In this document: positions 1 to 64,000 of the stretch, one piece after another
Layout: every line of letters starts with the position of its first letter
Position numbering within the stretch: position 1 is the stretch's first letter
NCBI GenBank assembly: GCA_019448385.1
Contig: JAGTXO010000010.1
Location: forward strand, 1,116,001 to 1,180,000
Direction: 5' to 3'
DNA from: Diacronema lutheri
Taxonomy: Eukaryota > Haptophyta > Pavlovophyceae > Pavlovales > Pavlovaceae
Length of the DNA stretch: 64,000 nucleotides
Made by a program: the position numbers and the translations under genes
Notes under the pieces: generated by a model
The model's input: the letters and a program-made list of their open reading frames with translations, nothing else
What the model was told of the DNA's origin: nothing
The model's database searches: none

Positions 1-1007
1 TGAGCATCATCAGCGTGCGGAAGATGTGGAACATGGCGTGCAGCTCGGGCAGCGACTCGAGGTCTTCGATCGTCTGAAAGAGTTGCGCGAGCTGTGCGAT
101 GTAGTCCTGCTGCAGGATCAGCTGCACGACGGCTGGGCGCTGGTAAAAGGTGATCTCGCCGAGCATCTCGGCGAGCGCCTTGACGTTGCGCAGCTCGGGT
201 GCGGGCAGGTTGACGCTCGCCTCGTGCGCGCCGAGCTCACCGCCGAGGCCGCAGCCGCCGCCACACATCACCCCACCGCCGCGCTCGTGCGCGAGTGCCA
301 TTGGACCTCCAAGCTGGCCGCCGACGCCACCGCCACCGCCGCCGCCGGCCGAGCCGTCGCCAAGCCCAAACCCGCCGCCTCCCGCCTGCGCCTCCGCGCG
401 CTGCATCGACTGGATCTCGTCCCAGAATTCGGAGCACCCGGACGCATCCGCAAAGGAGAGGGCCACGTCGCACCCGTTCGCAGGCTCGGTCCACGAGATG
501 ATCGTCTCGCCCTGCCGCTGGTAGATGTCGTCGGGCGAGACGCGCGTCTCCAAGATTGGCGTCGAGTCCTCCTCGCTCACCAGGATTATGCACGCGAAGC
601 CGTACGCCTGCGCACAGCGCGCGGCCGCCGTGCGGCGCAACGGCGCAACGGCGCGGTACGAGGCGCGCAGCACGGCGGCGCGTGAGCGCACAGCTTCCGC
701 GCGAATCGGGATTGAAATTTGCGAGGGCGCGAGGAACGCCGAGCGCCAAGCGCGTTCCGCGCCGCGCGCGCGCCGGCGCTCCCAGCCCGCGCAGTCGGCG
801 CGCTGAGGCCGACGCGGGCGGAGGCCCGACGCAACCGCGGCGCGCACGCGCGCGCGCGCCGGCAACGCGAGGCGGCGCGTGTGTACGAGCGCGGGAACGC
901 ACCTGCAAGTACTGGCACGCAGCGTAGCCCGTCCCGCGGTCATCCCATTGCCCCGCGCCGTTGAGCTGGTACACCTTGGCACGGTTGCGCGTGCCCAGCT
1001 CTGCCAT
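1..1007 (-). CDS. PPP4R3: Protein phosphatase 4 regulatory subunit 3 (SMEK), 5' part
   Basis: Only the N-terminal part is present; the gene runs off the left edge. Exon 1 is 903-1007 and reads MAELGTRNRAKVYQLNG..QWDDRGTGY, the start of the PH/EVH1-like domain of SMEK proteins. A GT-AG intron (608-902) follows; exon 2 (607 to the edge) continues with a stretch containing ISWTEPANGCDVALSFADASG, matching the family's conserved TLIVWSE..DLALSFQE block, and then the start of the helical SMEK repeat region (LAEMLGEI...LQQDYIAQLAQLFQ). A glycine-rich insert lies between the two domains. In known families PP4R3 brings the PP4 catalytic subunit to its substrates, including DNA-damage and centrosomal proteins. 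The ATG at 1007 is chosen because the conserved start follows directly. It was divergent from the gene at 6142 before a transposon landed between them. Family assignment is secure; only the far end is missing. Confidence 0.88.
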
Positions 1008-1219
1008 CGCGTGCCCCGCGCCGGCGCCAGGACAGACTGCCGATGCCCGGGCGGCCCGCGAGGCGCGAGCGCCGGCGGTGCGAGCGCGCCCGCTCGATCC
1101 CGCCGACCGCGGCGAACGAGCCCGCGCGCGACGGAGCCGGGAGCGCCGTCAGCCGGACCAAGCGGGTGAGGCCCGCTTGCGGCACGCCCGTACGCCACGA
1201 GCGCCCTTCCACAAATGGC
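1008..1219. promoter_or_regulatory. Left half of a split bidirectional promoter
   Basis: This is the upstream region of PPP4R3. Without the hAT insertion and one copy of its target duplication, the PPP4R3 start codon would lie about 225 bp from the start codon at 6142, so this was a short shared promoter. No clear TATA box is visible. The transposon now puts about 4.9 kb between the two starts. Confidence 0.5.
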
Positions 1220-1227
1220 TTTTCAAG

Positions 1228-1400
1228 CAGCGTTCTCCAGTCACTAAAATCTTCGCGACGATCTTCGCTGCTCGCGTCCAGTGACGGTCGCGACTGCCCG
1301 TCACAGCGTGAGACAGTGACGGTGGCGACGACGACGATTTCGTCACTTGCAGCGCGACGGTCGCGACGAAGTCGCGACGAAAGCGACGATGCGCGCTCAC
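1228..1400. repeat. hAT left terminus with subterminal repeats
   Basis: Starts with CAGCGTTCTCC. It then carries clustered CGTCAC/GTGACG hexamers and TCGCGACG-type words in both orientations, mirrored at the other end of the element. Confidence 0.8.
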
Positions 1401-1565
1401 CTCATCGGGCGGGCCGCAGCGCCGGCAGCGGCGGCGGCGGCGACGGCGGCGGCGGCGACAGCGCCGGCGGCAGCGGCGGATGCGCCGCTGCCCGAGCCCA
1501 ATGGTGTACCCGTCCCATCGCTCTAAGTCCATGCGCCGCCGCCGGGCGTCAAATCCAAGGTGTAG

Positions 1566-4040
1566 GACGACGTCAACCTGCTCGCCGACGATGCGCCGAA
1601 GTCGTGGCACAAAGTGGGCAATTGCATTTGCAACGTGGTCGTCGGGCTCGACAAGAGGTGCAACACAATCTTGCGTTGCTCGATTGACAAGAAGAACAAT
1701 CGCCTCGTCACCTCGGCCGCCGGTCAGCACCTGCGTGAGTTCCACTCGGCCACGACGGACGGGGGCGCGGCGGGCGCAGCGCGCTTTGACGCCAAGAGAG
1801 CGAGGTTCACGTCGGACATGGAGGCGCTCGGGAGCGCGGGCGCACATACGGACGGCGCGGCTGTCTCTAGCCTCACCGCGCTAGGCAAGCGCTCCCAGGG
1901 AAAGCTTGACGCGCACTTTGCGGCGGACCGCGCGCGCAAGCAGCTCGCGGGGCAGGCGCGATTCTACATATACACGCCGCAGCTCATCTCGAAGCGCACG
2001 TTCGACGCCGAGGAGTATAAGACGATGCTCTCGCTGTTCAGTACCGATGAGCACAAACCTGCCTTGCTCACGTCCAAGCAGCTCACCGACTACGTGAACG
2101 CTGAGTTCGCGTGCTTCGAAGCGTACCTCACCTTCCTCATTAAGAAGATGCACGAGGAGGCTAAGGGCAATCCGTTCATGCAGCTCATTCACGACGGCGG
2201 CACTCTCGCCAACCACGCCAAGTATCAGGCGGCCGGCTTGCAGTTCATCCCGCCCGACTTCGACAGCAACATGGTCGTCGCGATCGTGTTCGTCCGGCAC
2301 GACAGGGACAACACCAACGTGACCGTCGCGGACACGCTGCAGTCGCGCATCGAGGCGCTCGCCGGAATCGAGCTCAGCGAGCTCATTGGCGTCGTCACGT
2401 CCGACCGAGCAGCTGCAGGAGTTGGCAACGAGCTCGATGTCCTCGACAGCAACGTGTGCCTGATGCACGACGGCGACAAGGTTGGCAAGTCGGCCATCGG
2501 CGACCTCGTGCGCTCCAAGAAGGGCAGAGTCGTCAATCCCTTTAAGGAGGGGCAGGTGCTCATCAACCGGATCCACAAGCTCGCCGTGTGGTTCAGCTAC
2601 AGCAGCCGCCTCTCGGTCCTCCACGACATGGCGCGCGTACTGAAGGTGCGGCGCGCTCCCAGCAAAGGCCGCGCGCGCGACGCGACGTGTGCGGCGTGAA
2701 TGATTTGCGACCAATTGCCCCTTACTATCCATGCGCCCGAAATCAAGCTGGCGGTCGACCTCAACACGACGCGAGTCGCCTCACGCCTCATGCTCCTCAA
2801 GTCAGTCGTGCGGATGGAGCGCCCGCTCGCGACGCACATGAGCCAGTTTGACCAGGTCAAGGACACGTGCCCGCAGCTGACTGACGTACAGTGGCAGACT
2901 GCTCGCGAGTTCGAGGCCGTCTTCAACCAGACCAAGCACCTGACCACGCTCGCGCAGAAGGAGAAGATGTTTGTGGGCCCGTACGTCCCCCTCGTGCTTC
3001 TCAAGCTCGAGGCAGCGCTGAAAAGCAACCAGCGTGCGCGCGCGCTGATTGCGCCCCGGGCGTTTGCGTGCTGGCTTGACCACCTGGCGTGCGCTTTTGT
3101 CGCCCGTCGCGCGGTTGCGATCATCAAGTGGGACAAGGTGTCTGCCGGTTCTTCGGTTGAGCACGCGCGCGAGATGTGCGACGTCGCGGACATGACGCCG
3201 CTTGGCAGGGAGTGCCTGAAGCGCGCACTCGTCGAATTTCAGCGCCGGTTTTGCGGCAAGGACATCGAGGAGCCAGTCTCCGACGCGCGGATCACCATCA
3301 CGCCGCGCGAGCAGCTCGCCACTGTGCTGGACGTGCGCACCAAGGGCTGCAGTCATTTCTCCGTCAGCGAGCGAAAAGCTGCGCGCGCGCTCCTCATCAA
3401 TGAGATGATCAAGTTCGAGAAGCAGGTCGACAGGTTTAACGCGGAAGCGGCCGCTGCCGCTGCTGCGCCCCTTCCGGCAGCTGCTGCCTTCCCAGCAGCC
3501 GCGAGCGTGCCGCTCACGCCAACGCGCGGCGCGCCGCATGCGCTCGAGAGTAGTTGGACGCCGCTCGCGCAGGCGCAGCTGTCCGACGAGCAGACCAACC
3601 ACGCCGCGCTCGAGCACGCGCTGCGCGAGCGGGTGACGACGCAGGCCGATGCCTGGCTGCGCACGCAAATCAACCTCGCCGTCGAGTTTCCCGGCTGCGA
3701 GATTCCGCAGCGCCCCGATGTGGTCGACGATCTCGTCGGCCTGCCGCTCGGCAGATTCTACCGCGGCAAGCTGCTCAACAACGGCACCATCGACAAGCAT
3801 CCGACCTTTGGCTACATCCCGCTGATGGCGAGCCGCTCGTGGGGCCAGGTCGGCTCGCTCATGGCTGAGAGCTTCTGCGAGCGCATGCTGTCGTGCGCCA
3901 ACACCGTGCTGACGGACGGCAACTCGCTCCTTGGCCACGAGGAGCTCGAAAGGCTTGTCATCCTACGCATGAACAAGCGCTTCATGTGCTACATGCGACG
4001 CACCTACCCCGAGGTCGGAAAGAGCATCGTCAGTAGTTAG
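1566..4040 (+). CDS. hAT transposase, split by an in-frame stop or a short intron
   Basis: One reading frame runs from about 1566 to 4040. N-terminal residues SWHKVGNCICN...HLREFH resemble a degenerate BED zinc finger. The RNase H-like core shows an Asp in HDGGT (2193), an Asp in VVTSDRAA (2403) and a CLMH box (2457), as in hAT enzymes. The C-terminus (about 3800-3990, GYIPLMASRSW...NSLLGHEELERLVIL) is a hATC dimerisation domain. Two stops interrupt the frame. TAG at 1563 precedes the conserved start. TGA at 2697 lies between two homologous halves; it could be removed by a 102-bp GT-AG intron (2646-2747), or it may be a real disabling stop. No ATG is obvious at the N-terminus, so an upstream exon may be missing from this model. 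Superfamily assignment is firm because termini, target duplications and domains agree; activity is unknown. Confidence 0.75.
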
Positions 4041-4421
4041 ATTCGGTGACTCCTCGCTCTGCGCACGTGCTCCTGTTCCCGCTGTCCAGTCGGATGCGTC
4101 GTCGTCTCAAATCACATTAAAGTAAGTGTGGCTAAGGACACTTTCATTTCTGCGATGGGCGGGAACTTGGCCGCGGGGCAACGAACGTAGTGAGCGGCAG
4201 AGAGCGCGCAGCGCACGTCCGCAGGCAGAGCGCTAACCCTGTGCACGCCGGGACGACTGTAGCGGCAAGGACGCGGCATGACGCGGTAGGGGTGGACACC
4301 CCCACGCACCTACCCCGCACCGCGATCCGACCGCCGTCGCTGCGCCGGCGGCAAGCGCCGTCCACAACGCCGCAGGCTTCCATGTCAAGCCGACGCGCCC
4401 GGCGCGCACGGTGCGTCGGCG

Positions 4422-5562
4422 ATGCGCGCCGAGCTCGCGCGCATCGCCGAGGTGTGCACGGCGTGTGCCGAGACGCTCGGCTTAGAGTCCGCGCGCCGCT
4501 CGGACGCGCTCGGCTGCGCGCGCGCCGCCGACGTCGCGCGCCGCGCCGCGCGCGCGCTCGACGCCGACGCCCCCGTTGGCACGTGCGCCGACGCGCGTGC
4601 CGCGCTCGCCGGAGCGCTCGACGCAGGCTTCCCCTCCGTGGCCAGCGCGCCGCCGCCGCGCGCCGCGCTGCGCGATCGCGCGGATTGTCGCGGGCGACCT
4701 CGACGGCGCGGCCGTGCGGTTCGCAGCCCTCGCCGAGCTCGCGGCGGACGGCGCGGACGGCGCAGGCGCGCCGGCCATCTCGACAGCCGCCGAAGCCGCC
4801 GCCGCGCTGCCCGCCGCCGCCGCGCTGCGCGCAGCCGCGTGCGCGGCCAATGACGGCGACGCGTCTGCCACGCTGCGCGCGCTCGGCTCGGCCGGCGCGG
4901 ATGGCGCACGCGGGCTCGGCGCCGCAGCGCGCTCATCCGCGCAGCTCCTCCTCTCCCTCTTCGCCGCGGAGCGCACGCAACGCTTGCAGGCGCTCGCGGT
5001 ACACGCGCGCCAGCTCGTAGGTGCTGGCGACGATGCCGGCATGGACGGCGCGCCGGTCGGCGCCGCGGTGAGCGCGAGCGTCGCCGCGTGCGCCGCGCGC
5101 GAGGCGCTGCGCCCGTGCGTGGCGGACGACGTGGCGCGCGCGGCCGCGACGCCCGACGCCGCCGCCGACGCTCCGTCCGCCGACGAGCAGCACGAACGCC
5201 TGGCCGGCGGCGGCGGCGGCGGTGGCGGCGAAGCTGCGCTTGCGCTCCGTCTCGTCGAGCGCGGCGAGCACGCCGAGGCGGCGGAGCGGCTGCGCGGCGC
5301 GATCACGCACGCGGTCGTCGCGCTCGCGCGCGGCCATGACGCGCGTGCGCTCGGGCCAGAAGGTGCATCCGACGAGTCGAATGCCGCTCGGCCCGCCCAC
5401 GTGCGCACGAAGGCGGAGCTGGACGCGGACGCAAATGTTGCGCGCGGTTGGCGGCAGGTGGCGACCTTGCAGCGCACGCTCGTAGGGCACCCCGTCGAGC
5501 TGGGCGCACTCGCGCCGCCGTTTGCCGCCGACGGCCGCCGCCCGCCGCTCTCAGCGGCCTGA
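4422..5562 (+). CDS. Second coding region inside the hAT element, unknown
   Basis: I do not recognise this protein. From the ATG at 4422 (MRAELARIAEVCTACAETLG) the frame is alanine-rich and helical. Coding character then moves to another frame near 4670 and continues to a stop at 5560-5562 (LRLVERGEHAEAAERLRGAI near the end). Codon use is strongly GC-ending, as in the host genes. The frame change may be an indel or an unseen intron. The minus strand over 5590-5870 also has a coherent helical stretch (SKLRHEAALNLLASLARN), so a second, opposite gene cannot be excluded. Position inside the transposon suggests either an accessory element protein or a captured host fragment. Confidence 0.35.
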
Positions 5563-5954
5563 CAGCGACGCGTGTCCGACTGGCCGTAGCGCGTGGGGCA
5601 GTACGAGATCGACTTAAGCTCGCACGGTGTCTGCGCGAGCTGGGGCGCCGAGCCCATGCCATTGAGCACGACGACAATATCGACGGTGAGCACGCACCGA
5701 GACCGCAGAGCTGCGCGCCCGGCCGGCGGCACGCCGGCGAGCACGGAGCAAAAGATTTCCGCGTCCTGGCGCCGCGCGAACGTCCCAGCGCAATTGCGAG
5801 CGAGCGAGGCGAGCAGGTTAAGAGCGGCTTCATGGCGCAGCTTCGAGACGTGGTCGTGGGCGACGCCAGTAGCCGCCGCGAGTGGGGGGGCGTCGCCGTA
5901 GGCGTCAACCCGGGAAGACGCCTACGGCGCGCTCGCGGTTACTGGCGACATGGC

Positions 5955-6120
5955 TGTTGGAAGTGTGCCGGCGCTCATCGTCGCGACGATCTTCGCGACC
6001 GTCACTCGTCACCGTCACGCGATGCCGCGACGGTGACGAACGTCACGTCACATCGTCACGCGCGGCCATCGTTGCGAGGCGACGCGTCACTGACGCCAGC
6101 GCAGCGAAGGGAGAACGCTG
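5955..6120. repeat. hAT right terminus with subterminal repeats
   Basis: Ends with GGAGAACGCTG, the exact inverse of the left terminus. It is preceded by many CGTCAC/GTGACG hexamers and a TCGTCGCGACGA-like palindrome. The 8-bp target duplication TTTTCAAG follows, and a further TTTTCAAG copy lies at 6131-6138. Confidence 0.8.
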
Positions 6121-6141
6121 TTTTCAAGTCTTTTCAAGGCA

Positions 6142-7614
6142 ATGGCGGACACGGACCGGTCCCTCGCTCGCCGGCTCGCTTTGGACGAGGTGTCGGTGCT
6201 GCGCGGCTTCGTCCTCACACCGATGCAACAGCTGCTGCGTATCCCACCGCCGATCGTCTACCTCGCAAATGTCGCGGCCGACGAGTCCGGGCCTGCTCTC
6301 CGCCGCGAGCAGGAGAACCGGTTCGCGCGCCTGCAGATTCATTACCACGCGGCGCGCCAGGAGGCGCAGCCCGAAGCGCCGGTGCCCCGACTTTTCCGGC
6401 TGTCGCCGTCGATGCTCATCATGCCCCTTATTTCTGCTGCTTCGCCGGCAGCCGCACCCGCCACCGCCGCGCCGCCGCCCGCCGCACCCGCCGCAGCCGC
6501 GCCGGCCGTACCTTCTGACGGCACGCGCGACGCGCCGCGCGCCGAGCCGCTCGCACGCGCGGCGGCCGAGGAGCGCGCAGCTCGCGCGCAGCGCCAGCTT
6601 CTTAACGAGCTCGAGGCCGAACGCATTGCCGCCGCACGGCGCAAAGCGCGCCGCAGGCCTGCGAGCGCGCGCCAAACGCCGTCGGCGCGGCACGCGCCCG
6701 CGCTCGCGCTGGGAGGGGCACGCGAGCCGTCAGACGACCGAGGCGCCTCAGACAGCTCGGACAGTGCGGAGGGCCCGGTCGTCTCACCTGCGCGCCGCAG
6801 CTCCTCGACCGATGGCCGCACGCTCGAGGAGCTGACGGCCGCGCGAGAGACAGCGCTCTCGCCCAACGAGTTCGACCCGGCCGAGTGGAAGCACGTCGCA
6901 CACGCGCGCCCGCGCCGCATCGGAACGCGCGTGCAGTCGGGAACAGTCGGAGCACCCGCGGCCGAGCGTCCGCGCGCAAAGCCATACGCCGCGCGCGCGG
7001 TGCACGAGCCGACGGCGTGTGAGCAGGCCGTGCTCAGCTACGATTTTGATCAGGAGCGACTGCCCGTCGCGCACAGTACACCCGAGCACAGCGCAGCTGA
7101 GCGAGATGTGCACGCTGCGTCGCCGCCGCGGCAGCCGCCGCTGACGCCGCGGCGGACATCGCCCGAGGCCGGCCCACCCGCTCCGGCCAAGCCGGCGTTG
7201 GAGATCCTCTGCTCGCAGTCGCTGCCACCCCAGCGTTCGATTGATGACCCTGCGTCGACCACACGCCGCGACACGGCCGTCGGTGCGTCACCGAGTTCGC
7301 TCGACACGATCTCGCGCGCGCTGCAGAATTACGTCGACGGCGTGCTTGCGCAGGAGCGCGCGGCGCACGAGGCGGCGTTGTGCCGCGCGCTCAAGGAGGC
7401 GCATGAGCGCTCGGAGGCGCGCGCGCAGTCGCTTCGGCTGCGTCTGTACATCTCTGAGACCAAGTGCGCCGATCTCGAGCAGAGCGTCCGAGAGCTCGAG
7501 CGCGCGGCGGAGCGCGCGGCGGCGGAGCGCTCGTTCGCACATGCAAGTGCATCGCCGCCCACTGCCATGGCCCTCACCCCCCCACCCTCACCCCTTGTCA
7601 GCAATGTCCAGTGA
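6142..7614 (+). CDS. Hypothetical protein with C-terminal coiled coil
   Basis: This is a single-exon frame of 490 codons; I do not recognise the family. The N-terminus (MADTDRSLARRLALDEVSVLRGF) is a compact conserved-looking segment of about 110 residues. It is followed by a long disordered stretch rich in Ala, Pro, Ser and charged residues, with an acidic DRGASDSSDSAEG patch. Residues about 385-455 (from LDTISRALQNYVDGVLAQE) form a coiled coil with heptad leucines, and the tail is proline-rich. The ATG at 6142 is the first in frame. It lies only 21 bp from the right end of the hAT element, so the promoter and most of the 5' UTR must now come from transposon sequence or the gene may be misexpressed. 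It converges on the minus-strand gene ending at 7642. Confidence 0.65.
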   Translation: MADTDRSLARRLALDEVSVLRGFVLTPMQQLLRIPPPIVYLANVAADESGPALRREQENRFARLQIHYHAARQEAQPEAPVPRLFRLSPSMLIMPLISAASPAAAPATAAPPPAAPAAAAPAVPSDGTRDAPRAEPLARAAAEERAARAQRQLLNELEAERIAAARRKARRRPASARQTPSARHAPALALGGAREPSDDRGASDSSDSAEGPVVSPARRSSSTDGRTLEELTAARETALSPNEFDPAEWKHVAHARPRRIGTRVQSGTVGAPAAERPRAKPYAARAVHEPTACEQAVLSYDFDQERLPVAHSTPEHSAAERDVHAASPPRQPPLTPRRTSPEAGPPAPAKPALEILCSQSLPPQRSIDDPASTTRRDTAVGASPSSLDTISRALQNYVDGVLAQERAAHEAALCRALKEAHERSEARAQSLRLRLYISETKCADLEQSVRELERAAERAAAERSFAHASASPPTAMALTPPPSPLVSNVQ

Positions 7615-7641
7615 TCAAGTGCTGCTTGTGACGAATTGCGC

Positions 7642-8970
7642 TCACTGCCGCCGGCGGTCAATGACCTCGCCGTACATCGCGCCAAACGACGGGCCGAGCA
7701 GGTTGTGCACGATGCAGTTGTGCGAGTTGTCCGAGATCTTGTCGCTCACGCTCCCATCGGGGGGCTGGCCGCCGCACGTGAAGGCGAGGCCGAGCTTGCT
7801 CGACGCGCACGATTGAAGCGCAAAGTACCCGTAGCCCACATCGCCGCCTGCTGGCGCCCAGCGGCGCGCACACGCGTCGAACACGCGCACGGTGCTGTGC
7901 TTCATGCTCAGCCGGCGGCGCTTGCCGTTCGGCATGTCGCGCATCACGTAGCTGACGCCGCCCACGTTGAAAACGTAGCGGCCAGAGGCGGTGGTGAAGA
8001 CGCCGGCCGCGTCGCGCGGTTGCAGGTACTCGGCCGTGCCTGTCTCATTCGCAAAGAGGTACCAGCGCGGCGTCGCGCTCACGGGCAGGTCGATCGCCCA
8101 GATCTCGGGGCGCTCGTCGGCGTAATGCCGGATCCGGAAATTCATGAGGAGCACCCTCGCGGGGTCGGCTGGATGGCAGAGGCTCGGCGGGAGCAGGATT
8201 GCGTTCGAGTGGTCGCACGCCACTGGCAGCTCGCCCAACGGCTCGTGCCAGACCTGCCGCCGCCGGTCGTAGCACGCAACGCTCTTGAGAAACGTGCCGG
8301 TGTTGTGCGCGCCGTCCGTCCCGCCAAAAGCGCAGATGTGCTCCGGCGTGCCCGGGCCATCAATCTCGAGCGCGAGCGCCGAGCACGCGCCGCCCGCGCG
8401 CAGCAGCTTTGGGCCGAGCCGGACTCTCATGGTGCGCAGGTCGAGCACTCGCGCGTAGGACGAAGATATCTCGCCGTTGATCCGGTCGCCGTGGAAGCCG
8501 CACACCATCCACAGCTCGCTCTTCGCGTCGAAGCTGGAATTGCTCGCCACGTCTCCAAGCGGCTGGACGCGCACGCCGTAGATGTGGTTCAAGTCGTTCA
8601 GTGGGTGCGCCGCCGGGTCATGACCGGGCACGGCAAACAGCTCCGTCGCGCCCGTCTGCAAATCGCGGCGCTCGACGTGCCGCCCGTTCCGGCCGAGGAT
8701 GTTGATCAGGTAGCGGTCGCTCTCGATGGTGCAGTCGTGATTGCGCCGCGCCTCCACGAGTGGCGCGTTGAGCACAAAGTGGTCCTGCGCGCAGAGAGGC
8801 CCGTACACACGCGACGCTGCCGACACGCCGTTGACGTGCGGCCGGCGCGGGAAGCGAGGGAGTTGCAACGTGTCGACGCGGATCGGGTGGCGCGCCATGT
8901 CCCACGAGGGCCACGCGCGCTCGCCGCAGGAGGCGAAAAGGAGCGGAGCCGTGAGCAGCCCGGTCCACAT
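7642..8970 (-). CDS. Secreted kelch-like beta-propeller protein
   Basis: A single-exon protein of 442 residues starting MWTGLLTAPLLFASCGERAW, a short hydrophobic leader that reads as a signal peptide. The body has repeated blade-like segments with the kelch spacing of hydrophobic strand, double glycine and distal aromatic: ELWMVCGFHGD, HICAFGGTDGAHN, YVFNVGGVSYV and LAFTCGGQPPDG. The order suggests five or six blades, like galactose-oxidase-type propellers, but I see no clear catalytic ligands, so no enzyme activity is claimed. It is probably exported or lumenal and may bind protein or sugar. Its 3' end lies 27 bp from the end of the convergent gene at 7614. Confidence 0.7.
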   Translation of the reverse strand: MWTGLLTAPLLFASCGERAWPSWDMARHPIRVDTLQLPRFPRRPHVNGVSAASRVYGPLCAQDHFVLNAPLVEARRNHDCTIESDRYLINILGRNGRHVERRDLQTGATELFAVPGHDPAAHPLNDLNHIYGVRVQPLGDVASNSSFDAKSELWMVCGFHGDRINGEISSSYARVLDLRTMRVRLGPKLLRAGGACSALALEIDGPGTPEHICAFGGTDGAHNTGTFLKSVACYDRRRQVWHEPLGELPVACDHSNAILLPPSLCHPADPARVLLMNFRIRHYADERPEIWAIDLPVSATPRWYLFANETGTAEYLQPRDAAGVFTTASGRYVFNVGGVSYVMRDMPNGKRRRLSMKHSTVRVFDACARRWAPAGGDVGYGYFALQSCASSKLGLAFTCGGQPPDGSVSDKISDNSHNCIVHNLLGPSFGAMYGEVIDRRRQ

Positions 8971-9322
8971 CGCAGACCTTGTTCTAGGTCCCTCCCTTCC
9001 TCAGTCATACTCAATTACTCATAGGGGTATTATTATAGGTAAGCGCCGTTAGTATTATTATACAGGGGTTGGATTCGTTTCAACTCCCGTGGGGCTTCCC
9101 AGCTCACTTTTTCTCCCGACAGCCGTCCGAATTTCGGACGGCGTTCGGCGCATGTAAGCGGATGATGAGCGCTGGGCGACTGCGATGACGAGCATCTCGA
9201 TGCTCCTCGTTGCCAATGAGCAGTGCCTCATGAGCCCGGATCTCCGCAGCTCTTCCGGATCCTTGGCCTCAAACTCTCTCTCATCTCCGCTCGCAAACCT
9301 GCCAGCGCGTTTTTGTGCGCGC
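8971..9322. other. Intergenic spacer with a retroposon scar
   Basis: 352 bp between the start of the kelch-like gene and the end of the next minus-strand gene. The AT-richer part (8990-9065) contains the repeat scar described separately. The rest shows no gene. Confidence 0.6.
9028..9062 (+). repeat. 15-bp repeat tail flanked by a 10-bp duplication
   Basis: The 15 bases GGTAAGCGCCGTTAG (9038-9052) are bracketed by identical copies of TATTATTATA (9028-9037 and 9053-9062). The tail TAAGCGCCGTTAG recurs at 31679-31691 and 37811-37823. This looks like an extremely 5'-truncated insertion of a retroposon with a target-site duplication. Confidence 0.7.
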
Positions 9323-10354
9323 CTACTCCTCGTCGCCCTCGAGGACCTGCGCCATGGTGTACAGGGAGATACCACGCGCCTTGGCGTGCGCCGAGATTTC
9401 CTGGAAGCACGTCGAGCAGCACTCAAGCGCGTACTGCGCCGCCTTGAGGTCGTTTGCATCCTGCAGCTTGATCCGAACGATGCAGCGCACGTCGTGCGCC
9501 TGGCGCAGCAGCAGCGCCCACCGGTCACGGCACGCGAGCGCGCTGGCGAGCGCGCTCGCCCTCGCCGCGTCGTCGAAAGACACGTCAGCGCCCTGGTCGC
9601 CGAGGTTGTCGACCATCATCCCGCTCACGCCGCAGCGCGCGAGATCCTTGAGCAGCTCCTGAAAAATGGTGCCCGTCCCGCCCTGCAGCTGACCGCTGTT
9701 CAGCGCGGCGATCGCGCCGAGCGTGTCGAGGAAGCCGAGCGAGTTGCGCACGGTCGTGCGCGCCTGCTCGAACGCCTCGACGGTGTCCAAATTTGAGCGG
9801 AGCAGGCACGTCGCTTCGAGCCACTGCTGCCGCAGCTCGCCGAGCGACATGGCAGGCTCGGGCACGTCCTCCTCGCCGGCGGCCGCGTCCGCGGTCTGCG
9901 CGCGCGACGACCGCCGGTTCCTTGCATGAACGAACGTTTTGCCGAGCTCGACCGCGCCAGCCGACCAGTCGAGAACGAGCGCCGTGTCGAGGTACTCGCC
10001 CTGCAGCGCGCCGCGCGGCGACGCGCGCGCGTCAGCCCAGCCGCCGGCTCACGCTGGCGCAGTGTGCCGGTAGCGCCGATGCGGCTGGCACTGCACACGG
10101 ACAGAGAGCGCGCGGCGGCGCGTTGCGCGCGCGAACACCTTGGCGGAGGCAAGCAGGCGCTTGCGATAGCCGAAGTGCTCGACGCGCGCATCGTGCAGCT
10201 GCTTCAGCCGCTGCTCCTCCTCGGCTGCCCGTCTCGCTTCCTTCTCGTGCAACACCTTCTCGAGCGTCGATGGGCTGCTCTCGCTCACAGGCACGCGGTC
10301 TGACGGGCGCGGCGATCTCGGCAACTCGTTTCTCGGGGCGAACGCGCCCGACAT
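9323..10354 (-). CDS. Conserved-looking hypothetical protein, two exons
   Basis: The model is exon 1 10139-10354 (MSGAFAPRNELPRSPRPSDR... ending in a charged helix HFGYRKRLLASAK) and exon 2 9323-10000 after a GT-AG intron of 138 bp, giving 297 residues. Exon 2 opens with GEYLDTALVLDWSAGAVELGK and continues as an all-helical segment with regular leucines and several cysteines (QYALECCSTCFQEI). No signal peptide or membrane segment is visible. I do not recognise the family; the charged helix followed by a helical domain resembles cytoskeletal or ciliary adaptor proteins, but that is only an impression. It is divergent from AK7, 188 bp away, so a shared ciliary regulation is possible. Confidence 0.6.
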
Positions 10355-10542
10355 GGCTCTGGAAAATCTCGCGGAAACGTGAGGAAAAAAAATGAGAAAT
10401 AAACTGTTTCACGGTGTCCGTTGCGAGCGCAAGGTGAGGCGCGCCAGCAACCAGCGGCTTGAGGGCCGTGGGTGGGCTCGTGAGCTCACGCGTCACCGCC
10501 GTGGCCCGCGCATATGCGCGCGCCGCGTCGATCCACACAGCC

Positions 10543-12864
10543 ATGGCCGACGACGAGGAGGAGGTCATTCCCAAGAAGCCGATCCTTGTGCTCGGCGCGG
10601 GCGGCTTCGTGGGCAGCGCGATTGCGAAGGCGTTCGTCACGGCGGAAGACGAGGAGGGCTGGGAGGTGACGGGCACGCTGCGCGCTGGCACGGCAAAACC
10701 CAAATGGATCACGCACGTTATCGAGGTGCGTGCCGTGCCGCACGCGCGCCGCGGCTCACGCGTCGCGCACGTGCGCGCGCCGGAGCCGCGCTCAAGTCGC
10801 GCGCCTGCTGGTGGCCGCGCCGCCGCGCAGCCCGTCGACACGGCGCTGCTCGAGGCGATCAAGCGCTCGAGCGTGATCGTGCTCGACCTCGTGAGCGAAC
10901 CCGTTGCTTCCGAGCAGGTGCTCCAGCTCCTCGCCACGCTCGCCGCCGACGGCGGCGACGAGTCCGACGCCGAGCGGGTCGTGATCGGGGTCTCGACCAT
11001 CATGACGTGGGCGCGCACGTCGCCGTCGCCGGCGGAGGAGGAAGGCGGCGAAGCGCCGCCGCTGACGGAGGAGGAATACAAGCGGCGGCGTCCGCACGTC
11101 AACTTCCGCGACCAGCACACGCTCGAGAAGCTGCTCGTCCGCTCGGGCTCGGAGAGCGTGCGCACGGCAGTCGTGTGCGCCGGCCTGCTGTACGGCGGTG
11201 CGGAGGAGCTCTTCCACCCGCTCTTCAAGGCGGCGTGGCACAACCAGCCGCTGCCGCTGCTCTCGCTGAACGGCGACGGCGCCAACATCCTCCCCACGCT
11301 GCACATCGCCGACCTCTGCTCGGTCGTGCTTAAGGTCGCCGCCGGCGAGGGTCCGCAGTACCTTGTTGCCGTCGATCAGGCGCGCGAGCAGACACTGCGC
11401 AAGGTGACCGATGCGATCGCAAAGCACTTGGGCACGGGCGAGGTGGTGCCGATGCACCGCGACGACGTGCTGCTCGACAAGGACGTCGACTACTTCCAGC
11501 TCGACCTGCGGATCGCGCCCACGTCGGTGCTCGACATGGGCTTCACGTGGGCCTCGCGCTCGGGCCTCGCGCGCGGCGCGGCAAAGGTCGTCGCTGAGTA
11601 CCGCGTGGAGCGGCGGATCTTGCCTCTCAAGGTGCTTCTTACCGGCCCACTCGCTGGCGTCGCTGGCTGCTTCGAGAGCGAGGTGGCCGCCGCGCTCGCC
11701 GCCGAGTACAAGGTGGCGCACGTGACCGCGTCCTCCCTCGTGGCGGCCGTGCTCGTCGAGCAGTCCGAGCTCGCCGACAAGGTGCGCGCGGCCAAGGCGG
11801 CGGATAAGCAGCACACGGGCGCGCTGCCGGACGAGCTGATGGCGCAGCTCGTGCGCGCCAAGCTCAACTCGACCGGCTGTACCAACCAGGGCTGGGTGCT
11901 CGACGGCTTTCCGCAGACGCTACCACAGCTCAAGCTGATCGCGCCCGAGAAGGAGTCGGACGCGGACGAGGAAGTGGAGGCGGAGGAGGAAGCGGACGAG
12001 GGGGAAGAGGAGACGGAGCGGCCCAAGCCGCCCGCCGACCTCACCCCCGAGTCGATCATCGTCGTCCGCATGCCCGACACGCAGCTCAAGGCGCGCGTGC
12101 AGTCCATGTCCCAGCCGCAGGTGGAGGCCACGGGCATGACGGCCGAGCTGCTCTTGAAGCGGATGCAGGCCTACGCGCAGGCCGCCGCGCCCGAAGGGCC
12201 GAACAACGTGCTCACGCACAAGGCGCTCGCGCAGGTCGAGCCGCTTGAGCTCGCGCACGACGACGCGTCGATCGAGACGAGCCTTTCGCGCGCGCGCATC
12301 TATCTGGGCAGGCCGCGCAATTACGGCCCCACCGCGGCCGAAGTTGCCGCGAAGGCCGAGCGGCTTGAGGCGCTGCGCGTGGAGGCGGAGGCTAACGCGG
12401 CGAAGCTCGAGGCGGAGCGGCTTGCGGTGCGCGACGCCCGCGCCCGCGCCCCGCCCAGCGCGCCTACCCGCGGGCTCGTCCAACCCGCCGCCGCCCGCCG
12501 CCGCCCGCCGCCGCCCGCCGCCGCCCGCCTCGCGCGCAGGAGGAGAAGGACGAGCGCGACAAGCTGCGCGCCGCCGAGCAGCTGCGCATCGCCGAGCGGC
12601 AGCAGCACGAGAAGGCGCTGCTCGAGGTGCGCTCATGCGCCCGCGCGCAGCGCGGCCACATAGGTCCGCTCGCTCACGCGCGCCGGCGCCCGCCGCACGA
12701 CGCGTGCCGCGCAGTCGCGGTCCGCTCCGCTGCGCGCCTATTTGATGGCGGAGGTCATCCCGACGCTCACCGAAGGGTTGATCGAAGTGACCAAGGTGCG
12801 GCCCGAGGACCCGGTTGACTTCCTCGCCGAGTGGATCTTCAAAAACAACCCGGTGCTTGACTGA
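10543..12864 (+). CDS. AK7: Adenylate kinase 7-type ciliary protein, degenerate P-loop
   Basis: Exons 10543-10725, 10831-12426, 12540-12626 and 12715-12864 are joined by GT-AG introns, all in phase 0, giving 671 residues (human AK7 has 723). Residues 1-370 are the NAD(P)-binding SDR-like domain ([15 protein letters not shown] near the start). An adenylate-kinase domain follows ([20 protein letters not shown]), then an RNYGxT motif and coiled coil. The last exon is a DPY-30 motif ([19 protein letters not shown]). In animals AK7 sits in motile cilia. The P-loop here reads [11 protein letters not shown], without the GK[S/T] needed to hold phosphate, so kinase activity is doubtful. The frame is also open further upstream without an ATG, so the ATG at 10543 is taken as the start. 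Function as a structural axoneme protein is inference. Confidence 0.9.
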
Positions 12865-12974
12865 GAGGAGGGGAGAGGAGAAGGGGTCGTCCGCGCCGAG
12901 AGTGGCAACCGTGCGCACCCGGCCTTGGCCCGAACGCGCGGCCGGGGCTGTACACACCCGCATTGCCACCGGCG

Positions 12975-15501
12975 CTAGCCAAAGGTGAGGCGATGCGGCC
13001 TGCGCGGGCCGTGGCCAAGGTAGCCGCGCGCCTCCTCGTGCTCCTCCTCCGTTCCGGGCCGCGCCGTGCCGCGCTCGTGCACGACGACTCGGCCGCTCGG
13101 CTTTGAGCGGCTGCCGCGCAGCGCGCCCTCCTTCGGCGTCGTGTCGACGATGAAGAACTCGCCCGGCCGCTTGGCCTGGAAGCGGCGCTGCCGGTTGCGC
13201 GCGATCCGGCGCGCGGCTGCCTGCGGGTCGAAGCCCACGCACGCGCCATCGCTCGCGCGCGCGACGCGCCGTGCGATCGTCTCCCGCTCGCGCTGCGTCA
13301 AATAGTTTGCGTCCGGCCCAAGGTCGGCGACGTACCGGAACGCCGGCGTCGCGCGGCCGAGCGGAACGAGCGTTGTGAACGGCGCGACTGAAGCGGGCAG
13401 CATGACAAACTTGCCGGCGCCGGCCGCGCTCGCGTCGAGCGCATCCGCCGGCGCGCTCGCGCGCTCGGCCCTGTGCAGCCGCTCGAGCTCGGGCGCGGGC
13501 AGGTCAAACTCCGGCGCGAAGAATTGCGCGTCGAAGAGCAGCTGCGCGATCGCAGGGTCGAGCAGCTCCGGCAGGCGGAAGCGCGCCGCGTCCACGGCGA
13601 GCATCTCGACAACCTCCGCCTCGCTCAGCCCGGGCTGCTCAAACGGCGCCCGCTCGGTCGCGCTCGCGCTCGCGCTCGCGCGCTCGTCCGCCAGCGCGGC
13701 GAGCGTTGCCGCCTCGCGCGCCGCGTCGTCGCTGACGCCATCGCCGCTCGCCGCCGCGTGCACGCGCGAGATGGCCTCGTAGGCACGCTGCTCGGCGTCC
13801 GCGTACCCGTCGAGTTGCTTGAGCTGTGCGAGCACGGCCGAGCGGTAGGCTGGCTGCGCGTCCCCGACTGCGCCATCGGGCTCAGCGAGCGCGCCCGCGC
13901 GGCCACCGCCAGACACGATGGCGAGCGCGGCGGCGGCGGTCGCGTGGCCGCTGACCCGCGCGACGGCGGCCTCGAGTGCCGCAGGCGAGGTGCGACCAAA
14001 GTGGTACGCGCGCTCCTCAAACTCGACAAAGCGCTCAAGCGCCTCCTCCGACCTGTCCGCGCTCTCGAGCTGTGCGACCGATGACGCGTCGAGCCGCTGC
14101 CGCGCGTACACGCGCTGCGCGACCGCGTCCGAGCCAAGAGACGGGTTGCGCAGAGCGCGCGCGCCATGACGAAGGCCATCGCGCACCTGCGCGCGGCGCG
14201 GCGAGCGGGTATGCCGAGTGGGGGTGGGGGGGGGGGGGTGGGGATGGTGGGGGAGGAAGAGGGGGGCACCAAGGGCGGTCGGCTGCCGCACGCGAGCGCG
14301 TGCGCGCGCGTCGCCGCGCCCGCGCGGCGCTGTGCGCGCCAGCTGAGGAAGGCGAGGCGCCGCGTGCGCAGGGGGCATGCGGCCGACCTGTTCGAGATTG
14401 AGGAAGGTGTCGAACTGGCGATCATACTCGCTCGCCAGCTCGGCGAGCTCGGCGTGCAGCTGGCGCGCCTTGGACTTTGCCTGTGCGTCGGCCTCCGCGT
14501 CGCCATCCTTGGGCTCAGCGGCCATGTCACGCTCTCGCTGCGCGGCCTGCAGGAAGAAGATGGCGCTCACGTGGTCAGGCGGGAAGCCAAGCATTGCTCC
14601 AAGCCGCGTCGCCGAGTAGGTGACCGGATCGGCGGTGTGCAGCTCGAAGAGGCGCTCCTTTTGCCTGCGCGCCGCGCGAAGCGCGAGCCACAGAGCGCGA
14701 GCGGGTGGGCGGTGGGTGGCTGCGCGGCGGCACGCGAGCGGGCGCGCGCGCGCGCGCGCGCGGGCGCAGCGCCGGCGGCGCGTACCGGTGCGAGATCTCA
14801 GAGAGCTCAAAGGGCATGCCCTCCGCGGCGTGAACGGCGGCCGTCTGCTCGAGGAGCGCACGATCCGCCGGCGAGTTGAGCTCATCCCTGCGCAGCTCGC
14901 CGGGGAAGTCGTTCATAAACTCGATCGGCATCCGCGGCACGAGCCGCCCGTCGTCCTGCGCGCCGCCGGCGCCGTCCGCCACCTCGTCGGGCCCGTCGGC
15001 GGGCGCGTGCGCGTCGCTGTCAAATTCAGCGTCCGCATCAGCGCTCGCCTCGTCCACCTTCGCTCCTCCGGCGCCGCCCGTTCCATCGCCCTGCGCCGTT
15101 CCGGCTGCGCCGGCTGCGCCGGCCTTCCCGCCGCCCGCGCGCGCAGCGCGCACGCGCGCGAGCTGCTCTGCCTCCCAGTCGAGGTAGCGCTCATAGTGGG
15201 GGTCGAGCTTTCCGCTCTGCATCTCGTGCAGCCAATCGCGCGCCGCCGCCTCCTGCTCGTCCGAATGCATCAGCTGCTCGACGAGCGCGCGGTCGAGCGC
15301 GTGCGAGCCGGGCGAGAGCAGCTCCGCGCGGTCGAGATCGTCGGCGCCCCGAACGACCGCATCGATCGGGGGCGCAGCCGCCGGCGTACCAGGCCGCTCT
15401 CGCGCGCGGCTCGCTGACGAGGCGAGTGTGCGACGGCCCGCCGCGTGCCACGCCACGCTGCGCGCGCCCCGCACGATCGCGAGCCAATTCCTCGTCGCCA
15501 T
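12975..15501 (-). CDS. Probable mitochondrial protein, Bot1/mS45-like motif (uncertain)
   Basis: Exons 14786-15501, 14388-14664 and 12975-14186 are joined by two GT-AG introns to give 734 residues. The N-terminus (MATRNWLAIVRGARSVAWHA) is basic and lacks acids, like a mitochondrial presequence. Residues about 240-285 (ERLFELHTADPVTYSATRLG...FPPDHVSAIFFLQ) resemble the short helix-turn-helix found in fungal Bot1/mitochondrial ribosome-associated proteins; this link is weak. The rest is helical and acidic, and the last 150 residues are basic with FQAKRPGEFFIVDTTPKEG. The second intron (14187-14387) carries a pyrimidine-rich C tract before its acceptor. It is divergent from the CFAP73-like gene and converges on AK7. 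A mitochondrial location is likely; the exact function is not known. Confidence 0.6.
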
Positions 15502-15839
15502 GGAGGCTTCCGGCAGCCCAGAGAGTTGTCCCGACAACGGACAACCTGCTTTCGGGAAACGTAACGACAGTATGGCGATGAGTTCGTCCGACGCGTTCGT
15601 CACGCAGCCCGACCCGATGTGGGCGCGCGCGCGCCCCTCGCCCTGCGTGCGGCCGGCCGCGTGATGCATAAGCGCCGCGCACCGCGACAAGCGCCGCCAA
15701 CCCCTTGTCCTGACCGTGCGCTGCGCCGCCGCGCCGCGCCGCGCCGCCACGCCGCGCCGCCGCGCCGCCGCGCCGCGCCGCGTTGCCGCGCCGCTGCGGC
15801 GCGCCGTGGTGTGCGCGCAGGGCATTTTTGAATGCGGAG
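15502..15839. promoter_or_regulatory. Divergent promoter with GCC/CGC-rich microsatellite
   Basis: 338 bp between two divergent start codons. About 15720-15800 is an imperfect GCC/GCCGC repeat. No TATA box stands out. A short hairpin-like word TTGTCCCGACAACGGACAA lies at 15526-15544. Confidence 0.4.
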
Positions 15840-17051
15840 ATGGCAAGCGCGCAGCGCGGCGAGACGTCGCAGTCGACGTTGCTGCTGCAGAAGAAGAAGG
15901 AGATGATGGATGTGCAGCAGCAGCTGGATCGCAAGAAGGACGAGTATCGCCAGCGCATGCAGGCCTGCCAGGAGCGTGAGCTCGAGCTCTCGTCCAAGCA
16001 AGACCAGCTCAGAGACCGCGTGCAAAAGTTCGACAAGTTCTTGCGCGACAACGACACAAAGCGCGCTCGCGCGTTCCGCAAGGAGCAGGAGGAGGTGAAG
16101 GCGCACGACGGCAAGGTAGTCGAGACCCGCAGCCTCGCCGACTCGCTCAATCAGTTGTCCGGCGCGCGCGCCAGCGTCGAGAGAACGCTCGCGCACGACG
16201 AGCGGTACGAGCGCTACCTGCTGCACGTGTGCGACACGACCGAAGACTTTCAAGAGATCGCGGACATCCTGATGCGCCATGCGACGCTTGTCGCCAGCTC
16301 CGACGATCTGCTCAGCCGCGTGACGAGAGCGACCGCCGACGCCGAGGAGACGCGCGCGACGCTCGCGTCGTACGTCAAGGAGGCGCAGACGGAGACGCTC
16401 GTGCTCAACTCGGAGATCGCTGCGCTCCAGCAGCAGCTCGAGGCGGAGACGTCGATAGTCGAGCAGCGCGAGGCTGTCATCAACCGGAACGAGGGCGGCG
16501 CCAAGGAGCGCTCTCGCGAGCTCGGCGAGATCACCATGGCGATTCAAAACATCCACGCGCGGTGCATCCGCTCCAAGCTGCACGGCTCTGCCAAGGACGC
16601 GCCCGCGCGGCACGAGCCGACCGTGAGCATCGCTGACATCCTGCCGCTGCTCAGCGCTATCGAGACGCGCGTCACAGACCTGCAGGCCGTGATGCGCGCG
16701 ATGCGCGAGCACAAGCGCGCCAGCGGTGCGCCGGGCACGGGCGACGCGAGGGCGGGCGCAGACGCCGCAGTCGACGGCGTTTCGGGCACGCGCGCCGCGA
16801 CAGGCCTCAGTGCACCCACGCTCAGCGCATCCGGCGCGCCCAGCGCCAGTGCGGCCGGTGTGGGCGGCGCGCGGCAGCCGACGCGCAGCTCGGAAGAGGC
16901 GAGCGTGGACGGCGGGAGGCACGCCAGCGTCGCGCGGGTCGGCGAGCGCGTGCAGCGGTTGAACGTGCGCGAGCTCGGCATGCCTGCATCGCGCGCGAGC
17001 AACGCGGCAGACCCCGGGAGCGCGCAATCCACGCTCGTACCTGTCGGCTGA
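15840..17051 (+). CDS. CFAP73: CFAP73/CCDC42-family axonemal coiled-coil protein
   Basis: Single-exon gene of 403 codons. Residues 10-120 match the DUF4200 coiled coil of CCDC42/CFAP73: LLQKKKEMMDVQQQLDRKK, RMQACQERELELSSKQDQL and the signature KFDKFLRDNDTKRARA. A second coiled coil follows to about residue 250, then a disordered Ala/Gly/Ser-rich tail. In Chlamydomonas, FAP73 with FAP100 forms the MIA complex that anchors inner-arm dynein f and tunes beating. The ATG at 15840 is chosen because the family motif starts right after it; an upstream in-frame ATG would add an arginine-rich leader unlike the family. The CFAP73 and CCDC42 paralogues cannot be told apart here. Together with AK7 it shows the organism builds motile flagella. 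Confidence 0.82.
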   Translation: MASAQRGETSQSTLLLQKKKEMMDVQQQLDRKKDEYRQRMQACQERELELSSKQDQLRDRVQKFDKFLRDNDTKRARAFRKEQEEVKAHDGKVVETRSLADSLNQLSGARASVERTLAHDERYERYLLHVCDTTEDFQEIADILMRHATLVASSDDLLSRVTRATADAEETRATLASYVKEAQTETLVLNSEIAALQQQLEAETSIVEQREAVINRNEGGAKERSRELGEITMAIQNIHARCIRSKLHGSAKDAPARHEPTVSIADILPLLSAIETRVTDLQAVMRAMREHKRASGAPGTGDARAGADAAVDGVSGTRAATGLSAPTLSASGAPSASAAGVGGARQPTRSSEEASVDGGRHASVARVGERVQRLNVRELGMPASRASNAADPGSAQSTLVPVG

Positions 17052-17246
17052 CGGCGGGCGCGCGCGCGCCGGGCGCGGCGAGGTCCTCCGTGCTGGCCTC
17101 AGCCGGGTGATGGGCCGGGGGTGGGGAATGCAGTCGCGAGAAGACGGCATGCGGATGCGCCGCGCCCGAAATTCAAAAAGTGCATCTAACTGCGGGGCAT
17201 AATTTTCGCGCACGGCCTCGCTGACGCGTGGGCCACGCTGAACGCG

Positions 17247-19386
17247 ATGCCAGCGAACGGCCACGCGAAGAATGGGAATGGGAAGAAGGCGCACGAGGAG
17301 GAGCTGGAATTCTGTGGGATGTGGGGCGTGATCGGCATTATGATCTTCAGCCACACGCTCATCTACTACTGCTGGATCTGCCTGACGTACTACGAGGGCC
17401 GCTTCCCGTACCCGAGCGGCGTCTCGGACATCATCCCTTTTTTCGCTCGGATGGGCAAGCACGTCGTCGAGGGCGCGTCCCCGACGTGGTACGCGTGCAT
17501 GATTTACTGGGCCTTCCTCCTTTTCGAGGCCTTCTTGCAGTACGTCTGCACCGGCGTGATGGTCAAGGGGCTGCCGCTGGAGCATGAGGGTGGCAGGCAG
17601 CTCGTCTACAACTGCAACGCGCTGCAGGCGTGGTACATCACGCTCGGGCTGTGGGTGTACCTACAGTGGTCGGGGTTGTTTCCGTGGTCTACGCTCATGC
17701 ATCACTACGGCCCGCTGCTCACCGCCTCCGTCATCTCTGGCAACGCCATCTCCGTCTTCTCGTGCGCGCGCGCGCGCGACTCGCGTGTTCGCAATTAGGC
17801 GCGCCAGCGGGGGCTGGCGGGCAGCACGGCGCTCGCGCTCGCAGGCACGGCTTTGCATGAGCGTGCTGCAGCGTCGCGACGCCCCGGGCCACGCGCGCAA
17901 CCGCCGTGAGGGCGCGCGCGAGCCGGCAGCGCGCGAGGTTGCGCGTGTAGCCGGACAGAGCGCATCGCGCGTCCCCCCCAGCGCCAAGAGCGGTGCGTCG
18001 CGGTCGTGCGCAGCGTCGCGCCGCCTTCTCTCATGCTTGCGTGCGTGCGCTGCTTGGCTGGCGCGCGCGTCGCGCCCACCGCGTGCTCGGCCTGGGCGCG
18101 CGCGTGGCCAGCTTTGTGATCGCCATCGCGACGGGCGCGCAGTTTCGAATGAGCGGCAACCTCGTCTACGACTTCTTCATGGGCGCGTCGCTCAACCCGC
18201 GGATCGGCTCGCTCGACATGAAGATGTTCGCTGAGATCCGGATCTCTTGGATGCTCCTCTTCTTCCTCACCACCTCCTGCGCCGCGTACGCGCGCGCCGA
18301 TGCGCCGACCGGCGCGGGGCGTGGCGTGCGGCGCGCATCGCGCGGCGCGACACCAACCGCCGCTCACGCATTGCGCGTGCGCTGGTCTCGCGCATCCTCT
18401 CGCCCGTGCGCGTTGTGCGTGCGCGCACAGGTACATGCACGAGGTGCACGGCACGGTCTCGTGGCCAATGTTATTCCTCTGCCTCGCGCATCTCTTCTAC
18501 GCGAACGCGTGCATGAAGGGCGAGGTGGGCGCTGTGCAGCGCAGCGCGGCGCATCGCGAGCCTAGCGCGCACAGTACCGCGCGCGCGCTCGCGGGTTCGT
18601 CGCGCTCGCGCGCATCGCCTGACGCGGCCGCGCACGCGCCGTGCGGCCGTGCGGTGTGGCGTGCAGGAGTGCATCCCGTCGACATGGGACATCTTTTACG
18701 AGAAGAACGGCTGGATGCTCATCTTCTGGAACTTTGCGGGCGTGCCTTTCGTCTACTGCTTCCAGTCTGTCTATCTCGCAAAGGTCGCCGGGCCGATCGA
18801 GCACTCGAGCTGGTACACGATCACGCTCTACGTGATCCTGTGCACGGCCTATTACATCTGGGATACGGCCAACTCGCAGAAGAACCACTTCCGGATGCAG
18901 CAGGCGGGCACGTACATCAAGCGGCCGTGGGCGCTGCCGCAGCTCCCGTGGCAGACGCTCAAAGACCCGCAATACATGACAACGGACCGAGGCTCCAAGT
19001 TGCTCATCAGTGGCTGGTGGGCGTACGCACGCAAGCCGCATTACGCGGCCGACCTCACCATGTCGCTCTGCTGGGGCCTCATCTGCGGGTGGGCAGCGCC
19101 GCGCCCGCCTCGCCGCGCGCGCATCGCGTGCTGCGACCGAGCGGCGCGTGCGCCGGCGCGTGCCGCGCACGGCCGCACCGACGCGCCGCCCCGCCTCGCG
19201 TGCGCGGCGCGCGCGTTATGCGCCAGGTTCGGCTCGTGGGTGCCGTTCATATACTTTGCCTTCTTCTTTACGCACCTGATGCACCGCGGCATGCGGGACA
19301 ACGAGCGGTGCGCCAAGAAGTACGGCAAGGATTGGGATCGCTATCTCGCCAAGGTGCCCGCCCAATTTGTCCCCGGCGTCTTCTGA
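17247..19386 (+). CDS. ERG4: Delta24(24(1))-sterol reductase, ERG4 type
   Basis: Five exons (17247-17761, 18112-18285, 18431-18524, 18667-19088, 19227-19386) joined by GT-AG introns restore a 454-residue polytopic membrane protein. Hydrophobic helices are evenly spread. Family signatures include [42 protein letters not shown] (the ERG4/ERG24 GWW..RK.NY box) and the closing [19 protein letters not shown]...VPGVF. ERG4 enzymes reduce the C24(28) double bond of sterol side chains in the endoplasmic reticulum with NADPH. The NFAGVP segment favours ERG4 over the ERG24/DHCR7 branches. All splice phases agree across five exons, which makes the model strong. It lies head to tail with SMU1, 389 bp upstream of it. 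Confidence 0.9.
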
Positions 19387-19775
19387 CGACATGTGGGTGC
19401 TCCCAGCAGGCCTCCGCTCGCACGGCCCGGCGCGGACCCGGCAAACCCGCCGGACTTGAATTCCCGCGCGGTGCTCGGACGCTTTGGCAGGCGCCTTGTT
19501 TTCCTTGGAGCCCTTGTTCGTCTCGGCACGGGCATCGAAAGGGCTCGCCGGCGCGATCCCCGCATCTGTGCCTGACCGTGTTGTGCCACCGCCGCCTGCC
19601 TCGGCACGTGCCCTGGCAGCTCGCACCGCACCTGCGGGCGCCAGCATGGTCGGTACAGGGCTACAGGCATCGTCACAGCGGTGCGGCCCCACAGTCACGT
19701 GCACTCTCAGTCGCGCGATCGGTGGTCCCGCGGCCGCGAGGCCATCCGGCGCGGGGCGAGGCGCTGGGTGGCGCG
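19387..19775. other. Intergenic spacer before SMU1
   Basis: 389 bp carrying the terminator side of ERG4 and the SMU1 promoter. I see no gene, repeat or clear core promoter motif in it. Confidence 0.5.
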
Positions 19776-21697
19776 ATGGACGCGATGGGCGTCGAGGGCG
19801 CCGACATTGTGCGAGTGCTCCTCCAGTTCTTGCAGGAGAATGGCCTCACGTCGACGTACGCGGCGCTGCAGGAGGAGGCGCAGGTGTCCCTTAACGCGGT
19901 CGAGTCGGTCGACGCATTTGCGCGCGACGTTCGCGAGGGCCGGTGGGACGCTGTGCTGCAGGTGGTCGCGACGCTCGCGCTGCCGCGCGACAAGCTGCTG
20001 GCGTTGTACGAGCAGCTCGTCCTCGAGCTCGCCGAGCGCCGAGAGAGCAACGCCGCGCGCCAGGTGCTGCGCAGCGCCGAGCCGCTCGTGTGGCTGCAGG
20101 CGCACGAGCCCGACGCGTACAAGCGCCTCGAGCTGCTCGCGTCCAAACCCTTCTTCGACGCGCGAGAGGCGTACCCCGAGGGCTCGACGCGCGAAGGGCG
20201 CCGCGCCGCGCTCGCTGAGCTCCTCATCGCCGAGGTGGTCGAAGCGCCGCCCTCACGGCTGCTCGCGCTGATCGGCCAGGCGCTTAAGTGGCAGCGGCTC
20301 AATGGGCTCTTGCCGCACGGCGCGGCCGCGGCGGGCAAGGTGGACCTGCTGCGCAACATGCCTCCCGTGCGCATGCGCGAGGAGGAGGCCTGCCCCACGC
20401 GCACGCTCAAAGAGGTCTCCTTCGGCAAGCGCGCTCACCCGGAGATTGCTCGATTCTCGCCCGACGGCCTTTGGCTCGTGACCGGGTCCTCCGACGGGTT
20501 TGTCGAGGTGCGCGAGCCGGAAAGCGGCCGGCTGAGCAAGGCGTTGCGATACCAGGCGGATGACGCGCTCATGATGCACGACGCCGCCGTCCTTTGCCTC
20601 GACTTCTCCCGCGACGCCGAGCTGCTCGCAACCGGATGCCAGGTGGGCGCCACGCCGCGTTGCACCGCGGCGGCGCGCCTCGCGCGTGCGCTCGCCGCGC
20701 CGCCGCCGCTGCCGCGCGCGCCACGCGCGCGCAGCGCGCTGCGCGCGCCGCGTGCATTCTGCGTGCGCGCCGCCGCGCGCCGCCGCACTCGCGCATGCGT
20801 GATGACCACAAACCTCAGATAGGGACATCCTAGCGCCCACTGTGCGCGCTGACGACAAGCCTCATCGATAGTTTTCTTGGCTGACATGCTCTGCGCGCGC
20901 GCAGCCTGCACCGATGCGCGAGGCGCACGGATGACCTGCTTGAGCGCGCGCGCCGTGCGCCCTTTGCCCCCGCCCCCCTTCCCATCCAATGCCGCTCGCT
21001 GAGCGCGCAGGGCGGGCACATCAAGGTGTGGCGGCTCAGTCACGGCCAGTGTGCGCGCAAATTGGCAAAGGCGCACGAGCAGGGCGTCACGTGCCTCGCT
21101 TTCTCGCGCGATGGCTCGCAGCTGGCGAGCGGCTCGTTCGATGGCACGGCGCGCCTGCACGGCCTGCGCTCGGGCAAGGCGTTGCGCGAGTTCCGAGGGC
21201 ATGGCTCGTATGTGAACGACGTGCTGTGGAGTGCGGACGGCACGAGGCTGGTCACGGCGTCGAGCGATGGGACGGCGAGGGTGTGGGACGCGAGGACGGC
21301 CGAGTGCACGTGCACGCTGCGCCCGCCACAGCCGACGGGCGTGGCCAGCCCAGCGATCAGCGCAATCGCGCTGTGGCCGGCCAATGCCGAGTGCGTCGCC
21401 GTGTGCGCGAGGTCGTGCGCGGTACACCTTCTCACGCTCTCGGGCAAGCTCGTGCGCTCCTTCGAGGCGGCGGTCGGCACGGCCGACTTTGTGCACTGCG
21501 CGGTCTCGCCGCGCGGTGAGTGGCTCTATTGCGCTGGCGCCGACCAGCAGCTGCACTGCTTCTGCGTTGAGAGCGGGAAGCTCGAGCGGTCGCTCAAGGC
21601 GTGTAGCAAGGACATGATCGGCGCCGCACACCACCCGTTCCGAAACATTGTGGCCACGTGGGCCTTTGACGGCCTGCTCAAGCTGTGGGTGCCTTGA
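19776..21697 (+). CDS. SMU1: WD40 spliceosome factor SMU1
   Basis: Exon 1 19776-20642 and exon 2 21011-21697 with a 368-bp GT-AG intron give 517 residues, against 513 in human. Residues 10-95 hold the LisH and CTLH motifs (IVRVLLQFLQENGLTSTYAA; SVDAFARDVREGRWDAVLQ). A conserved linker (SKPFFDAREAYPEG; RLLALIGQALKWQ) follows, and then seven WD repeats, for example FSPDGLWLVTGSSDGFVEV, FSRDGSQLASGSFDG, TASSDGTARVWD and the ending AHHPFRNIVATWAFDGLLKLW. SMU1 works with RED/IK in the spliceosomal B complex, mainly helping splicing of short introns, which suits this short-intron genome. The ATG at 19776 aligns with the family start. The intron falls inside the second WD repeat. Confidence 0.93.
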
Positions 21698-21761
21698 GCG
21701 GAGGTGTCAGACTGCCAGTGCCCATTTTCCCACAAAAAAGGCGCGACGTAGGGATGTCAAA

Positions 21762-24700
21762 TCAGCGAGAACCATGGCCCGCGCCGCCACTGTCGACACG
21801 TGCCCTCGCCGCCTCGTCGCTCGGTGCATCCGCCTCGGCGCCCTCGGCCTCGCGCCGGCTGGCCTCAGTCAGGCGCAGCGCGTCGCTCAGCCGCATCATG
21901 CCGATCACGCGCCGCTGCCCGGCCTCCGCGTCGTACACGCGCACGGGCACGGTGCACTGCCACTGCTCGAGCTGCGAGTCCGCGTCGGCCTCGGCCTCGG
22001 CGGGCGCGTCGACGGGCGCGCCGGCGGCGCCGTCCAGTGGGCCAACGCGCGCAGCGATGGACGCGAGCATGGCTCGCTTCGCCTGCTCGAGCCGCGATTC
22101 GGTGAAGGCGTTGGTGCAGCGCACAACTTCACGAGTGATCACGGCCGCATGCGTGTTCATCGCCTGCGCGCGGCACGCACAGCGCGCGCGCGCCGCAGCG
22201 TGAGTGGCGCACCGTTGGCGCACGCACGCACACGCACACTCACTCACTGACTCACTCAAACACACTCACCCACGCACACGCACACACGCAGACTCACCTG
22301 CTCGCAGTCGCGCACGGAACGCAGCTGCCGCGCGACGAGGGCCTTGACGGCGCCCAGCTCGGCGCAGCGCGCGGCCTCGCGCTCGTCGCTCGTTGCAACG
22401 TGCGCGTCCAGCCGCGCGCGCAGGCTGCGCAGCGCGCCCTCGTGCAGCGCACGCCACTCCTCGCCCGCCTGCTCCGGCTGCACCTGCACCTGCTGCTGCG
22501 GAGGTCGGTGCGGCAGCAGGCCGCCCGCGCCGGCCCCGCCCGCGCTGCTCCCCAGCCCATCGACGTCGTCCGCGCCGCCGTCCGCGCGCGTGAGCCCCAG
22601 ATCGGCCGCTCTGCGCGCGGCGCGCCTCGCCTTGCGCAAAAGATCACGCTCCTTGCGCCGTTGCGCTACGTCGGCCGCCAGCTCGACGAGCACCGCGGCG
22701 GAGGGGCACCCATCGTGCGCCGCGCGCCAAATCGCGGGCGCGCTCGCGCCAGCGTCCAGCAAGGCCTCCGACGCGCCCGCGCGCGTCTCGGCGCATTTGG
22801 TCTCCGCCTCGTCCGCCTCGTCGCCGCTCGCCCTGCCGCCGCCGCCATCGTGTAGCGCGTCGAGCTCGCGCGGCGCGGGCCGAGCGTCTGCGCCCTGCTC
22901 GCACCCGAGCTGCCCGTGGGAGAGCGGGCGCGGCGCGCTCGCGCCCGCGCTGGGCGCGCGCGCGTCGACGGCTGAGGCCGAGGGCGGCTGGCACGGCGGG
23001 TGGGGCGCGTGGAGCGAGCGCGCTGGCCCGGCTTGCGCCCAAAGCGCGCGCCCCGCGCCGCGGCCGTGCGACGGACCATGCTGCTCGTCATGGCCGAGCA
23101 GCGGCGGCGCGCGCGGCGGCGGCGGCGGCGGGAGCATCAGGCCCGACCCGACGCCCGAGCCAAGCCGCATCAGCGCGTAGAAGACACCCGGCGCAGCGAT
23201 CGGCTCTGCTGCGCTCAGCTCGTCGCGCGCGCGCCCCAGGGCGGCGCTCACCGCGCCGATCGCAAAGGCCTTCGAGCCAACGTTCAGCGTCGGGTTGCGG
23301 ATCGCGTCGATGACGAGCGGTGGTGGCGGGTAGCCGCGCGCGGCCGCGAGCGGCGGGCGCGGGCGGAAGATGGGCTCCGACTCGGCTACCTCGATGCCGG
23401 CGCAGCCGGGCGCAGGACCGCTGCCGCAGATGCTGCCCGTGACGGCGGCGTGCGCGCGCGCGGGCGCGCCGTCCGCGGGCTCCGCCCAGTCGGCCGCGTC
23501 GGCCCAGCACACTTGCGTGCGCGCAAAATCAAAATCGGCGTAGTGGTTCAGCAAGCCAAGCAGCGCGGCACCCAGGTCCGGGTCAGCCTCCTGCACACTC
23601 GGCCGTGCCGCTGAGCCGCGGAGTGCCGCCTCGTGCGCCTCGGCGCGTATGCGCTTGATCGCGAGGTCCTGCAGGTACGCGCGCACGAGGAGGAGCACGG
23701 CGTGCGCGCACAATCCGCCCGTGTATGTCTGGTTGAGGCCGAGCGCCGCGAGGTAATGCTTCAGGCAGATCGTGAGCGAGCGGAGCGCGGGCAACTCGCG
23801 CAGCGCCGCACGGACGGGCCCGACGGCCGCGAGGCCCTGGTGGTTGTAATGCTCATCTGGCGTTGCGCCGGCGCAGCAGACGCTAATGTCCACGTCGACG
23901 AGCGCGAGCTGCGCGTCTGCTGCGGGCACGAGCAGCGAGAGCTTGAGGATCGGCACCTCGGCGTTGGGCAGGAGCTGCGCGCCGGCGACGTGCGGCCGCC
24001 CTTGCAGCAGCGCGTGCAGTGCGAGGAGCAGCTGCGGCGCGCTAACGGGCGGCGCGTGCACGAGCGCGACGTCGATGTCTGACGCGGGTGAGCACAGCCC
24101 CGTCGCGAGCGAGCCGTAGAGGCGCAGCTGCGCGCACGGCCACGCCGAGCAGATGTCGTGCGAGAGCAATCCGAGCGCGTACTGCCGCAGCTGCGCCTGC
24201 CGGCGGACGAGCTCGTCGTTCGCGTCGACGAAGCGGCGCACTTCCCAATGCAGCGGCGAATGCGCCGCGCGATGCGCGCCCGCGGCCACGTCGCGCGCGT
24301 CGAGCACGTCGAGCGCGCCGCCGGCTGCGGCGGCCGCGACGGCCGCACCTTGGTGCGCGCCGCCGCCCGCGGGAGCGACCGGCGACGGCGCGGGTGGGAG
24401 CCTGCGGCGCGCGACGCTCCTCGGCTCGTGCGCGCCGGGCATGCCGCACACGAGCGAAGCGCACTCCGCCGGGTGGACGTGCGGCAGCGACGACGAGCGC
24501 GAGATGGGCAGCGGCGTCCGCGGCGGCGTCTGCGGCGGCGTCCGCGGCGGCGTCTGCGCCCCTGCCGGCACTGGCGAGCGCGGCGCTCGAGGCGCGGCGG
24601 CGTCGGCTGCGGCGGCAGCGGCAGCAGCGGTCGCGGCGGCCTCCGCCACCCTGCGCACGTCCGCGAGCGCGCCCTCGAGAGCCGCGATGCGCGCTACGAG

Positions 24701-24904
24701 CGCGTGCATCTCGTCGTCGCCCGCGAGCACGTCGGACGCCGACGAGTGGTCGGCCGCGGCGTCGCACAGCTCGAGCGAGCGCTCGTACATGCCGACGGGA
24801 CGGTCGGGCTGGGGCGGGAAGTCGTGCTGCTCCTGCGCGCGCGCGGTCAGCCGGCGCGTCTGGTGGCCGCGGCCAAGTCCGCGTCCAAGCCTCAGCGCTC
24901 CCAT
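21762..24904 (-). CDS. TRF4-type non-canonical poly(A) polymerase / uridylyltransferase
   Basis: Exon 1 22298-24904 and exon 2 21762-22163 with a GT-AG intron give 1,002 residues. After a disordered N-terminus, residues about 215-300 form the nucleotidyltransferase palm: GSLATGLCSPASDIDVAL carries the GS motif and the first two catalytic aspartates, and ALVDVDIS near residue 336 the third. The central PAP-associated region follows (CLKHYLAALGLNQTYTGGLCAHAVLLLVRAYL). A second region (RNPTLNVGSKAFAIGAV) matches the end of the PAP-associated domain. The rest is disordered with low-complexity Ala/Gly. Trf4-type enzymes add short A or U tails that mark nuclear RNAs for decay; which nucleotide is used here is not visible. 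It shares a 123-bp divergent promoter with the kelch-Rab gene. Confidence 0.85.
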
Positions 24905-25027
24905 CTCGGGCTGAATGACCGCCTGTCCCTACATTCGGCGCGTCACCGCCAACTACGGCACGAACGGCGTAACACGCCCTCAACTCCGCCCGCGAAGTGC
25001 TTGTGCGCCGCGGCGTCGGCGCCAGTG

Positions 25028-27519
25028 ATGCAGGACCTGCTCGGCGACCTCGCGTCAGGCCCGGCGGTCGCGGGCCCGCCGCCAGTGGCGGAGGACCTCT
25101 CCAATGTGCCGGGGGCGCAGGGCCCGCCGCGCGAGGTGCACGACACGACCAACGAGCCGCAGGAGGACGTCGAGGTGCGTTGCCACGCGCGAGCGACGAC
25201 GGGCAAGATGCCACCGTCGCGCTACCTGCACACGGCGAACACCGTGGCCGAGCGGCTGATCGTGTACGGCGGCAAAGGCCCGCACGGCCCGCTCGGTGAC
25301 GTGCACGTGCTCGACATGAAGATGAGCGCGTGGATGCAGGCCAAACCGACCGGCGACCTGCCCGCGCCGCGCTTTGGGCACACGTCGGTGGCGCAGGGGA
25401 CGTCGCAACTGATCGTTTTCGGCGGCATGGCATCGGGCCATTCGACGTTCAGCTTCCAGCCCGGCACGCCCAAGCCCGCGATCCCGCTCCCCTTTGCGAG
25501 CAACCAGCGCGGCGAGGCAGAGAGGCACGCGGAGTGCGAGGACGAGCTGTACACCCTCGACCTCGAGACCTTCGAGTGGGTGCAGCAGACGGGCGCAAAG
25601 GGCGCGGTGCCGAGCCCGCGATACAAGCACTCCGCCACGCCCATCCCCGAGCGCAAGGGCAGGGTGCGCATGTTCGTCTTTGGCGGGTGCGATGACGAGC
25701 ACGTGGCGCTCAACGACCAATACTCCCTCGACTGCGAGACGATGGAGTGGAGCGAGGTGCAGACAAGCGGGACAACGCCCTCGCCGCGCTTCGGACATTC
25801 GGCGACGTGGCTCCCCTCGCGCAAGATCCTCCTCCTCGGCGGCAGCAACGGCGCAAAGTCTGAGAGCGAGCATGGCGCACCCGACCCGGAGATCCCGCCC
25901 CACAAGACCACAAAGTCGCTCCTGCCCATGTGCGCCGGCGCGTGCGCACGCGTGCGCGAGGCTACCGTTGCGTCGCGTGCGCTCTCCTCCGGCGACCTCC
26001 GGCCGCGCGCCGCGCGCCGCTCACCCGGCAGCGTGCCGCGCCGCGCGCCGCGCAGGGGCCTGAACATGCTTGACATCGACACGATGACGTGGTCGCAGCC
26101 CACGGCGCGCGGCGCTGGCACGGGCGCCGAGCCGTCGCCGCGCTGCTTCCACTCCGCCGCGCTGTGCGGCAAGAACCTGTTCGTCCTCGGCGGCCAGGTC
26201 CACCACTGGCTGCTCGCGAATAACCACTATGTGCACGGCACCTACATCCTCGAGACGACCAAGCTGCAATGGGAGCACAACACGATCAAAGGCGACTCCT
26301 TCATCCCGTACCCCGGCGCGTCCCTCCTCGGCCACACTGGCACAGCCGCCGACTCGTCCTCGCTCTATCTTGGCTTTGGCATCGTCGAGTCGACTGCGAG
26401 TCACGAGTGCGCGCGACCGCAGCGCCGTGCGCGCGCTGGCCTCGGTGGGGCGCGCGCATTCGCCCGCCTGCCCCCGCGCGCATTCGCCCGCCTGCGCGCC
26501 GCTGCCCCCGCGCCGCGATTGGTCGGCTGCCGCGCGCGCGCGCGCCGCCGCCACCGCTGCCGCCGCCAGCAGCTGCGCGCCCACCCGCGCGCGCCGCTCG
26601 CCCGCGCATTGCGGAGCTCGCAGGTACTCGCGGCTCTTCTGGGACATCGCGACAGATGCCAAGCAGAAGCTCAACCCGTCGCTCCTGCCCAAACCGACGC
26701 AAAGCGGCGCGTACAACACGACGTTTAAGCTGCTGTGCGTAGGCGATGCGGGAGTTGGCAAGACCTGCCTGATCATGCGATTCGTCGAGGACTCGTACTC
26801 GGAGACGAACAAGTCGACGATCGGCGTCGACTTCAAGACGCTTCAAATGGAGATGGACGCCAAGCCGGTCAACCTGCAGCTGTGGGACACCGCCGGGCAG
26901 GAGCGCTTCCGCTCGCTCACAGCCGCCTACTATCGCGGGGTGAGAGCCACGAGCGTGCCCAGCCCCCGCGCCTCACAGCGCGGCAGCTGCTCACGCACGT
27001 GCCCGCCATGCCTTCGTGCGCGCAGGCGCACGGCGTGGTGCTCGTGTACGACGTGACGGACGCGCAGACGTTTGAAAACCTGGTCGGCTGGATGAAAGAC
27101 GTGGACAACTACTGCGGGGAGGAGGCGGTCAAGCTGCTCATCGGCAACAAGAGCGACCAGGAGGCGATGCGCGCGGTGCCGCTCGAGCAGGCCAAGGAGT
27201 TTGCGCATGAGCACGGCTTGCTCTTCATGGAGGCGTCGGCAAAGGTGGCGACCAACGTGAAGGCCGCATTCAGGTTGCTCGTCGCTGAGGTCATGTACAA
27301 GGCGGACACGCTCGCCAACCAGCCGCCCGCCTTCCAAGAGAAGGTGAGCACGCGTGCCATACCCCAGCCGCCGCGTGCGCAGCGCGCCGCACCGCGCCGC
27401 CATTCGCTCACGGCGCGCGGTGGACTGCGCGCCGGCCGCGCGCGCACACCGCTGCGCAGGTCAAGCTGCACGCGGAGCGGAGCAAGTACAGAACGCTGGG
27501 CCTGAAGTGCTGCCAGTGA
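25028..27519 (+). CDS. Kelch-repeat / Rab GTPase fusion protein
   Basis: Exons 25028-25929, 26056-26406, 26624-26939, 27026-27343 and 27460-27519 (GT-AG introns, phases consistent) give 648 residues. Residues about 60-420 are a kelch propeller ([62 protein letters not shown]). From about residue 440 a complete Rab follows: P-loop GDAGVGKT, switch [32 protein letters not shown] and a prenylatable tail LKCCQ. There is no in-frame ATG at the start of the Rab part and exon 3 spans the joint, so the two domains appear to be one product. The Rab core is closest in look to the Rab8/Rab1 group. It likely acts in vesicle traffic with the propeller as a built-in scaffold. A separate Rab transcript from an unseen promoter remains possible. 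Confidence 0.82.
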
Positions 27520-27864
27520 GCGGGGCGGAGGGAGAGAAGGGAGAGAAGTGGTGACGGCCTACGCTTCGAGTCGTTGCGCGACGACCCTGATAACACTAGA
27601 GGTGTTGTGTACATCCACCCGCGACGCAACGGCCTACGCTTCGAGTCGTTGCGCGCTCGCTGCGCTTGCCAGCGACTGCCTCGCCTCTCCCGCCCCGTGG
27701 CGCCTGCCGTGCCGGGTGCACGGGCACCGCCGCGGCGCGCGCGCAGCGCGCGCGCCTTCGAGCGACGGCCGGTCCAGTCTGGGCTGCGCGTGCCTCTCGT
27801 TGATGGCGGCAGGCGCACGTCGGACTGCGGACAGGAGCTCAGCGGGTCGCGAGCTGCGCTGGCG
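27520..27864. other. Convergent spacer with a 27-bp direct repeat
   Basis: 345 bp between the ends of two convergent genes. It holds two exact 27-bp copies at 27554-27580 and 27629-27655, beginning ACGGCCTACGC and ending GTTGCGCG. The 48 bp between them includes the small palindrome AACACTAGAGGTGTT. A last exon of the B56 gene could also reach here (see that entry). Confidence 0.6.
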
Positions 27865-30800
27865 CTACTGTCCCGCCTCCATGGCCTGCGCGCGGGCAAC
27901 GGTCGGCAAAGACGCGGCGCGCGTGAGGTTGCACGGCGCGCGCGCGCGCGCACACTGCCGTGGCTGTGGCGCGGCGCGGCCCGCGGCCCGGCTCGCGCGC
28001 ACCGATCCAAAGACGGTCGGGAGCGCTTTCTTCTCGACGTGCGGCATCACCTCGTTCGCGTTCTCCGCGCCGGGCAGCACCGACCTGCGCCGGATGTCGC
28101 CCCGATCGGCCGCGCTCGACGGCGTGTAGTTGCCATCAATCATCTCGTGCATGTCGAGCATCTCGTCGTCGAAGAGGCGCTCGTCGCGGCGGTCGGCGCC
28201 GTTGAGGCCGCCGCGCTCGGCCATCGAGAGGACGGCGTCGTTGAGCTTGAGCGTTGCGAAGGCGGGCGCCTTCTTCGCCTCGGCGAGCACTTCGCTCCAC
28301 GCATCCGCGCGCCGGATCGCCTGCGCGCGAGGGCGCGCGTGCGTGCGTGCGCGCACCGTGCGGCGCGCGCGTTGGAGGGAGGGTGAAGAAAGGGGGTTGT
28401 GTGGGGGCCAAGGCGCGCTGCGCTACGTGCGAGGGTGCTCGCGGCGCGCGCGCGCGCGTGCCTTCGCCTTGTCCTCGTGCGCGCGCAGCCGGTAGCTATT
28501 GGAGCACTCATCGAAAAGGTTTGCGTCCATCTCCATGAAGAGCTTGACGACGTTGCACGTGAGCGAGTGGACCGTCGTATTCCAGTGCGAGCGCGAGTTG
28601 TTGTAGAGCGCCTCGAAGACGATGGGCAAGATCTGCTCGCGGTTCTGCGCGATGAGCGAGACGACGTACTCGTTGTTCCACAGGAAGAGCGCGCGCTCGG
28701 CGACCTGGAAGTGGGGCGAGCCGATGCAGTGCGCGACCTTTGCGAAGAGCGGCGCCATCACGAGGTGGAACTCGGACGCGTGAATCATCTCGAGTACCTC
28801 CTCCACCTCGTTGAGGAAGAGCACCTCCTTGGGCGAGTAGGTGAGCGGCCAGAAGGCGAGGATCGACTTGAGCACCGGCACCGCGAGCTTCGGGTCCTTC
28901 TCGACAAACTGCGTCACGCAGTAGGAGAGCTGCTGGTGGTACATGCCCACAAACTTGACCTGCGCACCCGCCCGCACGATGATCGCGCCGCACGCCAGCG
29001 CGGCAGCGCGTAAGCGGCGGGCCCGCTGCACTGCAGGCGCGCGGCGCGGCGGCGACGCGCGCGGCGCGCGGCGCGCAGGCGCGCCGCGCCTTGTGCAGCG
29101 GAAGCAGCGCGCGCATGAGGAAGGCCTTGTGCTCGTCCTTGAGCGGCAAGGCGAATCCGTTAATGATCGAGCCGAGGATCTCGAGCAGCTCGGCGATGCC
29201 GTTGTGCCGCTCCGTCTCGTAGATGAACTGGTAGAAGATGTTGTTGATCGCCTTTCGGATGAAGGCGCGGTACGGCATGAACTTGCCGTAGATGCGATGC
29301 AAGATCGTCTTGAGGTAGTCGCGCTCGCGCGGGTCCTCAGAATCAAAGAGCTCGAGCAGCCTGAGCAGAAAGTCCGTGTCGAGGTAGCGCTTCACCACCT
29401 TGGGGTCGGTCTCGTTGCACACGATGAAGCGCAGCAAAAACTCGTAGACGTACTGCAAGTGCGGCCACGCCGGCTCGAGCGTCGGCTCGTCCTCCTCCGG
29501 GTCGTAGGCGGCCGAGCCGGCCTGCCCGCCGGGCGAGAGTGTGCGGAAGAGGTTGGCCCTCACCATCTCGATCACCTCGGGGAAGGTCTGCTCGTTGAAG
29601 ACGTTCTTGGTCGAGTTGATGTAGTCGACGAGCTCGAGCAGCTGGATCCGCTTGATCTCCTGACCGCAGCAGCAGCAGCAGCACGAACGGGGCGGGGCGG
29701 TGGGTCGACGCGCCGCGGCGCAGCCGCGGTGCGCGCGCGCGCGCGAGGCGCGGCGCAAAGGGCGGGAACGGCGCAAAGGGCGCAAAGGCGCGGCGCAAAG
29801 GGCGGGAACGGCGCGCCGCGGCGAGAGACCCGGCGCGCAGGCGCAGAGCCGCAGCATGTCACCTTTGCCTTGACGTCGACCATGATGTCGGAGAAATCGA
29901 CCTGCACGCAGCACAGCTTGAGCTTGCGGATGAAGAGCGCCTGCCGATCCGGGACCGGCACGTCTGCGCGCGGCCGGCAGAGCGGGCAAGTGGGCGGCGC
30001 CGAGTTGCGGAGGCCGGCGATGCGCGGGGCGGGGCGTGTGGTGCCGGATGGCGCGAGGGCTGCGTCCGCGCTGCACGTCACGGCGGCGCAGCTCAAGACC
30101 GCGCGCGAGTCCCTGCGCCTCGCCACACGAGCACGCCATTCCATCCACACCATACCCATCCCAACCCATGCCCCCCCCCCCCCCCCCCATCCCCCCTCGA
30201 GAGAAGGCCATTGCTCGCGCACGGCCGGCTGCATGCCCGGGTCGTGTCAGCAACCGATCGGCGCAGCCTCCGCGCACGCGCGCCAGCACACCGCACCCGC
30301 GCGCTGGCCGCGCCGTGCGGAGCGCGCGCGCCTGCGCCGATGCGCGGGGCGCGCTCACCTTTAAAGAGAGGCAGCGATTCGATCGCGCTGCTGCCCAACG
30401 AACCGGCATCAGAGGTGGGCGACGACTTGCCGAGCGAAGCCTTCGGCTTGGGAGGCACGCCGTCCGCCTTGATCCCGCCCGCGATTGGCGTGCCCGCGGG
30501 CGCCTTGGCGCCGGGCTGCGCGCGCGTGTCGTGCACGATCGCGGCGCGGCGCGCAGCGGGTGGCGCGTGTGCGGGTGCGCAGGACGCACGCGTGGGTGCG
30601 AGCGAGGCGGAGGGGCGCGCGCACGCGGCACGAGCTGCGAGACAGCTCGGGCGGGAGCTGGCGCCTGCGACACCGCATGCGCGCGCGCGCCAGCTGCGCA
30701 GCGCACCACGGGTGCGCCGGTCGCGCCCTTGTCGTTGTAATTCTGCGCGGCGTGGCGCGCGCGCCGCAACGCGCCCGTACATATGGCGCGTAAGCGCGCC

Positions 30801-30880
30801 AAGCAGAGCGGCAGCGGAAGCGGGCGTGCGGCAGGGAGAAATCGCTGGCGCACCAGCTTCTTCTTGAAGTTCGAGAGCAT
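27865..30880 (-). CDS. PPP2R5: PP2A regulatory subunit B56 (B')
   Basis: Exons 30854-30880, 30359-30515, 29863-29963, 29090-29659, 28462-28959 and 27865-28320 give 602 residues. B56 hallmarks are near-identical to animals and plants: [73 protein letters not shown] and [19 protein letters not shown]. The fold is a HEAT-like solenoid that selects PP2A substrates with LxxIxE motifs. The first, second, third and last-but-two junctions are GT-AG. The introns after 29090 and after 28462 begin with GC (AAG|GC), and no nearby GT keeps the conserved frame. The C-terminus is uncertain: either the stop at 27865 or splicing at a GT near 28025 into a further exon. A G run lies in intron 2's neighbourhood (30171-30190). 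Confidence 0.88.
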
Positions 30881-31801
30881 CGCCGTACCAGCCTGCGCAG
30901 CCGACCCCTGCGCACGCGCGCGCGCACGGGCCGGGACGCGCGGCACCGGCCGCCGCCGACTGTCGGCATCGCCGGCGCGCGAGGGCACGGCGCAGGGCGC
31001 GGGACGGCGGAAGGAACGGCGGCGGGCGCGCGGCCGGCCGCCGGGCCACGTGGCTTCGCCGGCGCACGCGACGCACCTGCGCCTTGCTGCCCTCCCCGCG
31101 CTGAGGCGCTCCGGAGGGGGGGCCCTCCCTGCGGAGTTGCAAAAGCTTTTACCACTCGGTTGCCCACACAAAATAATGTTTCCACAATCATTATGACGGG
31201 GCTTTTCAGTTTTCTGTTTTTCACTTTTTCTGCGTACGGGGGCCCCCATAATAATTATACTAACGACGCTTCCGACGGGTCAGGAAGTGCGGGGTCAGGA
31301 AGTGCGCAGCGAGGCGCCAGGCGAAGCAGGCCCAAAGGCCCACACGCGCCTAGCCACCGCGCGCCGCCGCCCGCGCGCCGCCGCACCGGTGGCCGCCGTC
31401 AACCACACCACCGGCCGACCCGCACGCGCACGCCGAGGCCCGAAGATCGTCGACGACGACCGCCACCCCCGAGCCGCCGCCTGCCACGTCGCCAAGCCGC
31501 CCGCCGCCGCTGCAGAGCGCGACGCCCGCCGCCAGCGAGCCGCCGCCCTCCCCGCCGCGTCGCAGCCCCCTGCCACCGCCGCGAAGCGCACCGCCACCCG
31601 CCGCCAGCGTGGCAGAATCGACGACATTGGTGGCTACTCGATTCCCCCGCAGCTGGTGCTGACCCCGCTGTCCTGACGTAAGCGCCGTTAGTATATTATG
31701 GGGAACGGGGAATAGTCAAAACTCGTGAGGGCGTTACCTCCTCGGCGTGAAGTGAGGTCCACGACCAGCGCGCCGAGAGCGGGCCCGTCCACCGCGCGGC
31801 C
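30881..31801. other. Large divergent spacer with AT-rich patch and repeat insertion
   Basis: 921 bp between B56 and the EF-hand gene. From 31140 to 31270 the base composition drops to AT-rich, unlike the rest of the window. From about 31248 to 31691 lies a dispersed-repeat copy (next entry). A plus-strand frame through the copy ends IDDIGGYSIPPQLVLTPLS; I treat it as repeat-derived, not a host gene. Confidence 0.55.
31248..31691 (+). repeat. Longest copy of the TAAGCGCCGTTAG repeat family
   Basis: The last 75 bp (31617-31691) match 37749-37823 with about two mismatches. The right end is GTAAGCGCCGTTAG. At the left, ATACTAACGACGCTTCC (about 31259-31275) is close to the inverse of that end, so the unit looks terminally inverted, either as a TIR element or as two tail-ends in opposite orientation. 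The upstream half is GC-rich with an Arg/Ala-rich open frame of unknown meaning. Confidence 0.5.
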
Positions 31802-33214
31802 ATGCCGCCGAGCACGTGGAAGCCGTGCACGCACTGCGGCCAACAATTTGGCAGTTCGTCGCTTGACATGCACATCAAGCGCTGCCGGATGCGGCCGGAC
31901 GTGCTCGCGGAGGCCGAGCTGCGCGCCGAGGAGGGCTGGTCGCGCCCGCCGCCCGTCGCTGACTGGGAGCACTGCCCTAATTGCGGCGAGCAGTACGGCA
32001 AGATCGCCATCCAGGGGCACGTGCGCAAATGTCGCAAGCTGCGTCCACATGGCGCCAACGGCTACGGACCGGGCGCCGCGCAGGGCGCCGCAAAGCAGTC
32101 GGCGGCCAACCTCGTCGCGCGCGCCGAGTCGCACGCCGATCGGATGCGTGCCATCTTCGATCGGTTCGACGTGGACAAAGACGGCGTGCTCTCGCGCGAG
32201 GAGCTTGCAACGTGCATCCGCCAGTGCTTCCCCTCGCGGCCCGACGATGCCGCGTCGCTCGTCGCCGATTTTGACCGTGCGGACGTGGACAAATCCGGCA
32301 GCATCGACTTCGAGGAGTTCGTCGCGCATCACAACGAGCTCGCGTCGACGTCAACGAGGTTCGACCAAGCGGCGGACATGTTCAAAAAGTTCGACGTGAA
32401 CAAGGACGGTTTCCTCTCCAAGGATGAGTTTCTCTCCTTGCTCAACCAGATCTTCCCCGAGCACTGCGACGAGGTTGACGAAATCTTTGAGCGAGAGTGG
32501 GCGGTCGCCGACGCCGACGGCTCGGGTGAGGTCTCGTACGACGAATTTTGCCGATACTTTGACCGGCTGCTCAAGCTCTTTCAGGACGAGGAGGAGCCCG
32601 ACGACGCGGAGCTCGATGGCGAACTCGTGCCGTGTGACGGGTGCAGTCTCACGTTCCTCCCGTCCAAGCTCGAGGAGCATCGCCGCTCGTGCGCAGCGGT
32701 CAAGGCGCTCGAGGAGGCCAAGGCGGCGCAGGACGAGGCCGAGGCCAAGCTCAAGGCCGCGCTCGCCGAGCTCGACGCGGCCAAGGCAGCCGCCGCCGCG
32801 GCGACCACGCAGGCCGCCGAGGACGCCGCTGCTGCAGCTGCGGCGGCGGCGGGCGACGCGAGCAAGGCCGCCGAGGCAACAAGGCGCGCGGCCGAAGCCG
32901 AGGCGAGGCGCAGGGCGCAAGAGGAGGCGGCGGCCGCAAAGCGCGCGGCGGCCGTCGCGGCCAAGGACGCGGCCGACCGTGAGGCGGCCGAGGCGCGTGC
33001 GGCCGGCGTGACGGACTCATTCACGCCGAGCGCGTTTGTCGCCTGCGCCGACTGCGGGCGCAAGTTCTTCCCCGACCGTCTGCCCGTGCACAAGCGTGTG
33101 TGCAGCAAGCGCAAGGTGAGCGGCATCCGCGCGACGACGACGGACGGCGCCCTGCGCGGCTCCGTCTACGTCACATCAATCGGCAACTACGGCAGCGATG
33201 TGAGCGGGATGTAG
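31802..33214 (+). CDS. Four-EF-hand protein with four C2HC zinc fingers
   Basis: Single exon, 470 residues. Two ZC2HC/ZNF474-type fingers start the protein (CTHCGQQF..H..RC at residues 9-28; CPNCGEQY..H..KC near 58-77). Four canonical EF loops follow: DVDKDGVLSREE near 122, DVDKSGSIDFEE near 160, DVNKDGFLSKDE near 197 and DADGSGEVSYDE near 236, all with the expected acidic ligands. A third finger (CDGCSLTF..H..SC, about 280) leads into a 100-residue Ala-rich coiled coil, and a fourth finger (CADCGRKF..H..VC, about 417) closes it. ZC2HC fingers are common in ciliary and basal-body proteins, so a calcium-responsive cytoskeletal or flagellar role is a reasonable guess, not shown. The ATG at 31802 is the first in frame before the first finger. 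Confidence 0.82.
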   Translation: MPPSTWKPCTHCGQQFGSSSLDMHIKRCRMRPDVLAEAELRAEEGWSRPPPVADWEHCPNCGEQYGKIAIQGHVRKCRKLRPHGANGYGPGAAQGAAKQSAANLVARAESHADRMRAIFDRFDVDKDGVLSREELATCIRQCFPSRPDDAASLVADFDRADVDKSGSIDFEEFVAHHNELASTSTRFDQAADMFKKFDVNKDGFLSKDEFLSLLNQIFPEHCDEVDEIFEREWAVADADGSGEVSYDEFCRYFDRLLKLFQDEEEPDDAELDGELVPCDGCSLTFLPSKLEEHRRSCAAVKALEEAKAAQDEAEAKLKAALAELDAAKAAAAAATTQAAEDAAAAAAAAAGDASKAAEATRRAAEAEARRRAQEEAAAAKRAAAVAAKDAADREAAEARAAGVTDSFTPSAFVACADCGRKFFPDRLPVHKRVCSKRKVSGIRATTTDGALRGSVYVTSIGNYGSDVSGM

Positions 33215-33262
33215 CGGGCGGGCCCGGATTTGCCAAGGAGAGGCACATTCGGTGCAAGCGCG

Positions 33263-34973
33263 TCAGTAGGGCCGCTCGCGCAGCCGTAGCTGCTCGCGCC
33301 GCTCGAAGGGGCGGAAGAAAAGGCGCTCGAGTCGCCTCAAGCCCAGGGCGCACCCGAGGGCGAGCGCTGCGCCGACGGCTGCGCGCAGCGAGCCGCCGGC
33401 GGGGTTGAGCGCCGCCGCGGCAAGCGCCGCCGCGCCGCCAAGGGCAAAGAGCGCGCGCTTGAGCGCGCGCACGCGCGCGAGCGCGTCGCGCGTTGCGCGG
33501 CAGTGCCGCACGTGGCGAGAATATCGATCCTCAGCGATCGCGCGGTGCGCCGGCGCGAGAGAGGGCGCGAGCGTGGCTCGTGCGGCGAGAGGCGAGGCGG
33601 CGTGCAACGCGTCGGCCGCGGGCGCGTCCCACCCGACCGCCCACGGCATCCCGCCGGCGCCGCTCGCGCCGACGAGATCGAGCCACTTGCGGTGCGCGAC
33701 GACGAAGACGTCGGCTGAGCGGAGCGGCAAGTACTGCGAGCCGGTGGACGCGCCGTGCGCGGAGGCGGCGAGCGCGTCCTCCTGCGAGGCGATGAGACCG
33801 GCGTCCTGCTCCAAGATCTTGCACGAGTTGAGGTGGCGCAGCCAGAGCGGCTTGAGCGCGAGCAGCAGCCGTGCGGCGCGAGGCAGACCCTTGAAGTAGG
33901 TGCGGAAGAGGAGGCGCGAGCGCGACGCGCCGAGCGGCATGCAATGCAGCGCCGCGCCAAAACGGATCGGCCCGCCCGCGTTGCGCTGGTATATGACGCC
34001 CGGCGCGGCGAAGCGCACATCTATCCAGCCGGGCGGCGCGCGCGTCGCGCCACCCGAGCTCGCGCGTGTGTTGCGGTACCGGCCGCGGAAGCCCGTGCGG
34101 TCGACCGAGCCGTCGTACACCTCCATCTCAAGGGGCTGCGCGTTCTCGCGCTTGCCACCGCCGGGCGTGCGGTCGTGCGAGACGGGGATGTGCGCCGGAT
34201 CGAGTAGGTTCTCCACAAGGAAAGAGGCCTCGTACCTGCCGGCGCGATGCGGCGGCAGCAGCGCGGTGAGCGCGGGCCGCACGCGCGCGGCGTGGCGGCG
34301 GCGGCGGCGGCGGCGGCGGCGCGCACGGAACGTCGATCTGGAAGGAGTATACCGAGAACGACTTGTCCGCGTCCAGGTCGTCCTCCGACGCGGGCGGCGG
34401 GGGCAGGCTCGCGAGGTCCGTTTCGCCAGGCGTGAGCCAGACAAACACGATGCCCTCGCGCACGGTGACGGCATACGGCGCGACGCATGCGCGCGACGGG
34501 ATCGCCGCGCCCTCTTCGAGCTGCGGGATCGAGACGCACTTGCCCGAGCCGCCCTCAAACGCCCAGCCGTGGTAGAGGCACTCGAGGGCGCCGTTGCGCA
34601 CGCGCCCTTCCGACAGCTTGGCGAGCCGGTGCGGGCAGCGGTCGGCGACGGCGCGGAGCGTCCCAGAGCCGTCGCGCCAAAGGGCGAGGCCGTACCCGAA
34701 CGCCGCGAAGGCGAGTGGCTCAGCGCCCTCGGGCAGGTTCTCCTCGAAGCAGACCGCGTACCACTGCGCTCGCCAGTCGTACTCGGCCGGCGCCGCGCCC
34801 GCGGCTGCGGGCGTGGCGGCGCCCACCGCCGCGTCCGCCGCGCGCACGGGCGGGCGGCGCGCGCGCACCGCCCAAGCGCCAGGTGCGCGGAGGAGCGGGC
34901 TGGCCCCCTGCCCAGGGCGGAGGGACTGGACGGCGGCGAGCATCGCGACACTCATCGCCGCGACGCCCCCCAT
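33263..34973 (-). CDS. PAO: Pheophorbide a oxygenase-type Rieske monooxygenase
   Basis: Exons 34327-34973 and 33263-34235 with a 91-bp GT-AG intron give 539 residues. A leader starting MGGVAAMSVAMLAAVQSL reads as a signal peptide, followed by an Ala/Arg-rich transit-like stretch, as expected for import into a secondary plastid. The Rieske centre is CPHRLAKLSEGR...LECLYHGWAF (CxH and CxxH). The mononuclear iron site is ENLLDPAHIPVSHD. A late segment with an LNS..EQD...QE pattern and hydrophobic C-terminal segments (about residues 460-520) agree with PAO and relatives, which are thylakoid- or envelope-bound. PAO opens the chlorin ring during chlorophyll breakdown; related PTC52/TIC55 enzymes use other substrates and cannot be excluded. 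An earlier in-frame ATG at 35045 exists but would hide the leader. The intron contains a CGG repeat. Confidence 0.83.
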
Positions 34974-35142
34974 GCTGACCCGCCCGAATAGTAACTTTGG
35001 CACGGGTCCGTGACCCCGAGTTTGAAGCTTCACACTCGCACTCACGATCGTCGCGCAGGGGCCACAAAAGCTGTTTGGAACTGTCTGAAATGACCCAAGA
35101 CTTCGTGCGTCATTTCAGTTGTGCCTCATCTCGGCCTCCGGG
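34974..35142. other. Short spacer between tandem minus-strand genes
   Basis: 169 bp upstream of the PAO-like start and downstream of the coiled-coil gene. It is AT-richer than its surroundings and contains the near-repeat GAAATGACCC / GTCATTTCAG around 35085-35120. No gene is seen. Confidence 0.4.
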
Positions 35143-37689
35143 TCAGCTGGAGAAGCCGGGCGACCCCGTCGAGCCCGAGCCGGAGCGCGCGTGCGCCGAG
35201 CGGCTGAAGCTCAGAGGACGCCCGCCTGGCAGCCGGCCGACCGACGGCGCCAGCGCGAGCGGCGTGCTCATCGTTCGGCCGAGCGCGTGCCCGCGCGTGG
35301 CCGTTGACTGGCTCGCCGTGGCCGGCCGTAGGAGCAGTGCCGCCTCGGAGGAACGGCGGCTCGCCGCGAGCGCGAGATCCCCGCCGCCGGCCGCGGCGGC
35401 CGCCGACGCCTCCTCCCCACTCGAGAGCGCGTTGCGCGCCACCTCGCCGAGCCCAACCCGCCACGCACGGTCGGCAAGGCCGGAGGGTGTCGGGAGCGCG
35501 GCCCGTATATATGCGTCGCGCACGGGCCCTGCGGACGTTGAACGCGCGTGGAAACCCTTGAGCGCTGCAAGTCCGCCGCCCGACGCTGTGCTCGCCATGG
35601 TGCCCAGCCATGGCGCCGCCCCATGGCCTCGCGTGCCGCAGCCGGGCGGGTCCGGGCCGCCCGCGGCCGCGCCCGCGTCGGCCGCGCCGTCCGCGCACGC
35701 CGACGGCCTCGCCGGCGTCGGCTCGGAGTCGGCCGAGCGCGCGGGCCAGAGCGCCAGCTCGGCCTCGCCGTTGGCGCGCACCTCGCCCTCCGAGCCGCTT
35801 ACGAGGCCCGGCAGCGCGGCGGCCGAGCCGCGCCGCGCGCCGCCGTGCAGCCGGGCGGCAACGGGGCCGATCGCAAGTGAACCGCCATGCTGGGTGCGGC
35901 CCGTCGCCGGCCGCGCGCCGTCGAGCGTGGCCGGCTGCTCGGCAAGCATTGGCTGCCCAGCGAGACCGAGCGCGCCCCTCTGCTCCGCCTGGCCCGCGCG
36001 CTCGACGAGCTCTGCTGCGCGCTGTTCGTCCCACCCCGCCGATGCCGCGCTCACTGAGCTGCCGGCCGGGCGCAGCTTGGCGACGCCGGTGGCGAGCGTC
36101 GCGTCGCGCGCGGCGATGTATGCCTGGCCGAGCTGTTGCGCGCGGTACAGGCTCTCCAGCTCGTTCGCCATCGTCTGCACGCTCACGTCGACGCCCGCCG
36201 GCAGCGGCCCCGCGCCAATATCCGCAATGGCGTCCGCGTCCGCGCCCGCTGGCAGCCGCACGGGCGAGGAGGCGCGGTCGACGAAGCGGACGTGGGACGC
36301 GCGCTGCGCCGCGCGCACAACTCGCCGCGTCGCGTTCACCCATTGATCGGACGAGCCGCCGCCGCCGCCAAAGGTTGCGCTCAGCTTCGGCTGCGGCATC
36401 GCGTCGTCCTGCGCCGCGGCGGCGGCGGCGGCGACCGCCTCGGCTGCGGCGGTCTTGCCGAGCGAGGCGGCGAGGGCCGAGCCCATCGGCAGGTTGCGCG
36501 GCAGCGCCGCCGTACTCGGCCGCGCGCTTGGCGCAATCGCGCGCGCGTCGCGCACCGTCTGCGTGCCAACGGCGCGGCTTGACGCCGCCCGACCGGTGGG
36601 CGGCGCGAGCGCGGCGGGCGCGTTTGCCTTGATCCGGCTCGCGGCCTGCGTGACCATGTCGTTGAGGTCGGCGGCGGCGCCGTCAAGCATGCCAGCGCGC
36701 TCGCACGCCGCGTGCAGCTTTGCGCGCAGCTCGATCTTGTCCGACAAGAGGCTGTCCGACTTTTGGCGCAGCTCGGACGCGGTGCGCTCATACCGCGCCG
36801 CGCGCTCCTCAAGCTCAGCGTGCCGCTCGCGCAGGCTGGCGAGGTCGCGCGCGGCGGCGTCGGCGTCAGCCTTGGCGGCGCGGTGCGCAGCGTCGCGCGC
36901 TGTGAGCGCCGCGCTCAGCTGCCCCACCTTCTCGTGCAGCGAGACCTGCAGCCGGCGCTCGTCGGCGAGCGTGTGCCGCATGCTCTCGAGCTGCTGGCGC
37001 GTGGCCGCCGCGCCGCCGCCGTCGCTCGCGACGTCGAGCTCGACGAGGCTGGCGAGGAAACCGGCGGAGTTCGGTGCGCCGGCGGCCGCTGCCGCCTCCT
37101 CCTCCTTGGCCTTGCGCTCTGCCGCGTCCGCGCGCAGCTGGTGCAGCTCGGCGCGCAGGCCGTCGAGCTCGGCGCGACACTCTGCGCGCGCGCGCACAGC
37201 CGCCGACTGTGTCTCGACGAGCGCGGAGCGGCGCGCGTTCTGGATGCGCTGCTCGTTCTTTTCGGTGAGCCAGCGCGCGCGCTCGACCATCGCCGCGTCC
37301 ACCTCTTCCAGCTTGGCTTTGAACTGCGCCTGCAGCACGTCGGCGAGCGCGCGCAGCTCGGCCTCCGCCTGCGACGTCATGCGGTGCGCGCACTCCCACA
37401 CGGCGTGCGAGACCTGGCGCAGGTGGGCGTCGAGGTCGGCGGCGGGCACGACGAGCAGCCCATCCGCGCGCGCGACCGCGCCGAGCCGCACCGAGAAGGC
37501 CGCCTCCTTCTCCGCGGTCGCAATCATCAGCTCCTTCTCGAGCCGGCCAAACAGCGCGGTCACGGCGGACGCAGCCTCGTGCGTTGAGATGAGTACCCAT
37601 TCGGTGTTGAGCGGCGAGCGCTCCTCAGGCGTGGCCTCGCCCAGCTCCCCGCGGAACGACGCGCCGCCCTGCGACATGGCGCGCAGCAT
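35143..37689 (-). CDS. Large coiled-coil protein, unknown
   Basis: Single open frame of 848 residues; I do not recognise the family. Residues 1-100 (from MLRAMSQGGASFRGELGEAT; LISTHEAASAVTALFGRLEK) look globular-helical. From about 100 to 340 a long coiled coil runs (VLQAQFKAKLEEVDAAMVER, LHEKVGQLSAALTARDA, ELRQKSDSLLSDKIELRAKL). The C-terminal half is disordered, with scattered short motifs (SSDQWVNATRRVVRA; HVRFVDRASSPVRL). No signal peptide or membrane helix is visible. The architecture suits a centrosomal, basal-body or flagellar scaffold, and the window is rich in such genes, but this is inference. The second in-frame Met (MSQGG) is an alternative start. It is divergent from the prolyl oligopeptidase gene. 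Confidence 0.65.
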   Translation of the reverse strand: MLRAMSQGGASFRGELGEATPEERSPLNTEWVLISTHEAASAVTALFGRLEKELMIATAEKEAAFSVRLGAVARADGLLVVPAADLDAHLRQVSHAVWECAHRMTSQAEAELRALADVLQAQFKAKLEEVDAAMVERARWLTEKNEQRIQNARRSALVETQSAAVRARAECRAELDGLRAELHQLRADAAERKAKEEEAAAAAGAPNSAGFLASLVELDVASDGGGAAATRQQLESMRHTLADERRLQVSLHEKVGQLSAALTARDAAHRAAKADADAAARDLASLRERHAELEERAARYERTASELRQKSDSLLSDKIELRAKLHAACERAGMLDGAAADLNDMVTQAASRIKANAPAALAPPTGRAASSRAVGTQTVRDARAIAPSARPSTAALPRNLPMGSALAASLGKTAAAEAVAAAAAAAQDDAMPQPKLSATFGGGGGSSDQWVNATRRVVRAAQRASHVRFVDRASSPVRLPAGADADAIADIGAGPLPAGVDVSVQTMANELESLYRAQQLGQAYIAARDATLATGVAKLRPAGSSVSAASAGWDEQRAAELVERAGQAEQRGALGLAGQPMLAEQPATLDGARPATGRTQHGGSLAIGPVAARLHGGARRGSAAALPGLVSGSEGEVRANGEAELALWPARSADSEPTPARPSACADGAADAGAAAGGPDPPGCGTRGHGAAPWLGTMASTASGGGLAALKGFHARSTSAGPVRDAYIRAALPTPSGLADRAWRVGLGEVARNALSSGEEASAAAAAGGGDLALAASRRSSEAALLLRPATASQSTATRGHALGRTMSTPLALAPSVGRLPGGRPLSFSRSAHARSGSGSTGSPGFSS

Positions 37690-37736
37690 CTTCCGCCCTC
37701 AAGGGGCCTTTTTGGGGCGTAACAGTAACGATGGTG

Positions 37737-37834
37737 TTTTCATTTTTGATCGACGACATTGGTGGCTAATCGATCCCCCCGCAGCTGGTGCTGACCCCGC
37801 TGTCCTGACGTAAGCGCCGTTAGTTTTCATTTTT
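37737..37834 (+). repeat. 76-bp truncated retroposon copy with 11-bp duplication
   Basis: The insert 37748-37823 starts GATCGACGACATTGG and ends TAAGCGCCGTTAG. Identical flanks TTTTCATTTTT lie at 37737-37747 and 37824-37834. It matches the tail of the copy at 31617-31691 with about two differences. The geometry is that of a 5'-truncated non-LTR insertion. Confidence 0.75.
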
Positions 37835-37892
37835 AGGAGGCGACGGACGCCTGTTGCGCACTCTCGGCTCCCGGCTTGGCCCCAGCCCCCAG

Positions 37893-38145
37893 TCCCCCCC
37901 CCCCCCCCCCATCCCCCCCCCCCCCCCCCCCGGCCCCCCCCCCCCCCCTTCCTCCCGCCTCCCGTCGCTTGGTTTTACTGGACGCGTTGTTGCTCATGAG
38001 CCATCGCCTGGCAATCACCTGATCAAGCGTGTTGCAGCACGTCTGATGCTCTGCAATCGTTCCAAGAATCACTGTCCCCTCCCCTCCTCTCTCTCTCTCT
38101 CCCCCCCCCCCCCCCCCCCCCCCCCTCCCCCCCCCTCCCCCCCCG
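37893..38145 (+). repeat. Poly-C tracts upstream of prolyl oligopeptidase
   Basis: Two blocks of nearly pure C (about 58 bp and 45 bp) are separated by ordinary sequence. The purity suggests ongoing slippage. Confidence 0.8.
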
Positions 38146-38317
38146 CCCCCACCATCCCGGTCCCTCTCCCCCGGCCCCGCTCTCCCGGTCTCTCTCCCCC
38201 AGTCCCTCTCCCCCGGTCCCTCTCCCGTTCCATCGCCGAGGCCCGAGAGGCCGAGTCGGAGAGCGCAAACGTGGTCCTTGACGAGAATCGGAATTGGCGC
38301 ATTCTTCCGCGCTCCCC

Positions 38318-40954
38318 ATGCTTCGCGTCGAGAGCGCCGAGGACGGCACCGTGACCACGCTCAGCTACCCCCAGGTGAGAGATCGACGCTCGCGTGCCTA
38401 GCGGCCGGCATCGTTGCTCTTCCGCGCCTTCGCTCGTCCCGCTCGTGCAGCGCGTCCCTCACGCGCGCCTGCGGCGCGCGTGCGCGCGCCGCATCAGGTG
38501 CGGCGCGACGATTCGTTTGCCGACGAGCTGCACGGCGTGCGCGTGCCCGACCCGTACCGACACCTCGAGGAAGTGGGCAGCGAGGAGACAGCGCGCTTTG
38601 TCGCCGAGCAGAACTCGCTCACGCAATCCTACCTCTTCAACTGTGGCGTCGACCGCTCGCAGGTCGGCCGGCACGCGCATGCGCGCGCGCGCGCGCGCCA
38701 TCGCGCGCACCCGAGCGCGCGCGCGCCATCGCGCGCGCCGCGCGCGCGCCCGAGCGCAGGTCCTCGAGGAGCTGCAGGCCAACTACGACTACGCCAAAGT
38801 GAGCAGCTTTGCGCGCCACTCGGCGTCACTGCTCTCGTTCTGGCGCAAGGATGGGCTGCAGCAGCACGCCGTCCTGTACACGTGCGCCGAGCCGGGCGGC
38901 GCGGAGTCGGTGCTGCTCGACCCGAACGTGCTCTCGTCGGACGGGAGCATGTCGGTCGCCTCCGTCTCCTTTTCCAACTCGGCGCACAAGCTCGCGTACG
39001 CGCTCGCCGACGGCGGGAGCGACTGGCGGACGCTCCGTGTGCGGGACGTTGCGTCCGTGCTCGACGACGCCGATGAGATCCGCTGGGCAAAGTTCACGTC
39101 GATCGAGTGGGCGCACGACGATTCGGGCTTTTACTACGGCCGCTTCGCCGCGCCCGCCGGCGACGCCGCGCCAATGGAGGGCGCCGGCCGCAGCACGGGC
39201 ACGAACACCAGCATGGGCATTTACTTGCACGCGCTCGGCAGCGCGCAGAGCGACGACAAGCTCGTCTTCGAGATGGCGCGCGAGGACGACAAGGCGATGC
39301 CGTCGCTCGAGGTGGTCGACAAGGGCCGCTACCTTTGCGTCACCATCCGCAAGGGCAAATTCAACCAAGTGTGGGTGCGCCGCACGGCCGACGCGCCGCC
39401 GTCGCCGCCGCACGACGACGCAGCAGCCGACGCGGCCGCGCGCTGGGGCTTTGCGCGCGTGGTCGCGGACTACGAGGCCAAGTGGGAGCTGGTGACGACG
39501 CACGGCGGCGAGTGGCTCTTCTTCACCAACTGTGGCGCGCCGCGCTACCACATCGTCGCGGTCGACATCGAAGCGGCGATCAGTAGGGCGCGCGAGACGG
39601 CGCCGGGGCCGCCGGCATATCGCGTTGTCGTCGCCGAATCGGAGCATACGCTCGGCGGCGGCGATTACGCGAAGGGCGGGCATCGGGTGGGCGACAAGCT
39701 GCTGCTCAAGTACATGAACCACGTCAAGGACGAGCTCCATCAGCACGCCCTCAACGGCTCCTTCGAGTGTGTCGTGCCGCTGCCCGAGCTCGGCGTCGTG
39801 TCGGACGTGTGCTCGCGCGAGGAGGACAGCGAGGTCTATTTCCGTTTCGAGTCGTTCTTGACGCCGCCCGTAATTTACCGCTACTCGCCGCAGACGCGCG
39901 AGCCGCCCGAGCCCGTCCTCGCCACCAAGATTGCCGGCCTCGACACGTCCGAGTTCATGATCGAGCAGCTCTTCGCCACCTCCAAGGACGGCACGCGCGT
40001 ACCCCTCTTCGTCGTGCGCGCGAAGGAGCTGCTCTTCGATGGCGAGAGCGGCGCGGCGCTCTTCGCGTACGGCGGCTTCAACGTCGTCAAGACGATCAGC
40101 TTTGACCCGCTCAACCTCACCCTCCTGCAGCTCCTCTCGCGCGACGCTGAGGCCTGCCCGTCGTTTTGGCGCGGCGCGACCGCCGGCGCGGCCGCGCGGC
40201 GCGTGCGCGGCGTATGGGCGCTCGCCAACGTGCGCGGCGGCGGCGAGTACGGCAAGGACTGGCACCAGGCGGCGACCGGCCCGCGCAAGCAGAACACGTT
40301 CGACGACTTTGCCGCGTGCGCCGAGCTCCTCGCCGAGCGCAAGTACACGAGCGCGCGCAAGCTCGCGATCCACGGCGCATCCAACGGCGGCCTGCTCGTC
40401 GCGGCGGCGGCAAACCAGCGGCCCGAGCTCTTCGGTTGCGTGCTTTGCCAGGTGGGCCTGCTCGACATGCTTCGCTTCCACCGCTTCACCATCGGCCATT
40501 TTTGGTGCGCCGAATACGGCTCGCCCGACGATGCGGACGCGTTTGGCCACATCCGCGCGTACTCACCGTATCACAACGTGGCGCCCGGACGGCCGTATCC
40601 GCCCATCATGCTCACCACCGCCGACCACGACGATCGCGTCGTTCCGCTTCACACCTACAAGATGGCCGCACAGCTGCAGCACGTCTTCGGAAGTGACGTG
40701 CGCCATCTCAAGTGCGCCGCGCGCGCGCGTCGCGCGCGCGCCCCGCGCCGCCACTGCTCACCGCCGCTCGCGCACCGCTCGGCCCCGCGGACGCCTCGCC
40801 GGCGCGTGCGCCGCGCCGCAGCCCGATCCTCGTCCGCGTCGAGACAAAGGCTGGACATGGCTCTGGCACGGCAACGAGCAAGCGGCTCGAGGCTGCGGCC
40901 GACATGTACACATTTGTGCTCCGCTCTCTCGGCATCAAGCTCGACGAGAGGTGA
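38318..40954 (+). CDS. PREP: Prolyl oligopeptidase (S9A)
   Basis: Exons 38318-38374, 38498-38662, 38760-40711 and 40822-40954 joined by GT-AG introns give 768 residues (mammalian enzyme about 710). The N-terminal helix and hinge (DELHGVRVPDPYRHLEEVGS) lead into a seven-bladed propeller with LLDPNVLSSDG and SGSDWRTL-like segments (here GGSDWRTLRVRD). The C-terminal alpha/beta hydrolase has all catalytic elements: the serine in HGASNGGLLVAA (about residue 615), the aspartate in the ADHDDRVVP loop and the histidine in ETKAGHGSGT. NVRGGGEYGKDWH is the family signature. The enzyme cuts short proline-containing peptides in the cytosol; no targeting leader is seen. Every phase agrees and the short first exon encodes MLRVESAEDGTVTTLSYPQ, so the model is firm. 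Confidence 0.93.
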
Positions 40955-41620
40955 GAAGCGTGAGCGAGTGCCCCTATATAGGGCGCGGTCCGGGCTGGTC
41001 CGGCCAGTGTAAGGCTGAGAGTACGACCCGGGTCGTACAATCAAGGGTTAAAAGCCAGCCAATGAGCGCTCGAGGGGTCGGGGCGAGGCTTATGACGAGC
41101 CTAGGACCGAGACACCCTCCTGACCGGCCGATTTGGAGTAGAATTCGGGGTCGAGCGGGCGCGGCGGACGGAGGGCCCGAGCCGGGCCGACGGCGGGTCC
41201 GACCCCGGAATGCGGGCGACCGGAAGGGCTTGGGTGATTTACGCCTAGTAGAATAGAATGGCGGATTCCGGGGGGGCTCGCAACTGGCATCGCGCAAGCT
41301 AAGGCCCCCTGACTGACCGGACCGCGCCGAGTGCGCGTGCACCCCGTGGAGGGCGCGGCCAGTCGGACACTCTTCGCGACTGAGCTCGCCGCGGCATACC
41401 GTGCGCTGCGCCGGCGCGCTACTTGCCGTTGGCCGAGCTGCGGGTGTTGCGCACCGCCGTGTTGCGCAGCCAGCGCCTCGATGCGCCGGTGGCCGGAACC
41501 TTGGCGCGCTTTGGCTAAGCGACCTCGGCCTGCACAGACTCGAACGCGTGCGTAAACTCGAGGCGTTGCAGGTGGCGAGCACGTGAGTTCGCGTAGGAGG
41601 TCTTGTACTCGGTGGCCTGA
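40955..41620. other. Spacer with an 18-bp perfect palindrome
   Basis: AT-richer spacer after prolyl oligopeptidase. It contains CCTATATAGG (40973-40982) and the perfect palindrome at 41021-41038. I see no supported gene here; base composition and codon use change from this point rightwards. Confidence 0.5.
41021..41038. repeat. Perfect 18-bp palindrome
   Basis: GTACGACCCGGGTCGTAC reads the same on both strands. It could be a dimeric regulator site or a hairpin; nothing around it decides. Confidence 0.7.
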
Positions 41621-41639
41621 CTGTCGACCGACGAGAGCT

Positions 41640-41692
41640 TGGGCGAGTTCGGCGGCACGTTGGCTCACTTGGGCTCGGTGCGCGGCTCTGCC

Positions 41693-41725
<33 letters not shown>

Positions 41726-42663
41726 CTTCGGACTCGCTGCCCGGCTCTGCCTGTGCGGGCGCGATGCACTCGGACTCGATGCCCGGCTCTGCCTTCGTGG
41801 GCGCGGTCGCGGGCACGGGCGCGCCCTCGACCCCGTCGCGGTTGAAGACATCGAACTCGACGCACACGCCGTGGTCCTTGAAGTCGGTGGCCTCGCTGTC
41901 GTTCGCGTAAGCCTCGGGCGAACTCGCAACGAGCGACGACATCTCGGCGTGGAGCCAGCACATCTCATGCTGCACCGCGTGTTCAGGTTCTCGAGCGCTC
42001 CGTTGAAAGAGTCACTCTCACCGAGGCGCTCGCTGCACCACACCAGATAGCCATCGAGCTTGTGAGCGTGCTCGTGCGCCCGTGCGAGGTCCTTGGAGAG
42101 CGCGTCGGCGCGCGCGCACATGCCGTCGCATGACTTGGCCGGTGTCATGCTGTGCTTCCAAGGCCTGGTGCTCGGCGTTGAGCGTGTCGTGATCCTCGCG
42201 AACGAGCTGCAACCAGCTGCAGCAGCCGCGCGACGCCGCTGTCGCCGACGATGCGCTGGAGCATGTGGCCCATGAGGTGTGCGCGGCACGTGGCGAGCGC
42301 GACGTTCTTGCGCAGCAGCGCGAGGATCCGGGCGCCGCGGACGAGCCGGCCCATGCACTTGAGCGCGTAGATTCGGCCGCACATGCACGCGCCGACGACC
42401 GAGTCGGCGGGCCCGCCGTCGAGCCAAAAGTTGGCCTCGGCCGCATCGCGGCGGCGGGCGACGCGCTGAAGGATGCGCACGCGGTAGTGCCGGTCGACGA
42501 GCAGCTCGTCGCCGAAGATCTCGTCGGGCAGCAGCTCGGAGACGTTCTGGGGGTACATGCTGTGCGAGCGTGCACGCGACGAGATCTCGTCGGGCGTGCC
42601 GTCCGTTCGTTCAGAGCAGAGCGCGTCGGACCGGCAGACAGACGATGCAGCGCGCGAAGGCAC
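41640..42663 (-). pseudogene. Degenerate helical/coiled-coil protein gene, unknown
   Basis: Coding character on the minus strand is clear but spread over more than one frame, so the copy looks broken, with a few interruptions. The N-terminal part reads MYPQNVSELLPDEIFGDELL and then GACMCGRIYALKCMGRLVRG and LATCRAHLMGHMLQRIV, a helical domain that recalls DNA-binding modules of mobile elements and large DNA viruses, though I cannot name it. Later parts are coiled coil and an acidic, Pro/Ala-rich tail. It may belong with the other element-like remains to its right. Confidence 0.4.
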
Positions 42664-42973
42664 CTGCGGCGCGCGGCGTGGCCTCGCGTGCCGTCACGAA
42701 GCCGCCTGCGCGCACTGCGGAGGCGGCGAGCGCGACGAGGGCGGGCGCGGACGAGGTGCTGAGCGGCGTCACGTACGCGCCCTCGCTCGCCGAGCTCGAC
42801 GCCGCGGCGCTGACGATGCGCGCGGCGTACCACACCGACCGCCCCTGAGACGATGCGCGGCGCCCGCGGAGGACTGGTCCGTTGGCGCGCAAACCGTGGG
42901 CGAAAGGGCGCGAAGCCAACGGCCGTCCGCGCACGTTCAAACGCGCGCATACGGGTGGCTTCCTCCCACCTTC

Positions 42974-43290
42974 GGCGCCGCTTTTCAAAAGGGTGTAGGG
43001 TGTAGGGTGTCGGATGCAAAACAAGCCCTCCCCACATTTGGGCCCGACGTCATTCCTTCTTCGAAGCCGTGACGTTACTCACATACGAGTACTTTTACTT
43101 AGTGTAGGATGGATCTATTCTCTAAGTATTTACATAGTGTAGGGTGTAGGATAAGTACGGTTATGAAAGTCCCATAGGGGGAGAAGGAATGACGCTGTGA
43201 CGGAAGAAGGAGTGACGTCGGGCCCAAATGTGGGGAGGGCTTGTTTTGCATCCTACACCCTACACCCTACACCCTTTTAGAAAGCGGCGG
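42974..43290. repeat. Inverted-repeat element with TGTAGGG-like heptamers
   Basis: Two arms of about 88 bp (42974-43062 and 43203-43290) are reverse complements with only a few differences. They flank a 140-bp AT-rich spacer. Each arm carries three tandem GGGTGTA units, and the spacer has more GTGTAGG copies. Open frames leave both arms with the same first residues MWGGLVLHPTPYTLHPF, in opposite directions. No target duplication was recognised. It could be a MITE-like hairpin element or a scar containing telomere-like repeats. Confidence 0.75.
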
Positions 43291-43439
43291 CGCCTCGGAG
43301 CATGGCGGCTCGACAGCATGGCGCCTCGACAGCATGGCGTCGTCCAGCGTCACGCCGCGTCGTGGTCCTGCCGCTCCTCCGTGGCGCACGGATGGCGCTC
43401 CTCCGTGACGCAGCCGAACGACGCCGCGGCGTCACGGCC

Positions 43440-44990
43440 CGGGCGCAGTCGCCATCCTGGACGCCACGGATGGCGAACCGGTCGACGAGATCCGGCACGA
43501 GGACGTCTGCGCCATCGCCACGCAGCTCGACTGCGTCTACACGGGGCTCACGGGCTCGATGTTTGGCACCAAGTGGAACGTGTGCGGGGTCATGCTCCCG
43601 AAGCGCGCCGAGCAGCGGCCGCAGCCCGGCTCGGACGCCTTCGCCTCGTACAGCGTGGCCGCCTGGGCCGACACGTTCGACTCCACGGGGCTGTACGTGC
43701 CCGACGAGCGCGAGCGCGCGGCGGCGCTCGCGGCGGTGGCCGGTCTGCGCACGGCGCGCGCGCCGGCCGGGCCGGGCGGGCGCGAGCTCGCGCGCGCGCA
43801 GGGCTACGATCGCGCCGAGCAGGCTGCGAGCGCGGCGGCGGCGCGCGCGGCGATGGCCGAGACCGGCCAGCAGCGCGCGCTCCACGGCGCGGTCGTCGAC
43901 TCGGCGCTGCGCGGCGTGGGCGACCGGCTGCACTTTTGCGACGCGCCGGGCGGCACGGGCAAGACGTTCGTCGAGCGCGCCATCATCGCCGCCGTGCGCG
44001 CGGATGGGCACGCGGTCGTCGTGTGCGCGTCCTCGGGCGTCGCCGCCACGCTGCTGCCCGACGGCCGCACCTTCCACTCGACCTTCAAGGTGCCCGTCGG
44101 CGCCGACTCGGACGGGCAAGCCGTTCAATGGCGTGCCGCGCTCCGAGCGCGGGCGCTCCGTGGCCGCCGCGGCGAATGATCGTGGGGGACGAGGCGCCGA
44201 TGCAGAAGCGGGGCCGCCTCGACTCGCTCGATCGGTGTTTGCGCGACGTGACGGGCGTCGACGAGCGCTTCGGCGGCAAGACGTTGCTGCTCGCCGGCGA
44301 CTTTTGCCAGTGCTTGCCGGTGGTGCGGCGCGGCTCGCGCGCGCAGATCGTGCGCTCCTGCCTCGAGTACTCGGCATCGTGGCAGCACGATCGGCCGTAC
44401 GCCTTGGTCGAGAACTCTCGCGCCTCGAACGCGGCGCGCGACACGGGCGACGCGCTCGGCGCGGGCGAGTGGGCGAAGCTGCCGCGCAGCCTCGGCGACG
44501 GCGCCTTTCCCGCGGCGGTGCCGCCTGCGGGGGCCATGCCCGGCGCATTCCCGCTCGATCCCGTGCAGCTGCCCGAGGCGTCTCGGCCTACCCGGCGGAG
44601 CTCGTAGCCACTCGCCTCCTCTCGCTCGGCGAGGGGCTGTGCAGCGGCACGCGGCTGGTCGTGCGCGGCGTGCGCGCCGGCGGCCGGCTGCTCGAGTGCG
44701 CGCGCCCCGGCGCGGCCGCCGGGCGCGACAGCACCGTGCTCATCGCGCGCATCGACCACCACTCGCCCGACGAGGGCACGTTCGCGTTTGCATGGCTGCA
44801 CCGCCAGTTCCCGGTGCGGCCGGCGTAACAAGGCGCAGGGTCAAGCGCTCGGGTGCGCGGGCGTGTGGCTCGCCGAGCCGTGCTTCACGCACGGCCAGCT
44901 CTACGTGGCCGCTTCGCGCGTCGGGCACGCGTCGCGCATCCGCTTTGCGCTTGGCCCGGACCATGTGACGCGCACCGTCGTCTTCAAAGA
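43440..44990 (+). pseudogene. PIF1/Helitron-type helicase remnant
   Basis: The core helicase motifs are all visible in order: CDAPGGTGKTFVERA (Walker A), VCASSGVAATLLPDGRTFHS, IVGDEAPMQKRGRLDSLDR (Walker B), FGGKTLLLAGDFCQCLPVV and, near the end, FTHGQLYVAASRV, which match PIF1 helicases and especially the helicase half of Helitrons. Coding is spread over several frames, so this copy looks broken, with roughly three to five interruptions; spliced alternatives cannot be fully excluded. No Rep (HUH) domain is visible nearby, so a Helitron is not proven; large DNA viruses and other big elements also carry PIF1. The upstream 120 codons are of unknown type. Confidence 0.7.
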
Positions 44991-46443
44991 GGTGCTCCGC
45001 GCGGTCAGCGGTGGCGAGGCGGCGGCGGCGGCGGCGGCATTCGCCGCGGCCGCCGTCGCCGCCGCGCGCGAATGCGCGGCGGCGGCGCGCGGTGGCGGCG
45101 GGCGCGGCGGGCGCGGCTCGGACGGCGCGCGCGGCGCCGGCGGCGGGCGGCGCGCTGGCGGCGGGCGCGACGCCGGCGCGCGGTGCTGCCCAGCACCCGC
45201 CGGCGCGACGCCCGTCGCGCCGCTCGCGGCCGACACGCAGCCGGCGGGTGCTCGCCAACACCGCGCGCCGCGCGACTGGCCCGCGTACCTGCGCGCCCTT
45301 CTAGGGCGCGCAGGGCGGCGCCAATGCGGCCGGCAAGCAGGGGCCTCAAGCCGGCGCGCTGCCCGACGCCGCGTGGGTCGCCGCCGCGCGCGTGCCGTCG
45401 GCGCTGCCGCCGTCCGGCGTCGCGCTCGCGCCGCTGCCGCAACCTCAGCCGCCGCCGCCGCCGCCGCCTGCCGGCAAGCAGGGCAAGCGCGCAGCGGCGG
45501 CGACGGCGGTGCGCGGCCCGGCGAGCAAGCGGTAGCGGTGCCGCCGAGCCGGGGGCGGGCTCCGTGGGCGACGCGGCTTGGCCCGCCACTCGCACCACTC
45601 GCGCCGGGCGCGCACAACGCGCCGTGGTCCACTGCGTGGCCGAGCGAAAATGCGGTCCTGGCACGCCATGCGGGAGAGGCCGTACAGCGCGTGAGCTTGG
45701 GCCCGTGATTTATTACTCATGGATTTATTACTCATGCCATGGCGTCGCGCCACGATTACGCCCGTGGCCCCGGCCGCCAGCCTCGCGCCGCTACGCCGTG
45801 TCGTCGCGGCCGGCGCACACAGCGAACTGTGTGTCCGCGGCACATGCCCGGCTGCTCGCGAGCTGCAAGCTTGCCGAACTGCTCGCGCTAAAATGGCGCG
45901 TTGCGGGCGTGCCCGCGCACCGCGCGTATGTTCCGCGCGTTCCAGGCGCGCCGCGCCGCGCGCCGAAGCGGCGCGCGGCGCACGTGCGGCCGCGAGCCGA
46001 AGAGGGGCCGGCGCGACCGGCCGCGAGGCAGACGCAGACGCTCGGCGTGCCGGTCGACGCGTCGTCCAAATCCGCGTCGGGCGGATGCGCGCCTAGGCCG
46101 GCGCTGCGTGCAATCGGCGCGGGTCGCCGCCGCATGACGAAGCATGCTTCCATCCGGTGCTCGGCCACGCGCTCGGGCGTAACGTTCGCGCCTGTTCGGC
46201 CGAGGCGCACTCGCCGTCCCCTCGCGCCGGCAATGCGCGTGCGTGCCAGCACGCCGGCAGCGGAGGATGCCACGGCAGCGGCGAGCGGGTCCCCGCCGGT
46301 GTGCCGCTCGGCGCCCCGTCACGCGCAACGCGCGCGCCGCCCGCTGAACGCGCACAATTGCCTGGGCAAGATCGTCCCGCGCTCACGCCGCCGTCGCATC
46401 GTTCCATGCATGGCGCCCGGCTCGTCCGTACCGCTTTCGGGCA
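44991..46443. other. Low-complexity, gene-poor stretch
   Basis: About 1.45 kb after the helicase. 45010-45550 is alanine/arginine-type GC repeat sequence. A 13-bp inverted repeat (AGCACCCGCCGGC) lies near 45190 and 45250. A 15-bp unit ATTTATTACTCATGG-like is repeated in tandem at 45709-45738. Open frames over 45760-46440 exist on both strands but none shows a family signature. Confidence 0.45.
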
Positions 46444-48122
46444 GTGCCGCGACGCCCTTTTTCAAAGGCGGGTGCCGCGCTGATTCGTCATCGGCCACCA
46501 TCCATCTGGCCCTCTAAAGCCGGTTTGCGCGTGGGCGCCCGTCCGGTGCGAGAAGCGGCTCGCGTCCTCGCGCGGGGCGCCTCCGCGCCAGGCGCCCGGC
46601 GCGCGCTCGTCTTGCCGCGCCACCACGCTGATCTGCGCCCAACCCTCGCTCGCCTATTCCCCCGTCGTTTCTGCTGCGTAGCCCGCAACAGCGCGCGCAT
46701 GACGCGTGCACGGCGCAGCGCCTGGAGCAACTTCCGAGTCGTCGGCCGGCAGCCTGTGGGGGGCGCGTTCATCGGCCCGATGTGGCCGGTGAGAGTGCCC
46801 GACGTGCCGCGTGGTGAGCGCCTGCACGGCTCGCCGGGTTCGGCGCGTTCCCAGTCGGCCTCTCTCCGACCCGCCGTAAACCTTGCGTGCGCACCCCGCA
46901 CACCCGGCGCTGCGCGGCGCGGCGCAGGCGCGAAAAACGAGGGCAGCGCGTGCTACACGACCGTCCTTATGCAATCGCTCTTCGCCCTGAACATGCTCCG
47001 TGCGATGCTTCGCTCCGCTTCGCGCCGTGCCAACAGCGTCGAGAGGGCGCGTTTTCGGGACTTTGGCACGCTGATCGAGGACACCAGGGCGCCGACACGG
47101 CTGTGTCTTGTGTCCGTCATCGACGTCATCTCGGGCCGTGGCGCGCGAAGGACGCCGCAGGATGCCGCTGAGTTCTTCCGGTTGCTGCTCGGCCGAGTGC
47201 CCGGGCTCGCTGCGGCCTTTGAAGCCGACACACGCGTCGGGCCAGTGCTCGAGCAGATCGCCGTGCCTTCAGAGGCCGGCGAGGGCATCGCCGTACTCGT
47301 CAGCGTCGGCGGCGATGCGGCGCGCGCGCTTGCACACGCTCTGGGGGGCGCCGCTGGGCCGCCGCGGGATCGCCACACGAACGCGGGCCACTCGGGCGTG
47401 CTCACGCCAGCCAGCATTGCTGTCGAGGCGCCGCGCACGACGCGCGGCAATGGCTCGCAGTGCAAGAACAACCGCGCGCTCGTGTGCGCGCCGCGGCTGC
47501 TGCTCGGCGGGCGCGACCACCTCCCCGTCGCCGGCGTGGTGCACGTGGGCGAGGGGCCGATGAGCGGGCACCTTGTCGCCATCGTGCTCCGCAACGAGGC
47601 TTGGTTTCCGTGCGACGACTACAACGTGCGGCGGCGCGCACGGTCGCTCGGTGCCGCGACCGGCGGTCGAGCGCAGCCGCGACCGCCCCGTCCTCCCGCG
47701 CGGCACGCGCGCGTGGCCTGAAAGCTCGCGCGCGCGCCTGCCGCACGCACGCGCGTTGCCCGCGCAGATCTACAACGTGCCTGAGTCCGACGCGCTGGCG
47801 TGGGCAAGTGGTGCGAGCATGCTCGTTCACAGCCGGCTCGACGTGGAGCCGTTGGACCCGGCGCTGGGCTCAGCGTCACCGCCGTCGGCCGCATCGCCTG
47901 CGTGGCCGAGCTCGGAGCCCGACGCGCCGACCTTGCCGGCAGCCTGGCCGCGGGTGCGGCAGATGGCAGCGGTGCCAACAGATGCGACGATCGGCATCGC
48001 GGAGACGGCTGCAGACATCTCTACGGCGGCGATCGGCCCAGCTGCGTGCGAGGCCCGCCAAGTTGTCTCCGTGACGCGCGCATTGCCAACAGCGGTGAGT
48101 GCGTCCTCGTCTCCGGCGGCCG

Positions 48123-48159
<37 letters not shown>

Positions 48160-48376
48160 ACACACACACACAACTCTCCCTACCTTCTTCCTCCTTTCGC
48201 ACCTCGCACGCGCACGCCGTCCGCTGTCCGCTGTCCGCGGCCCAAATTGCCTTGCGGAAGCCGAGCAGGCAGAGCCCTGCTTGGATGGCTCCAGCGCGCA
48301 TCTTGTGGATGGCGACGCTGTGGGCGAGCACGGACGCTCAAATGTGACCAGTGGCGCGCACGTGCACGTGCGCTAA
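46444..48376 (+). CDS. Ubiquitin-specific protease (peptidase C19)
   Basis: Exons 46444-47625, 47768-48094 and 48269-48376 with GT-AG introns give 538 residues; the start is uncertain because the first 150 residues look non-conserved. The Cys box is NEGSACYTTVLMQSLFAL. A QDAAEFFRLLL block follows, as in USPs (QDAxEFLxxLL). The His box is GPMSGHLVAIVLRNEAWFPCDDYN, with the Asp just after, and exon 2 opens IYNVPESDALAWASGASMLVHSR, the usual final strand. The catalytic triad therefore looks complete, though the fold is compact, about 300 residues, with no zinc-binding insert. Such enzymes remove ubiquitin from proteins. Intron 2 contains a C run of about 34 and a CA repeat. It sits between element-like remains, so it may be cargo rather than a resident gene. 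Confidence 0.75.
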
Positions 48377-49161
48377 CTGGACGTCGAGCGTGTGCGCCTT
48401 GTCCGCACGTGTGCACTCACGTGCGTCTGCGGCGATCTGCCCGGCGTAGTAGTCCGCGCGCGCGGGAGCCGCGTCGGCAGTAGGAGCAGGATAACGTACT
48501 TGCGCCTGACGAGGACGGCGAGAAGTGCGGCTTTTCGCTCGGGGTCTACCATGCCGCCGAGGTTGGCGCTGGCGCGCGTGAGGCAGTCGGAGCGCGCTGG
48601 GCCCGGGTTGAAGGCCTCACCCCGTGGGACGGGAGGATTCAAGGCGCCGAGCCGCTGCGGGTGCGGCGGGAGGCCCCGGGCGGGTGTGCTAATGCGGCTC
48701 GATGGCCGCCTGCCGGGGGGGGGGGGGGGGGGGGGGGGAGGGGGGGGGGGGGGGGGGGGCGTTGGGCCGCCCGCGGAAACGGAGGTGAGCGTGTGGGAGC
48801 GGCGCGCGTCGGCGCGCGCGGCTGGCGTGCAGCACGGATAAGTCTTGTGTGGACTTCGCGGGGCGGATCCCGGTGCAGGGATTGCCGACGTAGGCCGCGA
48901 GCGCGAGCAGGGCGGGGATGAAGACGGATGATGGGGTTGGGGCCAAGGCCGCCGCACCCGCAGCTATCACGGTGGCAGCGACCGCCACGGTCAGTGCGAG
49001 GCTCGCGTGGCCGCTGCGCGGGCAGCTCGCCCGCCAGGTCCAGGAGGGCCGGCCTGCGGCCTCAGTGCCCAGCGTTGGGCATGTCAGCGTCTGCGTCTGC
49101 GGGCCCGCCACTGCGATGGCGCATTGAGCCTGGCGCACCAAAACGCAATCGGTCCGCCGAT

Positions 49162-49194
<33 letters not shown>

Positions 49195-51101
49195 CGAGGC
49201 GTGCGCGGGGGCTTGGGGTGGGCTCCGGGTGCCGGCGCTGTGCCAGCGGCGGGCTTGGTTGACGCCGTCTCGCCGGGGCCCTTGCGCCTTGCGGCGCGAG
49301 CGTCGCGGAGGGGCGTCGGCTGCGCTGGCTCCGCGTCGGCGGTGGCGTGGGGCAGGCTCTTGTGGAGGGCGGAGCGCTCGCGCACGAGTCGGTTGCCAAG
49401 GCGGGCTGTCTGCGTGCCGTTGGGCTGCGCTTGGGCAGGTAGGACCTGCGGCCTCGGGGGCGGGCGGGTTTTCGTGTTGGGCCAGGCGGCAACGCGCACC
49501 GGCCGTGTTCGCGGCCGGCAGGCGGACGTCCGCAGCGGGGCGGAGAATGCGGGTGAAGCGCTTGCACGGGCGCGGTTCGCACCTGGCGGCCAGGCGATCA
49601 CGAACCGTTGGGTCGCCCGGCTGTTTGGTGGAGCCGAGGGCAGCAAGGATAGCGAGCTTGGCCGCCTCATCGGTGACGAGCGGCACTGTTGCCCAGCTCT
49701 GTACCTCGAAGCCCTGGATGTGCAGGCGTCGGGGAAGTTCCCGGCAGCGTCGCCTGCGTCCGTCGAGAGGCGGACCGAAGTCGCGCCCGTGCCCCCGTTG
49801 GCGACACCGAGCTCTCGCTCGTTCACACCGGCCCGCCGACGCGGGCGCGTGGTGCGCGCGCGTTGGGTGCGTGTCTGCCTCGAGCAGCGTGCCCAGTCGC
49901 AGTGTGGGCGCGTGTCCGTCTGCCTCAAAACGCCACGTGGAGGGGAAGGCGCGGGGCGGGCTCGCCGAGGAGGTGCCGCCGCTCGCTGCCACCCGGCGCG
50001 GGCTCGGGGCAGCCGTCTTCGGGTGCCGCGCTCTTCGCGCCATGCACGAACGTTCCGCCGCGCTCGCAGCGCGCGAGCGCACACACAGAGCGCGCGGCGA
50101 CCCCGGCGGGGGCAGTGCGTCCCGGTGGCACTCGCGGGCGCGCGCCTGGCCTGGGCGCAGCTGGGCGCGTTGCCGCCCGCGCAGCGAGCCGCCCGCGCGC
50201 CTCGCCGCGCGCGCGCTTCGTCGCACGCGTGCGCCCTGCATGCACGCGCACAGCGCGCGGCGGCTCGGCGCAGTGCAAGGCAGAGCGTGCTGCAACGGTT
50301 GCGAGGGCGCGCACGCGCGGCGCGGCGCGCCCCTGTGTGGTCGCCTGCGCGCGGCGCGTGGTCCGGACGCAGCTCGGTGGCGTGATGCCGTTCGTGCAAC
50401 ACAGTGCGCGTGAGAGCCGCACGTGCACACCTGCAGTGCAACGCGGCATTGCGCGCGTTGCGTGGGCGGAGCGCGGCTGGATGTGCTTGAGGTCGCGCAG
50501 CATGCCGCGCGCCGCGCGCTGTGCGGCGCAGCGAGTCGGCCATGCCCCTGGTCCTCGTCTCCGGGGGGGGGGGGGGGGGGGGTGGTGGTGGCAACCAGGA
50601 TCCGCCAGCGCGTGGTGGGCGCCGTCCAACTCCCAGCCAGGATGCGCCCCGTTCTTCCCCGACACTCTCCGTCCAAACCCGCCGCCCAGCCTGCCGCCGC
50701 ACCCGCCGCCAACGCCGCCGCGCACCCATCCGCCGAGCTCACCTCGCGCGCGCTCGCGCTCACGCTGCGCGACGAGGCTGCGCAGGCCGGCGCGCGGCCG
50801 TGCAGAGCAGCGCAGGCCGGCGCGCGGCCGCGCGCGCGCGCTCACGTTGCGGCCGCGCAGCGAGCTTTCGCCGCGTCGCAGCCCCTCCGAGCAGCCACGA
50901 TGCACGCCCCCGGAGGACGTTGGCCGCGCTCGGAGGCCGCGCTCGGGCGCGCAAAGAGAGGCGGCGCGGGCAAACGAGTAGGCTCGGCGCGCTGGCGGGT
51001 CCTGGTTGTGGGAGAGCGGGGCATTCTCCAGGGCATCATGTAAATTCTCCCAAGTATCATCCGGGCCGCCATCCGGACACTGACGTGCCCACAGTCTGCA
51101 G
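48377..51101. other. Low-complexity spacer with G/C homopolymers; possible minus-strand gene
   Basis: G runs on the plus strand lie at about 48717-48760, 49163-49194 and 50563-50582. Between them the minus strand has coherent pieces: TVAVAATVIAAGAAALAP plus ALLALAAYVGNPCTG (hydrophobic, near 48860-49010), SWATVPLVTDEAAKLAILAA (near 49660) and NLGGMVDPERKAALLAVLV (near 48520). On that strand each C run is followed by an AG, as in a polypyrimidine tract before an acceptor, so a spliced minus-strand gene is conceivable. I cannot assign a family or a reliable start. Confidence 0.35.
50592..51008. repeat. Short inverted repeat pair
   Basis: A 21-bp arm starting CAACCAGGA at 50592-50612 recurs inverted at 50988-51008 with one mismatch. 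The ends lie next to a G run and just upstream of the giant gene's start. It may bound a small terminal-inverted-repeat element. Confidence 0.45.
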
Positions 51102-54100
51102 ATGGAGGACTCCGTGAAGGACGCTTTGCCCGGCGGGCGGGGCGGCTCGGACAGTTTCTCGCTGGCCCTCAGCACCATTCTGTCGCCGGGAGATACCCAC
51201 CCCCACGTGGTCCCATCCACTTGCCTCATCGCCCTGCTGCGTTACGCGGATTTCGGCACGAGCAGGGTTAGGGTGGGCGACACGGGGTGCTCGCAGCATG
51301 CGCTCAAGGTGGCGCTGCGCAACCTGCGCAAAGCATGCGCGGATGCGGACCGGTTTGGGCAGGTGCTCGTGGTCGTGCTACCGCTCTGCCTCCGCGCGTC
51401 CAGCGGCCTCGTGCACTGGACGGCGGCGTACCTGCTCCTCGCGCCGCCCGCGCAGCGCGGCGCGCCGCCCGGCGCCGCGCTCGCCCTGCTCGCCGATTCG
51501 CGCACCTTGGGCAACGGCGAATCGGCGTACGCCACGGCGGCCGGCGTGCTCATCAAGAAGCTTGCGCAGCGCATCGGCAGAACAGCGCCGCCCATCGATG
51601 CCTTCAAGGCGCCCCCGCAGAGTGGGGCCGCGTGTTGCTTCGCCGCGGCAACAGTCGCGGCCGAGGTCGTGGCGAGCGCATCGACGCTCTACGGCCGCCG
51701 CGCGAGTGTCCTTGTCGACATCAAGAAGGCTTTGGACGCGCGCCTCGCGCGCCTCACGACGGCCGCGTACGAGGAGACCCGCGCGCGCACGCTCCGCGCC
51801 GCCATCGGCGCTCTGCTCGGCGACCGCGCCAGGCGCTTCGGCCCGTTCACCCGCGAGGCCGCGCGGCTCGCCGAGGCCGCGCGGCTCGCCGAGGCGTGCG
51901 ATGCCAGTGTCGGCGGATCCGCGCCCGACGGGCTGCTGCAGGCCGTCGAGGCGGCGCTGCGCGCGCCCGACGACCGCATCGCACGCACGGCCGCGCTCGA
52001 CGCGCTCACGGGCGCTGCAGGCCGCGCGCTGTCGACGGCGGCCAGGCCGCGCGGCGCGGCGGCGCCAAGGCCGCCGTCGCGAGCGCCACCGCCGCGTGCG
52101 CCGCAGCGGCGCGCCGCCTCGGCGTGGGGGCCCCGACCATTCAGCAGCCTCGGCGGGGGCGAGGGCGACGGGGACGATGGCGACGCCACCACCGCTGACG
52201 ACGGGGAGGGCGCGGAGGACGGGGACGACGACCCCGCGGGCGCGGCGGCTGCGGCGGTGGCGACGGGCACGGCGGCGACGAGCGCGGTGGCGGCGGGCGC
52301 GGCGCCAACCTCGCCGGCGGCGGCGGACGGCGGTGGCTCGGCGCCGCTCGAACGCCGCTGCGTCTACACTGCGCCTGATGAGGGCGACGCGGACGCGCGC
52401 GTGTACGACGCCAAGGACCCCGAGCAGCTAAAAGCGGGCAGGGCGCGGCTACGGGCGAACAGCGGGCGCGCGCCCGCCGTGGTCGACACGCTTTTCGCGC
52501 ACGCGACGGGCACGATCGTCACGCGGCAGCGCACGGAGGGCGTGACCGGCGCGGGCATGCACCACCTCGCCGCCCCGACGCAGGGCGCGGGGTACGGTAC
52601 CGTCGTGCGGGCCGAGCTGGGCGAGCCCGGCTTCGCGGGGACGACATGGCACATGACGTCGGGCGTGGAGAACCAGCCGCGCGCGGTACGAGCGGCCGCG
52701 CGCGCGTACGCGCACGACGGCTGGGGCGGCGTGTACAATGCGCACGAGGACTTTGCCGCCTTCGAGGGCTTGCCGCGGCTCGCCGCGCCCGAATCGCTCG
52801 CGGCCATCGCCGGCGGGTCGGCGGACGCGGTGTTCTGCTGGCGGTCCGGCCGGTCCGTCATCGGCGAGGTGACGACGGTTCACTTCAATGGCGACCGCGC
52901 CGCCGCCATCGACCACGCGCGGGCGCTGCGCGTCAGGCCCGATTGGCGCTCGCAGCCCAGGATCTACGAGGCGGCGTGCGGCGCGGAGGGCACGGTGCTG
53001 CTCGTGTGGGTCGTGCCCGACCGTCACAAGAACCCGCGGCTGGACTGGGCGCCGATTCTCGTCGTGATCCACCTGCCCGCCGACCCCGACTGGCTCGCGC
53101 GCGCCACGCCGGCGATCGCGAAGGCGCGGCGCGAGGTCGAGGACGGACGCGCGCGCGCGGAGGCGCGCGGCGTGCCGCAGCACCTCGCCTACACGCTGAG
53201 CCCACGCTTCCGAGGCACCGCGCCGCGCGGAGCCGCGCGCGTGCCGCCGCGCCTCGGCGCGAGCGACGCGCGCGAGGCGCGCGCGCTCGCGGCGCTCGAG
53301 CCGGCGCTCATGTTCGCGCCGGCCTGGCGGCGCGCGGTGCGCGCGGCGAGCCGCGCCCCCGGCAGTGGCGCCGCGGCCGTCGAGCGCGCGCTCGCGCGCC
53401 TGCACAACGCGCTCGAGCCCGATGACGAGAGCGCGCCCGAGTCGACGCGCGTCGCGCCGCTCGCCGCCGCGCTCGAGCAGTCGGCGGGCTGGCCGGCGGG
53501 CACGGCGCGCATGGCGGCAAGCGTGACCAAGGGCCCCGGCGTCGGAGATGGCGCAGGTGGCGACGAAGTGACCAAAGTGGAGGAAACGGCGAAGACGAGC
53601 GGAGACGGCTGCACCGGCACGCCTCCTCTGCGCCCGGCCGCGCGCGCGGCCGGCGCGGCGGACGACGGAGGGGCGGCGGTCGTGGCGGGCGTCGAGGGCG
53701 AGCGCGACGCACTCGCCAAGACGGGTGCCGGCGGCCGCGACGACGACGCTCGCGAGCCGCTGTCGGCCGGCAAGCCCGGCGCACTCGCCGCCGCGGCGAC
53801 CGTCGGGGGTCTCGGCGAGCTCGTCGGCAGCCTATGCGCGTGGCTGGCGCGCGGCGCGGCTGGCGGCGCCATCGCGGCCATCTCCCCCGGGACGGCCGCG
53901 CGCGGAGCAAACGGCACGCCGCAGCGCGCCGAGCCGCCGGCCGCCGGCGATCCCGTCGCTCCGCACGCGCGCGTCGCCGCTGCGGCGCCCTTGGCGGGCA
54001 GCGCGGCGGCGCCGTCGTCGGCCGCGCGCGACGCGCAGCGCGGCGTCGCGGGATTCGACGCGGCCGCGCACGCGCACGCGCGCGACGGCAGGCGGGCGGC

Positions 54101-57100
54101 ACGGCGGATGCGCGAGCAGGAGGGGGCGGTGCACAGGGCCTTCCGCATGTCCCTCTGGCGCGACGCGACGTTTGTCGAGTTCGTTGAGAAGCTGCGCCCC
54201 GACGGCGGCGCGCAGCTGCTCGCGCGCGAGCCCACGCGGCGCGCGGCGGCGGTGCTGTGCGAGCTCGCGCGCGGCCGCGACGGCGCGAGCGGCGCGGCCG
54301 GGCTGCTGCACGAGATGAGAGCCGCCGATGCGCGCGCGCGCGAGGCCGCCAAAGCGGCGGAGGCAGCGCAGCTTGCGCACGGGACGCTGCGCATCGTGGC
54401 AACCGTGGCGCTGGGCGGTGCGGTCTTCGCCGGCATGTCAGCGCTGGTCGTTGCTTGCGCGGCGCGCACGGCGACCGGTGCGCTTTTTGGGGCCCGCCGC
54501 CCGCGGGCGGCCGCGCGCGGAGCCGACGACGCGCTCGGCACGCTGCAGCGCGCCAAGCCGCCGCCCGCCGACAAGGGCAAGCGCAGGCGCGCCAGAGCCA
54601 ACGACGACCCCGTCGACGCGGCGCGCAAGGCCGTGGGCAAGGCGGAGGGCAACTGCCGCAAGGCAGCCCGCCGGCTGCACCTCGCTGCACTGGGCGAGGA
54701 GGAGGCGCAGCAGCGCGTGCTCGACGCCGAGGCGGCGGAGCAGCTGGCGCGCTCGCGCGAGCCGGCCGGCGGCTGGGTAGGCAGCGCGCGCGCGCGCGCG
54801 CGCGCGCGCCCCGCCGCGCGCGCGCCCGTCGATTGGCGTGCGCGCAGCGCAGAACGGCGCGCCAGCTCCGTCACCTGCGCGCCGCCGCGCCCGTGCCCCT
54901 CGCGCGCAGGGGCGCCCTGCGGACCTGCGGCTGCAACAGGCGCACTTTGGCATGCGCGAAGATGCCGACGCGGATGTGCGCCGCGCGCACGAGGCGCTGC
55001 GCCGGGCGAGAGAGGGTGTGGCGTGCGCCAAGGCCAGCGTGCGGCAGATGGAGGCGGCGTTGCTCAACGCGACGCGCTGCGCCACCGCGGTGCTCGCGCC
55101 GCGTGGCGTGCCGGAGGGTGACGAGCAGGCCGCGGCGAGAGAGCAGGCGGCGCTGGACCGGGAGGCGCCGCCGGCCGCGCAACGCGCGGCGCCGACGGCG
55201 CGCTCGCCCTCGGAGCCGCCGTCCGAGTGGGGCCCGCCAGCGGTCGGCCGGCGCCCGACGCCGCGTGCACTGTCGCACGCCGCGGGTCGCGGGGACGACA
55301 ACCCGTTTGCGCCGCTCGCAACCGTCAGCGGCGATTGGTCGCCCACGCCGAGCTCGCGCTCGCCGTCCTCGCCGCCGCGGCAGCCGCCGTCCGACCGCCG
55401 CAGCGCGCAGCGTCGCAGCGCGCGCGCGCGGCCGCCGAGGCCGACCGTTTCGCCCGAGGACGCGCTCGCAGCCGAGCGCCAGGCGCGCGCGCTGTCGGAG
55501 CAGGCGGAGCAGAGGCGCGCCAAAAAGGCCGCCGCCAAGGCCGCGCGCCGCGCCGCGCGCGCCGCCGACAAGCGGACGGCGCGCGTCGTCCACGCGTGCG
55601 TAAGCGCCGCCTTGCGGCGCGTCTGCACGAGCGTCGCCACGGGCACGCCGCTCGCCGTGCTCCGCGAGCGCGCCGAGGGGCCGCGCGCGCCGAAGCCCGC
55701 GCCCGCGCCGCCACGCCGCGCAGCGGACGGCGGCCGCGCGCTCCGCCACGCGCGCCGTGCGGCCGCCGCGGCGGCGGAGCGCGAGGCGGCGGTGGCGGCC
55801 GACGCCGACGAGCGGTTCGAGCGGCAGCCCTCCACCGCCCGGTTCGACGGCGGCGATGGCGGCGGAGGCGGCCACGTCGAGGCGAGCGCGCGACCGCGCG
55901 CCGGCGAGGCCGGCGAGGCTGGCGCGCACGGCGCGCCTGGCGCAGCGGGGACCCCGGCGGCGTCGCTCGCGTCGCGCAGCCCGTGTGATGCGCGCCGCAC
56001 GGCACGCCTCCCGCACGCACGCGCCGCAGCCACCTGCGCACGCAACGGCGGCTGGGGTGGCAACGTCGGCGGCGACGTGTGCGGCGGTTGTTTCGGCGGC
56101 GGCGGCGTCCGTCGCGACGCCTGCGGCGGCGGCGACGCCACCTGCGGCTGCGGCGATGGCGGCGTCGGTGCTGGCGCTGGCGAGGCCCCTGCACACGGTG
56201 CGCCGGCGCGCGCGACGGCGTCGCGCTTGCTGCGCTTGCTCGGCGCGCCACGCGCCGTGCTCGGTGCGATGGCGCACGCCGCGGCCGTGTTGGCGCGCGG
56301 CGTGGCCGCAGCCGTCGCTGGCGTGCGCGCCGCCGCGCGCGCCGTGCGGCGCGCGCGCCGCCGAGCGCCTCGCGCGCGCCGCACGGCTGCGCGGCGGGCT
56401 CGCGGCCCGCCGATGCGCGACGTCGACGGCGCCCTGCGGCCCTCGCCGTCCTGGTTGCGCACACGCCTCGTCTGCGGCCGGCGCCTCGCGCCTCTGCGCC
56501 GCGCGGGCGCGCGCCCGCCGCCCGCACACGCCGCGCCGAGTTCCCGCGCGCGCGCTGCGCAACCCGACAGCGACGCGCCGGCGTGCGCGCCGCGGCGCTC
56601 GGCGCCTGTCGGTGCGCCGCCGCGCGCGCGTGGCCTGCGCGCGGCGCGCGCACGGCGCTTCCTCGACGTCGCCGGCCGCGCGGCGCGGAGCGCGCGCCTC
56701 GGCGCGCGCATCACGCGCCAGCGCACGCCGGGTTCGCCATCGGAGCCCTGCACGGCCGAGAGCGGCGACGGCGCGGGCGCCGGCGGCGTCGGCGCGGCGG
56801 CGCCTGGCGCGGCGACGATGCGCGCCACCGGCGCGCGCGCAGCGCGCGCTGCGGCGGCGGCGGTCGGTGGCGCCTCGCGTCTCGCGCGCCGCGCGATGGC
56901 AAGCGCCGCCGCCGCTGCCACCTCCATCGCCGGCGCTGCCGCCTCCACCGTCGCCGCCGCCGCCGTTGCCATCGGCGCGGCCGTCACGTCACCGGCGTTC
57001 GCCGCGGCGCGCGGCATGGCGGCCGCATGCGTCGCTGCCTGCGCCCGCCCCACCGCCGCGCAGGCGGCCGCGTCGCGCGCGCTCGGCGCGCTCTTCGTGC

Positions 57101-59357
57101 TCGTCGACGCGGCCGACGCGGCGGGCGACAGCGACGCCGCGCTCGGCGCGCTCGCGGCCGCGGTCGACGCGACGGAGCTGCGCCCGCCGCCGGCCTTTTG
57201 GCGCGCGGGCCGCGCCGCGGCGTACGCACCGCGTCCGCCGCCCCTCGACTCGGCGCGGCCGCGCTACAACCGGCGCGCGCGCGCACCTAGCCCTCCCGTC
57301 GCGGCCGCGCGGCGCAATCTCGCGCGCGCGGTGCGCGAGCTCACGCGCGCCGCGCGCGCTGAGCGCGAGCGCGCGCCGGCGCCGCGCGGCGCGCGCGGCG
57401 GCGTGCTCCACGCGCTGCGCGCGTCGCTCCCCGTGCACGCGCGTGCCGCGCTCGGCACGGACGCGGAGCTGCGCGCGGACATCGCCGCGTTCGCGCGCGC
57501 GCGCCGCGAGCTGCACAGCCTCACCGACGCCGAGGTGGCGGCGCTCGCGCGCCCGGACGGGCCGCCGCTGCCCGTGCGGCTCGCGTGCACGGCGGTCGCG
57601 CGCGCGCGCGGCGTGACCGTGCTGCTCGACATCGTGCCGCGCGGCGGCGGCGCGCCCGAGCGGCTCGTGTGCCGCGCCCGTCGCCGCGGCGCCGCCACGC
57701 GCACGCCACGGCCGACAGCCGCCGTTATCGCGCGCGCGCCTTGCATAGCGGCGCGCGTTGGCCACACTGAGCCGGCGCGCGCGTGCGCGGGCGGATCGAT
57801 CGGGGTCGCGCGCCTCCGTTCAGCGCGCCGCCGCTCTTGGCGTGGGGCGCGGCTCGACGTGCACACCCGCGAGCGGCTGGCCACACCGGTGCCAGGCCAC
57901 GTCGTGGCCTGCGCCGCCGCCTCGGCCATCGGCGCGTGCGTCGCTCGCGCGCGGCTTGGGCTTGCACGGCTGGCGCGCGCGTGGCCCTGCGCCTCCGCTC
58001 CACTGGCCGCTGCTGCTGTCGCCTTCGCGCCTGCCGCCGACGGTGTTTTCTGCGCCCCGCTGGGCGCTCCTGCATCCGCCTTCGCGCCTGCCGCCGACGG
58101 TGTTTTCCCCGCCGCACTAGCCGCTGCTGCATCCGCCTTCGCGCCTGCCGCCGATTTTCCCGCCCCACTAGTTGCTCCTGCATTCGCCTCCGCGCCTGCC
58201 ACCGACGGCGTTTTCCCCGCCCCACTAGCCGCTGCCGCTGCCGCGTCCGCGCCCGCCGCCGCGGGCGCGTCTTCCGCCCCACCAGCCATCGCCGCCGGGC
58301 CCGCCGCCAACGCGCGCACCGCCAACGTGCCCGTTGCCAACGAGGCTACCGCCACCGAACCAGCCGCCCTTGAGCTTCCCCTCCAACCCGCCAACTCGGC
58401 GCTGCTTGCGTGGGCGGGCGACGCGGCTGCGCGCCGGCTGGCCGCCGCCGCCGCGAGCGCCGGCCTCCCGCAGGCAGAGGTGGAGCGCATCGCCAGCGGC
58501 GACATGCTCGCCTCAACCGTCGACGCGTGCTGCGAGGTCGTGCTGCGCGTGCACGGGCAGGCCGGCGGCGGGCATGTCTGCCACGTGCCGCTCGCCGCGC
58601 AACCCGCGGTGTTTCAGGACGACGCCGAGCGCGCCGCGCTGCTGCACCGCCTGCGCAGCGAGGCGACAACGCAGGCTGTCATCGGCGTGTGGAGCCCGTC
58701 GGACGAGCGCGGCGGCGCGGGCGGTGACGACGGCGCGCAGCTCGCCTCCGGCCATTTCACCGCGTTGCGCCTTGTGCGCGTCGCGCGCGCGGGCGAGCAT
58801 CGCTACGACGCGGTGCTCGTCGACACGCTCGCGTCGCCCTGCAGGCAGGCGCTCATGCTCGCCAAGGCGATAACTGCCACGCTGCACGCGGCGGGTCTCG
58901 ACATTTCGCGCGTGCGCCGCGCGCTGCTGCTCAACGAGGCGGCGCAGCGTGGCGCGACGTGCGGCCTCGCGATAGTGGGCGCGCTCAACGACGCGCTCGC
59001 CGCGGCGGGCTGCTCGTCCGCGCCGCGCACGTTCAGCGTGGCGGACATGTACGCTGTCGGCGAGCGCCTCCGCGTCGCGCTGACCGGCGCGGCCAGCGAT
59101 CGTGCGCCGGGCGGCGTCTGCGCGGTCACGAGCGCGGTGCGTGGCGGGGGCAGCCCCGATCGCGCCGAAACGCCGCCGCAGACGCGCGGCGCCAAGGCCG
59201 CCGCTGGCGTCACCGCCGCCGCCACCGCCGCCGCCACGCCGCCGCCGCCCGCGCTGGGCGCCGCCGCCGCCGCCACCGCCGCCGCCGCCGCTGCTGCCGC
59301 CGCCGTGGCCGCGCCGCCACCGCCGCCACCGCCGCCGCCGGCCGGCGACGCGGGCGA

Positions 59358-59430
<73 letters not shown>

Positions 59431-62400
59431 GCCGCGCGCACGTTCTTGAAGCTCGCGCCCAGGGCGCGCGCGGCCGCCTCGGCGCGTGAGGCGTTGCGCG
59501 CCGCGTGTGCGCGCGCGGACGCGGCGGCGTCGTCACACGCGTCGGCGCCGCACGCGCCCGCCGGTGCGCGCCGCCGGCGGCGCGCGGGCGCAGGCGAGCT
59601 GGCGCTCGCGGCTGCGCGCGCGCTCGCCTCGACGGAGCACGGCGATTTGACGGACGACGCGCTCGAGGCCGCCGTCGAGCAGGAGCTGGGCGACGAGCGC
59701 GGCCAACTGCTGCTGTGCACGCGGGGCGCAGCGGCGCAAAGGCCCGCGCTTTGCCGGCTCCTGAAGCACGCGTGCGCGTCGGCGCGCGCGGCGAAGCGCG
59801 CGCAATTCACGGTGTTCGTCGTGCGCGCGGCCACGCGCGGCGAGCGGGGGGGCGCCGCCGCGAGGCGCGTGGACTCGGTGGTCGAGCTGTCGTGCGCGCT
59901 GCACGAGAAGGCGGGCGCGCTCGGCGGCCTCCAGCGCGTCTGTGTGCGTGGCTTCGCCCTCGAGCGCCGCCGGACACTCGACGCTGGCGCCGAGGCCGGC
60001 GCGTCCGCCATCGGCCAGGACGAGCAGGTCGAGGCAGAGGCGGGCGAGGCGTGCGTCGCCGGCGTGACGATGGCCAAGCAGCTGCGTCAGTTTGCCGAGC
60101 AAGCTGCCCGCGACGACGTGCTCTTCCACGTCGCCGTGTCCGAGGCCGACGCCCACGCCCGGCTGGCGCGCGTTGCGGGTGACGATGTCGGCGCGTACAG
60201 CGTCGTGCTCGCAGTCGCCGGGCTCGTCTGGCTGGCCAAGGCCGACGAGGTTGCGCCGGCGGCCGCCCAGCCCGCCGCCGTGCCGCCCGCCGCCCCGCCT
60301 GCTGCCGCCACGTCCGCCGACGCCGAGCGCGACGCCTCGCCTTCCGACCGCCTGCGCGCGCTGACGCTCGCCGTGCGAGTCGCGCTCGCGCGCGGCGTGC
60401 TGCGCCACCTCCTCGCCGACGCGTCGCCGGGCGCGTCCGCGACCGCTGGCGGTAGTTGCGCGACGCCCGTCGAGGCGGCCACGTCCGCCGCCGCGCCGCC
60501 CGCCACGGGCGTCGTGACGAGTGGCGTTGCGGCGGGCGCTGTGGCGGCCGCACCGGCTGCTGCGGGCGGTGCGATGGCGGGTGCATCGCCCATCACGCGG
60601 CCGGCGAAGCGCGCGCGGCGCACGCTCACCGCCGCTCCAGCCGCCTCGGCCGTTGCGGCCGCTGGAGGCGCACGCGCGGGCGCACGCGGCGCGGCCGGCG
60701 CGCCTCGCGCGCGCGCCGCGCGCGCGCCGGCCGAGTACGTCTGGCTTGCCATCGCGCGCCGGATGCTGGCGGCGCGACACGCGGCGGCCGCGGGCGGCGA
60801 CTTTGTCGCGTCGTGCGTCGCCGCGATGCAGGCCGAGTACGGCGACGGCTGTGCCGTCGTCGTCGGCGACGCGCCTGATGACGCCTTGGTCGAGGCTGCG
60901 GCGGCGGCGCTGCTCGAGGGCAAGCACGCGGCGGTGAGCCTCGGCTGCGTCGACCGGCCGGCGGTGCTCGTCGTGCAGCGCGCCGTGGACGCGCCCACGT
61001 CGCGCGTGCACGGGTGGTGCGCGCACGCGGCGGGCGCCGCCGAGTTTGACGAGGGCGCCGCGCACGGCGTGTTCAACGCGATCGTCGAGCGCGCGTGGGC
61101 GCTGCGTCCGGACCCGGCCGACGGCAGCCCGCCGCCCACGCGCACGTGGGAGGTCGAGCAAATCGCTGGCGACGCGCCCGACCAGGCGGGCGTGGCCGCG
61201 CTGCGCGTGCTCTACGCGCTCGTCGCGGCGCACGGCCGCTACCGCTCGGCCGCCGCGCTCTTTGGCGCGCTCGCGCAGCTGCACGCGCCCGACGCCGCCG
61301 GCGCGCGCGCGGAGGTCGTCGCGGCGGCGTGCGCGGTGCCGCCCGGCGCGCGGCCGGGCGCCGCGCCGGCGGCCGCGCGGGACGACGCGAGGGAGCGCGC
61401 ATGGGACGGCGCTCAGATCGCCGCGCTCGCCGTCGGCGCGGACGCTGCGCGCAGGCGTGTCGCGCCCGTGCGCGCGCTCGTCGACGCGCTCGGCACGCCA
61501 CCGACCTCGGCGATCACGGGCGGGCCGGCGGTCCGGCTCGCGGGCGCGGGCGACGGCGGCCACGGTGCACGGTGGGTGGGCGGGCAGGCGGCGACGCCCG
61601 CCGAGCAGCTGCCGAGGGAGCTGCTGCGCGCCTACCACGAGGCGGTGCTGTGCGTCACGCCCGGCAGCCTCCAGCTCGGCCCGGCGGCGCTCGACGCGGT
61701 CACGCGGCCGCGCGAAAACGACACGCTGGAAGGCCTCCTCGCGCGCGTCAGCTGGCAGTGCGGCGCGAGGGCGAGCACGTGCGCCATGCTCGCCACGTTT
61801 TCCGAGCAGGCGGGCACCGGCTCGCGCGTCGCGCTCAAGGCCCTCCGCACGAGCTCCGACCTGGCCGGGCTGACGGCGGCTGCGGTCGGGCAGCAGGCGC
61901 CGCAGACGCCGCCGCCGCCGCTTCTCGTGATGCTCGGCCGCTGCCCCAGCCCGCTCGTCGGCGGCGGCCTCTTCCCGCCCGACCGCGCGACGGGCGAGCC
62001 GGCGGTGCACGCGGCGACGTCCGAGCTCGCCGTCGAGCTGCTGCGCGACGCGCGCGCGCTGGCCGGCACGGACGGGCGGCTCGTCGTGCTGTGCCTCGAG
62101 GCGTCCAACCCGCTCTGGTTCTGCCCCAAGGTGCGCGAGCTCGAGCTGCCGCGGACGCGGTCGGACGGCGTGCGCGCGTCCGGCTGCACCTGCCCTGCGA
62201 CGTGCAGCGATGCGCGCGGCGCGGCGGGTGGCGCTGCCCGCGGCGCATCGACGCGGCCGGCGGCGCGCGCGATCAACAAGGCGGTGCTCGACCACTTCGT
62301 CGCGCTTTTCGGCCGCGAGGGCTTCGCGACCTTTGAGTTTGCGGGCGGCGGCGAGGCGAGCTGGCTGTGCGACAGCGCGGCCGGCACGACGACCGTCGCG

Positions 62401-64000
62401 GCGTGCGCGTCGCTGCCGCCGCGCATGGGCGATGGGCAGCTGGCCATCCGGCGGCACACGCTCGGCACGGGCGCCGACGCGCCGGCGCACGCCGTCGTCT
62501 CGCTCCGCGTCGCGCACGTGAGCCACGCCATCCGCCGCGCGGCGGACGACGGCGGCGCGCGCGCCGAGCGGATGGCGCGCGCCGCGCGCGCGTTCTGCGA
62601 TGTGGCGGCCGCGCTGCGCGTCGACGCGATCCTGGCGGAGGTGCCCGAGGACCGCCCGACGGGCACGCCCTTCCTTGGCGGGCTGCTCAAATGTTGGGAC
62701 AAACGCAACGGGAGCTGGACGGCGCCAGCCACGCTCGCGCTCGGAGACGTGCGCGAGGTGGCCAAGCGGACGGCCGACGCAGCGGCCGGCCGAGCGGACG
62801 AGGTCCCTGCGGCTGGCCGTCCGCAGGTCGCGGCGCGCGCGTGCGCTGGCGCGATTGGCGGCGGCGCGGGCGCGGCGGGCGCCTCGGACGCTGCGCCGCG
62901 TGCACTGGCGGGCGCGTCGGGTGCGCGCACGGACGGCGGCCCTGCCGACGCACCGCGCCAGCTGGAGAGCCGCTACGGCGAGGCGAGCAAGCTCGACCTA
63001 CCCCAAGATTCCACTACGGGCCGCGTCCTCGACGCTCGCGAGGCCCAGGACCGCGCGCGCGTGCCTGCTGCGCCCGACGGCACAGCGCTGCGCCGCGTGC
63101 TCGACGCCGTCGGCGCGGGCGCGCCCGCGCAGCGCAGCCCGCGCTGGCACGACGAGCGATGGGAGGAGGTCACGGGCAGCAAGGTTGGCGACGTCGTGAA
63201 CGACAACGCCGGCGTCGCGCACGAGACGCTCACCGACGAGTACGTGCACCGGCGGCGGCGCGAGGTGCGGACCAAGGCGACGACCGCGGGCATCCTCGGC
63301 GAGGCCGTCGCGCTGCGCAAGCTGGCGGCCGCGTACGGCATCACCGTCGTGTGCAACCTGCCGATGGTGCGTGCGGACCCGCACGACAAGAGCGCGCCGT
63401 TCGCCTTCTCGCCGGACGGGCTCGCCATCCTCCCCGAAAACAACGAGCAGGTCCTCGTCGAGGTGAAGACGCTCACCAAGGCGGGCGCCACGGCGCACGA
63501 GGACGGGCCGCCGCAGCCGCACCGCGATCAGCTGCAGCTCGGCATGCACGTCCTCGGCGTGAGCAAAGCGCTCTACGTGCAGTACCTCAGGCACGAGGAC
63601 CGGATCGTCGTGCACGTCGTGACGCGCGGCGCCGGCTGGCTTGCATTCGCGCAGCCGAGGGTGCAGGCCTTCTGGGCGCGCGTCGTCGAGCGGCGCGCGC
63701 GGCTCGAGCGCGCGCGCGCCGACCACCCGGCTGCGAGCCGGCGGCACCGGCGGCAGCAGACGCCGGCCGGGCCGCCGCTCGTGCTCGCGCTGGACGGGCG
63801 CATCCCCGCCGCGCGCGCCGCCGCGCTGCACGCCGTCGCGCACGGCACCGCGAGCGCGGCGGCGGTGACGGCGGCGGCGGCGACGGGCGACGCGACGGCG
63901 TTGCAAGACGCGATCGCGGCGCTGCGCGCGCCCGTCGGCAATGCGGCGATCGACAGCGCAGCGCGTGCGGAGCGCGCGGCCGTCGAGCGGGCGATCGCGT
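51102..64000 (+). CDS. Giant multidomain protein with Ulp1-like proteases and YqaJ nuclease
   Basis: Exon 1 51102-54776 (1,225 codons) and a second exon from 54910 to beyond the window, joined by a 133-bp GT-AG intron, keep one coiled coil continuous across the joint. The second frame has no stop in 9.1 kb, so the protein exceeds 4,255 residues. Residues 37-190 carry H105-W, D132 and Q173 with C178/C179, spaced like a Ulp1/C48 protease. Near residue 1,110 is a membrane-like helix. A second Ulp1-like set lies at H2507, D2530, Q2571 and C2576 (QRGATCGLAIV). From about 3,965 a YqaJ-type nuclease follows: SPRWHDERWEEVTGSKVGDV, SPDGLAI (D4061), VLVEVKTLT (E4076, K4078), then QLQLGMHVL. Linkers are Ala/Gly/Pro-rich. 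The role is unknown; an element-encoded polyprotein or replication factor is a guess. The ATG follows an acceptor-like TGCAG, so an upstream exon is possible. Confidence 0.75.
58021..58245 (+). repeat. 57-bp (19-residue) tandem repeat in the giant gene
   Basis: About four copies start at 58021, 58078, 58135 and 58186; the third is 6 bp shorter. Each encodes a unit like AFAPAADGVFPAPLAAAAS. Phase is kept throughout, which supports translation of this frame. Confidence 0.75.
59200..59445 (+). repeat. GCC-type trinucleotide repeat in the giant gene
   Basis: Nearly pure GCC repeats encode polyalanine and polyproline runs between the second Ulp1-like region and the next helical segment. Length is probably polymorphic. 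Confidence 0.8.

Follow-up and report, generated by a model that had tools for sequence, protein, structure and literature searches.

The long open reading frame in the 64,000-nucleotide stretch of DNA from the haptophyte Diacronema lutheri analyzed here (the window) lies in a giant mobile element, which begins at window coordinate 40979 and ends 6.4 kb beyond the window. In the D. lutheri assembly (43.5 Mb), the left terminus of this element occurs at 226 places and the right terminus at 218. The element carries three genes, encoding an SSB-PIF1 helicase, a USP-type protease, and the polyprotein to which the long frame belongs. On balance, we somewhat favor the reading that the element is a giant DNA transposon that amplified recently, has the frame as its main gene, and would move by a single-strand- or recombination-dependent route coupled to its Fanzor nuclease. 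The window copy was compared with further copies, four of which are designated A, B, C, and D. The features of the window are as follows (coordinates, strand, description, and basis).

40974..40978, + strand: CTATA at the left boundary, an instance of [C/G]TATA that probably belongs to the target (left flanks read)
40979..64000, continuing past the window, + strand: window copy of the giant element, 29.4 kb long (aligned with copies A, B, C, and D; ends read)
41021..41038, no strand: 18-nt perfect palindrome GTACGACCCGGGTCGTAC in the left end (read in sequence)
43473..46123, + strand: SSB-PIF1 helicase gene (91 to 96% identical to copy A in blocks)
46348..47718, + strand: USP/UCH-like protease open frame (Pfam profile)
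51102..54776, + strand: polyprotein exon 1, 1,225 codons, no stop (translation)
54777..54909, + strand: intron 1, 133 nt, GT-AG, with a variable (GC)n run (sequence, copy comparison)
54910..64000, + strand: polyprotein exon 2, 3,030 residues without a stop in the window, continuing past it (translation)
57995..58261, + strand: in-frame tandem repeat of 57-nt (19-codon) units (sequence)
63145..63555, + strand: lambda-exonuclease/YqaJ-like nuclease domain, P0002 residues 2746 to 2882 (Pfam and NCBIfam profiles)

The polyprotein gene

The original prediction described a gene of more than 12.9 kb encoding at least 4,255 residues, open to the window edge, and exons 1 and 2 do encode 4,255 residues within the window. 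Intron 1 starts with GTAGGC, ends with CGCGCGCAG, and is supported by the comparison of copies, because its (GC)n run varies in length (copy C has 4 nt fewer than the four other copies compared) while indels in the coding part sum to multiples of three (with the exception of six 1-nt insertions in the window copy near its contig end). Extension of the contig, which continues for 6,443 bp beyond the window, had been proposed as a check; no stop interrupts the frame before window coordinate 67749. The copy A version of this gene has the capacity for ~6,200 residues, divided among three exons, and the gene spans 18.9 kb. Repeats within the frame had been said to keep phase, which was borne out for the 57-nt units; copy C is 1,185 nt longer at this repeat.

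Two kinds of artifact, duplicated contigs and a chance open frame in GC-rich DNA, were weighed as sources of the frame and are negligibly probable. Long spurious frames do occur, the antisense frame of the same stretch reaching 1,584 codons, and the end of the window contig overlaps contig C28. Against this, the longest open frame has 4,323 codons, compared with a median of 874 and a maximum of 1,919 in 300 sequences simulated with a first-order Markov model at matched length and composition (12,972 nt; 79.9% GC), and the 20 copies with both flanks read have 19 different flank pairs. Nor are assembly errors the source, as copies A to D each have the frame open, over 4,504 to 6,136 codons, and it is open throughout the 10 kb read of a fifth copy.

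The GC fraction of exon 2 at codon positions 1, 2, and 3 is 0.82, 0.67, and 0.90. Third-position GC exceeds that of the other two positions in nine of the ten 900-nt blocks, marginally so (0.86 versus 0.85) in the block at 55810; the exception is the block at 57610, which contains the 57-nt repeat. When copies A and C are compared, substitutions are not enriched at third codon positions (by codon position, 32/26/28 in exon 2 and 3/5/3 in exon 1) and so give no sign of selection on the protein within the family. The results support a polyprotein architecture that is not a recognized one. Of the earlier proposal of a new protein family, the phase-keeping frame and the unrecognized architecture stand; the notion of a lone gene does not, since a repeated mobile element carries the frame as its polyprotein gene.

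Copies, ends, and insertion sites

Twelve of the 20 copies measured are 30.5 to 31.1 kb long, with ~31 kb the commonest length, and identity among the copies compared is ~99%. By our estimate, the family makes up ~14% of the 43.5-Mb assembly. The genome paper gives a read N50 of 23.5 kb for the published assembly; this is shorter than the element, which explains contig breaks. No clear coding frame was seen in the 3.4 kb between the USP and polyprotein genes or in the left 3 kb, and ten frames from these regions gave no Pfam match below an E value of 0.01 (best, RES; E = 0.027). A tRNA search detected none.

Five contigs (C1, C12, C3, C8, and C13) start or end exactly at the right end of the element, which suggested a telomeric element. 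This was ruled out: contig C32 begins with the left end, copies inside contigs are frequent, and the right flank of the window copy recurs in contig C28, which extends for another 436 kb. Copies with a 633-residue Fanzor frame suggested a second class without YqaJ; this was dropped, as one such copy (C29, L069) belongs to the same element, with 99.57% identity to copy A across 10 kb, and had seemed to lack YqaJ because its YqaJ had not been scored.

The element ends read (TATA)TAGGG...CTATAC; in the window copy, the left end is TAGGGCGCGGTC and the right end is CTATAC at window coordinate 70422. Insertion adjoins [C/G]TATA, without a variable target duplication. In all 25 left flanks read, the base before TATA is C (18 flanks) or G (7 flanks), only this base being an independent observation, as TATA was part of the query that retrieved the flanks. 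TATA is present at both ends in 20 of 20 copies, by construction, which is compatible with a constant 4-bp TATA duplication. A variable target duplication of at least 3 bp is absent from 19 of the 20 copies; the remaining copy has one of 3 bp (shuffled pairing mean, 0.56). One empty site was searched for, without a hit. In copy C, a host gene is in frame when [C/G]TATA is kept as target; the TATA thus probably derives from the target, judging by a Pfam score better by 2.6 bits in this one copy.

The sites bear on a reading to which we give a minor share of probability: a giant element that is non-autonomous and mobilized in trans by a transposase from another locus, possibly by cut-and-paste with a fixed duplication of TATA, and whose own genes serve replication, homing, or persistence. 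The TATA at both ends agrees with it, as do the frames scanned, in which no transposase was found, and movement in trans has been suggested for Ectocarpus giant elements (PMC12477816). However, no autonomous partner with the same termini was found among the 20 copies measured, few of which were read inside, and a TATA duplication in copy C would leave 7 extra nucleotides and break the host-gene frame, which speaks against duplication.

Genes and domains

The SSB-PIF1 helicase gene matched PIF1 (E = 1.8e-24) and Pif1_2B (E = 6e-13), both scored on copy B (L014). Its SSB domain, which in the window copy is without the first ~178 residues, has a gp2.5-type OB fold with a helical insert (T7 gp2.5/giant-virus type), and among the folds compared the closest is that of African swine fever virus CP312R. 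The USP frame matched UCH in the window (E = 3.4e-8; 33.9 bits; cutoff, 23.9) and in copy B (E = 4.3e-8). This separate upstream frame is the supported UCH/USP protease; the protease signature first claimed inside the long frame has no profile support. Ulp1-like H...D...Q..C motifs were seen by eye in the polyprotein, pieces of which gave no Pfam, NCBIfam, or PDB sequence match to an Ulp1/C48 protease; PF02902 (C48) has 9 matches genome-wide, too few for the element.

The predicted nuclease signature is supported, weakly by profile (TIGR03033, E = 2e-5; PF09588 [YqaJ], E = 0.021; both below curated cutoffs), and the motifs SPDG...EVK, which bear on the question of a PD-(D/E)XK nuclease, are seen in the translation. 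The polyprotein of copy A includes a chromodomain. Beyond the window, the polyprotein has a C-terminal Fanzor/TnpB-like nuclease, Fanzor being a eukaryotic relative of CRISPR nucleases; this part has ~850 residues if its start, placed by eye, is right. The zinc ribbon of TnpB/Cas12f (PF07282) scored 27.3 bits (E = 4e-6; cutoff, 26.3); the window's own unpolished copy scored 23.2 bits, below the cutoff, and the NCBIfam guided_TnpB model gave only 12.1 bits against the Fanzor part. The motif D-X(125,275)-[TS][TS]XX-[C4 zinc finger]-X(5,50)-RD, as defined in PMC3627910, is present in P0004 (D171, a gap of 184 to TS, C4, and RD 8 residues after the last C). A PDB sequence search gave nothing below an E value of 0.4 for Fanzor, SSB, YqaJ, or the N terminus. 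With a guide RNA in question, the right end was folded and showed no significant RNA structure (z = −1.09 and −0.37), and an Rfam search that included it matched no family.

These domains raise the question of an integrated virus (giant virus or Polinton-like) reduced to replication genes, which we regard as very improbable. In its favor, YqaJ occurs in such viruses, the SSB fold is, among those compared, closest to a viral one, and Fanzor is known in large algal viruses (PMC3627910). Against it, the Pfam matches in the element frames scanned include no capsid, packaging ATPase, or DNA polymerase, and the ~220 copies have fixed ends. IMG/VR contigs also gave no relative of the PIF1-frame, Fanzor, SSB, YqaJ, or USP queries, some of the patterns in one of these scans coming from out-of-frame sequence.

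Movement and relation to known elements

No known transposase was recognized in the element frames scanned. They contain no Pfam domain of a DDE transposase (KDZ included) and no tyrosine recombinase (Starship/Crypton); PF00589 is found at 16 places genome-wide, too few for ~220 copies. Inspection of the polyprotein by eye revealed no HUH or YR motif that was convincing.

A giant Helitron or Helitron2 with captured extra genes, whose Rep (HUH) domain had diverged too far to be seen, is unlikely. Such an element would account for the PIF1-type helicase, the SSB, and the lack of a variable target duplication, and Fanzor1 proteins are known in the Chlamydomonas Helitron2 elements CRe-1, 2, and 3 (Bao and Jurka 2013, PMC3627910). 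However, Rep (PF14214) was not found in the element frames scanned against Pfam, a search that a much-diverged Rep could escape, and Helitron_like_N (PF14214) occurs at 1 place in the genome (C63) versus ~220 element copies. The element lacks 5'-TC and CTRR-3' ends with a 3' hairpin, and its terminal folds are not beyond shuffles (z = −1.74 at the left end; −0.32 and 0.32 at the right end). Its left and right ends are about equal in number, whereas Chlamydomonas Fanzor-Helitrons show a 3'-end excess (same source).

Because no transposase was recognized, the movement route is a guess. In the single-strand or recombination-dependent transposition that we favor, production and handling of single-stranded element DNA would fall to the helicase, the single-strand-binding domain, and the exonuclease, and an unrecognized endonuclease domain or a trans-acting transposase would join this DNA 3' of [C/G]TATA. 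The chromodomain may steer the complex to chromatin, and protease domains may mature the polyprotein. A right-end RNA would guide Fanzor, with [C/G]TATA as the target-adjacent motif, and Fanzor would cut the empty site, after which repair would copy the element back in.

More tentatively, the element could represent a new superfamily of eukaryotic DNA transposons, in which the place of a classical transposase is taken by a virus-like recombination set (gp2.5-type SSB, PIF1 helicase, and lambda-type exonuclease) together with a polyprotein-borne Fanzor, and [C/G]TATA is both insertion site and target-adjacent motif. If this were true, RNA-guided self-propagation would have carried a 31-kb element to ~14% of a nuclear genome. 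Fanzor proteins are mostly known as cargo of other transposons, where their role is unclear. Here, Fanzor ends a ~6,200-residue polyprotein, and the family, found in an alga that is kept in culture, seems to be young and is highly abundant, with many intact copies. The role of Fanzor for the transposon is directly testable, as the genome sequence gives the insertion sites, a candidate for the target-adjacent motif, and the right end, which would carry the guide.

Fungal Starship elements combine giant size and precise ends with a tyrosine recombinase; the Diacronema element shares the size and the precision of its ends but has no tyrosine recombinase in the frames scanned. KDZ, EnSpm, and Sola are known transposase superfamilies of the DDE type, with target duplications. 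Their giant members in Ectocarpus are, like our element, DNA elements of >10 kb and up to >30 kb that form a visible share of an algal genome (PMC12477816), KDZ at 1.8% and EnSpm at 1.1%, in contrast to the estimated ~14% of the Diacronema element, which has no DDE domain in the frames scanned. With IS200/IS605 elements carrying TnpB, it shares a TnpB-like nuclease and a fixed short motif left of the insertion, a possible target-adjacent motif (PMC10432273); unlike them, it has no TnpA found, has introns, and has SSB, PIF1, an exonuclease-like domain, and a chromodomain in addition. The likeness to CRe-1, 2, and 3 is a Fanzor in an algal DNA transposon, with full-length insertions that adjoin a short motif and lack a target duplication, or in the Diacronema element a variable one; the Diacronema element differs in having no Rep found, a length of ~31 kb, a Fanzor placed at the end of a polyprotein, and no 3'-end excess.

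Among repeats, the genome paper's relevant passages mention LTR and LINE types but nothing like this element, and "transpos" is absent from its text. A literature search, with subscription papers outside its scope, gave no such element among the matches listed. The SSB profile found no relative in prokaryote genomes. Elsewhere, the YqaJ region matched one protein, from Pavlova lutheri itself; the Fanzor part matched one ENA protein, 98% identical, among the best 8,000 candidates scored; and the SSB matched eight proteins at 46 to 73% identity and one that is identical.

Copy number and size of the element

The genome analyzed comprised 43,492,796 bases in 103 contigs (longest contig, 3.042 Mb; N50 contig, 852 kb), and the assembly published for Diacronema lutheri NIVA-4/92 has 43.503 Mb, 103 contigs, and 73.25% GC (PMC8379373). 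The long open frame of the window (C86:1116001-1180000) sits in repeated sequence. The protein encoded at window positions 63000 to 63800 gave 144 scored matches (231 candidates), each 99 to 100% identical and 139 of them stop-free. Copies A and B (both on contig C9), C (C11), and D (C1) were 97.8 to 99.6% identical to the window in long blocks from 46484 to the right end, and copies on contigs C26 and C92 were 99.4 to 99.5% identical (10 kb of each aligned); the part common to copies reached leftward to ~40972. The left terminus was found 226 times and the right terminus 218 times (≤3 mismatches; 0 control matches). Where a single contig carried both ends (20 copies), length was 21.5 to 32.2 kb (median, 31.0 kb; mean, 28.6 kb), with 12 copies at 30.5 to 31.1 kb and four at 21.5 to 21.6 kb. 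Multiplying 218 copies by mean length gives 6.2 Mb, or 14% of the assembly. This figure is approximate, because contig ends overlap in some cases and further copies could have been collapsed. The four short copies, probably a deletion derivative that spread, are listed with the contig-end overlap described below.

Short copies (length measured between ends) and overlapping contig ends
C29:771420, copy of 21.5 to 21.6 kb
C14:231734, copy of 21.5 to 21.6 kb
C27:64287, copy of 21.5 to 21.6 kb
C5:257856, copy of 21.5 to 21.6 kb
Window 38803-41039 and 70359-70443 (the latter past the window end; stretches L070 and L071), contig ends C86 and C28 overlapping across element and flanks, unjoined in the assembly

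Two further variations were seen. The left end comes in two subfamilies, TATAGGGCG and TATACGGCG, among the matches listed. The left part of copy A contains ~870 bp (L027:8564-9431) that are ~93% identical to their own reverse complement and might represent either an origin or a nested foldback; traces occur in the window at 42973-43062 and 43203-43292.

The open frame and the window copy

The original prediction of a 1,225-codon exon at 51102-54776, a GT-AG intron at 54777-54909, and more than 3,000 stop-free codons thereafter was borne out: the exon coordinates were correct, the intron had the claimed ends and was 133 nt long, and exon 2 was open across 3,030 codons up to the window edge. 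Long frames are cheap here because the DNA is 80% GC, and one antisense frame across this stretch runs to 1,584 codons; the 4,323 codons observed nevertheless lie above the 1,919 that 300 simulations reached at most. GC content peaked at codon position 3 in 9 of 10 blocks, marginally so in one of those nine.

When copies A, B, C, and D and the window were compared, polyprotein indels added up to multiples of three (including a 1,185-nt length difference in the tandem repeat of copy C), excepting 1-nt insertions in the window, and the intron of copy C differed by 4 nt, as expected if the frame is translated and the intron genuine. Substitutions by codon position (1/2/3) gave no sign of translation, either in exon 2 of A versus C (32/26/28) or in A versus D (14/21/13); these young copies have thus diverged with no constraint visible.

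The window copy is 29.4 kb long. Its SSB-PIF1 gene is damaged, with gapped blocks 91 to 96% identical and the first ~178 SSB residues absent. Its six 1-nt insertions relative to copy A all lie within ~3.3 kb of the contig end and most likely reflect unpolished sequence; contig C86 stops 6,443 bp beyond the window. The same insertion recurs at the end of C28, where the left flank is 98.9% identical over 2.2 kb and the right junction is identical over 85 bp, so C86 and C28 are probably neighbors, left unjoined because the read N50 (23.5 kb; PMC8379373) is shorter than the element. In C28 the Fanzor part is free of stops, with a frame of 1,015 amino acids like that of most copies scored.

Insertion site

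The base preceding TATATAGGG/TATATACGG was C in 18 and G in 7 of the 25 left flanks read (of 226 left ends), which count one insertion twice (window and C28); further left, these flanks showed no clear constraint. To the right of CTATAC, G was favored (13 of 20 copies). The constancy of TATA is partly due to selection, as all but its first base lay inside the query that found the copies. A variable target duplication of at least 3 bp was seen in 1 of 20 copies with both flanks (3 bp; shuffled pairings give 0.56). TATA stands at both element ends, and a constant TATA duplication would give the same picture. Copy C, however, is inserted in a fatty acid hydroxylase gene whose flanks join in frame both with AGTATA kept (HHKYNYTFGMFTVLWD; Pfam, 45.4 bits) and without it (HHKYNFGMFTVLWD; 42.8 bits), whereas a TATA duplication would, on our reading, put the gene out of frame, since 7 nt would remain. 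Spacing in a solved relative (weak match; E value, 0.14) is at least as long. The left-hand TATA thus probably belongs to the target, which would make the element TAGGG...CTATAC, inserted 3' of [C/G]TATA.

Several insertions lie in what may be a repeat of the host, marked by GCGYCGTTAG(TATA) or a sequence like it (flanks L029, L033, L057, L063, and L067). Unoccupied units of this repeat could serve as empty sites, none of which was found in one pattern search.

Possible mobilization and known relatives

Helitron Rep (a single Helitron_like_N match in the genome, C63:35738-36019; E value, 8e-23) and tyrosine recombinases (16 places) are too few for ~220 copies, and Pfam scans of part of the element's frames detected no transposase domain. 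With SSB, PIF1, a putative lambda-type exonuclease, and a putative RNA-guided nuclease, the gene content would be in keeping with movement by a single-strand or recombination-dependent path. The [C/G]TATA left of the insertion occupies the position where the target-adjacent motif of TnpB/Fanzor lies (CATA for SpuFz1; PMC10432273). Fanzor could thus cut the empty site after element loss, and repair of the cut would restore the element.

Fanzor is already known in transposons, including Helitron2 of a green alga (PMC3627910), and Ectocarpus has giant DNA transposons likewise >30 kb in size (PMC12477816). An element that combines Fanzor within a predicted ~6,200-residue polyprotein with PIF1 and a gp2.5-type SSB, but that has no recognized transposase, was absent among the best open-access literature matches. 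Relatives of the SSB domain (P0006 to P0013) are proteins of 246 to 276 residues, some on contigs of up to 21 kb, and possibly come from related elements or viruses.
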